A DNA stretch of 64,000 nt, from the NCBI GenBank assembly GCA_034638255.1, contig JAWPGT010000097.1:1-64000 (forward strand), written 5' to 3'. The notes under the pieces were generated by a model. The model made no database searches and was not told the origin of the DNA. It saw only the letters and a program-made list of their open reading frames with translations. Position 1 is the first letter of the stretch. Every line of letters begins with the position of its first letter. This document shows positions 1-64,000 of this stretch, piece by piece. This DNA comes from Coprinus comatus. Taxonomy: Eukaryota > Basidiomycota > Agaricomycetes > Agaricales > Agaricaceae. A program made the translations under genes and the position numbers.

Positions 1-2
1 AT

Positions 3-1154
3 ATTGAACAATATCGGCAGCGAATCAAAGGAGATCCTGATCCAGAGGCACACTTTTTGTACGCAAAGTACCTCATTGAAGCAGCTAAGAAGATACGATC
101 AGGAGCTCAAGATCAACGGGCTGCGAAAAAATATAGCGAAATGCTGATAACAGAATCTCTCAAAGTCATCAAACGGTTGGCGACGCAGGGTGAAGCATAC
201 CATGAGGCCCAGTTCTTCCTTGCTAACTGTCATGGAACTGGAGCTTTGGGACTACAGGTCGACCATGAACGTGCTTACCACCTTTACTTGCAGGCAGCGA
301 AACAAAACCATGCTGCTGCTTCGTATCGTGTCGCAGTTTGTAATGAGATTGGTGCCGGCACAAGGAAGGAGTATGTACGTGCAGCCGCTTTCTATCGCAA
401 AGCAGCTTCACTGGGAGATACACCAGCTATGTACAAGCTGGGAATGATTCTGTTGCACGGCTCTCTTGACCAAGAAAAGAATCCTCGTGAAGCTATTACC
501 TGGCTCAAACGTGCAGCGGAACAAGCCGACGAAGATAACCCCCATGCTCTACATGAACTCGGGCTTCTCCATGAACAACCTACCTCGACATTGGTACCAT
601 ATGACCCCACTTATGCAAAGGCACTATTCACGCAAGCAGCGCAATTAGGCTACACACAATCACAGTACAAATTAGGTCAATGCTACGAATATGGGGCTTT
701 GGGTTGCCCCGTTGATCCTCGTAGATCCATAGCTTGGTACACAAAGGCAGCGGAAAAGGGAGATGCCGAGGCGGAATTAGCTCTTAGCGGGTGGTACCTG
801 ACTGGAAGTGAAGGTGTTCTCAAACAAAGTGATTCGGAAGCGTACCTTTGGGCTCGGCGGGCTGCCAACAAAGGACTGAGTAAGGCGGAGTACGCAGTTG
901 GCTACTATGCAGAAGTTGGAATTGGCATAAAACAAGATATCGAATTTGCCAAGAAATGGTATATGCGTGCAGCAGGTCAGTCGTCATCTGTCATTAAATT
1001 TCTTTGTTTTTCTCATTGTATACCTTTATATCTAGCACAAGGTAATAAACGTGCGATGAATCGCCTCACAGAGATGAAGCGTATGGGGAACAAAAGAGCT
1101 AACGTTGCTCGGCCAACAAGACAGCAGGCAAAGGATGAATGTGTAATTGGTTGA
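3..1154 (+). CDS. SKT5: SEL1-repeat protein, Skt5/Chs4-like chitin synthase activator (5' partial)
   Basis: The frame is open from base 3, so the start lies upstream of the window. The visible 363 residues are a run of SEL1 repeats (AxxYxxAAxxGxxxAxxxLG type, for example around the segments RAAAFYRKAASLGDTPAMYKLG and SIAWYTKAAEKGDAEAELALS). A 60-bp GT-AG intron at 976-1035 is a multiple of three, so it does not break the frame; removing it restores the repeat MRAAAQGNKRAMNRL. The protein ends in CVIG, a C-a-a-X prenylation box, which matches the Skt5/Chs4 family, where a lipidated SEL1 protein recruits chitin synthase to the membrane at the bud neck or septum. Family membership is strong; the specific chitin synthase role is inference. 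The next gene begins 62 bp downstream. Confidence 0.88.
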   Translation: MEQYRQRIKGDPDPEAHFLYAKYLIEAAKKIRSGAQDQRAAKKYSEMLITESLKVIKRLATQGEAYHEAQFFLANCHGTGALGLQVDHERAYHLYLQAAKQNHAAASYRVAVCNEIGAGTRKEYVRAAAFYRKAASLGDTPAMYKLGMILLHGSLDQEKNPREAITWLKRAAEQADEDNPHALHELGLLHEQPTSTLVPYDPTYAKALFTQAAQLGYTQSQYKLGQCYEYGALGCPVDPRRSIAWYTKAAEKGDAEAELALSGWYLTGSEGVLKQSDSEAYLWARRAANKGLSKAEYAVGYYAEVGIGIKQDIEFAKKWYMRAAGQSSSVIKFLCFSHCIPLYLAQGNKRAMNRLTEMKRMGNKRANVARPTRQQAKDECVIG

Positions 1155-1216
1155 TTTTTATGTAGTTGGAATACGTACCCCTCACGTGCATGTTATGATT
1201 CGATAATCTTTCTTTG

Positions 1217-2016
1217 ATGTCAGCACTCTCATTTCCTCCTACTTCCATGGCTACTATGTCTCTCGAAAGTTTGAAAGAAGTGAGAACACCGCTTCATGCT
1301 GTGGACCTTGTCTTATATTCTACATCAGCAATCCCTCCTGGAATTCCTTGATTTGTCTCAAATCAATTGTCTGAATGAATCCACTCAGCATACCTTAAAA
1401 GAAATTGTCGCAAAGAAGACTAGGAATACCACGAATAGCTACTTGTTAAGCGACGCAGATGAGCAATTACTTCTCAACCTCCATGTATGCCAACAACATA
1501 TGTCAATCGCATTATTCTATGTTGCTCAACCATATGATGTTGCATATAGTTCAATCAAGCTGTCCGTGTTCGTTCTATCGCAATTTCAACCTCACACCCG
1601 GGCCAAGCACCAAAACACATCAAGATCTTGATTAATCGCCCATCAGTTGGCTTCGAAGATGTCGAAGATGCCGAAGAGCCTGAAGTTGCTCAAACCCTTG
1701 AATTGGATGAGAATCAAGTGAAGAATGGAGAGCAGGTTCCCCTTCGCTTTGTACGTTTCCAAAAAGTCAATAGCATACATGTGAGTGTCTTCATCATGGC
1801 GGCAATATACAGCAAGGCCAGGATTAACTGCCACATTTGAACAGATTTTCGTTGCCTCAAACCACGGTAATGAAAACCAATCGCGAATTGATGCAATTGA
1901 CATACTTGGCATTCCTATTAAGTAAGTCCATCAAAGATTTATTGTATTAATCATTTATCTTATTTTCATGCTACAGTTCTACAAAAGATTTGAGTGGTCT
2001 AAAGAAAGAGGAATAA
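1217..2016 (+). CDS. PITH-domain protein (C-terminal module of TXNL1 type), five exons
   Basis: Exons 1217-1279, 1329-1484, 1550-1780, 1845-1921 and 1977-2016 join into 567 nt, 188 residues, with every intron GT-AG and in phase. The product covers a whole PITH domain (LLEFLDLSQINCLNES, LLSDADEQLLLNL, FNQAVRVRSIAI, GFEDVEDAEEPEV, LRFVRFQKVNSIHIFVASN, RIDAIDILGIPI) and ends TKDLSGLKKEE. In TXNL1 this domain follows thioredoxin and binds the proteasome; here only about 22 residues precede it, so this is a PITH-only protein. The start ATG at 1217 is chosen because exon 1 joins exon 2 in phase; a CGPC-like triplet run between them falls in intron 1. It is a housekeeping gene packed against the SEL1 gene. 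Function beyond the domain is not known from sequence. Confidence 0.85.
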
Positions 2017-2170
2017 ATCCATAACATAATAATCTCTTATTAAGATATGGTTCTTATAGTTAGTATGTTTCTGAGTAGTTGTCAGTCTGAACACACTCCT
2101 TCCCAGTCACTGGTATGCTCAGAATATTTTATTTATCTGAAGCTCTCCAAAATTTCATTTATAATATTGC
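2017..2170. other. Intergenic, AT-rich
   Basis: The 3' flank of the PITH gene. I see no ORF or repeat here; it ends where a hAT-like terminal sequence begins. Confidence 0.5.
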
Positions 2171-2540
2171 TAGGGATTATTTCCGGGTCAAATTTTGGTG
2201 ACCTGTCCGGGTTCTGTTATGGGTTTTCCCACGGTACATGCAGGTCATGAAATATATTCTAATCTTCGGAATTTTACATGTATAAAATAGCAAAAGTAAT
2301 GTATTTTGTAATATGCACAGAAATACACTCATTGAGGCTATCTAACAGTGGTGGTTTGACATGAATCTGACATGTTTTGGTGAAGTTATGTGCTATTTAT
2401 TTTCTGTCAGGTCAACCTGTGACCTTCTGTGACGGGTCTGGGTCATGTCACAGGTCAGAAGATCGTGACCCTGACCCGAACCTGAAGGCTGACCCAACCC
2501 ACAAACCCATGGGTTGACCCCAGCCCAGTGACAATCCCTA
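2171..2540. mobile_element. Probable non-autonomous hAT-like element
   Basis: The left end starts TAGGGATTATTTCCGGG and the reverse complement of the right end starts TAGGGATTGTCACTGGG, an imperfect inverted repeat of the hAT type (compare TAGGG ends of the hAT element at 9719-22060). The 370-bp interior is non-coding, with GGTCAA/GACC-rich and ACCCATGGGT palindromic subterminal motifs. No 8-bp duplication is visible at the flanks (aatattgc against cctccacc), so either the ends were reshaped or this is a fragment. Confidence 0.45.
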
Positions 2541-2967
2541 CCTCCACCCCCACACCAACCTCTCCACAACTTCCCACACCACTGCCCATTACCCTGACCA
2601 TATCCTTGAATTCATTGCAAGAACAAGAAGTGGAGATAGTGAAGAGGTGTTGGGAGTCAGATGGAAAGGTGTCAGTGGTGGTAGTGAAGAAGAATGTGAA
2701 GATCACCATGGAGAACAGTGATGACAAAGTTATGGTTGTGGAAGGGGTGAAAGGCAAAATAGTAAGCAACAGGTAAGACATACTATATATATATGTTGAG
2801 ATGCCAATATACCCCAAACTAACCAAACATAGTCAGCCATATAGGGTGGTATGCACAAGGTGTGTTGGGTTAGGTGTAGTGTGCAAGGAGGGTGCAAGGC
2901 TGAACAGGCCTTGCAAGTGATGAGCTAAGAACAAAAAGGGGTATGTCAGAAAGGACACAGATGGAGA
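2528..2967 (+). pseudogene. Relic of the retrotransposon accessory Zn2Cys6-like ORF, part 1
   Basis: The open stretch 2528-2776 reads TPLPITLTISLNS..., then ESDGKVSVVVVKKNVKIT and MENSDDKVMVVEG, which aligns with the accessory ORF at 52542-53444 (TPLPIILSLSGNS, DSDGKISGTVTKKKSKT, MEDSNEEVELVEV). After an intron-like stretch, 2850-2930 reads VCTRCVGLGVVC, then nine residues, then PCK, followed by two TGA stops and AKNKKGY: the first four cysteines keep the C-x2-C-x6-C-x9-C spacing. Gypsy-1 then interrupts it at 2968. It is clearly broken. What this relic was part of is not preserved. Confidence 0.65.
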
Positions 2968-3284
2968 TGTAAGGGCAACTCATATCGGTAACAAATGGCC
3001 TGACAACTAGTGAGGAATCCAAAGTTATATTTGATTGGAAACACATTACAGAACAGATACAACATACCTAGCAAGGAATCCAAAGAGAAAGAGTTGGGGA
3101 TTCACTCATACAGGCTACACACAATATATACTACTATACAAACAGAGACACCAGCTATTGTCCAGAGGGATGTCGTAACATGGACAATGGAAACAATGGG
3201 GGATGAGTCACATGAGGGGGCAAGGGAGGATCAGTTGGTAGTCGGTGTGTCAGTGTGAGGGTCGGTGAGGAAGGTCCCCTTACA
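2968..3284 (-). repeat. Gypsy-1 3' LTR (shortened)
   Basis: Matches the 392-bp LTR at 9065-9456 but lacks an internal block of about 50 bp and a short tandem GTCAGTGTG-type segment near one end. Flanked by TSD GGAGA. Confidence 0.9.
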
Positions 3285-3303
3285 TCTACCCCCCCTTCTA
3301 GGG
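3285..3303 (-). promoter_or_regulatory. Gypsy-1 polypurine tract
   Basis: Read on the minus strand this is CTAGAAGGGGGGGTAGA, abutting the TG of the 3' LTR, as expected for the plus-strand primer of reverse transcription. Confidence 0.8.
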
Positions 3304-3379
3304 TGCAGCATCCCGATGTACCTGTGAACTGAGTGCGAGGTCAGAAAGGAATGGAGTTGAAGGTCATGGAATGGATAAG

Positions 3380-6300
3380 TCAAGGTGCGGTGGGGTTTTT
3401 GCAGTAGAATTTGGCAATCTTTTTAGGGGCATGGATGTCAGCTGCGAGTTCCCAAGAGTTCTTTTCCATGCTGAAGTCTTGCCACTTGATCAGAAATCTG
3501 AGTTTACCTTGTTGCACTTTACTGTCCAATATTTCTTCTACTTCCCATTCCTCTTTGTTATCCACCAGTATTGGCATCGGTATTTTTGTCGGCTTCCAAC
3601 CAGGGATTGGGTCTTCGGGGGCTGGAGTGAGTTTAACCACATTGAACACTGGGTGCAAGCAAGACAACCTTCGGGGAAGCTTGAGCTGATATGCCCCAGG
3701 CCTGACCTTGCAGTCAACGGCGAAAGGACCTAACCGTGTGTGCTCAAACTTCTTTGAGGGCCGACTCATTGCGATGTCCAATGTGTCAAGGTAAACCATG
3801 TCACCCATCTTGAGCTTGGGGGCAGGGGTCCAACGTCGATCGTAGTACTTTGCCATATCATCCTTTGCCTTCACCAGTGCTGACTTTGCTTCTTCTAGTG
3901 CTGACTCCATCCGGGTTTTGAACTCATTGTAAGCGCAGGATCGTAGAGGACGACGAGGCGAGCACGATGACGAAGGAATGGAAGGAAATGGTTAAGAAAT
4001 GACTGAGATATAACACAAACACTGCAGACACTTGTATTAGACTGGAACATATAGTAACTTCTTAATTACTCACCTGCAGACACTTGTATTAGACTAGAGA
4101 GTCTTCATGTGTCTGCAGGACGCTTCAGTAACATGTGATGTGACATTGTGATGTCACAGAAAGCGGAAATAATCTACAAGTCCAAAACTCCAAAGAGAGT
4201 ATCCAGCCACAACTCTTCTAACCTCAACCAACAATAAGTACTGACCTTGGGGACTGTCTAGAGCATTCCTGACACTCATTGACCGTTTCGAGTCAGGAGG
4301 GGTGTTGTCGGGGTTCGAAGCCCATGCGAGGGTCACGGCCTGTGTCTAACACAAAGGGCAATTGGTGGGTCGCAGTGTGAACGTGGTTGTTGTGTTGGAA
4401 TTCGGCGAGTGGGAGAAGGTTATACCAATCGTTCTGTCTTTGGTTAACAAAGACTCAGATGTACTGGTCAAGTTCTTGGTTAACTCGTTCAGTTTGACCA
4501 TTGGCTTGCAGGTGCCAAGCCGTAGTCACCGTGACCTTGATGCCTAAGAGTTGGTACAACTCGCAGGTGAATTCCAACATGAACTGTGGGCCTCGCTTGG
4601 AGACAACATGTTGAGGTAGGCTGTGGAGTTTCCAGATGTTATGGAGGAAGAGTCGGGCGACACCTTCAGCGGTGCAAGTTGTGTGGGTCAGCAGGAAATG
4701 AACTCATTTCGATACCGAATCGACAACCGTGAGTACTGTGTCATAACCATTGGACTCTGGGAGTTCGACAACAAAGTCAATGCTGATAGTGTCCCAGCAG
4801 GCATCAGGGATGGGGAGTGGGTGAAGTTCGCTGACTGGTCGGTGTCAGTGGGGCTTTGTCCATAAGCACAAGTCACAAGTAGAGATGTACTGACTGATGT
4901 AATGAGACATAGAAGGCCACCAGTAGTTCTGACCTACAAGTTCGAGGGTCTTCCATCGTCCTGCATGTCTGCCGACTTTGGAATCATGGTGTTGGGCCAC
5001 AATGCGATGTCTAAGGTCGGGGATGTTAGGAACATAGATTTTACCTTGATGAAGTAGCAACCCATTATCCTCTGACCACTCGGAACTCTTGACTGATTTT
5101 GACTTTGACAACTTCAACTCCCATGCTGCCTTCACCACTGCCTCCTCTTGTTCACCATCCCAATTACCACGTCTAATCTCTCGCAACACATCCTGCTCTT
5201 CTCCGACCAAAACAATGCCTTCAAGGGCTCGAACAGTGAATAGCGATGGAGGGAGGAGGGTGAGGTTGTCATTATTGTCCTTGCCAGTTCTGTGGTCGGC
5301 CCATTGGGAGAGTGCATTGGGTTTGCCCATGGATCGGCCTGGTCGATGATGAAGTGAGAAGTTGAACCAGGAGAGGTAGAGGGACCAGTGGGCTTGTCAG
5401 CGGTTGAGTTTCTTCGCAGTCATGAAGTACTCGAGGTTCTTGTGGTCAGTCCAGATTTCTACCTTGTGCTCACTGCCCTCCAGGAAGTGCCTCCCCTCTT
5501 CAAGTGATTGGATGATAGCCAACATCTCTTTGTCATGGATCTCATAATTGCATTCGACTGGCAACAGCGATTTTGAGTAGAATGCAATGGGGTGCCACTT
5601 GTTGTCTTCCAATGAAAGCTGTGACAAGACAGCTCCAGTTGTGAAGTTGGAGCTGTCAGCCTCCACTTGATAAGGTGTGGTGTCATTGGGAGAAGACAAG
5701 ATCGGTGCCGATGTTATGGCTGTCTTCAGAGTGTTGAAGGCCTCCTGCTGTTCAGTACCCCAGTTCCAAGGTGTACTGGACTTGGTCAGATTGAAGAGCA
5801 GCCAACCGATGTGTGAAAAATTCCAAATAAAACATTGGTAGAAATTGGCAAACCCAAGGAAAGACTGAACTTCTGTCTTGTTTTTCGGAATCGGCCAGTC
5901 ACGAACTCCTGCAACCTTCACTGGATCCATCTCTACACAGTTCTCTGAAATGATCAATCCCAAGTATTCTATCTTCCGCTTCTCAAACTCACATTTTTCA
6001 GGTCAGAGGTACAGCTTGTGTTCCTTGAGTACCTCCATCATGCGTTGGATTGCCTTCCGATGTTCCTCCAGGGTCTTTGAAAAGATCAGGATGTCATCGA
6101 GGTAGACGGTGACAATTCCTTCCATGATAAGGTCATGGAAGATGTCGTTCATCACTGTCTGGAAGGTCACCAGGCTGTTAGTCATGCCGAAAAACATCAC
6201 CAGAGGCTCAAAGAGCCCCCGATTTGTTCGGAAAGCTGCCTTCCACTCATCACCAGGCTTGATATGGATGTTGTTGAAGCCCCATTGGATGTCAAGTTTG

Positions 6301-7535
6301 GTGAAGTATCTTGCACCCCACAGTTTTGAAACAATTTCGGAGATGAGTGGGATGGGGTACTTGTTCTTCACCGTAATGGCATTGAGGTTCTGATAGTCTT
6401 GTACCAACCAAAGTGAGCCATCCTTCTTTTTAATAAAAAAAACGGGGGCTGCCATCGGCGACTTTGAGGGGTGAATCCTTCCCGAAGCAAGGTTCTCCTG
6501 TAGGAACTCGTCAAGTGTGGCTTGTTCTTTCAGCAAAATCGGGTAGACCTTGGTGGTTTTGGCAGTTTCACCTGGGACAAGTTCAATAGCATGATCCCAG
6601 GGCTGATTTTTGGGGAGCTCTTGGAAGGTGGCCTCAGAGAAAACAGTTTTGAAGTCATGTAGGTAGTCGGGAATATGAGCCTTGAAACTGAGGTTGGCAG
6701 TTGCAGTGTTCTTCCAATGCGCTTCGGCAAGTTGTTGTGATAGAGTACCAGTGGCTGAAATCTGTTCCGAAACCGAGAGAACTGATGAGCAAGGGATGGC
6801 GGCGAAAATAGGATCTCCTTCCTTCAATTCTGACCAACTAACTCCTTCTTCTGACTCCTCATCCTCTTCTTCATTCACCTCCTCCACAAGCACTGGAAAG
6901 GGCCCTGAAGTGCAGACCCTTAGCACCTTCTCCTGGAACTTCTTCTCCTCCTTGTATTCCTGTAGGCAACCTTCACAAGTCCTCAGGCACCTTGACATTT
7001 TGACTTCCTTTGTTACCCAATCGACTTCAGGGTTGTGTGCGCGAAGCCAAGTGTAGCCAAGTATAATGGACTCCTTTCTGAGGCCAGTGACAGTGAAGAC
7101 TGCGCATTCGGAATGATTCTTGTATTGGAGAACCATATCAACCACTTCGGCGATCTCTCCAGCTTCATTCGGGGTGCCGTCAACATTGAAGACAGGGATT
7201 GGGTGTGATAGACGGTGGGTGGTGAGCTTATATTGACAAGTGAAGTCCTGATCGATGAAGATACCAGTGGCACCAGAGTCCACGAGTGCTTCCGATGAAA
7301 ATCAGACTCTGGTGTCAGTGGTTTCAAGGTCAATCAGCAGTTTCAAGGCATTGGTAGGGGCAGTGGATGAAATGACATATCGGGTCGGGAGGTAGTGACG
7401 TTCCCAGTGAGGTCGGCAGGGTTTGGACATGGCTATAGGTTTGGGTGTAGGTGGGGAAATAGTAGTCTCATTTATTTCTTCTACAGGTAGTACAGCAAAC
7501 CTATTAACACCAGACAATTGGGGCGTGGCCTCCAC
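3380..7535 (-). pseudogene. Gypsy-1 pol: protease, RT, RNase H, integrase, chromodomain
   Basis: Blocks in order on the minus strand: protease MDSGATGIFID (about 7283), RT with KKDGSLWLVQDYQNLN and the catalytic YLDDILIF (6060-6500), RNase H/connection [21 protein letters not shown] (5400-5960), integrase zinc region QHHDSKVGRH...CDLC (4845-5020), and a C-terminal chromodomain EWEVEEILDSKVQQGKLRFLIKWQ (3380-3910). The integrase is split by a solo LTR at 3928-4274. Stops interrupt it at several joints, and residues that are arginine in intact relatives are W, Q, H or stop here (for example LWLVQDY for LRLVQDY), as expected from CpG deamination. Confidence 0.9.
3928..4274 (-). repeat. Solo LTR, copia family A, in gypsy-1 integrase
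   Basis: Begins TGTAAGCGCAGG and ends ATTCCTGACA (minus orientation of TGTCAGG...CTTACA). Perfect 5-bp TSD CTCAT at 3923-3927 and 4275-4279. Same family as 45246-45592. Confidence 0.92.
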
Positions 7536-7539
7536 TGAT

Positions 7540-8720
7540 TGAGTTACTAAAAATCCTGCATATCTGTTTCCACTGACCCTTCCAACTGCCTTCTGATGTT
7601 GGCAACATCTTTCTCTGCCAATAGGTTCATCAGCAACTCATCCTTCTCTTCCAAGGTCATGAGCCTGATATCAAAGCATCAGGGGCAATCTGCCTTGATG
7701 TGTCTAGGCTGCTTACATCAGTAGCAGGTGGAGGGGGTCAGGTTATGTAGTTTGGACATGTCAATGTCCATCGGAGTCAGGTTCCCAGGCATTGGCATTA
7801 CATGAGCAAATGTTGGTAGGGGAATCAGGGGAGTTGGATGAGGCGGGGGTTTTGGGAAGGAGTGAAAAACAGGTTTGGGAGCTGGCGGTGGCACAGGGCA
7901 ATGATTTGCCTTGAATGCGACATTGGCAAGTCAGGAAGCTTTGAAGCAGGTGGCTGCGTGATACCAGCCATCGGGATTGGAGTCGGAGGGTCAGCCCAGG
8001 GTCATAGTGGCAATGGAGTCAGCCAAGTTGGTGTGAAGACCTCGACAAAACTTGACAATGGTGACCTTCCGGTTGGTATACCCAGATGCTGAAATGAGTG
8101 CTTTGAAGGTGTCCAGGTAATCCTCCAAAGTCCAATCTTTCTGGAAGTAAGTATCTCCTTCCAATGTGATAACCGCTTCTGACTCGGCGTCAATTGGCAA
8201 GAAGTGTGCCTTGAACTGGGTTTTGAAGTCCTCCCAGTCCTCAAAAGGCAAGTTTCCGACCTGTGATTCCAGCCAAAATATCTCTTCCATCCATGTAGCA
8301 GCCCGACCGCTCCTCATGTAAGACATGGCCCAGAGCATCTTTTCCTCGTCTGACTGGAATTCACCTGAGAGTTGGATGTACAGGTTACAGGCATTGAGGA
8401 AGGCCTGGCCTGTCTTGCAGTCACCATTGTAATCGGGTGGTGTAGTGACTCATCCTTGGAATGTCCACAGACATTTGGGAGGAGATGGAGGAGCTGGTGT
8501 CATGGGGGTAGCAGGTGAAGGGGTGGCCTGAGAGGCTGAAACGAGTGTGGAGAGTTGGGCGGTGATGGTGGCAAGTACATTGGCAGTGGTGGCGGAAGTG
8601 GATTTGGTAGCTTCTACTCGCTGCTGTAGAGCATCAAGCAATGCCCGAAGCTCATAGAATGTGCCTTCAATGATCTCATTCCAAGTCAGCTGGGGCAGTG
8701 CTGGATTGGTTATGGTTTAG
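7540..8720 (-). pseudogene. Gypsy-1 gag with CCHC zinc knuckle
   Basis: The capsid region includes TPPDYNGDCKTGQAFLNACNLY, MLWAMSYMRSGRAATWMEE and FEDWEDFKTQFKAHFLP, the typical capsid pattern of agaricomycete gypsy elements. A nucleocapsid knuckle CxxCKQPRHIKADC lies near 7700-7740. It is broken by several stops, including TGA codons after GG in WTFQG* and TMTLG* where relatives have arginine. A solo LTR of family F separates gag from the element's 5' end. Confidence 0.82.
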
Positions 8721-8753
8721 CGAGTAAGGGATAGAGGGATGTGTTGGTGGGAA

Positions 8754-8992
8754 TGTTGAACTATTAATAGTTCTACAATGACATTCTCGTATGGCATCAT
8801 GCTTGACGAATATATCTTCATGATCCCTATCATGTGACCTAGTATATTCTTGCACGGACCACTGTAAATATGTATATAAACTTGTACTCCTGCATTATAT
8901 ACTTTAGTTCCTTTACTACTAACAACCAACACCCTCAGTAAGTCCAGAGTCGTACCTACCCATGTTTAACACACTACGCTCTTGTTTTAACA
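8754..8992 (+). repeat. Solo LTR, copia family F, in gypsy-1 leader
   Basis: TGTTGAACTATTAAT...TGTTTTAACA, matching the paired LTRs of copia-F (39128-39346, 44838-45054). Perfect TSD GGGAA at 8749-8753 and 8993-8997. Confidence 0.93.
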
Positions 8993-9052
8993 GGGAAGTC
9001 TTCTGTTGTGGCGAACAGGGCTCTTCTGTCCAGCAATGCTAGCCTCTTGAAG

Positions 9053-9062
9053 AACTCTTTCT
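9053..9062 (-). promoter_or_regulatory. Gypsy-1 primer-binding site (self-priming type)
   Basis: Minus-strand AGAAAGAGTT, 3 nt from the 5' LTR, is complementary to AACTCTTTCT inside that LTR (9183-9192), which lies about 35 nt downstream of a TATATATT box. This matches the Tf1-type arrangement where the mRNA 5' end primes itself. No tRNA match was recognised. Confidence 0.6.
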
Positions 9063-9064
9063 TC

Positions 9065-9456
9065 TGTAAGGGCAACTCACGTCGGCGACGAATGGCCCGA
9101 CAACTAGCGAGGAATCCAAAGTTATATTTGATCGGAAACATATTACAGAACAGATACAACATACCTAGTGAGGAATCCAAAGAGAAAGAGTTGGGGATTC
9201 ACTCACACAGGCTACACACAATATATACTACTATACAAACAGAGACGCCAGCTATTGTCCAGAGGGATGTCGTAACATGGACAATGGGAACAATGGGGGA
9301 CGAGTCACATGAGGGGGCAAGTCGTGAAAGCATGAAGTTGGGAGGTGTTCTGATGGAAGTCGGAACATTGGAGGATCGGTTGGTAGTTGGTGTGTCAGTG
9401 TAAGGGTCAGTGGTCAGTGTGTCGGTGTAAGGGTTGGTGAGGAAGGTCCCCTTACA
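9065..9456 (-). repeat. Gypsy-1 5' LTR
   Basis: 392 bp, TGTAAGGGCAAC...CCCCTTACA on the + strand. Flanked by the second GGAGA copy at 9457. The same LTR occurs alone at 11359-11750. Confidence 0.92.
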
Positions 9457-9461
9457 GGAGA

Positions 9462-9505
9462 GGGAAAGAAGAAGAAGGGAAGGAGGAAAGATGAAGAAGT
9501 CAAAG
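9462..9505 (+). pseudogene. Relic accessory ORF, part 2
   Basis: After the gypsy-1 TSD the reading continues GEGKKKKGRRKDEEVKVLKRRT, matching KKEKGKKKEDVKEVKRRPV downstream of the cysteine cluster of the 52542-53444 ORF. The E-type LTR cuts it at 9506. Confidence 0.55.
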
Positions 9506-9718
9506 TGTTGAAAAGAAGGACTATTATTAGATAGTCACATGACTCTTTTTCATTTGTTTCATTTCACTTTAGTATTACTCTCTTGCAGCATTATATGGCA
9601 GCTCCTTATTGGTTGAGTTAGTGTTTCATATATGTGTTTCAACTCCTATATCAACTCCTGTTTCATGTATAATTACCTGACATGTTGTAGACACCTGACT
9701 CCTTTCTAGTCATAGCAT
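9506..9718 (+). repeat. Copia-E 5' LTR, left half
   Basis: Starts TGTTGAAAAGAAGGACTATT and is nearly identical to the start of the LTR at 56109-56500. It is cut by the hAT element at its 8-bp duplication CATAGCAT and resumes at 22061. Confidence 0.9.
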
Positions 9719-10078
9719 TAGAGAATAGCACAGGTACTGAAAACCCATGGGGTCAGAGGCCAGGTAAGCCATGGGTAGGGTATGGGTCACAAACTTGTTA
9801 CCCTCCTAGGTACCCCTACCCTTGATCATGGGTCACAGGTAAATTTATCTAAAAAGGAAGTATAATTATATATAGTCATATACTTGCAAATCCCTGTGAC
9901 TCACTACTCACATTTGACACTGTGTCAAACTGCTAGGAAATTATTACCTATCAAGTAGATACCATCAAATCCACTAGTACTGAGTAACTACATGAAAAAA
10001 TTATCCCACTTTGCCTTCAACCACATCCATCTTCAACCAACATCTATCCTCAGTTTCAATCCTCAGGTGAAGCATACC

Positions 10079-13000
10079 ATGTCTTTGGAAACTATACCAC
10101 TACCATCTACACAACAAACTGTTTCAAGTTCTACTCCTACAGCTATAGGAAAATGGAAATGTATCACCCCACTAATGCCTGATGGAACACCAGCTATTGT
10201 TCTAGGCTCACTGCTTCCCTCTAAAAAGAAAAAGGGCAACAACACTGAACCTACTGTGAGCATAACTACTCTAGGCCAGAACATACCTGAAGTTTCACCT
10301 CCAAACCAAACTTCTAATCCAAGTATTCCCTATGAAGCCATTACAGATACTAGTGATAACAAGTTTCTACATGTGGATACTGAGGTGGAAGAGTCAGAAG
10401 ATGAAGCTTCAGAGATTCAGGTCATTGGTAAAAAGAGTGTTGAGGTAATTGAGTCAGCTGAGGAAGAGCTTTGTGAGTTCTTATTCTTTTCATAAGATTA
10501 GAGGCTTACAAGTATACTATATTGTATTCTGGCAGCTTGTTTACAAAGAGAATGGACATCGTCAATATATGGATTCTTCCATAAAGTTCCTGTTATTGTA
10601 GAAACAGGAGTTCCCAAATGACAGTGCCATGACTTTCTTTGTATAAAAGAACATTGTTGAGGCCATTCATGTTACATTCAACAGTTTCTTGATAAAACTG
10701 ATTGTAAATTGACTGGAAACCTTCACAAGCATGTGAAGGCTTGTTGGGGAAAAGAAGTAGTTGAGAATGTTAGTAAAGAAGATCCCAATAAAGTATGAGA
10801 TGCACTTGGCCAGCCATTAAAAAAGACAGGAACATTAGATATGATGTTGAAGTCAACAAGTGGAAAGGTTGTATATTCTCTGAGTCCATTGAAAGATGCT
10901 GCCAGGTATGTTTTTAGTACTTTAAAATATAAAAAAAAACACCACTTACATGTTTCTAGAGTTGAAATCATTGTTTGGATTACCATTAATAAATGGCCCT
11001 TTAGTATTGTAAAGGACCAGAGTTTCCTTGTACTAATGAAAACTGGCCACCTAGATTTCTTCATTCCTTCACCAGATACCATTACCTGAGATATTTGCTG
11101 AGTTTTTGTACATATGCATCACCTTATAGCAACTGAACTTCAGGTAAGGTAACATAAAACAAAATCTTGATATGTACTTACATGTTATGTACAGAACTAC
11201 CCTGGTGATCTCAGCTTTTCCACTGATGCTTGGACTGCTACAAACAACCAAGCATTTGTGGCATTTATAGTCCATTACATTGTTGAAGGGGTTGTAGTAG
11301 CTTGACTTCTTGATCTTGTTGAGGTGGCACATTCTCACAGTGGGCAGAACCTAGCAGATGTAAGGGGACCTTCCTCACCGACCCTTACACCGACACACTG
11401 ACCACTGACCCTTACACTGACACACCAACTACCAACCGATCCTCCAATGTTCCGACTTCCATCAGAACACCTCCCAACTTCATGCTTTCACGACTTGCCC
11501 CCTCATGTGACTCGTCCCCCATTGTTCCCATTGTCCATGTTACGACATCCCTCTGGACAATAGCTGGCGTCTCTGTTTGTATAGTAGTATATATTGTGTG
11601 TAGCCTGTGCAAGTGAATCCCCAACTCTTTCTCTTTGGATTCCTCACTAGGTATGTTGTATCTGTTCTGTAATATGTTTCCGATCAAATATAACTTTGGA
11701 TTCCTTGCTAGTTGTCAGGCCGTTTGTCGCCAACGTGAGTCACCCTTACAGCAGAGGTATTCGTCACAATACTAGAGGATTATGGAATCAAAGATAAAGT
11801 AAGTAAATGAATGAGTATTACATCTCATAACTTACAATAAGTACAGATTCTTGCAGTAACTTGTGACAATGCATCAAATAATAACTCAATGCTAAAAGAG
11901 ATGGAATTATCAGTTGCATCTTTTAATGGATTGCTTAGCCACTCTCAGTGCTTCGTTCACATAATAAACCTAGTTGTTAAGAGTATTCTTCAACAATTCA
12001 ATACAAGGAAAGGGCAAGCTCGAGATAATACTCATGTTGTATTAATAAGTGACAATCTTGAAGATAATGATGAGGATGATGAGGGTGTAGATATGAATGC
12101 TCTTGGAAATGGGGAAGGTAATGAGTATGAAGAGCCAGATAACATGGAGGGATGGATAGATGAGTGAGAATTGATGACTGACATTGCAAGGGCAACACTT
12201 GACAAACAAACACTCCCAATAAGGAATGTTCTGTATAAGGTAGGTGCTCACTGCTTGCACATTCACTCTTTCCACTACTTATAATATCTCTTTCCCTCCC
12301 CCCTCTCTCTACTCTACCATAACTCACTTATCTAGATTTGATGAACTGCTATTGCCATCACTTGTTCATCAACAGGTCTCCTTCTGAAGTGGCATCAAAT
12401 TGTTTTACAAGTTGGACTTAAAGATCAGGTCATGCCACACAATGTTGTAACATGATAGAACTCAACATATCTAATGCTTGTGTTTGCTATTGATTATAAG
12501 GCAGCAGTAAAATCTATAACAAGTGATGTAGATCTGGGACTTTGTGAGTTTCAACTGAAGGCTGAGGAATGGGCTTTGGCTGAACAACTGCGAAATGCTT
12601 TAAAGGTATGTTGTCTTCATTTCCACCTTTGTCTTGAACCTCACAAATAATATATAATTCAATTTCATAGATATTCTATAATGCAACATTATTCTTTTCA
12701 TACAAGACTTCAAGCACATCATCTGTTATCCCACCTATGGATAAGATTGATGGCCTCCTGACAACAAGTATTGCTAGCCAGCAATTCCCAAATGCTATTT
12801 TAAGTGCTCTACAAGTTGGAAAGACCACTCTCAACCAGTACTATACTAAAACTGATGAATCAGAGGTCTACTGAATTTTGATGGGTAAGTTTAATGTTAA
12901 ACTTGAATCATGTTATGAATATAAACTCAAGGCCTCTCTAGTTCTCCATCCATCACATAAATTACAGTATTTCTGAAAGAAGAAGTGGGAGGAGAGCTGG

Positions 13001-13949
13001 ATTCAGGAGGCAAAAAGGTTGGTAGAGTCATGATCAGCTGAGAAATATAAATCCAGTGATGTTGAAGTTGTACAGACCACAGAGTCTCAGGTACATTCTT
13101 AATCTTTTCTCTAGTCTCTTTCATAAGCTTATTAAGATATAACTTATAGCGAGATGATATCAATCCATCAGAAGATAACCCCTTTGACCATATATACTTT
13201 GATGATGATGATGCTGTCAGAATGGTAGAATGTGGTAAAGAGAATGTGAGGAGTAAAGATAGAGAGTTAAGCTCAGACACAGACACAGACACAGAAAGAA
13301 GGGAATTGATTGGATGGTTTGGCTAAGACATGAGGGACTTATATATCTACCAGAACAAAGAACAACCAAAAGGGGAGAACAATAAGGACCCTTGCCAGCA
13401 CACAAAGGGAATATGTAAGTAACATAATAAGGGAAAAGAACATTATGAAAGAGTCCAGAACATCAGGATAAGATAAGTGGAGTGATTAGGAAAGATGGAT
13501 AAGATAAGGAGATATCTGGGAAAAACCTAACAGATGCAAGTAGTGATGAGGATACTGATGAGTTAAGCCAATATCTTGGATTGGATCTGTTACATGGTCA
13601 TGTTGGCCCTATAGCTTGGTGGACTACTAACTCCAAGATATACCCACATCTTTCATGCATGGCCTTGGACTATCTTAGTATACCAGGTGAGTTGGCAGAG
13701 TTAATAAATTCTGTCTAAAATCACAAAATATTTACTATTTATACAGCTTCTTCAGTCTCTGTTGAACATATCTTTAGTGAGGCAAGATCAATTCTCCCTC
13801 ACACTCAGAATCAGTTGAGTGCGCAGTCCACACGTGCTCTTATGTGTCTTGGAGAATGGTTTAAAAAGGGAGTAATAAAACATAGTGATGTATTGAAGGT
13901 AATTACTGCTTGTGATACTTGTCCAAGTGATACATTAGAAGTAGGATAG
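10079..13949 (+). pseudogene. hAT transposase, fragmented
   Basis: A putative start MSLETIPLPST lies at 10079, with an acidic N-terminal region to 10470. A BED-finger-like stretch C-x4-C...H-x3-H (about 10620-10740, ending LHKHVKACWG) follows. The catalytic region has STDAWTATNNQAF (11212), LAVTCDNASNNNSML and HSQCFVHIINLVVKSILQQF (11850-12000), and the C-terminal dimerisation domain has GPIAWWTTNSKIYPHLSCMALDYLSIP and SVSVEHIFSEARSILP (13600-13830), with an intron near 13687-13746. Stops in several blocks and the solo LTR at 11359 mean it is not functional. The catalytic D/E residues cannot all be traced. Confidence 0.85.
11359..11750 (+). repeat. Solo LTR, gypsy-1 family, in the hAT transposase
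   Basis: 392 bp, TGTAAGGGGACC...CACCCTTACA, the opposite orientation to gypsy-1. Perfect TSD GCAGA at 11354-11358 and 11751-11755. Confidence 0.93.
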
Positions 13950-14116
13950 GATAACATTGATTAGTTAGTATCAGATTTGTCTTGTTTGAGTACACAAAAA
14001 AATGGGACTTTGTCTCTTTCGAAAATGTGTCTGGTGTGACTTGTGACCCATGACCCTGGGTTACCCTTCAGTAACCCGTACCCATACCCAAGAAACCCAT
14101 ACCCATTAGTGACGGA

Positions 14117-14723
14117 TGTTAAATACTGAAAATACTGAGAAGGGTGACCCTTGGCTTCAGCATGTGTGCTGTGCCTCTGGAATTTGTACAAGGTTGATTT
14201 ACGAATTTCTGGGAGACTTCTGGCAGAGTTTCCGGAAGACCGGAAAAGTAAGAGTGCAGACGGTTGAGACGATATGGAGAGTTAAGAGTATATCAAGTTG
14301 ATTCTGAAACTGAGGAAATACAAACATAGCAGTGAACTATTTATACGAAATGCCATAACGGATAAAAAAGGTAATAAGGAATAACGGAAATCCGAATCAG
14401 AGAAGAAATACAAACGGAGGTAGATAAAGCGGAAGATGGAAAGTAATGGCATAATATTGGAGAATTAAGAAGCATAGGAAATGCATGGAAATGTCAAACT
14501 AACTGAATAGAATTGATAACCGAAGAATAAGCAAGATAAGGAAAACCCAGAATTTCCGGAGGATGGAAAAGTCCCTTTGAATAATTAATGAACAATGGAA
14601 ATCTGGAAATTAGGAAATTCAGGAAGATTGGAAATCCGGAGATTTGCTATCTAATCGGAATTGTGATATGTGAACTTGGCAGAATTCAGGGTTAGCGGTC
14701 ATGTGACGGGACGGAATATGACA
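14117..14723 (-). repeat. Gypsy-2 3' LTR
   Basis: 607 bp, differing from the 5' LTR at 13 sites, all within CpG dinucleotides (first at 14136). TSD ACGGA precedes it. Confidence 0.95.
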
Positions 14724-14809
14724 GTGTGTTCCCTTTATGGCTGAGCCACGAGGCCGAATTAGACTTTAGACTTCAGAAGTCCAGACATTTCCGGACATGT
14801 GTTCTTCCC

Positions 14810-14817
14810 TATAAAAA
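14810..14817 (+). promoter_or_regulatory. TATA box of the antisense accessory gene
   Basis: TATAAAAA lies 50 bp upstream of the ATG at 14860 and outside the LTR, so the accessory ORF seems to have its own promoter facing into the element. Confidence 0.6.
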
Positions 14818-14859
14818 CCCTGAAAATTTCCGTTTGCATCTTAACCCACTTTCTCTACC

Positions 14860-16092
14860 ATGCCTGCCAGTAACACCAATACTCGCACCACCACTACTCC
14901 TCGTGTCATGGACTTGGCACTCACCGCGGAGGAACTCGCGGAAGTTTGTCGTGCTCAACTTGCTCGTGCCTCGAACCCGACCCTGCATTCGACTTTGTTG
15001 CAGGTCGAAACTCCAGCATCAACAATTCCGGCGGCTGGAACTTCTGCTCCCAAACATCATCGGGAGTCTGATGGAACGACGGCTGCAACAGCCAGTCCCA
15101 AGAAGAAGGGAAAGGAAAAGGAGATTGAGTTGCTGGAGATTGAGGTAGTGGGAAATCCTGGCGACCCTGACAACGATGATGGGAGTAGTGGTCCAGAGGG
15201 TGGAGATTCGGAAGATGATGAGGATGAAGACAAAGAAGATGAGGAGGAGGAGGAGGTTGACGAGAAGGTTGAGAAAAAGGTTGTAAGGAAACAGGCTCAC
15301 TGGCAGGCCAAGGAACCCGCCAACGACCCACTCAGGCCTTGGACTGTGGGCAAAATTCCAGCGGAACCTTGTCTGTTGTGCCAGGCAGATGGAGTCAGGT
15401 GCGTTCAGGGCCCTCGGATCTATAGAGTTGAAGATCCCCGGCCATGTGACTACTGTGTGGAGAAGAAAGCAAAGTGCTCTCTCAGGGAGGAAATCACCAA
15501 GCCCCAGAAAACCGGAAAAGTCGCAGCCAAGAAACCCACCAAGAAAACCAAAACCGCTGCTCCTGTCGCTGGCCCATCCAAGTTGGCCAAGAAGAAGTCC
15601 ACCGAACTTCTGGTTGGTTTGCAGAAGCTGGCCCAGAAATTGTCGAAGAAACATATGAAGTTGGTGAAGTCCACAGAACTCATTGATGATGACAAAGTTC
15701 AAATTGTTGAACCGGCGGAAATCCGGGTAAGTGAATTTCTGATGAATTTCCTGACTTACTTGACAATTTCCTAGCCCGTTGTCCCAGTCGTCGCTCCTGC
15801 CCTGCCCCCTGTCCCACACAACAAGGTTGCGGAATTGCGTGAAGAATTCCGTGGCCTCTGTCAAGAAGTTTCTGCATTGACAGAAATCGTTTGGGAATTG
15901 CGGGGTCTGGTAGCAGGTGGGTTGGTGCAGATGGAGTTGTTACAAGAGAGTATTGTCTCCTTCCAAGGAGAACTTTGCTGAACCACCGAGGGAATTTCCG
16001 ATGCTGCAAATCGTATCATGGAGTTTGGACAGTATTTGGGTACCATCATGAGCAAGGCAGATGAAGAGGAAGATGAAGAAGAAGAAGAATAA
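14860..16092 (+). CDS. Retrotransposon accessory protein, Zn(II)2Cys6-like, antisense to pol
   Basis: Starts at ATG 14860 (context CTCTACCATGCC). Exon 1 is 14860-15726; a 48-bp GTAAGT...CTAG intron (15727-15774) joins exon 2 in phase. A TGA at 15979-15981 ends a 357-residue product; the frame continues to TAA 16090-16092 (394 codons), and the TGA is probably a mutated CGA. Features: LTAEELAEV near residue 22; HHRESDG plus a Lys-rich stretch and IELLEIEVV (residues 66-97); a long Asp/Glu tract (about 100-135); cysteines 171, 174, 181, 196, 199, 206, spaced C-x2-C-x6-C-x14-C-x2-C-x6-C as in Gal4-type zinc clusters; Lys-rich segments; and a heptad-like helix in exon 2 (VAELREEFRGLCQEVSALTE). A DNA-binding dimer is plausible but inferred. 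It could instead be a captured host gene; two homologous copies in the window argue it belongs to the element. Confidence 0.75.
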
Positions 16093-16383
16093 ACAGTCGG
16101 AAAAGTTGGAAGAGGAGAAGTTTTTTACATGTACTCGTAGTTCTTTGTTTCTACATGTAAAAATTTTAGTTTGTTTTTCTTGGTCGTTGAATGGAAAAGT
16201 AAGGAAAAGTTAACAAGTAATGACCAGCAAGAAGATAACTGGATCATTAATAAGTTGAATCAGAATTTTGGAAGAGTTAGAAAAATAATCAGAAGAATGA
16301 AACAACAATGAGACAAGTCAAAAAACACGGAAGTTCGGAAATGTTAAAGAAAATCGGAAAGGTGAAAACAAATTTCCAGAACA

Positions 16384-19300
16384 TTAAAGTTTAGAAAGAG
16401 GACCTGGTTTATCAGGATAAGAATGATGAAACACTTCAACAACTTCAACCGCATGAATAAGTTCCGTAGCTGGTAACCAACTGTACTCTTCGTCTGTTCT
16501 TTCATATCCAAGCCAAGCCACCTTATACTGTAATTTGCAAGTATGTTGGCAATCTAGTTTGGAGTCGACAATCTTGGAGATTTCATATTCCAGTTCACCG
16601 TCAATTTCCATGGGAGCAGGTGGAATTTCTATATGATTCTCGAAAGGATTAGTAGTACATGGTTCCAACATTGATACATGAAATACAGGATGAACGGAAC
16701 GGAATTCTTCTGGAAGTTGAAGTGTGAATGAATGCGTACCAGGTCAGGCAATGATCTTGTAAGGCCCTAAGTACTTTTCCGAGAACTTCTTGGTTGGTCG
16801 AGTTGTCCGGAAAAATTGAGCTTTAACAAAAACATTCTCTCTGACTTTAAAGTCAGGTGCAGGAAGTCTGCGTGAGTCTGCGGAAATTTGATAATGCTTC
16901 TGAGCAGCAATTATCTCATCCTTCAACATCACATGCAGTTCGTCAAGGTTAGTAGTAAATTCCCAAGCTCGAGCAGAGACAATATCTCTCTCCGGGTAAA
17001 CAGCAATATGCGGATGATATCCTTTGTTCGCAAAGAATGGAGACATACCAGTTGTTGCACTTGGAGCATTGTTATAAGCAAATTCCGTGAGAGGTAAAAG
17101 TTCCGACCAGTCGTCCTGCTGGTAATTGCAGTAAATTCGAATGTACTGTTCCAAAGTTTGATTAGTTCGTTCAGTTTGACCATCACCTTCAGGATGATAT
17201 CCGGAAGTGAAGTGTAACTTCATATCTAGTGCTTCTCTGAGTGACCAGAAAAAGTGAGACACAAATTCTGAGCCTCTGTCGGAAGTTACATGAGACGGAA
17301 CTCCATGCTTGGAAAAGACATGAATGACGAAAAGCCGAGCTAAACCTGCGGAGGTTATTGTAACATCAGTAGGTATGAATATTGCTTGTTTAGTTAGTCG
17401 GTCAACAATGACGAGAATAGAATCATAACCAGAAGAAGTAGGTAACTTCTCGATAAAATCTAAGGAAATTGAATCCCAAGGTCTAGGAGGAATAGGAAGT
17501 TGTTTTAAAAACCTGTAAGGCTTATGCCTCTGTGGTTTTGTGCGCATGCAAGTAACACAACTTTTGCAGAATACCTTTACATCTTCCCGAATTCCCGGCC
17601 AAGTATAATCTCGACAGATAAGTTCGAGAGTCTTGTTTTGACCATAGTGTCCGGAAATTGGGTGATCGTGATTATTCTGTAAAACCCGTAATCGGAGATC
17701 GTTAGCATTAGGTACATACATACGATCATCCAGGCGCAAAAATCCAACTGAGTCTTTAGACCATCTTCCTTGGGGATTTGTTAAATGATCAGCTATAGAT
17801 GTATCGGAAGTTAAAGAAGAAAGAATATCTGAATGAAGCTTTGAAATGTCCGTAACAATTCTGGCTCGCAGAACTGGAGTGAAAAGATAAGTAGCACAAA
17901 GAGAGGAAATTAGTTGCTCTTCTGTGAAGATAGGTCGGAAATTATGTGGGTTAACATCCTTATACCGCACTCCCCCCTCTTTAGGATAGACGTCCCATCG
18001 TCTAGTTAAAGCATTGGGCTTTGTACCCAATCTTCTGGGATGGAATTGAATTACCAGGTGAAATTGCGATAAGTATTCTGACCAACGAGCTTGTCGGCGA
18101 GTAAGGACTTTTGTTGTGCAGAAGTATTCCAGATTTTTATGGTCAGTAACAACATCAATAGGAAGAGCTGACCCTTCTAAATAATGTCGCCAAATCCAGA
18201 ATGCTTCAAAAATTGCCAAAAGTTCCTTGTTGTGAGTGTCATAATTCAACTCTGCCGCGGAAAAGGTGTGAGAGTGGAAAGCTACAGGATGAATTTCCGA
18301 GTTGGAAGTTACAATAGAAAGAATCGCTGCCAAAGCATAATCTGAAGCGTCAGTTTCAATAATGATTTGTGCATCGGGAATCCAGTGGGTCAGTATGGGT
18401 GCAGTAGTAAAAGCTTTTTTCAAGGCAATAAAAGCTGCCCTTGCTTCATCACCAAAATTCCAAGCCACACTTTTCCGAGTGAGCCGGGTAAGTGGAACGA
18501 CAAGGTCAGAATACCCAAAAATAAATCTCCAATAAAAATTCGCAAATCCCAGGAAAGATTGTACATCCTTCACCTTTTTCGGTTCAGGCCAATCCTGAAT
18601 GATTTGAACTTTATCATTAGCCATAGTGAGTCCACCAGAAGAAAGAACATAACCCAAATATTCCACGGAATTTGAATGAAACTCGCATTTGTCCGCACGA
18701 GCATACAAACCATTTTTCCAAAGACGTTTGAGGACTTCCTTGACATGTTTGCGATGTTGGGTGATATTGTCGGAATAGATGAGAATATCGTCCAAGTATA
18801 CGGTAACGCAAACATCTAGCATGTCAGCAAAAACTATGTTCATAAACCGTTGAAAAGCAGCAGGAGCATTAGTCAAACCAAAAGGCATAACCATCCACTC
18901 GTAAGATCCATAACGAGTATGGAAAGCTGTTTTCCATTCATCTCCAGGAGCAATACGTACCAAGTGGTAAGCATGCCGGAGATCTATCTTGGTATAAATC
19001 CGAGCTTTGCGAGGAGAATCAAGGAGATTGGAAATTAGGGGAAGTGGGTAACGATCTTTCTTTGTGATGCAATTGAGTCCACAGAAATCCACACAAAGAC
19101 GAAGTGATCCATCCTTTTTCTTGACAAAAAGGACAGGAGTACCATGAGAAGAAGAAGAAGTACGAATAAAACCACTAGCCAAATTATCGTCGATGAATTC
19201 CCGAAGGGTCTTGAGCTCAACCTTGGATAATGAATACATTACACCAATAGGCGGAGAAGCACCTTCTTCGAGTTCAATTTTGAGATCATAAGGACGATGA

Positions 19301-20110
19301 GGTGGAAGAGTTTCGGCTTTTGCTTTGCTGAAGACGTCGGCAAAGTCGTGGTATTCGGCAGGAACATTAGAGAGGTCGATGGGATCTGGAGTAGTGAGAG
19401 ATGAAGAAGCAGCTCGAACTTCAGAACGTAAGTCCAGAGTGAACTGCTGTGAACCAGGAGTGCGAATTGCCCTGGAAAAAGCAACAGCGTTGATTATGCT
19501 GATGTGAGGTTTTGGAATTTCGGAAGGTGTGACGAGCGAAGCAGAGGCAGAAGTAATGTTTGTTAGGATTTCTGGGGAATTTTCCGGAAAAGAGGATCGC
19601 AGCGATGTCGGAAGAGCAAGATTCTCTGGAGTTTTGGTACAGAAATTGATATGGCCACTAACCCAGTCAATCAACAGATTGTAGCGGGAGAGCCAATTGA
19701 ATCCAAGAACCATAGCACAAGTAGAGTTGAGCCTCGTCACATAAAAGTCAAACAGCATAGATTCACCACTCGGAAAAGTAATTGGCATACATACAGATTC
19801 AGTAATGTACGAATTTGAAGAGCCATCGAACAACCTAAGTTCTACTGGAGAAACTGAAGAAGTGGAAAGGGAAAATTTTTGGACAAAAGAAGAATCAATG
19901 AATGAATGAGTAGAACCACTATCAACAAGAGCCAGCCAAGGAGATTTGTGAGACAGAGAAATTGAATTGGAAAAAAGTGAAACATGTAAAGAATCAGGAG
20001 AAGAAAGAGCAGAGGCATTCAGTCGGACAATAGGAATGGCACAGCTGGGCTGAGCGCAAACCCCAGGCTGTACCGGAAATTGCTGGGGTTTGCCCTCTAG
20101 TTTTCCGAAG
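16384..20110 (-). pseudogene. Gypsy-2 pol: protease, RT, RNase H, integrase, chromodomain (one stop)
   Basis: One open frame from the gag overlap (about 20110) to 16744, then after a single TGA (KIIA*PGTHSF, where CGA would give arginine) to the stop at 16384. Order: protease LALVDSGSTHSFID (about 19910), RT LRLCVDFCGLNCI and VYLDDILIYSD (18780-19100), RNase H ETDASDYALAAILS and TDHKNLEYF, integrase HH-CC (HDHPISGHYGQNK...CKSCVTC, about 17540-17680), DDE region LDFIEKLP, TSDRGSEFVS and SGYHPEGDGQTERTNQTLEQY, then a chromodomain LEYEISKIVDSKLD...YKVAWLGYERTDEEYSW (16420-16600). Apart from the one stop it looks catalytically complete. It is reached from gag by a -1 shift. Confidence 0.93.
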
Positions 20111-21352
20111 CCTCGGAATTCCGAGGAGCAGAAGTTTGAGGATTATTCCCGGCTGCAACATTTGCGGGAGTGGTAACACAACGCCCACGACTGGAGTTTG
20201 GAACACCTCCATGTCCTCGGTTTGAATTGGAGGGACCAGCAACGGCATTACCAGTGATCGACCTCCTAGGACATTCACCGACTCTATGACCAGCCGTACC
20301 ACAGAGGAGACACAAGTTGTTGTCCATTCTATGTTGACACTCTTGATCAGTCAAACGTCCATTACTTCCGAGGACATTTGCGAGAGGGTTACTGGGACGA
20401 GATGGTGCTTGTTGACGGAAATTGGTATTGTTAGGACGAGGGTTGTTATTGGGACGGGTGTTATTGCTATTGTTGGGGCGGTTCTGACGACGGGAATTCT
20501 GGGAAGAGTTGGGAGCCTGACGATTTTCCTGACGAAATTCTGGGTGATTTTCCGGACGATTGCTGGAATTGTTAGATGGTTTGGAGTTACGATTTCTTTC
20601 ATGATGGTGTTCCCAGTAATGATTGTCGAGGAGGCGAGCCTGCTGACGCATGGCATTTAATGTAGAAGGTTTCCCATTAGGAAGCATAGCCATTTGGTCC
20701 TGAATACGATTCGGAAGACCATCATAATAATAGTCCACCAAAATATCATCAGGCCAGTTAAGAACTCCGGCAACCCTGTTGAAAGCCACATTGTAAGTTG
20801 CAATCTCCGAGCTGGCTGCCATTGATAAAGTTCTGATTTCCGACTTAGCTTCCGCTACCAAATCCACATTTCCGAAATTTGATCGCAATTCCTCTTCAAA
20901 TGTATCCCAATCACTAAACCAATCTAATTCATCCCAATCCTCTGTGTGGGTCATGATAGTCTCAAACCATTGGCTTGCTGGCCCCATCAAGAATGTAAGG
21001 CAAAATCCGACTTTGTCCTTGTTAGTGGCAAACTGCTGGTTATTAGTGTCGAAATAAAGATGGATATGATGAAGAAAGCAGCAAATTCCCGAGGGTTTTC
21101 CCCGGAGAATGTAGGAGGTTCGTGAGTGTGACGAGGAACATGGGGCACATTGTTGTTATTGTTGTTGTTGAGGGCATCTGTAAGGCGATTGATAATTTCT
21201 AACAACCTATCCTGTCCCTGTGGTCCAGCTCCTCCTGCACCTGCATCATCATCATCATCATCTTCTTCACCCCCAGCATTGTTGTTGTTGTAGGGAGGAA
21301 GATTTTCCGGCATAGCGGCTGCTCTAGAATTGTTTGTTGTACAGGGTGGCAT
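20097..21352 (-). pseudogene. Gypsy-2 gag (one frameshift)
   Basis: Starts MPPCTTNNSRAAAMPENLPP only 29 nt inside the 5' LTR. Asp-rich, Asn-rich and PTFSGENPREFAAFF segments follow, then a one-base shift near 21070-21085; the capsid continues in the next frame (HHIHLYFDTNNQQFATNK, GPASQWFETIMTH, DWDTFEEELRSNFG). An RP/N-rich linker leads to the knuckle CLLCGTAGHRVGEC (C-x2-C-x4-H-x4-C). It ends SEASEN at TAG 20097. Confidence 0.9.
20100..20106 (-). promoter_or_regulatory. Putative -1 frameshift site at the gag stop of gypsy-2
   Basis: Minus-strand GGAAAAC directly before the gag TAG; pol is open in the -1 frame across this point. The relative gypsy-D has the canonical heptamer GGGAAAC in the same place, so this is a one-base variant. 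Confidence 0.5.
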
Positions 21353-21367
21353 ACAAATCCGGAATTT

Positions 21368-21378
21368 AGTTTCAGAAT
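21368..21378 (-). promoter_or_regulatory. Gypsy-2 primer-binding site (self-priming type)
   Basis: Minus-strand ATTCTGAAACT, two bases from the 5' LTR, pairs with AGTTTCAGAAT inside the LTR (21565-21575). That copy lies about 33 nt after a GTATAAATAG box (21601-21610), so it would be the very start of the mRNA, as in Tf1 self-priming. Confidence 0.65.
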
Positions 21379-21380
21379 AC

Positions 21381-21987
21381 TGTTAAATACTGAAAATACC
21401 GAGAAGGGTGACCCTTGGCTTCAGCGTGTGTGCTGTGCCTCCGGAATTTGTACAAGGTCAATTTACGAATTTCCGGGAGACTTCTGGCAGAGTTTCCGGA
21501 AGACCGGAAAAGTAAGAGTGCAGACGGTTGAGACGATACGGAGAGTTAAGAGTATATCAAGTCAATTCTGAAACTGAGGAAATACAAACATAGCAGTGAA
21601 CTATTTATACGAAATGCCATAATGGATAAAAAAGGTAATAAGGAATAACGGAAATCCGAATCAGAGAAGAAATACAAACGGAGGTAGATAAAGCGGAAGA
21701 TGGAAAGTAATGGCATAATATTGGAGAATTAAGAAGCATAGGAAATGCATGGAAATGTCAAACTAACTGAATAGAATTGATAACCGAAGAATAAGCAAGA
21801 TAAGGAAAACCCAGAATTTCCGGAGGACGGAAAAGTCCCTTTGAATAATTAATGAACAATGGAAATCTGGAAATTAGGAAATTCAGGAAGATTGGAAATC
21901 CAGAGATTTGCTATCTAATCAGAATTGTGATATGTGAACTTGGCAGAATTCAGGGTTAGCAGTCATGTGACGGGACAGAATATGACA
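21381..21987 (-). repeat. Gypsy-2 5' LTR
   Basis: 607 bp, TGTTAAATACTG...ATATGACA on the + strand, with a TATA box read on minus at 21601-21610. TSD ACGGA follows. Confidence 0.95.
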
Positions 21988-22060
21988 ACGGATATGGGTA
22001 GGCTGGGGTAGGGTAGGGGTACTGAATTTCTCACCCAGGGATTACCCCTGCTGATCCCTA

Positions 22061-22235
22061 CATAGCATGGACCATTACTTTCTCCTATAAGTAGTGTACT
22101 TTGTCCTGTATTATTTCTTCAGTTCCAATAACTATATTCTCACTTGTCTCTCACAAGCCCTACAAACAACTATCTACCACTTTGTGCATATACTATTTGA
22201 TATTACTATGTCTTGTACTCATGCTCACTTCAACA
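22061..22235 (+). repeat. Copia-E 5' LTR, right half
   Basis: Continues the LTR begun at 9506 after the hAT element; the first 8 bases are the repeated CATAGCAT. It ends ...CTTCAACA and is followed at once by the copia primer site. Confidence 0.9.
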
Positions 22236-22247
22236 GGTTATGGGCCC
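22236..22247 (+). promoter_or_regulatory. Copia primer-binding site (initiator tRNA-Met half)
   Basis: GGTTATGGGCCC directly after the LTR. It is complementary to the anticodon arm of initiator tRNA-Met, the primer known for Drosophila copia. Confidence 0.75.
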
Positions 22248-22289
22248 TGCTAAGCTAGTATGACTTCCCAAATTTAGAGAGCAACCTAG

Positions 22290-22843
22290 TGTTAAGAACA
22301 GGGATCAGAGGGTGAGCTAGCAACATTGGATTGAGGCTTCAGCTTCAATGTATGTGTTGCACCCTTCCAATACTGCAATTAGCCTCACTTGCAAGAGGAC
22401 TGAATAGTCAGAAAGAATGTCAGAGGGAATTACAGAGAAGAGTAGAGAATGAGAGAAGTTACAAGATTGACTTAGAGTCAGAACAAGACAGAGACAGAGA
22501 GTGAGTACAGATACCATGTTGATATCAGACTAAGGAATGTACATGAGTGACTAGCAATTAAATACATTGTTTACCAATATTGGGATATAACATATCAAAA
22601 CATAAGATAACAGAAACAATAGGCTGACATATTAAAAAGGGTGATGCTGACCAAAAAGGTAATAACCAAAACAGGAAGTTAGGATAGAATGAGGAACAAG
22701 TGAAAGAGGTCCAAGAGGTTGGCAACCAATAGCAAGATTGACAGTTAGAACTGTTGGAAGGTCAGAAGAGTTGTTGGAAGGTTAGTTGGTAGCATGGTAC
22801 ATGACAGTGCCCCCCCCATTAAGGCCAAGCCCTCAAGGACTTA
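22290..22843 (-). mobile_element. Gypsy-D fragment: 3' LTR plus polypurine tract
   Basis: 22290-22806 is an inverted D-family LTR (TGTTAAGAACAGG...GTACATGACA). It is followed by the reverse complement of the D polypurine tract (GTGCCCCCCCATTAAGGCC) and some 20 bp of D sequence upstream of the tract. It is therefore a truncated element end, not a clean solo LTR. Confidence 0.75.
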
Positions 22844-23520
22844 TGTTGAAGTGATTACTAATTAAGCTGCTTACCAAGTACTTATATAGCTGCTCACTAA
22901 GCACTAACTTAGCTGCTTATATATAGCACTTATTATATATCACTGAATAATCTCTCAGTGTTCATTACTAAGTAGATTAGTGTTTTACCTCCATGCTTTG
23001 TATGCATGTTAGAAAGTGTAGTTACACATAACCTTAGGATTAGTGAGCATGGTGTAAGCTGAGGAATGTAGAGCACGACGGGACACGTAGATTAATGAAG
23101 GAACGAAGGTGATTGATTAAGAAATGAATGAGATACACTGCAGACAATGGTATGAGACTTGAACATGAAGTTATACTATAACTACTCACCTGCAGACAAT
23201 GGTATGAGACTAGAAGGTCACCAAGTGTCTGCAGGACGCTTCTACAAGCTGTGACATCACACAGTAACACCACATGATCAGAAAAGCAATCACAAGCTAC
23301 AACTCCATCAACTCCTGACATTGGGACTGCCTGGAGCAATCCTGACACATGGACCATAGCATTAGAGTATATAAAGAGCATTATCATGTACTTTATTTCT
23401 ACAGTTCATATACTACCTTTCTTGCTCTCCTCACACTTCTACAATGCTAACCACCTTCTCATATAACTGTGAGTACCTATCCAATGACACACTTTACTTG
23501 TCTATATGTTGCTTTCAACA
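22844..23520 (+). repeat. Copia-G 5' LTR with a solo LTR inside
   Basis: TGTTGAAGTGATTACT...GCTTTCAACA followed by GGTTATGGGCCC. AT-rich (22848-23045) with short repeats of TTAGCTGCTTA. Interrupted by the solo LTR 23053-23347. No 3' partner was found in the window. Confidence 0.7.
23053..23347 (-). repeat. Solo LTR, copia family B
   Basis: TGTAAGCTGAGG...CAATCCTGACA. Perfect TSD CATGG at 23048-23052 and 23348-23352. Confidence 0.93.
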
Positions 23521-23532
23521 GGTTATGGGCCC
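23521..23532 (+). promoter_or_regulatory. Copia primer-binding site
   Basis: GGTTATGGGCCC next to the copia-G LTR end. Confidence 0.75.
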
Positions 23533-24246
23533 TGACTAGCCAGTATGACTCTAGTGGTTCACAAACTGTCTTGGATATTCATCCAGATAATGTGTCTCAC
23601 TGTAAGAGGCAGAAGGTGGTGTCGACCAACCTGGAGTGTATGAGTCTCACGATGGTCCTGCAAAGATTTCTGCCTCCCTGGTGTCAGAGTTGTTCACTCC
23701 TATCATACTCAGTTAGGAGGGAGGCTCATAGCTCTGTTGTCTGTATGAGTAATTGCAGCACCCAACATGATGCTAACTTGTGTTTTGTTGTAGAACAATA
23801 TCTTTCATCTCTTATCATGTCACAACTCATCCCCACTCTTCCTATTCTCAAAGGCTCTGCTGACTGGCCAATTTGGTCACAACACATTCTCATTTGTGTG
23901 GCCATGATTACTTTGGAAGGCTGGTCCATCTCCACTATGATCCAGAATGGGTACTTTCATCCTATTCCTGGCCCTGTGCAGTCTGCAGTTGTAGCCACAG
24001 ATACCATACCTGCCCAATGTGCTTGCCCCAAAGTGACTTAAGAGCAGCAAATATGCTTACAACAACTGCAATGCTTTTGCTCTTGGGATGCTTAATTCCT
24101 GGTTGAGTGATGACATACTACATTATGGTCACACTAGGGCTGCTGATCTTTGGATTCATCTCTGTGATACCTATGGAACTTTCTCTGCTGGCTCTGCATA
24201 CAAGTTGTATGTATCTGCTGATTCCTTCCATCTTTCTGGATCTGAT

Positions 24247-24466
24247 TGTTAAAACAAGAGTGTAGCATGTGATGTATGGATATGTATGACTCTGGACTTA
24301 CTGAGGGCGGTGGTTGAAGTAGAAGAGGAACTGAAGTATATAATGCAGATATTACAAGTTTATATACTAATCTACAATAGTCCATGCAAGAACATATTAA
24401 GTCACATGTTCATCAAGTATAATGCCATTTAGAGAATGTCATTGTAGAACTAATAATAGTTCAACA
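24247..24466 (-). repeat. Solo LTR, copia family F
   Basis: TGTTAAAACAAG...TAGTTCAACA. Perfect TSD CTGAT at 24242-24246 and 24467-24471. Confidence 0.93.
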
Positions 24467-25375
24467 CTGATGATCCTTCTAAGGAAATCACAACATTCGT
24501 CAACTACTTTATCCAGTTAGAGAATGCTACCCCTGAAATCAATGTCCCACAGACTCTTTGAGCTCTGATGTTGATGACATACATCCCCCAGCAATGGGCT
24601 ACAACCAGGGCTGCACTCCTTGTTCAATATGGTAATGATCTTTCATCCCTCATGGTGCAGATAGTCCAGAATGCAATTGTTAGTGCTTGGTGCAATTCCT
24701 GCAGCCAGGCACAAGCCTCAGGTTCTTCCAAAGCTTCCAGGGTTAAGAACTTTAATAAGACTAAACCCCATCAGACCTTGAACCAAAACAAAAACCAGTC
24801 TAACCAGAAGTAGCCACAACAGCAGTGCCTACAAGGGCAGCAGCAGCAGCAACAATCAAATCCTGGTAGTTCTAGCAAGGCTGAAAAGAAGAAAAGGAAA
24901 TGTGGCAAACATGGTAGTGGCAAGGCCAAGGAAGTTACAGATGATCAGGCTATGAATATTGTTCTCACTACCAAAGCTTCTCTCTTTATAACCCCTTCTC
25001 CAGTTTCTACTCACTCTCTTATTGAGAGGATCCATGATGCCTTACCCCCAAAGGAATCTACTTCTTTCCTATTGCAGGACTTCAGTTCTCTGGGCTTCAT
25101 TGGTAAAACTCCAAAGCAGCAGAGGAAGCATGAGATCATGTGGAAGTACTAGTCTTGTGTCAGTTTCTCTGAGTCTGAGGACTCTAAGAAGCATAAAGTC
25201 AATGAGCTGGCATCTAAGAAGGTGCTTTCTGCAATCTCCAAGGTTCTTCCACCTTGTGATATCCCCATGGCTGAACTGGTCCCTTGTGCTTCTATTAAAG
25301 AAGTACCATGTGTCCCTGATGAGGATTACATGAACAATGAGATCTCAGAATACACCAAGGATAATGAGGGGTACC

Positions 25376-25670
25376 TGTCAGGATTGCTCCAGGCAGTCCC
25401 AATGTCAGGAGTTGATGGAGTTGTAGCTTGTGATCGCTTTTCTGATCATGTGGTGTTACTGTGTGATGTCACAGCTTGCAGAAGCGTCCTGCAGACACTT
25501 GGTGACCTTCTAGTCTCATACCATTGTCTGCAGGTGAGTAGTTATAGCATAACATCATGTTCTAGTCTCATACCATTGTCTGCAGTGTAATTCATTCATT
25601 TCTTAATCAATCAACTTCGTTCCTTTGTTAATCTATGCGTCCCGTTGTGTTCTAAGTTCCTGCGCTTACA
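25376..25670 (+). repeat. Solo LTR, copia family B
   Basis: TGTCAGGATTGC...TGCGCTTACA. Perfect TSD GTACC at 25371-25375 and 25671-25675. The apparent ORF across it is LTR sequence. Confidence 0.93.
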
Positions 25671-26001
25671 GTACCAGTACATACATTCTCCACCAGGTAA
25701 CCATTCATCCACTAATGCCAGAATCCAGAATGGACCCAGAAGTTCAACACTTCTGGGACTCCACAAGTGTACCTCCCTCTCCTCAGTCTCCAACTCACTT
25801 CTAAAGGAGCATGGTGTTGTTGATGGACTATTGGACTGGATTGCTGGGACTTGTAGAGTACTGTCTGTTGATTGCATTATTACTTTTTCTGTAACACTGC
25901 TTACTGTGAATGAATGACTGATTATGCTGCCTTCAAAATATCTCTGTAAGAAAATCCTGGCACAGACATCTGGTAAAGATATCAATGGATCTGAATGTAA
26001 G

Positions 26002-26536
26002 TGTTATGGTTTTGTATTTATCATGACTAATCATTAGAACTAATGATGGATGATAGTGTACTTTCTCTTACTTGTTTCACATAGTCTTGGACTAGTGTTT
26101 TATATAGCCTCAGACTAGTAGTTTCTATGTGCTTCCACTTGTCATTTCACTTATCATTTCAGCAGTAGATAGTTTCACCCTCCTATCTCACATGTATCAC
26201 ACACAGCCTACAACCTGTACATCATAGTTGTATAAATACATGGACAGCAATAGAGATTAAGCTTCAGCTTAATACTCTAATGTCTAAGTCCCTGTTCTAC
26301 TTGCTATCATCATTCCGCCTCTACCTTGATAACCCTAGAACTCAGAGTCAGCTCTAACTCTTGCATGAACAGCTTATTAGTAAGGAACACCTGTGATCTA
26401 CAGTCTGAGTACTGTGGAGGTTGTCTCCTGAAAGTAGTCTCAGTAAGAGTAGATGTTCTCCTCCTACGAGCACCTTCAAGAGGTCCATCATAGCATCGTC
26501 TATACCAAAACAGAGGTATAGGCAAGAATCATAACA
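26002..26536 (+). repeat. Solo LTR, family H
   Basis: TGTTATGGTTTTG...AATCATAACA, about 535 bp, with a GTATAAATACATGG box. TSD GTAAG at 25997-26001 and 26537-26541. No internal region of this family occurs in the window. Confidence 0.9.
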
Positions 26537-26587
26537 GTAAGTGTGGAGCTTACAAAAAGTCTCCCAGGTAGCTGACGACCCAAAAGT

Positions 26588-27173
26588 GGTAACAAATAGG
26601 TACCACTAGTTGTTTTAATTGGGTACATATGTATGTTCCTTTCATTATACATATGTATGTGCCTTTTATTGTACATATGTTTGTATGTATATACCTATTA
26701 CTATTATATGATGCATTTTTTCATGATTAATGATGATTTTCTACACTTTTAGTTTTGTCATATGCAAAAAAAAACATAAGTTATAGTAGGATTCTACTAA
26801 ACATATGTGTTTTTAGTAGGTTTCTGCTAAAGAAGTGAGGTTTTTAGTAGGTTTCTACTAAAGAACTCATACCTTTAGCAGAAACCTACTAAAGAACTTA
26901 TATCTTTAGTAGAATTCTACTAAAAACCTCACTTCTTTAGTAGAATCCTACTATAACTTATGTTTTTTTTTGCATATGACAAAACTAAAAGTGTAGAAAA
27001 TCATCATTAGTCATGAAAAAATGCATCATATAATAGTAATAGGTATATACATACAAACATATGTACAATAAAAGGCACATACATATGTATAATGAAAGGA
27101 ACATACATATGTACCCAATTAAAACAACTAGTGGTACCCTTTTTTTTACAACTAGTGGTACCTGTTTGTTACC
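26588..27173. repeat. Foldback (long inverted repeat) element
   Basis: The sequence from GGTAACAAATAGGTACC at 26588 is mirrored by GGTACCTGTTTGTTACC ending at 27173. Arms of roughly 280 bp are nearly perfect complements (ACATATGTATG steps, GCATATGACAAAAC, AGTAGGATTCTAC blocks) meeting around 26870-26890. Multiple TTTAGTAGAAACCTACTAAAG-like short palindromes sit in the centre. No coding capacity. It lies within copia pol/linker sequence. Confidence 0.85.
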
Positions 27174-27179
27174 ATTTTA

Positions 27180-29908
27180 ATCAATCCCCTGCCCCAAGTC
27201 TCCTAACTACACCCAAGATTTTGCTTCCTGAATGCTTGACTTAGGCACATCTTACCACTTCACTGGAGAGATGAATGACTTTGTCAAATTTGAGGAAGGG
27301 GACTTTGGTAAAGCCAGTACTGCTAATTCCCAAGTCACCATTGGTGGAAAAGGCAGAGTCCTCATCCAGTATAATCTTAATGGTGAGCTAACAACTACTG
27401 CACTGTGGCTGGTCTTTTATCTTAAAATGCTAACTGGATGTCTCATGTCTTCCAGTACTTTTTATCTTGAGGGAATGACAACCCAGGGTGCCTTATCAGG
27501 GACTTGTATCCTATGTGCTGATGGTTCCCTTTTTATGTTCACACCATGAAGGGGATTACATGATGGCATTCATATGCTTCATTTGAGAATTATTAGACAT
27601 TATGATGGCTTGTGTAATTGTCTTTCTCTCCCTGGAACCACAGCTTATGACTTGTGGCATCATCGACTTGGACATCCTTCAAAGAATGTTCTCAGGAAGT
27701 TCAAGGAATATGTTGAGAACTTTCCTGAGTTTTCTATTCCTAATTCCAGAGAGATCTGTGATGGTTGTGCTCATAGTAAGCTGTAGGAAGGTGCACACCC
27801 CCCATCCAACTCTCCTGCTAAAGCTTATCTGGAATGTATCCATTCAGATCTTCTAGAATTTTCAACATTATCCTACCACTGTTACAAGTGGGTTATTACT
27901 TTCATAGATGACTACTCCTCCTTTGCATGGGTTGTATTCTTACACAACAAATCCCAAATGCTCAGTGCCTTTAAGCATTTTGTAGCTATGGTACAGAATC
28001 AATCTAATGGTCGAAAGATCAAATGTGTCTGCACAGATAATAGGGGGGAGTATATTTCAAAAGAAATACAGGAATTGTTTGGCACAAATGGAATAGTACA
28101 TGAGACATCTGCTCCTCATATTCATGAGCAGAATGGTCGAGCTAAGTGACTGAATCATACAATTCAGGAAAAGGTGCAGGCCATGTGACTTTATGCTTGT
28201 CTTCTGGAAAATTGGTGGGAATTTGCTATGGAAACAGCTGTACATTTGTATAATTGCACCCCCATCAAACATCTTGAGTGGAAAACTCCCATGGAAATGG
28301 TTTATGGAAAATGTAAATTACATGTATTTACACATGTTCAGATGTGGTGCTTATGTTTACCTGCCAAAGGAGGTTCAAGACAATAAGCTCTTTCCTAGAT
28401 CAGAGGCCATGATTTTCATTGGTTATGATGGTACAAACCATAAATTCATGTGCCATCAAAAAGGAAATGTAATTTTCAGAGCTGCCACTGCTATCTTTGA
28501 CAAAAACTGGTTCCCCAAATGCCAGTATGACACATCTCAACACAAGGATACTTCTGAGTGTAAAAATCCTCCTCCATCTGATTTGGAATTCTCTGATGAT
28601 GACGATGAATATCATACTCCTGAATCCCATGAGCCCTATAGCAACACTCAACCTCAACCTAATTGGCTGAGGACACTGATGCATCCATGTTGACCCTCAG
28701 TTCCTCCACCTCCTCCATCTCCACCAGCTCCTCCCAAAACCAAAACATATCCATCTCCCACAGTTGAAACTGAGGATGAAGACAGTGATGGTTTGAGCTA
28801 TGCAGATGAACCAATCTATACACCTCAGTGTATTCCTTCTCCTGCTCCTTCATTTAGTTCAGCAGACTCAAGTGTGCCTCCCTCCCATCCAGTTTCTCTG
28901 TTACCATGACATTCTGGTCAACAGCATGAGGTTCCAAGGAGACCTGGCAACATTTACAGGAGAAGAAACATCCTTCTGAAATATTGAGGGATTATGAACA
29001 TGACTTTGAGGGACTTCCTTGCCAAGAGTGAACTCAACTCTGTGGTAATTATTGGCATAACAGAAATGTGCTGCCTAAACCACAGGATCTTCCACCTGAA
29101 GAAGTTGATCAGTGCTTACAAGAAATCAAAGAGCAGCATGAACAATATCAACAGGGTCCTAGTTGGATTCACCCTAAAAAAGAACCAGAATCTGATCCTC
29201 CCATGGACACAGAAGATTTGGATGAGTCTGATTTAACGTGTATTGCCAAGGAAGGGGGAGTTAAGTGGATCAAATTTTTATTAGCAAAAGCTGCCAAGAA
29301 AAATCCACATGTTCCTGTTCAATTCCATGATCTTGGTAAACTTGATCTGAAGGACCATGATGATTGGTTGAAGGCATGTTTAGAAGAACTTGACGTGCTG
29401 AAAAAGCAATCAGTCTTCAAGTTTGTTAAACTTCCAAAAGGAAGAAGAGCCATCAAGAACTGATGGGTGTTTAATGTCAAAGGAGATGGCTGGAAATGTG
29501 CTTGTCTTGTGGCAAAAGGTTTCTCTCAAGTCAAAGGTATCAATTTTGATGAGTTATTCTCTCCAGTGGTCCAGTATGAGTCAGCTTGTATCCTTCTCAG
29601 CCTTGCAGCTTTAGAGGATTGGAATATTGAGTCTGTCAATGTGAAAACTGCATACCTCTATGGAAAACTGGATGAAGAAATCTACATGGAACAACAACCT
29701 GAAGGTATCAAGAAACCAGGTAAGGAGGGAATGGTTTGGAGGTTACATTGTGCATTGTATGGCCTTAAACAAGCTGGACTGGCCTGGTGGAAGGAAATGG
29801 CAACTTCCATGAAAAACCTAGGCTTCAGTCAATGTGAATCCGATGCTGGTGTATACATTCATTGCAATAAGAACAGGAAGCTAGTAATAGCCATTGTTTA
29901 TGTTGATG
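27180..29908 (+). pseudogene. Copia pol relic: protease, integrase, RT (cut in RT)
   Basis: Protease MLDLGTSYHFTGEMNDFV (27232, W before it is TGA), GAG-pre-integrase DLWHHRLGHPSKNVLRKF and CDGCAHSK (27640-27786), integrase core VITFIDDYSSFAWVVFL, DNRGEYISKEIQELF, SAPHIHEQNGRAK (27880-28150), acidic and Pro-rich linker to 28990, RT FNVKGDGWKCACLVAKGFSQ, VKTAYLYGKLDEEIYM, ALYGLKQAGLAWW, ending IAIVYVDV at 29908, where the D LTR begins inside the YVDD motif. Many stops and frame changes. RNase H is absent here; an RNase H tail of this type occurs at 55751. Confidence 0.85.
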
Positions 29909-30925
29909 TGTTACGTACCATGCCACTGACTGACCTCCTGACACACCTTCTGACAGTTCTGACTATCAACCTTGTTATTGGTCGCTGACCTCTTGGACCT
30001 TCTTACTTATTTGCTTGCTACATTCTAACTTCCCTTTTCGGCTATTTCCCTTTTCAGTTGGCATCATCCTTTTTAGTATGTCAGCCTGTTCTTCTGTTAT
30101 CTTATGTTTTGATATGTTGTTAAGAACAGGGATCGGAGATGAGCTAGTGATGTCGGATTGAGGCTTTGGCTTCAACATATGTGTTGCGCCCTTCTGATAC
30201 TGTGATTAGCCTCACTTGCAAGAGGACCAAATGGTCAGAAAGAATGTTGGGAGGAATTACAGAGGAGAGTAGAGAACAAGAGCAGAGACAAGATTGACTT
30301 AGAGTCGGAACAAGACAGAGAGACAGAGGAATGAGTGTGGATACTATATTGATATCAGACTAAGGAATGTACATGAGCAGCTAGTGATTAAATACATTGT
30401 TTACCGATGTTGGAATATAACATATCAAAACATAAGATAACAGAACAATGGGCCAACATGCTAAAAAGGTAATGCCAACTGAAAAGGGAAATAGAATGTA
30501 GCAGGCAAATAAGTGACAAGGTCCAAGAGGTCAGTGACTGATAACAAGGTTGACAGTCAGAACTATTGGAAGGTCGGAAGATGTGTCAGGAGGTCGGTCA
30601 GTGGCACAGTATGTGACATATGTTATATTCCGATATTGGTAAACAATGTATTTAATCGCTAGCTGCTCATGTACATTCCTTAGTCTGATATCAATATAGT
30701 ATCCACACTCATTCCTCTGTCTCTCTGTCTTGTTCCGACTCTAAGTCAATCTTGTCTCTGCTCTTGTTCTCTACTCTCCTCTGTAATTCCTCCCAACATT
30801 CTTTCTGACCATTTGGTCCTCTTGCAAGTGAGGCTAATCACAGTATCAGAAGGGCGCAACACATATGTTGAAGCCAAAGCCTCAATCCGACATCACTAGC
30901 TCATCTCCGATCCCTATTCTTAACA
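29909..30925 (+). repeat. Gypsy-D 5' LTR split by an inverted copy of itself
   Basis: LTR TGTTACGTACCATG...TTCTTAACA in two parts, 29909-30117 and 30624-30925, separated by an inverted LTR of the same family (30118-30618) and one TSD copy. Confidence 0.88.
30118..30618 (-). repeat. Solo LTR, gypsy-D family, inside a D LTR
   Basis: TGTTAAGAACAGG...GTATGTGACA, with TSD TATGT at 30113-30117 and 30619-30623. Together with the outer right half it forms a palindrome of about 300 bp per arm. Confidence 0.9.
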
Positions 30926-30927
30926 GT

Positions 30928-30937
30928 ATATCAGACT
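30928..30937 (+). promoter_or_regulatory. Gypsy-D primer-binding site (self-priming type)
   Basis: ATATCAGACT, two bases after the 5' LTR, is complementary to AGTCTGATAT in the LTR (30682-30691), about 31 nt downstream of a TATTTAAT box. Third instance of the pattern in the window. Confidence 0.6.
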
Positions 30938-31199
30938 CCAACTTCTGGTACTGTCTCTCTTGTGTCTATGTCTGGGATTACTATTACTGTTCCTTCCTGG
31001 TCTGCTCATGTTCAGGCCGAAGAGCCTGCTCATGTTCAGACTACTCTTGCTGCTAGGTCTATTTTTGATACTGGTTCCCCTCTTACCCCTACTCCCTCTG
31101 GTTATCATTCACCAAATCTTTCCTGATCCAACTCTGTGACCAATATTCACCATTGTGGAGGTCTACCTGCATTTAACCTTGGTCATTGCTGAGCTAACA

Positions 31200-32540
31200 A
31201 CCCAACTCCAAACCCTCCCAGTGGTTTTCATCCTGAAGTTCCAATGGACAAGAATGAAAGGGATTCCAATTCCAAAAATCATCCCAAAATTCCCCATGTT
31301 CCAGCTGATCCTGTTAACAGAGTTCTGCAAAACCCCCCAAACCCACCTGACAGTGGTGATGGTGGCAGCAGTAGCGATGATGATGATGATGACAATAATG
31401 CAGATGATAATGACAAACACCCGAACAATCCTGATCCACCTTTGGCCCAACAGCCTGTTTGGGATAACATGGAGGATCAGCTACAAGCATTCTTGCATGG
31501 TCTCGGCACTCTTAGTCGTGCCTTGACTGCCTAGGCCTGCACTTCGGCTACTCCTGCTCCCAATCCTCCTGTTCGAGTCAGATCATGCTCACATTTGTGA
31601 ACCGGCAATCTTTGACAGTTCTAAACTGGCGAAATTGTCAGAATTCCTTTTCCAATGCCATCTATATTTCCAACATCATCAGAGCCTGGCCTCTGACATC
31701 AATCAGGTTGGGTTTGCTCTCTCCTATCTCTCTGGTTCTGCCTGTCAATGGTTTCAAACTGTGCTTGAGAATACTCACAACTGGATGTTAGTCCCCTGGT
31801 ACACCGACTGGGATCTATTTGTCCTAGAGCTCACTGCTAACTTTGGCTCTTCTGACTTAGTCACCGAAGCTGTGGAGGAATTGGACAACCTCACTGTGGC
31901 TTCAGGTGGTCTGATCGCGACTTACAATGTTGAGTTCAACCGTTTGGCCAGGGTCCTCCAATACCCTGATTATCTTCTCTGCCATGCCTATTACAAAGGT
32001 CTCCCCAACTGACTCAAAGATGCTCTCTATGCACTATCCCAGGGCAAACCAACCTCTCTTGCTGATATGCATAACACCTGCATTTGTATCAATCAACACT
32101 ACTGGGAACATCAACATGAAAAGAAGCATGTTGCAAGTTGCAATGTGCCAAATACTCCTGCTGTGACTACTCAGTCTTCCACTTCCAACTCTTCTACTTC
32201 TACTTCTACATCAGGTCAATTGTCTTCCAAGTCCAAGTCGTCCAACAAAACCAAATCAGCGACCCCTGCTCCAAAAGCCACTACATCTACTTCCACTACT
32301 CCTAAACCTACAACCAACCTCTCCAACAAACTCGATTCTAATGGCAAGCTCACTGCCAAAGAATGTCAACATTGGATTGCTAATAACCTCTGTCTCTTCT
32401 GCGGTGCCGCCAGTCATGGTGTTAGTGTTTGTCGAAAGAAAGCAGCTTCAGAAGCAGAGAAAGCCAAGGCTCAGGCAGCTACTACTACTACTACTTCAGA
32501 AATGACCTTGTCCTCTCAAACCAAGAGTTTGGGAAACTGA
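31200..32540 (+). pseudogene. Gypsy-D gag with CCHC knuckle
   Basis: Asp-rich N-terminal part (DDDDDDNNADDNDKHPNN), capsid CHLYFQHHQSLASDINQVGF, SGSACQWFQTVLENTHNW, DWDLFVLELTANFGSSDLV, Ser/Thr/Lys linker, knuckle [14 protein letters not shown]. Several stops; in the segment after GLPN a TGA stands where gypsy-2 has arginine. Ends KSLGN at TGA 32538-32540. Confidence 0.87.
32531..32537 (+). promoter_or_regulatory. -1 frameshift slippery heptamer of gypsy-D
   Basis: G GGA AAC in the gag frame, immediately before the TGA stop; reading shifts to GGG AAA CTG in the pol frame (-1), which is open (GKLICDPSG). Fits the X XXY YYZ rule. Confidence 0.65.
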
Positions 32541-33069
32541 TCTGTGATCCTTCAGGTGTGCAGACCAAGGATCACATTCTTCCTCCCTGCACTATTCCCT
32601 TTGTTCATTTGAATGCTTCTGCTCTTTCTAACCCTGACTCACTTCATATTCCTTTATCTTCTTCTGCTCCTTGTTTTGCTTCTTGTTCCGAATTGCCAAT
32701 TGTTGCTCTTATTGATAGCAGTTCTACTCATTGTTTCATTGACACCAAATTTGTTTGCGAGTTCACTATACCTACTAGTTCTTGTCCTCCAGTTGAATTA
32801 CAATTATTTGATGGCTCTTCTAACTCTTATATTACCCAATCTCTGTCTTTACCTATTACTTTTCCCTCTGGTGAATCTATGGCTATTGATTTCTATGTGA
32901 CTCGGCTTGACTCTTCATGTGCTATGGTTCTTGGTTACAACTGGCTCACCCACTACAATCCATTGATTGACTGGGTTTCGGGCAGTATCTCTTTCTGATC
33001 TATGACTAACAATGATCTTGCTCTCTCTGCTTCACTGTGAAAACTGATGGTGGCTGATGCCCCTGTCAC
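32541..33069 (+). pseudogene. Gypsy-D pol, N-terminal part (protease)
   Basis: [18 protein letters not shown] is the protease site (D-S-S in place of D-S-G), followed by [26 protein letters not shown] and [15 protein letters not shown], matching gypsy-2. Stop at 32998, then interrupted by copia-C at 33070. Confidence 0.85.
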
Positions 33070-33393
33070 TGTTGAAAGCAATGCATATACATGAAGACAT
33101 AATAGTTTAAGTATACACATGAAGTGGTAGATAGTAGTGTTTGCTGTTGGAGAGAACAGAGTGTAAAGAGAACTGGGTAGTTCAAGAACTGAAGAATACA
33201 GGAGCAAATGTAAACTACTTATACTAAATACTGCTGGTCCATGCTACGACACTAAGGAGTCAGGTGGCAACTACATGTAACTAATTATACATGAAACAGG
33301 AGTCTAAACAGAAGTTGAAACATATAGGTGAAACACTAACTACAACCAATAGGAGCTGCCATATAATGCAAAGCAAGTATGAAATGATTAAAG
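33070..33393 (-). repeat. Copia-C 3' LTR, truncated
   Basis: Matches 47840-48219 closely but stops about 50 bp short, at the first base of copia-B. Confidence 0.88.
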
Positions 33394-33693
33394 TGTCAGG
33401 ATTGCTCCAGGCAGTCCCAATGTACTGACAGTCATTGATGGAGTTGTAGCTTGTGATCGCTTTTCTGATCATGTGGTGTTACTGTGTGATGTCACAGCTT
33501 GTAGAAGCGTCCTGCAGACACTTGGTGACCTTCTAGTCTCATACCATTGTCTGCAGGTGAGTAGTTATAGTATAACTTCATGTTCTAGTCTCATACCATT
33601 GTCTGCAGTGTATCTCACTCATTTCTTAATCAATCACCTTCGTTTCTTCGTTAATCTACGCGTCCCGTTGTGTTCTACGTTCCTGCGCTTACA
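33394..33693 (+). repeat. Copia-B 5' LTR
   Basis: TGTCAGGATTGC...TGCGCTTACA. Contains a duplicated CTAGTCTCATACCATTGTCT block (33533 and 33585 regions) around a 52-bp GTGAGT...CTGCAG segment. A small change near 33423 distinguishes it from the 3' LTR. Confidence 0.93.
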
Positions 33694-33705
33694 GGTTATG
33701 GGCCC
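33694..33705 (+). promoter_or_regulatory. Copia-B primer-binding site
   Basis: GGTTATGGGCCC right after the LTR, matching the anticodon arm of initiator tRNA-Met. Confidence 0.78.
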
Positions 33706-33799
33706 CGCGCTTTAAAGACTTACAGACGCGTTTTTATCTCACACACACTCAGTCTCTCACTTCACTCTCTGCACTATTTTCGCATTTCCTCTATCAAAT

Positions 33800-34624
33800 A
33801 TGGCTTCCTCATCACCAAACTTTGTCAAACTCAACAGTACCAACTACTCTACCTGGGTAGGCGAAATGGAAGCGTGGTTCCGCGCTTCAGGGCTCTGGAA
33901 AGTCGTTTCAGGTGCCTACTCCAAGCCTACCCCTTCCCCACCTGCTGTTTCTTCACCAACACCTGCCACCACCACAGAGTCAACCACTACCTCTTCCCCT
34001 TCTGCACCAACCCCTGCCTCTCATTCTGAGGCTCTAGATGCTTGGGAAGCCAAGGCTGACAAGGCTGCTGGCTGGTTGTTCCTCATGGTTGAGCCAGAGC
34101 AGAGGATTCATTTCAATGGGATTCAGGATGATCCATGTAAGATGTGGAAGAGTTTGGAGGGGGTGCATTTGCAGAAGAGGCCTGGGGCAAGGTTCAACAG
34201 CTATGACGACCTTTTTAGCATTAGGAAGGGGGATGAGGAGTCTTTGCAGTCTTTGATCAACAGGGTGGAGGAATGTATGAAGAAAATCAAAGATCTTCGG
34301 CCACAGGGCTTCTCTCTGGCCTCCCTGGATGAAGAACTCGCTTCCATGGCTCTTATTAGAGCCCTCCCATCTGAGGATTACTCCTCCTTCACCTCTCACC
34401 TCCTGCTCCTTGACAAACTTGACAAGGCCACCATTCATCAGGCATTCATCAGTGAGGAAATTCAACGTCGTAGAAGGGCAGTAGACCTTCCCTCCCATGC
34501 TTCTGCTTTTTCAGCAAGGTCCCCCAGCCCTCCTCCTCATCTCAGAAATGCGATTTTTGTAGCAGGTCTGGTCATGTTATGGCCAAATGCTGGCAGTATG
34601 AGAAGGCTCAGAAGAAAGCTGTAG
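33800..34624 (+). CDS. Copia-B gag (capsid part)
   Basis: ATG 33800, MASSSPNFVKLNSTNYSTWVGEM, the usual UBN2/copia gag opening (KLNxxNYxxWxxxM), then ATTTES-rich linker, WLFLMVEPEQRIHFN, MWKSLEGVHLQKRPGARFNSYDDLFSIRKG, ALPSEDYSSFTSHLL. The zinc knuckle CDFCSRSGHVMAKC is not in this frame but in the following one: a one-base shift in the C run near 34518-34522 separates them. In a functional element both would be one polyprotein. Confidence 0.88.
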   Translation: MASSSPNFVKLNSTNYSTWVGEMEAWFRASGLWKVVSGAYSKPTPSPPAVSSPTPATTTESTTTSSPSAPTPASHSEALDAWEAKADKAAGWLFLMVEPEQRIHFNGIQDDPCKMWKSLEGVHLQKRPGARFNSYDDLFSIRKGDEESLQSLINRVEECMKKIKDLRPQGFSLASLDEELASMALIRALPSEDYSSFTSHLLLLDKLDKATIHQAFISEEIQRRRRAVDLPSHASAFSARSPSPPPHLRNAIFVAGLVMLWPNAGSMRRLRRKL

Positions 34625-37600
34625 AAAACGCTCAAAAGCGTTCCAATTCGCGTCAAACTCAGGCCAACAAGGCCTCAGAAGCTCCTACACCTTCTCCCAC
34701 CGCCTCAATCGCTGAATTGGCCACCTGCATCAAGGAATTTGCTGGCAATGCAAGTTGTCTCTCTTCCTCTTCTTCATCACCTCTTCAGCTGGATGCTGAC
34801 TTTCATTGGCTTGCAGATACTGGGGCCACTTCTCATATGACCCCACACCTTCACTGGTTCAAGACCTACTCCCCAGCTCGCATTCCTGTCCGCTTAGCAG
34901 ACAATTCAGTTGTTTTTGCAGTTGGAATGGGTTCAGTGATGTTTCAGCCATTGTTGAGAGGAAAGAAGGGGAGAGTGGTCGAGTTTTCTAGAGTTTTACA
35001 TATTCCTGCCTTAAGAAACAATCTCCTTGCTTGTTTGTACCTTACTCGCCATAAGGGCTTTAATATCAACATATCTTCGCACTCTCTGGCCTTCAGGAAG
35101 GATAGGAAGACTCTATTTACTGCTACCATCACTGAATCCAACAATGCCTTGCTTAATGGCACTGTGGTCGCTTCAGAGACCGCATTTTCGGCCTCTACAC
35201 TTCCCCTTGACCTTTCCCTGTGGCACAGACGCCTTATACACCATAATCTTGCTGATTTGAAGAAGCTAATCAGTCAGGAACTTGTTACTGGCCTTTCCCT
35301 AGTCTCTGGAACGCTCCCTGACGCGATTTGTGAGCCCTGCCTCGCTGGGAAGATGCATTTAGCCTCATTCCCTCCTTCTACACACCATACTCGCTCCCCA
35401 CTTGATCTGGTGCACTCAGATCTTCATGGACCGCTTCCTACAGCCACAGCTCAAGGCTACAAGTACTGGGTGACGTTTATAGACGATTCTACGCGTTTTC
35501 GGGCTGTATACCTGCTCAAGGCCAAGTCAGAAGCCTTTGAAGCGTTCAAAGCATACAAATCATGGGCTGAGAACCAGCTGGGGACCAAGATCAAGGCTCT
35601 ACAGGATGATAAAGGGGGTGAATACATGTCTAAAGCGTTCATTTCCTTCACAACTCAGTGTGGCATTGAAAGGAGACATTCTACTCGCAATAGACCACAG
35701 CAGAATGGCCTAGCAGAGCACTCCAATCGAACTATGGGTGAGAGAATCACCACAATGCTCTCAGAGTCAGGTTTACCTCCATCTTTCTGGGGTGAATGCT
35801 TGGCTGCAATGGTTCATGTTTGGAATTTCCTTCCCACCTCACCTCTACCCAACACTACACCTTATGAGGCCTTCTATAAGCGAAAACCCGACGTTTCTCA
35901 CCTTAGAGTATGGGGCTGCACTGCCTATGTCTATATTCAGAAGGATAAAAGGAAATCTCTGGAGCCTCACATGGAAAAATGCGTTTTTCTGGGATATCCC
36001 ACTGGCTACAAGGGTTGGAAGTTCTACAATCCAACTACAAGGAAGGTTATCATCTCTGAGACTGCTCAGTTTGATGAGAGATGGTTCCCTGGGCTGTCAA
36101 AAGCGAAAATGGATGCTATTCCTGACTTTGGCTTGTCTGAAACACCATCTCCACCCTCTACTTCGCTTTCTTTGCCCTCTAGCTCCTCTATTCCTCCTCC
36201 TGACGATGTTTCAGCTTCTGAAGATGAGGGGGGTAGTGTATCACATCCTGTAGTTGCTCCTGCAGCTCTAATCGTTCCTCCTGCTCTCCCTGCAGTCGCT
36301 TTACCTCCTGTGGCTCCAATTCCTCTTCAAGAACCTGTTCCATCTCCATCTCCATCACCAATACTGTCACCAAAGCACTCACCTCCATCTACACCTCCAA
36401 TGCCTCCATCTTCTTCTTTGCCTCCTCCTACCACTCCTGTCCACCAGCAACCTCCCTCAGCTGAACCACCAGCTAGAAGACGAGGTACTCGCATCAGAAC
36501 AGCTCCCTACAACTGGTGGGATGCCAAAGAACAGCTAAAACGTCGTCCTATAGCTAGACTACCAGTTGAACCAGTTCCAGTAGCTCAGAACAATGGGAAT
36601 GATGATGAAGAAGATGATGATGAGCTTGAAGAGTTGGCTCTCTACATGAATGATGAAGATTTTCGGGTGGTAGAGTTTGCAGGAGCTGTTACTGGTGGTG
36701 AGCCTGGTTCATTTAAGGCTGCTATGGAGTCCTGTGCATCCGAAGATTGGAAAGAAGCCATGGATAAGGAGTTTGGGATCCTGGAGGCTAATGGGACATG
36801 GGAACTCGTTCCTTTGCCTTCAGGACAGAAGGCTATCAAGTCTGGATGGGTCTACAAGGTGAAAGAGAACCCAGATGGCTCTATAGAGCGCTACAAAGCT
36901 CGCATTGTGGCCAAGGGATATGCACAGAGGCCTGGTTATGATTATACTGAGGTTTTTGCTCCTACTTTTCGGCCTGCTTCTCTGAGACCCATTGTTGCTC
37001 TGGCTGCTAAAGAGGGCTACAAACTGCGCTCTTTGGATATCTCATCTGCTTTCACCTATGGAGACCTGGAGGAAGAGATTTACATGAAGCAACCTGAAGG
37101 ATACCACCGGGGCACTCCAAACATGGTTTTTAGGCTCAGGAAGTCGCTCTATGGCCTCAAGCAAGCTGCCAGGCAGTGGAACAAGAAGCTACACTCGATT
37201 TTCATCTCTCTTGGTTACACCAGACTCCAATCTGACAGTTCTATTTATCTCTATTCCAAAGGTCCAGTCAAGGTCATTGTTCCTGTGTTTATTGATGACA
37301 TTACTCTTGCTTCGAAGGATGACAAGGCCATGGATGACACAGTCAAGGAACTCTCAGCTCACTTCAAACTTCGTGACCTTGGTCCAACATCCTGGCTTCT
37401 GGCTGTCAAGGTTGAACAAGACCTAGATCATCATTCTATCTCTCTCAGTCAAGAGAAATACACCAAGGACCTTCTAGAACGCTTCCAGATGTCTGATTGC
37501 AAGCCTGTGAAGACCCCACTAGCGCCTGGACTTGATCTTTCTACAGTTGTGGTCACTTCAGATGATCAACTCAAGATGAAAGATGTTCCTTACCTCAGTG

Positions 37601-38256
37601 CAGTTGGTGCTCTGCAATATCTGGCCACCATGACTCGTCCTGACATCGCTTTTGCTGTCTCCTACCTTGGGAGATTCAACCACAACCCAGGTCCAGCTCA
37701 TTGGGCAGCTGTCAAGCATTTATTTCGCTATTTGAAGGGTACTATGGGCTACAAGCTGGTTTATAGAGGTGATTTGGCATCCAATGAGCCATTTGTGACA
37801 TTTACAGATGCCTCTCATGGTTCCTGTCAAGCTACAGGAAGGGCAACAGGTGGATATGTGACTCTGGTGTGTGGTGCAGCTGTAGGATGGTCCTCAAAGC
37901 GTCAGAGCATGGTTACTCTCTCTTCTACTAAGGCTGAGTACATTGCTGCAGTTGAGGCTGGAAAGGAGATCATGTGGATGAGAAATATCCTGTTAGAGTT
38001 TGGTTACACTCCCACTTCCTCTTCCACCCTCTACATTGACAACCAGTCAGCAATAACTGTGTCCAAGAATCCTGAACACCATGGTAGGATGAAACAGCTT
38101 GATTTGCGCTTTTTCTGGCTCAGAGAAGTTGTCCAAAGGAAGATCATTTCCCCTGTCTACATTCCTACCTCTGAACAACTTGCAGACATCTTTACCAAGG
38201 CTGTTCAGCCTAAGGTTGTTTCTCATCTTGTTCCTCTTCTTGGTCTATCATCATGA
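34579..38256 (+). CDS. Copia-B pol polyprotein (zinc knuckle, PR, IN, RT, RNase H)
   Basis: An open frame of 1,225 codons, which extends upstream to include the knuckle KCDFCSRSGHVMAKCW (about 34550). Order: protease WLADTGATSHMT (about residue 77), GAG-pre-integrase LWHRRLIHHNLADLKKL and CEPCLAGKMH, integrase YWVTFIDDSTRFRAVYL, DDKGGEYMSKAF, RPQQNGLAEHSNRT, Pro-rich linker, RT KARIVAKGYAQRPGYDYTEVFAPT, ISSAFTYGDLEEEIYMKQPEG, SLYGLKQAARQW, FIDDITLASKD, RNase H FTDASHGSCQATGRATGGY, SSTKAEYIAAVEAGKE and DNQSAITVSKNPEHHGRMKQLDLRF. All catalytic blocks are present without a stop. It is the best candidate for a recently active element here. Confidence 0.95.
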   Translation: MAKCWQYEKAQKKAVENAQKRSNSRQTQANKASEAPTPSPTASIAELATCIKEFAGNASCLSSSSSSPLQLDADFHWLADTGATSHMTPHLHWFKTYSPARIPVRLADNSVVFAVGMGSVMFQPLLRGKKGRVVEFSRVLHIPALRNNLLACLYLTRHKGFNINISSHSLAFRKDRKTLFTATITESNNALLNGTVVASETAFSASTLPLDLSLWHRRLIHHNLADLKKLISQELVTGLSLVSGTLPDAICEPCLAGKMHLASFPPSTHHTRSPLDLVHSDLHGPLPTATAQGYKYWVTFIDDSTRFRAVYLLKAKSEAFEAFKAYKSWAENQLGTKIKALQDDKGGEYMSKAFISFTTQCGIERRHSTRNRPQQNGLAEHSNRTMGERITTMLSESGLPPSFWGECLAAMVHVWNFLPTSPLPNTTPYEAFYKRKPDVSHLRVWGCTAYVYIQKDKRKSLEPHMEKCVFLGYPTGYKGWKFYNPTTRKVIISETAQFDERWFPGLSKAKMDAIPDFGLSETPSPPSTSLSLPSSSSIPPPDDVSASEDEGGSVSHPVVAPAALIVPPALPAVALPPVAPIPLQEPVPSPSPSPILSPKHSPPSTPPMPPSSSLPPPTTPVHQQPPSAEPPARRRGTRIRTAPYNWWDAKEQLKRRPIARLPVEPVPVAQNNGNDDEEDDDELEELALYMNDEDFRVVEFAGAVTGGEPGSFKAAMESCASEDWKEAMDKEFGILEANGTWELVPLPSGQKAIKSGWVYKVKENPDGSIERYKARIVAKGYAQRPGYDYTEVFAPTFRPASLRPIVALAAKEGYKLRSLDISSAFTYGDLEEEIYMKQPEGYHRGTPNMVFRLRKSLYGLKQAARQWNKKLHSIFISLGYTRLQSDSSIYLYSKGPVKVIVPVFIDDITLASKDDKAMDDTVKELSAHFKLRDLGPTSWLLAVKVEQDLDHHSISLSQEKYTKDLLERFQMSDCKPVKTPLAPGLDLSTVVVTSDDQLKMKDVPYLSAVGALQYLATMTRPDIAFAVSYLGRFNHNPGPAHWAAVKHLFRYLKGTMGYKLVYRGDLASNEPFVTFTDASHGSCQATGRATGGYVTLVCGAAVGWSSKRQSMVTLSSTKAEYIAAVEAGKEIMWMRNILLEFGYTPTSSSTLYIDNQSAITVSKNPEHHGRMKQLDLRFFWLREVVQRKIISPVYIPTSEQLADIFTKAVQPKVVSHLVPLLGLSS

Positions 38257-38297
38257 TTCTCTATCTCTGTTCCATTGTTTGTTTGGACTGTCTAGAT

Positions 38298-38307
38298 CAG
38301 GGGGGTA
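38298..38307 (+). promoter_or_regulatory. Copia-B polypurine tract
   Basis: CAGGGGGGTA directly before the 3' LTR. Confidence 0.75.
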
Positions 38308-38602
38308 TGTCAGGATTGCTCCAGGCAGTCCCAATGTCAGGAGTTGATGGACTTGTAGCTTGTAATCGCTTTTCTGATCATGTGGTGTTACTGTGTGATG
38401 TCACAGCTTGTAGAAGCGTCCTGCAGACACTTGGTGACCTTCTAGTCTCATACCATTGTCTGCAGGTGAGTAGTTATAGTATAACTTCATGTTCTAGTCT
38501 CATACCATTGTCTGCAGTGTATCTCACTCATTTCTTAATCAATCACCTTTATTTCTTTGTTAATCTACGTGTCCCATCGTGCTCTACGTTCCTGCGCTTA
38601 CA
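38308..38602 (+). repeat. Copia-B 3' LTR
   Basis: TGTCAGGATTGC...TGCGCTTACA, with the same internal duplication; the segment 38466-38517 runs GTGAGT to CTGCAG. Confidence 0.93.
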
Positions 38603-39122
38603 ATGATAACACAGCCACATGCTTTGATGGTGGTGTGACTGTTAGCAGTTTGCACTGTGCCGTAATCACCCTTCTCAATGTCAACAAAGTCGCCAATGTT
38701 ACCAGTAAAATGATAACTAGTGCCAGAGTCAAGCATTTAGATTGCTATACCAGTATTATATACTGGGTGATCTTTGCAATTGCTGCATTGACAATGTTCA
38801 AAGAATTTAGTATGGTTATCTCTTTCATATCCTGAGATCAAAACAGTAGGTTTTAAGTACTTCATCTGGATAGAAATGGGTAAATCATAATGTGTGGTAA
38901 ATTTCGTGACAGGAAAAGTACAAATCTCAGTATCTAGCAGTGGAGGATTACAAATGGTAGTCTGAATAGTCCTAGTAGTCCCATCAAATGATCTCGATAG
39001 TCCATCAACAGCTCTCGAGCTTAGAAGTGAGAGTCAGGAGAACCTGGAGTGGAGGAATTTTCTGGAACACCCCAGAAGCAAGAAGCTTTGGGGTCCACAC
39101 TGTACAGAGCACACATCAGAAA
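38603..39122 (-). pseudogene. Copia-C protease region
   Basis: On the minus strand: MLDSGTSYHFTGNIGDFVDIEKGDYGTVQTANS, the copia protease opening, preceded by FEHCQCSNCKDHPVYNTGIAI-like linker. Cut at 38602 by copia-B and at 39127 by copia-F. Confidence 0.75.
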
Positions 39123-39127
39123 AAGAT

Positions 39128-39346
39128 TGTTGAACTATTATTAGTTCTATGATGACATTCTCTATGGCATCATGCTTGATGAACATGTGACCTAATATGT
39201 TCTCACACGGACCAGTGTATTATAGTATATAAACCTTTGTATTCCTGCATTATATACTTCAGTTCCTCTTACTGCAACAACCACCTCACACTCAGTAAGT
39301 CAGTTGTACCTACCCATGCAACACATGCTACACTATTGTTTTAACA
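39128..39346 (+). repeat. Copia-F 5' LTR
   Basis: TGTTGAACTATTATTAG...TTGTTTTAACA; three solo copies occur at 8754, 24247 and 53829. Confidence 0.93.
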
Positions 39347-39358
39347 GGTTATGGGCCC
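39347..39358 (+). promoter_or_regulatory. Copia-F primer-binding site
   Basis: GGTTATGGGCCC directly after the LTR. Confidence 0.78.
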
Positions 39359-39629
39359 TGGTTAGCCTGTACAACTCATGACGCGCACTTGATGAGTACT
39401 ACTTGTTGTGCTGCACTGAGCTCGAGGGTGAAGCTGGATTCACCTGTGAGGGAAGTCCAAGTTCTGCTCACTTGAGACATTTGACCTATCAGTGTACTCT
39501 ATGCATACCCTTACTGTACTCAGTTAGATAGGCAGCACATAGCTCTGTAGAACATAGCACATGTAATGCAGCTTTAGTTCATAGTTCTGACACATGTTTT
39601 GTTGTAGATTTCTATCTCCAAACATTACT

Positions 39630-40943
39630 CATGGCCTCTTTGATCCCCTCAATCCCAGTTCTCACAGGCACTGCATGCAAATTACCAAATTTGGGAAGCG
39701 CAGATAATGTCTATTGCTAACATGATCCACATGGATGGTTGGTGTGTAGCACACATGATCAATGGCAGCACCACAAGGCCTGCAGCTGTTGGTGGTTCAC
39801 CTGCTACTGCCACCACTGCTATGGTACCCCCTACGAACATCGATGAAATTCGAAAGTTTGATAATTGTGAGGCATTTGCCCTTGGGATGTTAAATTCCCA
39901 ATTGAGTGATGACATGCTCCAGCATGGACAAACAACCTCTGATGGTCTGTGGACCCACCTAAAATGAATGTATGGCACATTCTCGGCAGGTGCAGCTTAC
40001 AAGCTGTATGCTTCTGCAGATTTGTTCCGATTATCTGGTGTGAATGATCCCTCTAAGGAGATCTCTACCTTTAGGAACTATTTCATGCAGTTACAGCAAG
40101 CCTCACCCCCCATCAATGTTCCTGAGATCCTTAGGGCTCTCATGTTGATGACACACATTCCTCCTCAATGGAGTGCTACTTGTGCTGCTCTCCTCATTCA
40201 ATATGGTAACTCCCTTTTGACCTTAATGGTCCAGATCATCTCTGACACAATTATGGGTGCTTGGCAGGATTCCTGTGGAGCTGCATCTGCTTCTCGTGCC
40301 ACTTCGACTGGCATTAAAAACTATAAGGGTGCGAAGCCCTATTCTAAACCCTCTGGTGGTGCTTCTCAGCAGCCCCAACAATAACAACAACAGAAGTCAT
40401 CCAGTTCTAATCAGAACCAGAACCAGAACTCCGGTTCCAGCGGTGATGCTTCTGGGGGGGATAAGGATAAAAAGAAGAAGCATCGATGCGGAAAATGTGG
40501 AGGCAAAGGCAAACAAAGCCAAAGGAGAAGATGGTAATGTCAACATGATCTTGTCACCCACTGTTCTGGAGTCTTTCACAACTCCCACTAACAAACCCTC
40601 TTCCACTCATTCTCTCGTCAAGAGGATGAAGACTACTGATCCATGACTCAAGGCAGTGGCTTTGAAAAAGGCTGCTGATGAAGTTGTTGTGCATGGAGTT
40701 GAGCCTTATGTTGCTCCTTGTACCACTCTTCTTCCTTCTGTCGGACATCTGGTTGGTTGTACCTGGTATCAGAAAAAGAAGGCAGAGGTGTTTGAGAAGA
40801 TGGGTGCTCACCTCAGCTTCGGCCCAGCTGAACCCTCTCCCCCGTCACCTCCACCATCGCTTGATGCAATGGTTGCTACAATCCTTCCTGAAGAGGAAGT
40901 TGATTCGTCTTCAGTTTCTACACCTGGGTCCCCCACATGTTGA
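39630..40943 (+). pseudogene. Copia-F gag and linker
   Basis: LIPSIPVLTGTA...IWEAQIMSIANMIHMDGW, NCEAFALGMLNSQLSDDMLQHG, a stop at the end of WTHLK, then MYGTFSAGAAYKLYASADLFRLSGV, LMTHIPPQWSATCAALLIQYGN and a basic tail HRCGKCGGKG. The gag resembles those of copia-C and copia-G. It is broken by a few stops and one-base shifts. Confidence 0.8.
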
Positions 40944-41261
40944 TCAAAGTCTCCCTCTTATGTCCCACCTTCCGATGTCCCTGAAGCGATTGCAGAGGCT
41001 GATGCCTACATGAATGATCTGGACTTTGACGCAGATGCTGACTATGAGGTCGATGATGGTTGGTACAATGAGCACGTTCCTTTCTTCTCTCAAGATTTCT
41101 TCATTACTAAATGGAACTTACAGAGATGCCCCCAAGCAAGCTTGGGGGGATAAACCAGCTCCATCAGACCCCATGTTCTAGAGCACCATATCAGACTGCC
41201 AGACATTAGTCGGACTATTACGAGTTCTCTTTCTACATCTACTACTGTTTGTACTCCCGTT

Positions 41262-44200
41262 TTGAATATGATCCCTTCTCCCATTTCAACTTGTGATTGT
41301 TTTGTCTTACCAACAAAATATTTAAAAGATCCTAAAAATGGTGATGAATCAGGAAAACATCTTGATGATTGCTTATGCAACTTCTGTGAAGATAAAAGTA
41401 AACCTAATTATGCTATAGAGTCTGCTATTTGGCTCCTTGATTCAGGTGCTAGCTTTAATTGCACACCACATATAGCTGACTTTATCGAGTTAGAGAATGG
41501 AGAATTTGGTGGTGTCAGAGATGCCAGCAACAATCTCATAACCATAAAAGGTCATGGGAAAGTTCTCTTCCAATATGAAGTAGACAGAGTCACTAGAATG
41601 ACTCCACTGTATCTGGTCTATTATTTAGAGTCTCTCTCCACTAGAATCATTTCACCTGGTGCCTTATGGCTGCAAGGAATGAGGAGTGAGTCAAATTTAA
41701 AGCAAACCAACATATTTTGTTCAAACAGAAAATTATTCATGCATGCATCACACATCACAATGTTCAAAGTTATGGAAGATGCCCTCCACCATGTTTACAC
41801 TAGGTTGGTGCGTCACTATACTGCGAACCAGCTATTTTCAACAAGGGCTGGTATCCCAAATGCAAGCCAGATCACGACAAATGTAAGGACTCCGGTTCTT
41901 CTAAAAACCCCAAAATAAATCCTCCTCCTCTGGCATCTGATGAAGATGACGAGGATACTACACCTGATCTTTATCCTGATGATCCTATGGACACATCTCG
42001 ACAAGACGACAGTGATAGAACTCCAATGCCTAGACCGCAAGGTCCGATTCCTGGACCATCTACTTCTCAACCACCTCCTGTTCCCAGTCCGAGCAAAACT
42101 GCTCCTAGGAAAACAACAGTTGAGGAAGTCACTGATGAAGATGATGATGATGCGTTATCATACGCTGATCCCAGATCACCTATTCGTCAACCGAGTCTGA
42201 GCCCTGCTCCTCGATCTGACTCCACCCATCCCATTTCTTCATCACCTGAATGACCTGCTAGACCTGTTGAACCTTTACCTCGCCATTCTGGCCAAGAAAA
42301 GTTTGTTCCATTTAGAGAAGGTAATGTTTATGGGGAGAGAACACATCCATCTGAAATCCTACGAGATTATAATCACAATGAACCTCTACCACCCCAGGGG
42401 AGAGTTCGTCTCTGTGGACATGATTTTAGAATCCACAATCAACGAGATTGACCAAAAGTTGATCCACATCCTATTTCGCCTGAGGAAGTCCAAGAACGTC
42501 GCAATGAAATACGCAGACAACACGAGGATGCCTCACGGCAATATGCGAGGGAACAACAACCTGACACAATGGAAGAAGACGCAGATTGTAAGATTCAACG
42601 GATTACTAAGGAAGGGGGGTTAGAATTGATGAACTTTTTATTGGCAAAGGCAAGTTCCACATCAGTTCCTGAGCAATTCTGTGATCTTGTAAAACTGAAT
42701 CCGGAGGAATGAGAACACTGGCACAAAGCTTGTCTCGAAGAACTAGCTGCACTTAAAAAGCGAGAAGTTTACGAGTTGGTAAAACTTCTGGAAGGAAGGA
42801 AAACTGTAAAAAAATAGATGGGTCTTTAATAAAAAGAGCGATGGTCGCAAACGTGCTAGACTAGTTGCTAAAGGATTTTCTCAAGTTGAGGGCATTGACT
42901 TTGATGAGTTATTCTCTCTAGTAGTTAGATATGAGTCCACTCAAATCCTGCTCGGGTTAGCCACCCTTGAAAACTGGGATATTGAGTCTGTCGATGTAAA
43001 GACAGCATATCTCTATGGCAAACTGGATGAGGAAATCTATATGGATCAACCCAAAGGTTTCAAACTTAAGGGCAAGGAACATTTGGTCTGGAGGTTACGA
43101 CATGCATTGTATGGCCTTAAACAAGCCGGCTTGGCCTGGTGGAAGGAGATGGCATCTTCCATGAACAAACTAGGTTTCAAGCAATGTGAATCTGATGCCG
43201 GTATTTATATATATTGTCATAAAGATGGCAAGTTTGTCATTGCTGTCATGTATGTTGACGACATACTTTTTATGGGAAATGACTCCGCCCTGCTTAAAAA
43301 GCTTAAAGGAGAGTTCATGAAAAAGTGGGAATGCCGCGACCTTGGAGAAGTCAAAGAATTTCTCGGTATGCGCATCAGGAGAGATCGAGCTAATCGAAAG
43401 ATCTATCTTGATCAATGTGCTTATCTAGAAAAGATCCTGGAAAGGTTTAAAATCACTGGCTCTGACCGTGATACCAAGCCGGTGTGAACTCTGCTACAAG
43501 AAGGGTACTATCCAGTTCCTAACGACAAGCCGATCAACTCCTCCATCCATTCTAGATACCAACAGGTGATCAGATCATTGTTGTACATTGCTATTGGCAC
43601 GCGTCTGGACATTTTGTTCACTGTGACTAAGCTAAGTCAACATTCACATAATCCTACAGAAGAACATTTGTGTAGAGCTCTCTACATTTGTAGATATCTA
43701 TTAGTGACTCAGGAATACTGAATGACACTTGATGGTTCTGGTAATGAGGGTTTCATTGCTTATAGTGATTCTGATTGGGCTAGTGATCCTTCTACTCGAA
43801 GATCCCAAACTGGTTATCTGTCCACTGTTGCATCCTGTCCAGTAGCCTGGGTCAGTCAATCACAGAAGACTATCACATTATCATCCACAGAGGCTGAGTA
43901 CATGGCTATTTCTGATTGTAGTTGTCAGTCCATCTGGATCAGAAGCCTAATGACTGAACTTGGTTTACATAACAATGAACCAATGGATATTTGTGGAGAC
44001 AATATGGGCTCTCTCTTTATCGCGCAAAATCCTGCCATCGAAAAGAGATCAAAACTGTTATAATCTTGCCTATACCTCCGTTTCGGTATAGACGATGCTA
44101 CGATGGACCTCTTCAAGGTGCTCGTAGGAAGAGAACGTCTACTCTTACTGAGACTACTTTCAGGGGACGACCTCCACAGTACTCAGACTGTAGATCACAG

Positions 44201-44800
44201 GTGTTCCTGACTAATAAGCCATTCGTATAAGAGTTAGAGCTGACTCCGAGTTCTTTAGGTTATCAGGCAGAGGACAATGAGCGAGATAGAGAGAGAACTG
44301 AACAAGAGTATTAAGCTGAAGCTTAATCTCTGTTGCTGTCCATGTATTTATACAACTACGATGTACAGGTTGTAGGCTGTGTGTGATACATGTGAGACAG
44401 GAAGGTAAAACTATCTACAGCTGAAACGGTGAGTGAAACAACAAGTGGAAGTCTGTAGAAAGTACTAGTCCAAGGCTATACGAAACAGTAGTCCAAGGCT
44501 GTGTGAAACGAGTAAGAGAAAGTACACTATCGTCCATCATTAGTTCTAATGATTAGTCATGATAAATATGAAACTGTAACAAAAACACATAGATATCATT
44601 TTCTACTTCATTTGTCAAGTAATTGATGAAAAGAAGGTTCAGCTCTATTTTATCCCAGGCACTGAGAATCCTACTGATTTTCTCATGAAGAATCTCAGAC
44701 GTGTGAAGTTTGAATATTTCTGTAATAACTATTACAGGTTGGAGTTTTCTAATCCCACCTATAGTGCTGCCAAGCACTCAAATAATATGTCCTCAACATA
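41262..44800 (+). pseudogene. Copia-F pol lacking the integrase core
   Basis: Protease WLLDSGASFNCTPHIADFIELENGEFGG (41430), downstream TPLYLVYYLESLSTRIISPGALWLQGM, then VYTRLVRHY at about 41815 jumps directly to the tail that normally follows integrase (ysPKCKPDHDK-like) and a Pro/Asp-rich linker. RT is at 42830-43487 (LVAKGFSQVEGIDFDELFS, TAYLYGKLDEEIYMDQP, MYVDDILFMGNDS, LGEVKEFLGMRI), RNase H at 43722-44050 (YSDSDWASDPSTRRSQTGY, SSTEAEYMAISD, CGDNMGSLF), interrupted by LTR H 44056-44581 and finishing IPGTENPTDFLMKN to about 44800. Confidence 0.85.
44056..44581 (-). repeat. Solo LTR, family H
   Basis: TGTTATAATCTTGCC...GAAACTGTAACA. Perfect TSD AAAAC at 44051-44055 and 44582-44586. Confidence 0.93.
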
Positions 44801-44837
44801 GGGCGCTTCTAAGCTGCCATGTTCGAATTCAGGGGAG

Positions 44838-45054
44838 TGTTGAACTATTATTAGTTCTTCCATGACATTCTCTAATGGCATTACGCTAGATGAACATGTG
44901 ACTCAATATGTTCTTGCACGGACCATTGCATTAATGTATATAAACCTTGTAGTAGTTGCATTATATACTTAAGTTCTTTTCTACCTCAACAACCACCCTC
45001 AGTAAGTCTAAGTTGTACCTACCTTAGCATACATGCTACGCTCTTGTTTTAACA
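44838..45054 (+). repeat. Copia-F 3' LTR
   Basis: TGTTGAACTATTATTAG...TTGTTTTAACA, preceded by the purine run AGGGGAG (44831-44837). Confidence 0.93.
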
Positions 45055-45720
45055 AAGATGAATCTTTGATCATAGATTTTATGTACTTGTATTCCCCATC
45101 ATCGGTATCATACTGTGTAGAAGGAGAATTCATGATTTGTTCAAACTGTTCATCAAGAACAGAGACAGATGCCGGAGCAGACACCTGATCATGTGGAGGC
45201 CGCATGTGAACATTATCGTTTTCGTCAATGGAGACAACCAAATGTGTCAGGAATGCTCTAGACAGTCCCCAAGGTCAGTACTTATTGTTGGTTGAGGTTA
45301 GAAGAGTTGTGGTTGGATATTCTCTTTGGAGTTCTGGACTTGTAGATTGTTTCCGCTTTCTGTGACATCACAATGTCACGTCACACGTTACTGAAGCGTC
45401 CTGCAGACACATGAAGACTCTCTAGTCTAATACAAGTGTCTGCAGGTGAGTAGTTAAGAAGTTATTGTATCTCTCTAGTCTAATACAAGTGTCTGCAGTG
45501 TTTGTGTTTTATCTCAGTCATTTCTTATCAGTTTCCTTCCATTCCTTTGTCATTGTGCTCATCTCGTCGTCCTCTACGATCCTGCACTTACAGTATGCAG
45601 AGGACTAGGCTCACAGGCAGGACCAGAGGTAAGAACTAATCCATCAAGAGAAGGTAAGGCAGGGGGAGGGGTTGGCTCTATGCCAAGACAACGTTCATAG
45701 GATTTGAGTACCTGGGCCTT
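45055..45720 (-). pseudogene. Copia-C gag-protease linker with a solo LTR
   Basis: 45055-45245 on the minus strand encodes an acidic linker (VSIDENDNVHMRPPHDQ, YDTDDGEYKYIKSMIKD). After LTR A (45246-45592), 45593-45720 holds more linker (GPACEPSP region). Confidence 0.6.
45246..45592 (+). repeat. Solo LTR, copia family A
   Basis: TGTCAGGAATGC...TGCACTTACA; flanks AAATG and GTATG match at three of five bases only. Carries the same type of internal duplication as family B. Confidence 0.85.
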
Positions 45721-46328
45721 TGTTAAATACTGAAAATACCGAGAGGGGTGACCCTTGGCTTCAGTGTGTGTGCTGCACCTCCGGAATTTGTACAAGGTCG
45801 ATTTATGAATTTCCGGGAGACTTCCGGCAGAGTTTCCAGAAGACTGGAAAAGTAAGAGTGCAGACGGTTGAGACGATATGGAGAGTTAAGAGTATATCAA
45901 GTCGATTCTGAAACTGAGGAAATACAAACATAGCAGTGAACTATTTATACGAAATGCTGTAACAGATAAAAAAGGTAATAAGGAATAACGGAAATCCAAA
46001 TCAGAGAAGAAATACAAACGGAGGTAGATAAAACGGAAGATGGAAAGTAATGGCATAATATTGGAGAATTAAGAAGCATAGGAAACGCATGGAAATGCCA
46101 AACTAAACTGAATAGAATTGATAACCAAAGAATAAGCAAGATAAGAAAAACCTAGAATTTCCAGAGGACAGAAAAGTCCCTTTGAATAATTAATGAACAA
46201 TGGAAATCTGGAAATTAGGAAATTCAGGAAGATCGGAAATCCGGAGATTTGCTATCTAATCGGAATTGTGATATGTGAACTTGGCAGAATTCAGGGTTAG
46301 CGGTCATGTGACGGAACGGAATATAACA
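45721..46328 (-). repeat. Solo LTR, gypsy-2 family
   Basis: 608 bp, TGTTAAATACTG...ATATAACA. Perfect TSD GCCTT at 45716-45720 and 46329-46333. It keeps CG at a site where the two gypsy-2 LTRs have TG and CA, supporting CG as ancestral. Confidence 0.93.
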
Positions 46329-47827
46329 GCCTTGGTCCATTGCAAATGGGTCCTTCCCACAAGTTGGTTTGGAACCATGGTAGGAGCTTTACACTCAACT
46401 ACCTTCTCTGGGGTGGACTCACAAATCTCTTCTATATAAGCACGAGTAGATTTAAAGGGATGGTCAATAACAGTAGCAGCAGTTGAAGCAAAAGAGTTTA
46501 ACATGATGATATTGGAAGCTGCTGCATCTACCCCAGTAGTAGAGGTATTAGTGGTGACATCAGCCGACTTGGCATTCTTACCACCACATTTTCCATGTGT
46601 CTGCTTCTTCTTCTTATCCTCACCGGCTCCACCCTGTTGGGTCTGACTGGAACCAGAACCACTGCCAGATTGTTGAGGTTGCAGTTGCTGCCCTTGTGGG
46701 TGCAATTGCTGACCTCCACCTTGGTTTTGGTTCTGATTATGTTGTTTAGGGCCTTTAAAACCCTTAACACCCTGAGAACAAAGAGCATTAGCTTAACACC
46801 CTGAGAACAAAGAGCATTAGCTTAACACCCTGAGAACAAAGAGCATTAGCTTAACCACGAGAGTCAAGCCAGGTGGATTGGATTGCCTCAGCGACAATCT
46901 GGACTGTGAGTCTAGAAAACTCAGAACTTCCATATCTCACTAGGAGGGAAGCTCAAGTTGCATTCCATTGGTTTGGAATATGAGTCAACAGCATTAGAGC
47001 ATGAAGAAGTCCTGGAACACAGATGGGAGGATCTGCTGTCTCGAGACAAGTGAAATAAGAGGAGAATTGAGCAATCTCAGCTGATGGATCTGAAGATCCA
47101 GAGAGTCTGAAGCCGTCCACTTTCACCCAAATTTCAAAAGCAGTTCCTGCATTGAAAGTACCATATGTGGTTTTTAAATGATTCCACAAAAGGTCAGACT
47201 GAAGGATACCATGATTCAGCATCTCATCAGAGATTTTGGAGTTAATCAATCCTAAGGCAAATGCCTCAGCTGTATCGAACTTGGCTTGTTCCCCAGGAAT
47301 AGTTTCCTGGTTTGTGGTAGTGTAGGCAGCTTGTGCTGGAACACCATCTGAAGCAGGAACAGCAGCCATAGTATATGTGACATCATGCTCTTTGGGAGCA
47401 ACAACGTCTAGGATGATCTGTCCTACTGAATAACCATCCAGAATGATCATATTAGTGCAATTAAGCAGCTTCATAGACCACATAGGATAGTTGGCAGAGC
47501 CTTTCAATACTGGAAGGGTAGGGATAATAGCCGTCATAATAAGTGATTGGAGATATTGATCTACAACAAAACACAAATTAGCCTCATGTTGTAAGTCACA
47601 CATGTGTGCGCCAGCAACAAATCTGTGAGCTTTCTGTCTAACCAAGTATGGTAGTATGGAGCAAGCATCACACCAGAGAGGGAGAGATGAAATCTCTGAG
47701 GGCCTGGAACAGGACTCAGTCTCTCCAGGTTGGTTGATGTGAACCACACATTTCCTAGAGCAAGATGACTTAACCAGCTGAGAAGCTAGGTGTCTTGTTG
47801 AACTCATGGAACCATACTGGCTAGTCA
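46329..47827 (-). pseudogene. Copia-C gag
   Basis: From the primer site: RLWALTSQYGSMSSTRHL, LCFVVDQYLQSLIMTAIIPTLPVLKGSANYPMW, FDTAEAFALGLINSKISDEMLNHG, TYGTFNAGTAFEIWVKVDGFRLSG, LMLLTHIPNQWNAT to about 46960. A non-coding stretch with a tandem repeat follows, then a Gln-rich basic tail (KKKKQTHGKCGGKNAKS). Frame lost around the tandem repeat. Confidence 0.82.
46763..46849. repeat. Tandem repeat, 3 x 29 bp
   Basis: Three exact copies of a 29-bp unit starting CTTAACACCCTGAG at 46763, 46792 and 46821. The unit is not a multiple of three and shifts the copia-C gag frame. Confidence 0.92.
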
Positions 47828-47839
47828 GGGCCCATAACC
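47828..47839 (-). promoter_or_regulatory. Copia-C primer-binding site
   Basis: GGGCCCATAACC on +, GGTTATGGGCCC on the minus sense strand, abutting the 5' LTR. Confidence 0.78.
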
Positions 47840-48219
47840 TGTTGAAAGCAATGTGTATACACAAAGACATAATAGTTTAAGTATATGCATGAAGTGGTAG
47901 ATAGTAGTGTTTGCTGTTGGAGAGAACAGAGTGTAAAGAGAACTGGGTAGTTTGAGAACTGAAGAATACAGGAGCAAATGTAAACTACTTATACTAAATG
48001 CTGCTGGTCCATGCTACGACACTAAGGAGTCAGGTGTCAACTACATGTAACTAATTATACATGAAACAGGAGTCTAAACAGAAGTTGAAACATATAGGTG
48101 AAACACTAACTACAACCAATAGGAGCTGCCATATAATGCAAAGCAAGTATGAAATGATTAAAGTGAAACAGAATGAAAATGTCATGTGACTACCTAATAA
48201 TAGTCCATATTTTCCAACA
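47840..48219 (-). repeat. Copia-C 5' LTR
   Basis: 380 bp, TGTTGAAAGC...TTCCAACA on +; TSD GTCAC follows. Confidence 0.92.
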
Positions 48220-51200
48220 GTCACTCCATCTCTTTCCAATGTTTCTGATGTCAATCCTTGCAACTTGTCTTCTGACAACCTTGTTTCTCCTTCCATCACT
48301 CCTGTAGGGTGCTCTGCCTCTGCATCACCAATCAAGCCACTTATCAGTTTTGTGAATGCAATCACTTTTGATCGTGCTTGCTGACTGCCTGGTTCACAAC
48401 AGTTCACGTTGGATCTCAAGTCTAATGTTTGAGCTGCCACTGCTGCTCTTAAATCTGCTTCACCAGAACCTCCCAACCTTTCTGCCATCCCTTCCAAATA
48501 TCACGAATTCACCAACATGTTCAGCAAAGCCAAAGCCAACATGTTACCACCTCACTGACCTTATGACCTTAAGATTGATCTTGAGGAAGGTACCTCACCA
48601 CCTATCAGTGTGCTCTATTCGCTGTCGCAAATTGAGCTCGAGGCCTTACATGAGTTCATTGACGAGAACTTAACTTCTAGTTTCATTCAACAATCTTCTA
48701 GTTTCATTCAACAATCTTCTTCTTCTCATGCGACACCTGTTCTTTTCATAAAAAAGGACAGTTCCCTCTGACTCTGTTGATTTCCATGGTCTTAATTGCA
48801 TCTCTAAAAAGGACCTTTACCCACTTCCACTCATTTCCAACCTCTTAGACTCTCCCTGAAAGGCTCATATCTACACCAAGATTGACCTCCATCATGCTTA
48901 TCATCTCATTTGTATCGCCAAAGGCAATGAATGGAAAATGGCTTTCCGAACTCACTACGGTTTGTTTGAATAGCTTGTCATGCCATTTGGTCTTACCAAT
49001 GCTCCCGCTGCTTTTCAACATTTTATGAATGATATCTTTTTGGATATGCTTGATGTCTGTGTAGTCATCTATCTTGACAACATTCTCATTTATTCTGATG
49101 ACATTGCTTCTCATAAAAAAATGTCTGCAAAGTTCTCAAACATCTGTGCAAGCATAGTCTCTATGCTCACGCCAATAAATGTGAATTTCATTCCGAATCG
49201 GTGGAATATCTTGGCTACATTCTTAGCTCTGGAGGTCTTACTATGGCTCAGGACAAGGTTCAAATTATTCAAGACTGGCCTGAACCAAAAAAGGTAAAGG
49301 ACATTCAATCTTTCTTGGGTTTTGCAAACTTCTATTAGCACTTTATCTTTGGTTATTCCAACATTCTTGTCCCTCTGACAAGGCTCACTCAAAAGGGTGT
49401 TGCTTGGTTGTTTGATGGCAAAGCTCGGGATGCTTTCAATGCTCTCAAAAAAGTGTTTACTTGTGCTCCTGTGCTTACTCATTGGGTCCCTGATGCTCAA
49501 ATCATCGTTAAGACCAACACTTCTGACTATGCCCTTGCTGCTATTATTTCTTTACTTACCAATGATGGTAACATCCACCCCATTGCTTTCCACTCCTGTA
49601 CCTTTTCCGCTCCTGAGCTCAACTACAACACCCATGATAAAGAACTGCTTGCCATCTTTGAAGCTTTCCAAATCTAGCGACACTACCTTGAAGGAGTTTT
49701 GCTCCCTATTGATGTTGTCACTGATCACAAAAATTTGGAATACTTTTCTACTACTAAGGTTCTTACTTGTCAGCAAGCTCACTGGTCTGAGTACCTCTCT
49801 GGGTTTAATCTTGTTATTTGCTTCCAACCTGAGCAGCTCGGCACTAAGCCCAATACTCCTACTTGTCAGTGGGATGTCTACCCTAAGGAGGGGGGAGTCA
49901 GCTATGCAGCCATTAATCCTCACAACTTCTGACCAGTCTTCACTCAAGACCAACTTGTGGCCTCTCTTCATGCTACATACCTTCTTACTCTTGCCTTTCA
50001 TGCTTCTGTTATTGCTGACATTTCTAAGCTTCATTCCAATATACTCTCTTCTCTTTCTTCTGATTCCAAGATCACCGAACACCTCATCAAACCAACAGGT
50101 CGGTGGTCTAGGGATGATCCCAGATTCCTTTGCCTTGACAGCAGGATCTATGTCCCTGATGCTGAGAACCTTTGGGTTCAGGTTATGCAATATCATCATG
50201 ATCATCCCCTTGCTGGTCATTATGGTCAGAATAAAACTCTTGAGCTTATTCATCAAGACTATACATGGCCTGGTATTTGGGAAACAGTCAAACTCTTTGT
50301 CAAGAGTTGTGTAACCTGTATGCAATCTAAACTGCAGTGTCATTGGCCTTATGGCTTGCTTGAGCTGCTTCCAATTCCTTCTCATCCTTGGGATTCTATC
50401 TCGATGGACTTCATTGAGAAACTTCCTGCTTCTTCTGGCTTCAATGCAATTCTCATTGTTGTTGACTGATTCACAAAGCAAGCTGTTTTTATTCCTTGTC
50501 ATGATACAATTACTTCTGCTAACTTAGCCTGACTATTCATCATCCATGTGTTCTTGAAGCATGGTGTACTGTCCCACATTACTTCTGATCATAGTTCAGA
50601 GTTTGTTTTTTATTTCTTCTAATCACTTGGTGAAGCATTGAACATGCAACTCCACTTCACTTCAGGCTATCACCCTGAAGGTGATGGTCAAACCAAACAA
50701 ACTAACCAAACTCTTGAACAGTACATTCAAATCTACTGTAACTATCAGCAAACTGACTGGTCAGAACTTCTTCTGCTCACCAAGTTTACATACAACAATG
50801 TGCCAAATGCTTCCACTAATGTATCACCATTCTTTGCTATCAAGGGTTACCATCCTAACATTACAGTTTACCCTGAATATGACCTGGTGTCCACTCAAGC
50901 TCCTGAATTCACAACTAACCTTGATGAGTTACATGCGACTCTCAAGTTAGAGATTGCTTCTGCTCAGAAAAGGTATCAGACTTCTGCTGACACAAAGTGA
51001 CTTCTGTTGCCAAGTTTCAAAGTTGGTGATCAAGCATTTGTTAAGGCTCAATTCTTCTGAACTACTCGTCCAGCAAAGAAATTTGCTGAAAAGTATTTGG
51101 GTCCTTACAAGATCATTGCACAACCTGGTATACTTTCTTATACACTTCAATTACCTCCAAACTTCCATTCTGTACACCCTGTCTTCCATGTATCCATGCT

Positions 51201-51483
51201 TGAACCATTTACTACTAACCCTTTTCCAAACTGTTCAGATCCTCCACCACCACCAATTGAAATTGAAGGCGATGTTGAGTACAAAATCTCCCAAATCATC
51301 GATTCCAAGATTGACTGACATCAGGCCTGCAAACTACTCTACAAAGTCACTTGGTTGGGATATGAGGATACAGATGAGGAGTTTTCTTGGTTACTGGTGA
51401 ATGAACTTAAGCATGCTGTTGAATTGGTTGATGTGTTCCATCATTTTTATCCCTACCTTCTGGGGCCTCTATCTTCTCTTTAA
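48220..51483 (+). pseudogene. Gypsy-D pol, main part (RT, RNase H, integrase, chromodomain)
   Basis: Resumes after copia-[67 protein letters not shown] and [12 protein letters not shown] (YLDN in place of YLDD), RNase H TNTSDYALAAIISL and [11 protein letters not shown], integrase HHDHPLAGHYGQNKTLELIH...CVTCMQSK, SGYHPEGDGQT, then chromodomain VEYKISQIIDSKID*H...YKVTWLGYEDTDEEFSW. About ten stops; several stand where gypsy-2 has arginine (CGA to TGA). A 21-bp tandem duplication lies near 48675-48720. Confidence 0.9.
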
Positions 51484-51941
51484 TCATCATTCCCAATCAC
51501 CAATTCTAGGCTAGGCCCAACTTCAACTTCTTCTGACTCCTGTTTATCTTGGCCAATTGTGTTCTGATATTACTACTCTCTCTAATCTTGTATTGTACTC
51601 TCTCCTTGTGCTATTACCTTCAACCTATTGGTCACCACGCATATATACCTTATTTGTTCCATCTGACTGTCGGTCTTAACTTGATGTATTTTCTGTTCTT
51701 CTTTCTGATAGTTGCTGACTCATTTCAAACTTATCATCACCCTAATCTTTCTTTTCTTTCACACTTGGGACAGGAGGAAATAATTTAATACTTGTAGTAA
51801 AACAAAATACTACAAGCTACAAGTATTAAATGGAAGACACTACTCATCCTCCTCTCCATCAGCATCCTCTTCTTCCTTGTCATCATGTTACTCTTGTCAC
51901 ATCACCCTCAGGTTTCAGTTTACCTCCTGGAGCTCCATCAT
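51484..51941. other. Gypsy-D region between pol and the accessory ORF
   Basis: Mostly non-coding and T-rich; includes an ACTTGTAGT...ACTACAAGT hairpin near 51790-51820. No gene seen. Confidence 0.5.
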
Positions 51942-52470
51942 TGTTACGGTTTCATATTTATCACGACTAATCATTAGAACTAATGATGGACGATAGTGTA
52001 CTTTCTCTTACTCGTTTCACATAGCCTTGGACTACTGTTTCGTATAGCCTCGGACTAGTACTTTCTATGGACTTCCACTTGTCGTTCCACTCACTGTTTC
52101 AGTTGTAGATAGTTTCACTCTCCTGTCTCACATGTATCAAACATAGCCTACAACCTGTACTCGTAGTTGTATAAATACATGGACAGCGACAGAGATTAAG
52201 CTTCAGCTTAATACTCGTTGTCTCTCTCGTTCTACTTGCTATCATTGCTCCGCCTCTACTTTGATAACCCCAGAACTCGGAGTCAGCTCTAACTCTTGCA
52301 CAAACGGCTTACTAGTAAGGAACACCTGTGATCTACAGTCTGAGTACTGTGGAGGTCGTCCCCCGAAAGTGGTCTCAGTAAGAGTAGACGTTCTCCTCCT
52401 ACGAGCACCTTGAAGAGGTCCATCGTAGCATCGTCTATACCGAAACGGAGGTATAGGCAAGATCATAACA
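51942..52470 (+). repeat. Solo LTR, family H
   Basis: TGTTACGGTTTCAT...GATCATAACA. Perfect TSD ATCAT at 51937-51941 and 52471-52475. Confidence 0.93.
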
Positions 52471-52541
52471 ATCATCATGCCACTAAGGGCCCTCTTCTGC
52501 CAACCCCAGTGCTCCTTAGCCATCTTGCACCACACCAGGTG

Positions 52542-53444
52542 TTAACTCTCTTCATGTTCATCCCTCCTCACCATGCTTTCCAACATCCTGTTTACTGCCA
52601 AATTTAGTTGGCTGATCACAGCTGACTCACAGGCAGGCTGGCAAGCAGTCACTGATTGTGATGGACCAGCCACAGATGTTGTTGGCAAGTGGAAAACATT
52701 GACTGATGGGTATTTCTCACCACTGAAGTCCAACATCCATGAGCTGGATGACATTGCAGCCAATGAAGCCTTCTTAGGGACTGGCCTCCTTTTCACCTCC
52801 TTCACATCCTCCTTTTTCTTTCCCTTTTCCTTCTTGTTCACCATTCCGACTCCCCAAATGACACACTTCTTCTTGTCCTTGGCACAATGTTTACATAGAT
52901 GAGTTGAGTCAGCACCCTCCTCGCAAGGCAAACCCATTGACTGACACTGCTCACACACCACAGTCCTGTACTGAGTACATTCTGTGAGTTTGGGGTGATG
53001 AGGCACATTGACAAATACTTGCCTGACATTGGCAGCCCTATTCACCTCTACTAACTCTACCTCCTCATTGCTATCCTCCATGAATGTCTTTGACTTCTTC
53101 TTTGTCACTGTCCCTGAGATCTTCCCATCAGAATCCCTCCTTCATTTGACAGTCTCCCCGCCTTGCCCATCTCCTTGTGAAACTTGTGCTGAGTTGCCTG
53201 ACAGACTCAGTATGATGGGCAGAGGAGTCCAGATTGGGAATGGGGCCAGGACTGGGGTACTTGCCACCACCAGTGACTAAATAACAGAAGGTGCTGGTGC
53301 CACTGCTGCTGGTGCTAGTGCCAAGACAGGTGTCACTGTGGGGGCTGCTTGAGTGGCATGCTGAGCTTGCAAAGCCAGGAACAGACTGGTAAGCTCCTTA
53401 TCAGTGAGCTTTGACAAGGTGTCAAGGGCATTGGGGTTGGACAT
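52542..53444 (-). pseudogene. Gypsy-D antisense accessory ORF, Zn(II)2Cys6-like
   Basis: ATG at 53442-53444 opens MSNPNALDTLSKLTDKELTS, similar to the N-terminal LTAEELAEV region of the gypsy-2 accessory protein. Two stops follow (TAG after APSVI, TGA after GETVK), then the frame is open from about 53150 to 52542: RDSDGKISGTVTKKKSKT, EEVELVEV, a cysteine cluster CEQCQSMGLPC, nine residues, CKHCAKDKKKC (C-x2-C-x6-C-x9-C-x2-C-x6-C, exact Gal4-type spacing), Lys-rich KKEKGKKKEDVKEVKRRP, and a helical C-terminal SQLNLAVNRMLESMVRRDE. It lies between pol and the 3' LTR in antisense, the same place as in gypsy-2. A TTAAAAG box lies 30-40 bp upstream of the ATG. Confidence 0.72.
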
Positions 53445-53625
53445 TTTGGTTTGTGTTACACTGTTCCACCCATTCTTTTAACCCCACTGATCTATTGGTC
53501 ATGTGTCCAACATGCAGCAACTTCTCAACTTCTTTTTTGCCACATGGTAACCACATGCTTCTGACTTCACTTTCCTGCTGTCACTTTAACTTTCCACATT
53601 CACCACTCTAAGTCCTTGAGGGCTC

Positions 53626-53644
53626 AGCCTTAATGGGGGGGCAC
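53626..53644 (+). promoter_or_regulatory. Gypsy-D polypurine tract
   Basis: TTAATGGGGGGGCAC directly before the 3' LTR; its inverse occurs at 22807 beside another D LTR. Confidence 0.75.
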
Positions 53645-54384
53645 TGTCATGTACTGTACCACTGACCAACCTTCCAACAACTCTTCCAACCATCTGACAG
53701 TTCCAACTGTCAATCTTGCTATTGGTCACCAACCTCTTGGACCTTGTACACTTGTTCACTTGTTTTTACCCAACTTCCTGTTTCAGCTATCTCCCTTTTT
53801 GGTTGGCATCATCCTTTTTAGTATGTCATGTTAAAACAAGTGTAAAGCATAATATGCTAGGGTAGGTACAACTTAGACTTACTGAGGGTGGTTGTTGAGG
53901 TAGAAAGAACTTAAGTATATAATGCAATTACTACAAGGTTTATATACATTAATGCAATGGTCCATGCGAGAACATATTGAGTCACATGTTCATCTAGCAT
54001 TATACCATTAGAGAATGTCATGGAAGTACTAATAATAGTTCAACATGTTGGCCTGTTCTTCTGTTATCTTATGTTTTGATATGTTATATTCCGATATTGG
54101 TAAACAATGTATTTAATCACTAGTCACTCCTGTACATTCTTTAGTCTGATATCAACATAGTATCCGCACTCATTCCTCTGTCTCTGTCTTGTTCCAACTC
54201 TAAGTCAATCTTGTCTCTTCTCTTGTTCTCTACTCTCCTCCATAATTCCTCCCAACATTCTTTCTGACCATTTGGTCCTCTTGCAAGTGAGGCTAATCAT
54301 AGTATCAGAAGGGCGCAACACATACATTGAAGCCAAAGCCTCAATCCGAAGTTACTAGCTCATCTCTGATCCCCATTCTTAACA
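53645..54384 (+). repeat. Gypsy-D 3' LTR, split by a solo LTR
   Basis: TGTCATGTACTG...TTCTTAACA in two parts, 53645-53828 and 54046-54384, around the family-F LTR. Confidence 0.88.
53829..54045 (-). repeat. Solo LTR, copia family F
   Basis: TGTTAAAACAAG...TAGTTCAACA. Flanks TGTCA and TGTTG agree at three of five bases. Confidence 0.88.
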
Positions 54385-54386
54385 AT

Positions 54387-55399
54387 ACTTCTGATCCTAG
54401 CCTTCTTTGGCAACCTACAATTCTTTGTAATGTGTCCTTCTTTTCTATAGTTAAAACATCCCTTATTCTTCAGCTTCTTGCAGTCTTTAGCTATGTGCCC
54501 ATATGTGTTACAATTGAAACACTTTGGTTCTCCTTTCTCATTATATGCTGGTCTTTGTCTTCCAATTTCCATTGGTTGTCCTATTCTCCCATATGTGATT
54601 CCAGTTCCTGTCCTCTTATCTATCCTCAACTCTGTTATTTCAAATCCTTGTCCTACTTGGAGAATGGTTCTGGACCAATCATCATAACTTGATAACAATA
54701 AGTGTTCTGGTGATATGACAATGGTGTGGATGATATCAGCATGAACATTCTTCTTCAACAGGAAAATTGCATGTTGGTCATCAGTTTCTGCCTTGACTCA
54801 GAGACTGTTGAACTCAATTAAGAAGTCAGCAATGTGCTTCCTGCCTTGCTTTGCTACTTCAATCTTCCATTCTGCTTGTTCCTTCTCCTGACCATTACTG
54901 AAATTAGTCTTCATCTTCTTTTCAAAATCCTCCCATGCTGGCCATTTGCTAATACTATCTCCCAATATAGCTGCAAATGCTCCTGCTGTTCCTCCCAACA
55001 TCCTACTCAATATTACTACAATTCTGTTTTTGTCATCCTCTATGCAGTGTGCCCTTATGGAGAACTTCATTGCTCTCCACCAGCCTGCAAACTTCTCTTG
55101 ATTTCCATCAAATGTCTCTAGATCTGCAACTAATATCTTTGGTGTAACTGTATTGATTCCTCCTGTAATGTTTCTTTGATTGCCTATCTGGCTTCCTTCT
55201 TCCTAGTTTGTTATCTCATCTTCTGATGTTAATTCTGCTATTGATTCTTCTGTTGTGGTTTCTTCTTCTGATATGTGTGGCTTTCTCCACTCTGTGTACT
55301 CACTTTCTTCAATAATGAAGCTGTGTCTTTGATGTGGTTTGCTATTGTTCTTTTGGTGTAACATCATGTTGCAAGATGAGTCTGCAAGACTTTACCAAA
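54387..55399 (-). pseudogene. Gypsy-type gag relic with two CCHC-like knuckles
   Basis: On the minus strand: GTAGAFAAILGDSISKWPAWEDFEKKMKTNFSNG, KQGRKHIADFLIEFNSL, a stop, then CFNCNTYGHIAKDC (intact C-x2-C-x4-H-x4-C) and a second knuckle CFNYRKEGHITKNC with its second cysteine changed to tyrosine. It is a different gypsy family from those above. No pol was found; it ends at the D LTR. Confidence 0.75.
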
Positions 55400-55750
55400 T
55401 GTTATGACCTTTGTACAAGACTCAGATAGCAACTTAAGGCAAAGGTAGTAGAGAGCACAAAGGGAAAAGTATAATTGGTAAAGTCTAAGGAAACACAAAG
55501 TAGCTATACCATTTATATACTGTATATACAATAACTTCTTAACTACTCACCTGCAGACACTTGTATTAGACTAGAGAGTCTTCATGTGTCTGCAGGATGC
55601 TTCAGTAACATGTGACATCACAATGTGATGTCACAGAAAGCAGAAACAATCTACAAGTCCAGAACTCCAAAGAGAATATCCAACCATAGCTCTTCTAACC
55701 TCAACCAACATAAGTACTGACCTTGGGGACTGTGTAGAGCATTCCTGACA
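55400..55750 (-). repeat. LTR copy, copia family A (left boundary uncertain)
   Basis: The right two thirds match 3928-4274 (CTGCAGACACTTGTATTAGAC repeats, ATTCCTGACA end at 55750). The left third differs, so the start near TGTTATGACC at 55400 is tentative. No clear TSD. Confidence 0.65.
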
Positions 55751-56044
55751 CTTGGTTTATCTAATGGTGAACCTATGGAAATCTGTGGTGATAACATGGG
55801 CTCCCTCTTCATTGCTCAAAATCCAACTATAGAGAAGAGGTCAAAGCACATAGACATCAAATTCCATTTTATTCAGCAGTGCTTAACCAATAAAAAAGTT
55901 CTATTATTCTTTATTCCTGGAATATCAAATCCTACAGATCTTCTAACAAAGAATCTTGGTCAAGTTAAATTTGAGGACTTCAGGAACAATTACTATGGTT
56001 TAGTGTTCTCAAACCCAATGTTTACTACTTCCAAGAGCAATTGA
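55751..56044 (+). pseudogene. Copia RNase H C-terminal fragment
   Basis: LGLSNGEPMEICGDNMGSLFIAQNPTIEKRSKHIDIKFHF...IPGISNPTDLLTKNLGQVKF, closely matching the RNase H tail of copia-F. It belongs to the element ending in the E LTR. Confidence 0.85.
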
Positions 56045-56108
56045 AAAAAATAATATGGACTAGTATACATTTGTGCTTACATGTCAACTATGCTTACAAA
56101 AAGGGGAG

Positions 56109-56500
56109 TGTTGAAAAGAAGGACTATTATTAGATAGTCACATGACTCTTTTTCATTTGTTTCATTTCACTTTAGCATTAGTCTCTTGCAGCATTATATG
56201 GTAGCTCCTTATTGGTTGTAGTTAGTGTTTCACATATGTGTTTCAACTCCTATATCAATTCCTGTTTCATGTATAATTACCTGACACATTGTAGACACCT
56301 GACTCCTGTTTAGTCATAGCACAGACCATTACTTTCTCCTATACAGTAAGTAGTGTATTTTTTCCTGTACTACATGTATTTCTTCAGTTCCAATAACTAC
56401 ATTCTCACTCACCTCTCACAAGCCCCCTACAAAACTATCTACCACTTTATGTGTATACTATTTGATATTATTATGTCTTGTATTCATGCTTGCTTCAACA
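56109..56500 (+). repeat. Copia-E 3' LTR
   Basis: TGTTGAAAAGAAGG...GCTTCAACA, preceded by the purine run AAAAAGGGGAG. Pairs with 9506-9718/22061-22235. The outer flanks (CAAAG, CATGC) do not match. Confidence 0.88.
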
Positions 56501-57096
56501 CATGCATCCTCAACCTCCTCCTCAATGACCTCATGGAACCTGAACATGTCATTATACCATCCTCTTCAACCTCAAACTCTACCACATCCACCACTGCTGA
56601 TGAACTAGAGTTATTCTTTAATGAGAACCCTAGCCAATCCCCACTCTCAAAAGATCCACTACTCTGGTGGCATCAGAATTCTTGTCATTATCCTCATTTA
56701 TTGCACTAGATTATCACTTAGTACCAGGCAAGTCTCATGTGCTTTTTCTACTTTTAAGTTTTTATTGACTGTATTCCTTAGCTACATATGTGAAGGTTGA
56801 TATATATTCAGTAAAGGGAGACTTCTCTCTCATACATGAAATTGACTTTCACCCTGAAATACCCAAGCTATTCTGTACATCAGGTAGTGGCTTATGAGTG
56901 GTTTCCTAACTCTAGAAGATGTGTGTAAGATTATTGAACTGTCATTGAATTAGATTAATATTATTGTAAATTTCTTTTATATAATCTAATTAAAAACATT
57001 TTTATTGACAAGATTCAAACACTCAATCTGTGGTTGGGTCAGGTTCAGGTCACTCCTCTATGACCTCGGGTTTACCTGTGCCCACCACTAGTCCCT
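56501..57096 (+). pseudogene. hAT relic, C-terminal transposase and right end
   Basis: ELELFFNENPSQSPLSKDPLLWWHQNSCHYPHLLH matches the hAT dimerisation domain (PLxWWxxNxxxYPxL). The stretch ends in CACCACTAGTCCCTA at 57096, a hAT-type terminus, preceded by GGTCAGGTTCAGGTCAC motifs. The left part is missing. Confidence 0.65.
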
Positions 57097-57265
57097 ATGA
57101 TGGACTATGGATAAATACTGAGTCCCACACTGCCTCAGGCATGTGTAAATGCATTTTCTCAGTGTGATAGTCAACCTATATCTAGCTAAACAGGGGCGCT
57201 GACCTTGTCAGCTTAATGTGCCTCATGCTCCACTAAAAAAAAAAAAAAAAAAGTGGGTACAGCAC
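57097..57265. other. Short unassigned stretch with a 20-bp A run
   Basis: 57235-57252 is poly(A), followed by GTGGGTACAGCAC. The last 11 bases are repeated after the LINE, so this is the LINE target and probably the original upstream flank of the phosphatase gene. Confidence 0.5.
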
Positions 57266-58640
57266 ATATCAAAACCCTCTCAACCAAAATAGGCAATAAG
57301 GATGAAGCAGCAAAAGCTCACCAAAGCCACTATGAAACACTTACTTCCTTACCTAACAACCTAATCATATACACAGATGGGTCACAAATATCATTCCAAA
57401 AATGTTTCAAATGAGTTGGAGCAGCAGCAGTTGGCTACCATGGCACAAATGAAGTGTTCCATGCACAAGTAGGTATGGGAGGCACAGCAGAAGTGTACGA
57501 TGCTGAACTCAAAGGTCTGTTAATGGGTATCTGGAAAGCCATCAACTATGCATATGACAATCCTACCATCACCAACATATCCATCTTTGCAGACAATTCA
57601 TCTGCTCTCACAACTGTTCTAGATCCTAAGCCTTGTACAGGTCAAATCACATCCTTCGCCTTTACCAAGCTGCACTTAAATGGATAGACCTTAAAGAAGC
57701 AAATACCCTCTCTGTAGAATGGTGCCCAGGTCACTCAGACATACCAGGAAATGAACATGCTGATCAACTGGCCAAAGAAGCCACTTACCTCCACTGCCTA
57801 ACTGAACCCACCACTACATATACATTATGACAAGCAAAGGAAAAACTCCTCAGCTGCTGGTCCAAAGACTGGAAAAACACACCCATGCAGGGTCAATACA
57901 GTGTCACAAACCACCTCCCCCCCTCCCTCAAACCCACCCCCCACTTTGAGCTGTTAAACAAACAATGAGAAATTTTCAGCCACCTCACACAATGCTGGAC
58001 AGGCCATGGCTACACAGGCAAATACTACAGAAAATTCATCCCATCAGAACCAACAACATGCCAATGTGATGGGATCACTTTCCAATCCAGAGAACACATA
58101 CTAAAACACTGCCCAAAATACAAATTGCATTGCCATAAATTGAAAAAAGCATCTCCCACACTATTCTTACCAGACATACTAGGTACTAAGAAGGGGATTG
58201 AGGCTCTAATCTCCTTCATAGGCGAATCTGGAGCATTCATGCATAATGGACAATATCCCCCAAAATGTAGACACCCCATACTTGACCACAACAACGAAAA
58301 TAATGAACCAGGTTAATGGTACTCTATGTACCCCATGGCTTCACCCGTTTACATATGCCCTTCTTTCTATTCTATGCCCTATTATTGTTTATCTATGCCT
58401 TTAATTCTTAATCCTTCGTCCCTGCCTAATCTCAACTGCCGAACATTTTATTCTCCATACAACTTATACTGAAACCAGACTCCTCCACATTTTCTCGTTG
58501 ATTCACAAAAGTAGAACACCCCCAGTATACCGGTACCACAATTCCTGTGTCATAATAGTAGTTTAGGTCCACTGCGTCTTAGTACTAGTTTACTTGTAGT
58601 GGTATATAAATGTTGAATACAAAAAAAAAAAAAAAAAAGA
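57266..58640 (+). mobile_element. 5'-truncated LINE (Tad-like) with RNase H and poly(A)
   Basis: RNase H domain: YTDGSQISF (57370), a stop, AEVYDAELKGLLMGIW, IFADNSSALTTV, then in the next frame SVEWCPGHSDIPGNEHADQLAKEA. The C-terminal part has C-x-C-x10-H-x4-C (CQCDGITFQSREHILKHC, 58050-58110). A non-coding 3' end and poly(A) at 58621-58638 follow. The imperfect duplication GGGTACRGCAC (57255-57265 and 58647-58657) marks target-primed insertion. Endonuclease and RT are absent. Confidence 0.82.
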
Positions 58641-58764
58641 GAAAAAGGGTACGGCACGTGAGGGGGTGCGTAGGAGCCTGCCACTTTCCCAGGGTACAAA
58701 TTCGGGCGTCATTTTTCACTGGGTTTTAACCAAGTTATACAACCATCCACTTGAAGTCTTCCCA

Positions 58765-61087
58765 ATGTCCATGGCGCTAATAAGCGCAACGGCTATCATA
58801 GGCTGCTTATTTCGTGTTGCTTGTTATATTTTCTTACAAGTTGTAAGGTCGAGTCATACCCTTCCAGAGAGTCCCATGCAATAACCACTATTACTGCTCA
58901 TATACAAGATCCCTACCCGTCTGGCCAAGCCCGTGATACCAGCTCTTTACCTTCTAAGTTCCATTGGCTCTTTTGTAGCATTGCGAAAGAAGAATAGCAC
59001 ATTCACTCAAGAGTCCAAGAAGGATGCCGATCACAAACAACCTATAGTGAGCTCTACATCTCCTAATTAATATTCATGGCCATAAGACTGAAGCTTTGTT
59101 AAAGTCTTCTGTCGCATCGTTAAGTCTGATCCTGAGTATCGTTCTATGCATTCCGAACTCCCGCCGTGCCATCTTGGGTAACTGCTTTATCAATCTCCTG
59201 CTGTTCGTAGCAGTCCTCGACTTCGCGCTCAGTCCCTATCTGGACAGTGCTGACAATGTTGTCTTCACACGGATCGGAGCAGTTTATCCAGATAGCGTCA
59301 AGATTGTTGTGCGTTACCCCTTCAACTTTCGTTCGAATGAGTCTCTACACATTCTCTGGCGCGAAGCTAGTCCAACCAAACAAAATGGTGATTGGAATGA
59401 AGGCCCTGTTGTAGTACTTGCAGAAGCTTCAGATTGGGTGGGAACTGTAAAACTGGATAATCTTTGGCCCAGCACTGTGTATGAATGTGAGCACCAGTCA
59501 TTCCTCTAGCCCCAAACGTCAAAATTGAACGTCTCCAGACATGTTGTCCGACACCAATCAAACCATTCTACCTTATCCCCCCAAACCTATCCGCTTCTCA
59601 ACTTTTCCCGACCCTCGACTCACTGGAGGCAGGACATTAAACTTCATAGTCTCCTCTTGCATTACTCCCAATTTCCCATATCGAGGTCCTCGGAATAGGA
59701 GACTAATTCACGGTTTTGATCTGCTCGCGGAACACATCCACGTTTCAAATGACACTACTGATGAGACTGAGATCCTTAATTCTGGCCCTCATTTCCTCTT
59801 ATTTCTTGGTGATTTCATATATGCGGATGTACCAATCTATTTTGGAGATGAAAAAGAGGCATATAGAAGGCTCTATCGACGCAATTATCAGTCCCCTAGT
59901 TTCAGAAAAGTATACGAAACTCTTCGTAAGGTTTTTTCTATTAATTCAACACACATTGTTCACTCTCTTTCAAGCTATCTTTCATACCTACGATGATCAT
60001 GAAGTAAGGTCGCCCTGTCCTTTTGACAAGTGCTAACCTACACGCCAGATTATTGACAATTTTGTGGGGGAAACTAAAGATGAAGCACCTTATCCCAACG
60101 CCGCTGATGCATTCAAACTGTATAACACCAATGCCAACTACGACCCTCCTCATGCAGAACAACTCTACTATGAATTCCAGAGGGGTGATGTTGCGTTCTT
60201 CGTCATGGACACCCGTCGTTATAGGTCGAGAGTGGATGGGCCTGATTTTTCCACGCGCTCCATGCTTGGCGAACGTCAGTTGTTAACTCTACTTGACTGG
60301 CTCACAAAAGTATGCAAGGTACCCTGCACCCAAGAATATAACGATTAACCCCCATATTCATTAGGTTAATAATACGGCAGCCTTCAAATTTGTTGTCAGC
60401 TCCGTCCCTTTTACCACTCTTTGGTCGCATGATGCACAATTTGATTCTTGGGCAGGGTTTCCCAAGGAACGACAATTGCTACTCGACGCTTTTCACTCTG
60501 TTCCTAATGTCGTCGTATTATCTGGTGATCGTCATGAATTCGCAGTGATTGAGTTCAGTGGAGAAGATTCCAGATCTTATCCTGTGTATGAGGTTTCAAC
60601 CAGTCCTCTCAACATGTTCTATATTCCATTTGTTCGGACACTGGCATCACGGAGTCAAGAGTTTGTAATCAGAAACGTTAGCAGAGATGATCCTGGACAG
60701 GAAACTGAAATAGTCTACTTCGAGAAAGAAGTGCCAAAGGAAAAGGTGATCAAGTACATCCCTTCCGGAAACTCCAAATGGTGCGTTGTTTCATATCTGA
60801 TTTCTTACCTTATTTTATAGTGGCCTTTTAGGTCGAGTATATCCATCAACACCACCGATTCACTGAAGCCACTCCTCCACCTCGAAACTTTCATCGACGG
60901 AAAGTCTGCATATAAGTGAGCCTTTCTTTCCACCCACTTTACAAGATACCAAATAAAAAGTTCCAGCCTCACAGTTCAAGGCAAGCCTGCGAGAAACGCA
61001 CCGTGGGCAGCAGTTGGCCTTTCTATCACAAGTAACATTATAGATGTCTTCCGCAGCTTCGGCTTCATAGCTAACAGATGGTTGTAA
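58765..61087 (+). CDS. PhoD-like metallophosphatase, membrane-anchored, nine exons
   Basis: Exons 58765-58842, 58909-59046, 59087-59486, 59539-59925, 59975-60003, 60049-60309, 60365-60780, 60832-60915 and 60967-61087 total 1,914 nt (637 residues), all GT-AG and in phase. The N-terminus has hydrophobic segments (ALISATAIIGCLFRVACYIF, AKPVIPALYLLSSIGSFVAL, CFINLLLFVAVLDFAL). The phosphatase core follows: FIVSSCITPN, FLLFLGDFIYADVP, PIFHTYDDHE, GDVAFFVMDTRRYRS, SSVPFTTLW, VVVLSGDRHEFAV; the D, DDHE and GDRHE blocks are the metal ligands of PhoD phosphatases. The likely role is extracellular or lumenal phosphoester hydrolysis; the substrate cannot be read. The start is ATG 58765, 108 bp after a LINE copy. 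The end is 18 bp from the PEX6 stop on the other strand. Confidence 0.9.
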
Positions 61088-61105
61088 CACCGTAGATAGT
61101 ATATT

Positions 61106-64000
61106 TTACGTTTGTACATTTTGTGAGAATCTTCTCTGTACTTGTGCATAGTGTGCCATTTCTGCCTGGCTGACACTAGGAACCAAATTTTTGAGAGCGA
61201 CAAGAAAGTCGTCTTCAATGACTTGCACTTGAATCTCTTCCAACGACGCCATTTCTGCCAGATAATACTGAGGCGTCAATGGATGAGGGTGATTTTTGTT
61301 TTCATCCCTGTTCAACTCAACTGTGGTATCTACATCAGAGGGTGCTCCACACTACTCATAGAATACACACCTATCCTTTCTTCCAACTGCTCTGCCGTTC
61401 TTGACATTGCATTGAGCATTGCATCGGAACAAAGCGCATAGAAATCGGCTCCTGTATAATTGAATGGACACATTTCTGCTATATTCTTTAAGTTGAGATC
61501 GGGATGCAACTTGAATTTGCGTGTCAAAGCTTCCAGGATATTCAGCTGCGCATCATGTGTTTCGCTCACGCCCAGGTAAAGCATACGATCAAATCTGATG
61601 TCCAGCGAGTTAGAATGTTTCAAGGCAGCGAAAGATAAAGCTACGGCGCACCGTCCGGGACGCAGGAGCGCTGGATCTAATAGATCTGGGCGATTCGTTG
61701 CACCAATAACAAATACATTCGAAGCCGAGTTTCCCCCAGCCATACCGTCAATCTCTGCCAGAAGCTGGCTCACAATTCGATCCATTACACCCCCAGAGTC
61801 ACCCTGGTTACCACGTTTTGGAGCCACCGAGTCCAATTCATCAAAGAATATTACACAAGGCTTAGCATCTCGGGCACGCTGGAAAACCCTCCGAACATTG
61901 GCTTCGGACTCACCAATGTACATATTTAAGAGCTCTGGACCTTTTACAGAGAAGAAATTCAGTGAACAAGAAGTAGCAACAGCTTTTGCAACAAGTGTCT
62001 TTCCAGTTCCAGGTGGACCATAGAGGAGAATTCCTAGGGGAGAGAATTCAAAACAGTATCACTTGAAGATGAATTCGGTCTTACCAGAACGCTTTTTTAA
62101 ACCATCGGAAAATAATTCTGGACGTTCTAAAGGAAGCTGTATGGTGTCAAGTATATCGGTTTTGACATGAGCTAAGCCTCCGACATCATCCCACGTAACC
62201 GAAGGAATTTTTGGTGCACCGATGTTTTCTGAATACGCTGCTCGCACTTTCTTCAGCGCCTTTTCAAAGTCTCCAGCGGTTAAGAGAATCTGAGCATTTG
62301 CCCCAGAGACACTTGGTCTGTGAATTGTAAGATTGCTATATATTTTATAAAGTTCATAAAAAAGACATACACTTGCTCATTAGCAGAGTGTTTGGCTCGG
62401 AAGATGAGATCAGAAAGGTCGATCGCTACTAATGCAGCAGTCTGTATTGCAAGTTCTTTGAGTGATACATCCGGTGCCAGTAATGTGTTGGACAGCAAGG
62501 CCTGTAGGATCTCCAGCCGTTCTTCCTCGTTTGGCGCCTACCAAATTGTTAAATAGATGTCTTGTGATATACGATGTTTGTCATACCTCAATTTCCACTT
62601 CATGCTTGAAACAAGACAAGAGCCCTAAGGGAACCCGTGTCGGATCACTTGTAGTGGCAGCAACTACCATAGGGAAACCTGTCATTTTCCAAGTCGAGTT
62701 GGATTCAGAGATACACTCCTTAACAGCACTGACGATTGCTAAGTCTTCATAAACATGAATAAGATATGTTAGTGTTCATGCTCAAATGAAATGACATTAC
62801 GGTACCTTTCCCCGCTTCTAGGGCTTGCGTTGTTTGAGCAAGAGCTTCAATATTCCTCAATACTAAGATACAAGGAGAGCATGTGCTGGCCTGCTCGAAT
62901 CGGGCCCTGAGGGTTCCTTCAGTCTTTGCATCGTTTTCCCCAACCATGTTGTAGCAATCCACCTATTGAATGTCAAAGTCGGATTTAAGGACATTTTGAG
63001 TCCTAGAATTCATACCTCCAAAATATGCATACCGAGTTGCTGTGCTACCCAACATGTTACAGAGAATTTACCATTTCCGCGCAAACCTTTCAATAAAACA
63101 GTTGTCTGAAGGTTGTAATCTACCGAATGACGACCGAAAGTGGCAGAGATTATCGATGAAAGTTTAGAAAAAGGTGCGTCAGGGCGCAGAAGATTGGAAT
63201 AGGGTAGTTTCTTGAGGAAAGAAAGTATTCCTCTGGGGTGGTTTTTATCTTAACCTAAATGGTTGGTGCATGACCTTGACGAATAATAGAAACGCACCTG
63301 ATTCTAGGTAGGATCCAATGTCGGGGATGCGCGAGTGTTCCAACCCGGTTTGAACCATACGGGTGGCAGATGAGTCGATCCAACATCCAAGTTCACCCGC
63401 AGTTGAGCCTGTGTAGATATCTTGGCCATTACTAGGTTCTAAGGTAGTGGGTATAACGTTGTGTTCGACATTGGTGATGAGAAAGTAGACCAATTCATTT
63501 ACTTCCCCGGCTCTGTATCCAATCGTTTGACCACAGGTTACAAGGCGTAAGGTGAGCCACTTACTGGTCGTCTGTACTATTAGTATCCTCGACTTCGTCC
63601 TCCGGAATTATGTTGTTAGCGTCGTTATATAATGGTAGCGCAATGATGTCGCCAGACTTGACGAGGCGTTTAGATGCAGCAAAATATGATTTGAGGGAGT
63701 TTATATAAGTAGCTTGGTATCTTCTATTAATTGAAAAGGGGGTTGCTATCCGTGCAATGGTAACTGATTTTGCAATTGGTATGGCGGGTTGTCGTCGACC
63801 AAAAAGACTTGGGCGTAGAGATATGCGAGGGTGATTGGCAAGATCTTGGTCGGCAGAGGCAAGTATGTTTGCCAGCAGAATGGGAGAACCACGAACAGTC
63901 CCACTATCAGTGAATTTTGAGGTCATTGTCAACTTGTCAGATCTCAAACACTTACGTAGTTGCAACTAATGTATCATTTGCTACAACTCGAACCAAACGA
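61106..64000 (-). CDS. PEX6: Peroxin 6, AAA ATPase of peroxisome biogenesis (5' partial)
   Basis: Eleven exons on the minus strand: 64000-63956 (partial), 63903-63565, 63512-63298, 63230-63016, 62962-62806, 62744-62587, 62537-62371, 62317-62085, 62033-61652, 61594-61371, 61329-61106; all joins are GT-AG and in phase, giving about 785 visible residues. D1 has a degenerate Walker A ([14 protein letters not shown]). D2 is canonical: [34 protein letters not shown], pore and ISRE region [15 protein letters not shown], Walker [16 protein letters not shown], sensor [36 protein letters not shown]. It ends [18 protein letters not shown], as in Pex6. With Pex1 it forms the hexamer that pulls ubiquitinated Pex5 out of the peroxisome membrane. 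A 41-bp intron (61330-61370) is unusually short. The N-terminus is outside the window. Confidence 0.95.

Follow-up and report, generated by a model that had tools for sequence, protein, structure and literature searches.

A Ty3/gypsy chromovirus in the window (the whole 64,000-nt stretch of Coprinus comatus DNA analysed here) carries an extra gene, antisense to pol and next to the 3′ LTR, whose relatives recur in two element families of the same genome. Sequence comparisons indicate that this antisense gene encodes a Zn2Cys6-like protein under purifying selection. In the sister lineage, called family B, old gene types are intermixed on near-uniform backbones and recombination has occurred inside the gene. 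With moderate confidence, we read it as an accessory chromovirus gene that probably encodes a nuclear zinc-cluster self-regulator and that behaves in family B as a hypervariable, exchanged cassette. Three things are unusual: the domain can be recognised, the intron is antisense and, most of all, the gene is hypervariable although constrained, while the backbone around it is uniform.

The chromovirus of the window and its antisense gene

The element lies on the minus strand and spans 14117-21987. The same 5-bp target-site duplication, ACGGA, stands on both outer flanks (14112..14116 and 21988..21992), and the 607-bp 3′ LTR (14117..14723, −), which has TG...CA ends, was 97.5% identical in an ungapped comparison to the 607-bp 5′ LTR (21381..21987, −). 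Adjoining the 3′ LTR is a probable polypurine tract (14729..14736, −), which in pol sense reads AAAGGGAA. The gag gene was found at 20097..20990 (−) (Retrotrans_gag in Pfam, E 4.8e-9) and has a zinc-knuckle-like end (zf-CCHC_2, E 0.0079, 16.4 bits against a cut-off of 27), and pol with RT, RNase H and integrase matches in Pfam was found at 16744..19833 (−). The 3′ end of pol, including the chromodomain, lies downstream of a stop codon in the window copy (16405..16743, −); SH3_Tf2-1 matched there with E 3.5e-7, and Chromo matched just below its Pfam cut-off (E 4.4e-5, 23.8 bits against 25.1). In a family-B copy (L021), Chromo scored above the cut-off (34.6 bits against 25.1). With gag, the order RT-RNase H-integrase and a C-terminal chromodomain, the window element is a Ty3/gypsy chromovirus, and it and its relatives are called family A here. 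An LTR-like family-A stretch was also seen at 45721-46020 (+), with 94% identity to bases 1-300 of the window LTR, and the exon-1 search of the genome described below gave no further match on the window contig.

The antisense gene runs on the plus strand between pol and the 3′ LTR, which is the placement named aORF-3R in plant elements, and its ATG at 14860 is 136 bp from the edge of the 3′ LTR. A TATA-like box, TATAAAA, precedes it (14810..14816, +) and is shared by seven of eight family-A copies, the remaining copy having TATAAGA. Exon 1 (14860..15726, +) has 289 codons and contains an acidic tract (approximately residues 102-136; 15163..15267, +) followed by the Zn2Cys6-like cluster (residues 171-206; 15370..15477, +), whose cysteines at residues 171, 174, 181, 196, 199 and 206 are spaced exactly C-x2-C-x6-C-x14-C-x2-C-x6-C. 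It is followed by a predicted 48-nt in-phase intron, GTAAGT...TCCTAG, antisense to the element RNA (15727..15774, +), and the first stop of the unspliced antisense frame sits within this intron. Exon 2 is open at 15775..15978 (+) up to a premature in-frame TGA (15979..15981, +), so the spliced frame of the window copy has 357 codons; the remainder behind the TGA (15982..16092, +) would encode an acidic tail and ends, 37 codons further on, at the TAA at 16090. An earlier note made from these letters had described an ORF inside a gypsy element, opposite to pol and near the 3′ LTR, with its own TATA box, an acidic tract, a 48-bp in-phase intron and cysteines at Gal4-type spacing, and all of these features are present in the sequence. 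Its statement that the ORF runs to 16092 has to be corrected for the window copy, because the TGA, which it overlooked, breaks the frame. When the whole window was read in all six frames, the six-cysteine pattern occurred at two sites only, this ORF and a second antisense gene at 52955(−), and it occurred in none of 20 mononucleotide-shuffled windows.

Family-A copies and the zinc cluster-like protein

The genome (35.7 Mb, 134 contigs) was searched in six frames with exon 1 as the query. This search gave 11 matches, eight of them near-full and the other three pieces of two decayed copies, and none was a host gene. With 300 bases of the LTR as the query for judging LTR presence, six near-full copies were found between two LTRs and one beside one LTR, and the eighth had a partial LTR adjoining it and a full LTR at the far end. 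The intron length of 48 nt and the splice sites GTAAGT...TCCTAG were conserved in all eight. The whole spliced frame was open in four of the eight; among the other four, two shared the late stop codon (one of them the window copy), a third shifts frame where exon 1 ends, and the fourth had several stops. An intron antisense to a mobile RNA stays unspliced when that RNA is copied, which is the logic of retrotransposition indicator genes, and the presence of the intron in every family-A copy fits this because such an intron escapes removal. The antisense intron would then be a natural copy of the indicator-gene trick. For the most diverged copy, the intron had 2/48 differences and the exons 116/861 (Fisher p 0.075), and we do not claim that the intron is better conserved than the exons.

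Differences among the closer family-A copies were mostly of the CpG-decay type, and about half of those of the most diverged copy were. In comparisons with the most diverged copy dN/dS was 0.25-0.34, and in the other pairs, which have few differences, it was 0.15-0.69. In the L013-L018 pair, third positions accounted for 31 of 54 non-CpG differences (p 4e-4). Together with the family-B values given below (0.07-0.32), this bears out the purifying selection across copies that the earlier note's reading of the gene calls for.

All six cysteines were kept in 12 of 12 aligned rows from both families (alignment A3, which leaves decayed copies outside), so the cysteine conservation on which that reading also depends is found; family-B copy C76, outside A3, has lost the sixth cysteine. 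The linker between the two cysteine halves is x14 in family A and x8 in family B, and compared with the usual Zn2Cys6 linker of approximately 5-12 residues, x14 is long. Single sequences did not reach the Pfam curated cut-off of PF00172 (Zn_clus, 21 bits; 12-13 bits for two examples, the window sequence having 12), and the protein is therefore called Zn2Cys6-like. PF00172 matched three of eight family-B members at E<=1 (best E 0.064), a PDB search with the single window sequence gave no match, and an NCBIfam search gave nothing relevant. When a joint profile of the 12 rows of families A and B was searched against the PDB, however, the Zn2Cys6 domain of Leu3 was matched with E 3.3e-5 and 1e-4, and the sole other match at E<=1 was an unrelated factor at E 0.54. 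The earlier claim of a Zn2Cys6-type coding sequence is thus supported by homology to a proven member of the class, visible with the family profile and not with single sequences.

A structure model of window exon 1 was built from an alignment of two sequences, including the window's family-B fragment, and was poor overall (pLDDT 51, pTM 0.22). It has short helices at the cysteines (172-177 and 197-202), in a block with pLDDT 55-84, and a long helix at 243-273; in this poor model the two short helices sit where Zn2Cys6 domains have helices. A Foldseek search of 350,542 chains with the model returned 12 matches at E<=10, all 12 of them Zn2Cys6 DNA-binding domains, with a best E of 0.61 and none significant alone. 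They carry the names Leu3, Put3, Gal4 and AlcR, as well as 1cld, which is labelled only as a DNA-binding protein and which we take to be Lac9. With fungal Leu3, Gal4 and Put3 the present protein shares the six-cysteine spacing, the profile match to Leu3 and the weak fold matches; it differs from them in scoring below the Pfam cut-off and in being encoded antisense in an LTR element. Compared by eye with Gal4, its basic residues are mainly in the second cysteine half, whereas those of Gal4 are in the first. Basic stretches follow the cluster, and acidic stretches precede it or form the tail. No homologues beyond the own genome were found in protein databases (searched with the window exon and with the family-B alignment A2) or in viral contigs, collections that may contain few fungi.

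The sister lineage and probable exchange of gene types

Searches with pol gave two further lineages. One, family B, had mostly 70-79% identity in pol, with lower values for decayed pieces; the other, a third gypsy family, had about 37-42%. Family B also has an antisense ORF between pol and the 3′ LTR, of approximately 343-352 codons and intronless, with the cluster C-x2-C-x6-C-x8-C-x2-C-x6-C; a basic ESDG-type motif is shared. A genome search with the family-B gene gave 36 matches, and the 30 loci fetched represent about 22 distinct elements by position. The gene was antisense to the pol end in all 23 loci (18 elements) having a pol end, and a family-B pol end and/or LTR adjoined it in 28 of 30 loci; the remaining two (L047 and L049) are decayed fragments with neither in the fetched flank. 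The gene is carried by the eight near-full family-A copies and the 30 family-B loci, and the earlier idea that the gene is carried by the element holds for its relatives in this genome, which sit in LTR elements, save for those two decayed fragments. Profile comparison of A with B (hhalign) aligned 41 cluster columns with a probability of 94.7% and E 5.7e-8, and synonymous sites in pol are near saturation between the families. Because the two genes are homologous in this comparison, the antisense gene probably predates the A/B split, unless it was exchanged between the families. No antisense zinc-cluster gene was seen in the two 3′ ends read from the third family (L026 and L027).

The second antisense gene of the window (52467..53441, −) belongs to a decayed family-B element at 48316-54150, with pol matches at 48316-51120 (+). 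It is of type II (see below) and its six-cysteine cluster is intact, with three stops in the match. Another family-B-type antisense gene fragment lies at 2522-2977 (+), nearest to the C33 type (65% over 136 residues) and with neither a family-B pol end nor an LTR within the fetched flank, and a similar fragment was seen elsewhere in the genome (G000:C5:29720-30166). At G000:C120:19099-20676, a family-B antisense gene is interrupted by an insert of approximately 558 bases, and both gene parts are listed in one open frame of 540 codons; part of the insert frame also begins an open frame of L027 and looks copia-like by eye.

Seven family-B elements (C50, C92, C33, C22, C42, C61 and C76) were compared pairwise in the antisense gene and in a pol piece, and the near-copies of C50 (C2, C82, C78 and C82b) were excluded from the 21 pairs. 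In 21 of 21 pairs pS was far higher in the antisense gene (0.36-0.79) than in pol (0.06-0.13). The corresponding dS values for gene and pol were 0.48 vs 0.09 for C50-C92, 1.29 vs 0.06 for C50-C33 and 1.92 vs 0.12 for C50-C22. The pairing is less sure for C42, because its pol piece is 6.4 kb from its antisense gene, though a pol end adjoins the gene. The dN/dS of the antisense gene was 0.07-0.32 in 19/21 pairs with computable dS, and the gene is therefore constrained as a protein. Between the near-copies C50 and C2 gene pS was 0.005, which means that there is no cassette effect among close copies.

Sliding identity showed that the divergent island starts behind the pol end and stops within the leader. 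Measured per 100 bases, C50-C22 identity was 0.37-0.68 inside the island vs 0.88-0.97 outside, and C50-C92 identity was 0.77-0.93 inside. In the compared pairs, the 3′ LTRs were 88-96% identical, and pol end and LTR together 88-97%. Gag with the adjoining pol was 96.4-98.5% identical between C50 and C33 or C22, and gag as a partner co-varying with the gene type was rejected for the compared elements. The antisense genes of C33 and C22 were 56% identical, while the two elements agreed at 94.2% of 2978 bases taken from LTR, gag and pol; within each element, the two LTRs were 98.6% (C33) and 97.1% (C22) identical. The protein types differ strongly, with 47% identity.

C76 and C42 are mosaic within the gene, and the breakpoint lies in the zinc-cluster codons (three triplets, 0/2000 permutations); the remaining three of the six recombination triplets were weak or null (20, 1049 and 280 of 2000 permutations). 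By our own assignment there are two main gene types, of which type II comprises C22, C42, C61, C25, C14 and C97b. LTR identity to C50 was 79% for C25 and 92% for C22, yet the genes of both are type II. An LTR tree of 15 elements (five of type II) had four type changes vs a shuffled mean of 4.4 and rejected a single type II clade (AU p 0.0018), and a pol-end tree of 18 elements had five type changes (AU p 0.072, not significant). Co-variation of the LTR with the gene type was not seen in family B. The LTR is uniform across the types, and a type-specific DNA site for each type is therefore unlikely.

Zn2Cys6 proteins bind CGG, and words containing CGG are over-represented in the LTRs of both families. 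In LTR plus leader of one family-A copy, CCGGA was the most over-represented of 512 five-letter words (16 vs 2.0 expected), and in that of the window copy it occurred 9 times vs 0.8 expected. For family B, CCGAC was seen 13, 15 and 10 times vs 1.6, 1.6 and 1.1 expected in three copies. Across LTR and pol, the words are CCGGA and CGGAA in family A and CCGAC in family B and the third family. The enrichment in the third family was found in L026 and a region of L023, where no antisense zinc-cluster gene was seen. CGG words as iterated self-binding sites were dropped: they give no specific support, because they are also enriched in pol and in this third gypsy family. The window's copia element (33800-38256, +; gag and pol frames open) did not have over-represented CGG words.

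Possible function, alternatives and known systems

Under our preferred reading, the TATA-like promoter in the 136-bp leader beside the LTR would drive the antisense gene. The family-A transcript would carry the 48-nt intron, which retrotransposition would leave in place, since the RNA through which the element moves is that of the opposite strand. The predicted protein layout is an N-terminal helix, a basic ESDG segment, an acidic stretch, the Zn2Cys6-like cluster, a lysine-rich arm and a further helix. Most likely the protein would enter the nucleus and bind element or chromatin DNA as a dimer, and most likely it would regulate how its own element is transcribed or how many copies there are; it may, as the earlier note inferred, control the LTR promoter or host silencing. 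In family B, old allelic types, each under purifying selection, have probably been moved between near-identical gag-pol-LTR backbones by recombination, as would be expected of copy-choice during reverse transcription.

By analogy with the immunity regions of phages, the way the cassette behaves points to selection that favours a change of type. Somewhat unlikely, and offered only tentatively, is the stronger idea that the gene determines the immunity or compatibility of the retrotransposon, much as the exchangeable repressor region does in temperate phages: each type would control elements of its own type, and an element that acquired another type by recombination would escape this control and spread. 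Specificity would then be expected in protein-protein contacts (N- and C-terminal helices), because the LTR is constant across types, and a type-specific dimer contact would be the simplest route to having types. If true, this idea would account for old, very different alleles staying alive on one homogeneous gag-pol-LTR backbone, and should the types prove to be mutually insulated, transposons would have their own equivalent of the immunity groups of phages.

The pattern in family B could also have arisen by homogenisation of the backbone only, by sweeps or gene conversion of pol and LTR, with diverged genes left behind and no selection for diversity. We regard this as quite possible, since recombination needs identity and the flanks are about 88-97% identical while the island is not. 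But recombination does happen inside the island, at the conserved cluster, and two old types persist with near and far LTRs, where drift alone would tend to lose them. Another alternative is that the protein works in the nucleus against silencing by the host, be it through DNA methylation, heterochromatin or RNAi; the diversity of the cassette would then reflect an arms race between element and host. Most differences among the closer family-A copies, and about half of those of the most diverged copy, are of the CpG-decay type, so that the host probably methylates the elements, and the chromodomain of the element and the very different protein types (47% identity) would fit as well. An arms race, however, usually leaves positively selected sites, and the low family-B dN/dS (19/21 computable pairs) means that amino-acid change is not in excess, so we consider this explanation unlikely.

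The gene might also be a captured host transcription-factor gene that rides along as a passive passenger. Fungal Zn2Cys6 genes are host genes, and PF00172 has 17 matches in the genome; the antisense genes of families A and B are not among them, and the gene is present in two anciently split element families and strongly constrained, so a passenger without an element role appears most improbable. Also very unlikely in our view is that the antisense RNA acts instead of the protein, by pairing with element RNA and feeding RNAi or blocking reverse transcription. The antisense position and the conserved TATA-like box would suit such a role, and similar roles of antisense retroelement transcripts have been discussed (PMC7264820). 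Against it, the excess at third positions, dN/dS mostly of 0.1-0.3 and the cysteines kept in every aligned row indicate selection on the protein, and between C50 and C22 the protein frame is kept where nucleotide identity drops to 0.37-0.68 per 100 bases.

In plants, antisense ORFs in this position form an established class whose function a 2020 review describes as open; examples of the plant aORF-3R are Grande gene23, RIRE2, Retand and PvRetro13 (PMC7264820). The class has no clear similarity to other proteins, apart from SMC and transposase_28 domains in two cases, and for the Grande antisense gene a nuclear protein and an own promoter have been reported (PMC7264820). The present gene shares place and orientation with the plant ORFs, which are present in most copies (PMC7264820). 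It differs from them in the Zn2Cys6-like cluster, the fungal host, the antisense intron of family A and the hypervariable exchanged cassette of family B.

In fungi, brtn of Boty-like retrotransposons was reportedly treated by Zhao et al. 2011 in Virology. Boty of Botrytis is cited as a fungal antisense-ORF case (PMC7264820), and brtn of Boty in Botrytis cinerea resembles our gene in being an extra gene carried antisense by a fungal gypsy element that has a chromodomain (PMC8365987, PMC4227169). The passages on brtn there mention neither a zinc cluster nor cassette exchange, and brtn is set beside the present gene by description only (PMC8365987, PMC4227169). The earlier note's view that no fungal chromovirus of this design had been described was therefore too broad as regards an antisense extra gene in a fungal gypsy element, to judge from these same passages on brtn in Boty (PMC8365987, PMC4227169, PMC7264820). 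Our searches of the open-access literature turned up no paper that describes a zinc-cluster antisense gene or cassette exchange in a fungal gypsy element.

Further away, HBZ of HTLV-1 is likewise an antisense, 3′-LTR-proximal gene for a DNA-binding-type protein, namely a bZIP protein that inhibits activation of the sense LTR by Tax (PMC3185765). It is bZIP and not a zinc cluster, and the comparison is of how the two may work, with no kinship claimed. Orchid gypsy elements with an AlkB-type extra ORF share a proposed role in element-host control and differ in having an RNA demethylase domain (PMC9289625). The present antisense accessory gene has a recognisable domain of DNA-binding type, its purifying selection was measured, and near-identical elements that differ mainly in this gene offer a natural experiment; its function is thus directly testable.

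Two other features of the window were recorded. An open frame at 57-1154 (+) has Sel1 repeats (E 3.4e-53) and is the only host-type gene among the six window ORFs scanned with Pfam, and a 397-nt inverted repeat, 97% complementary, has its arms at 9060-9456 and 11359-11755, 1902 nt apart.
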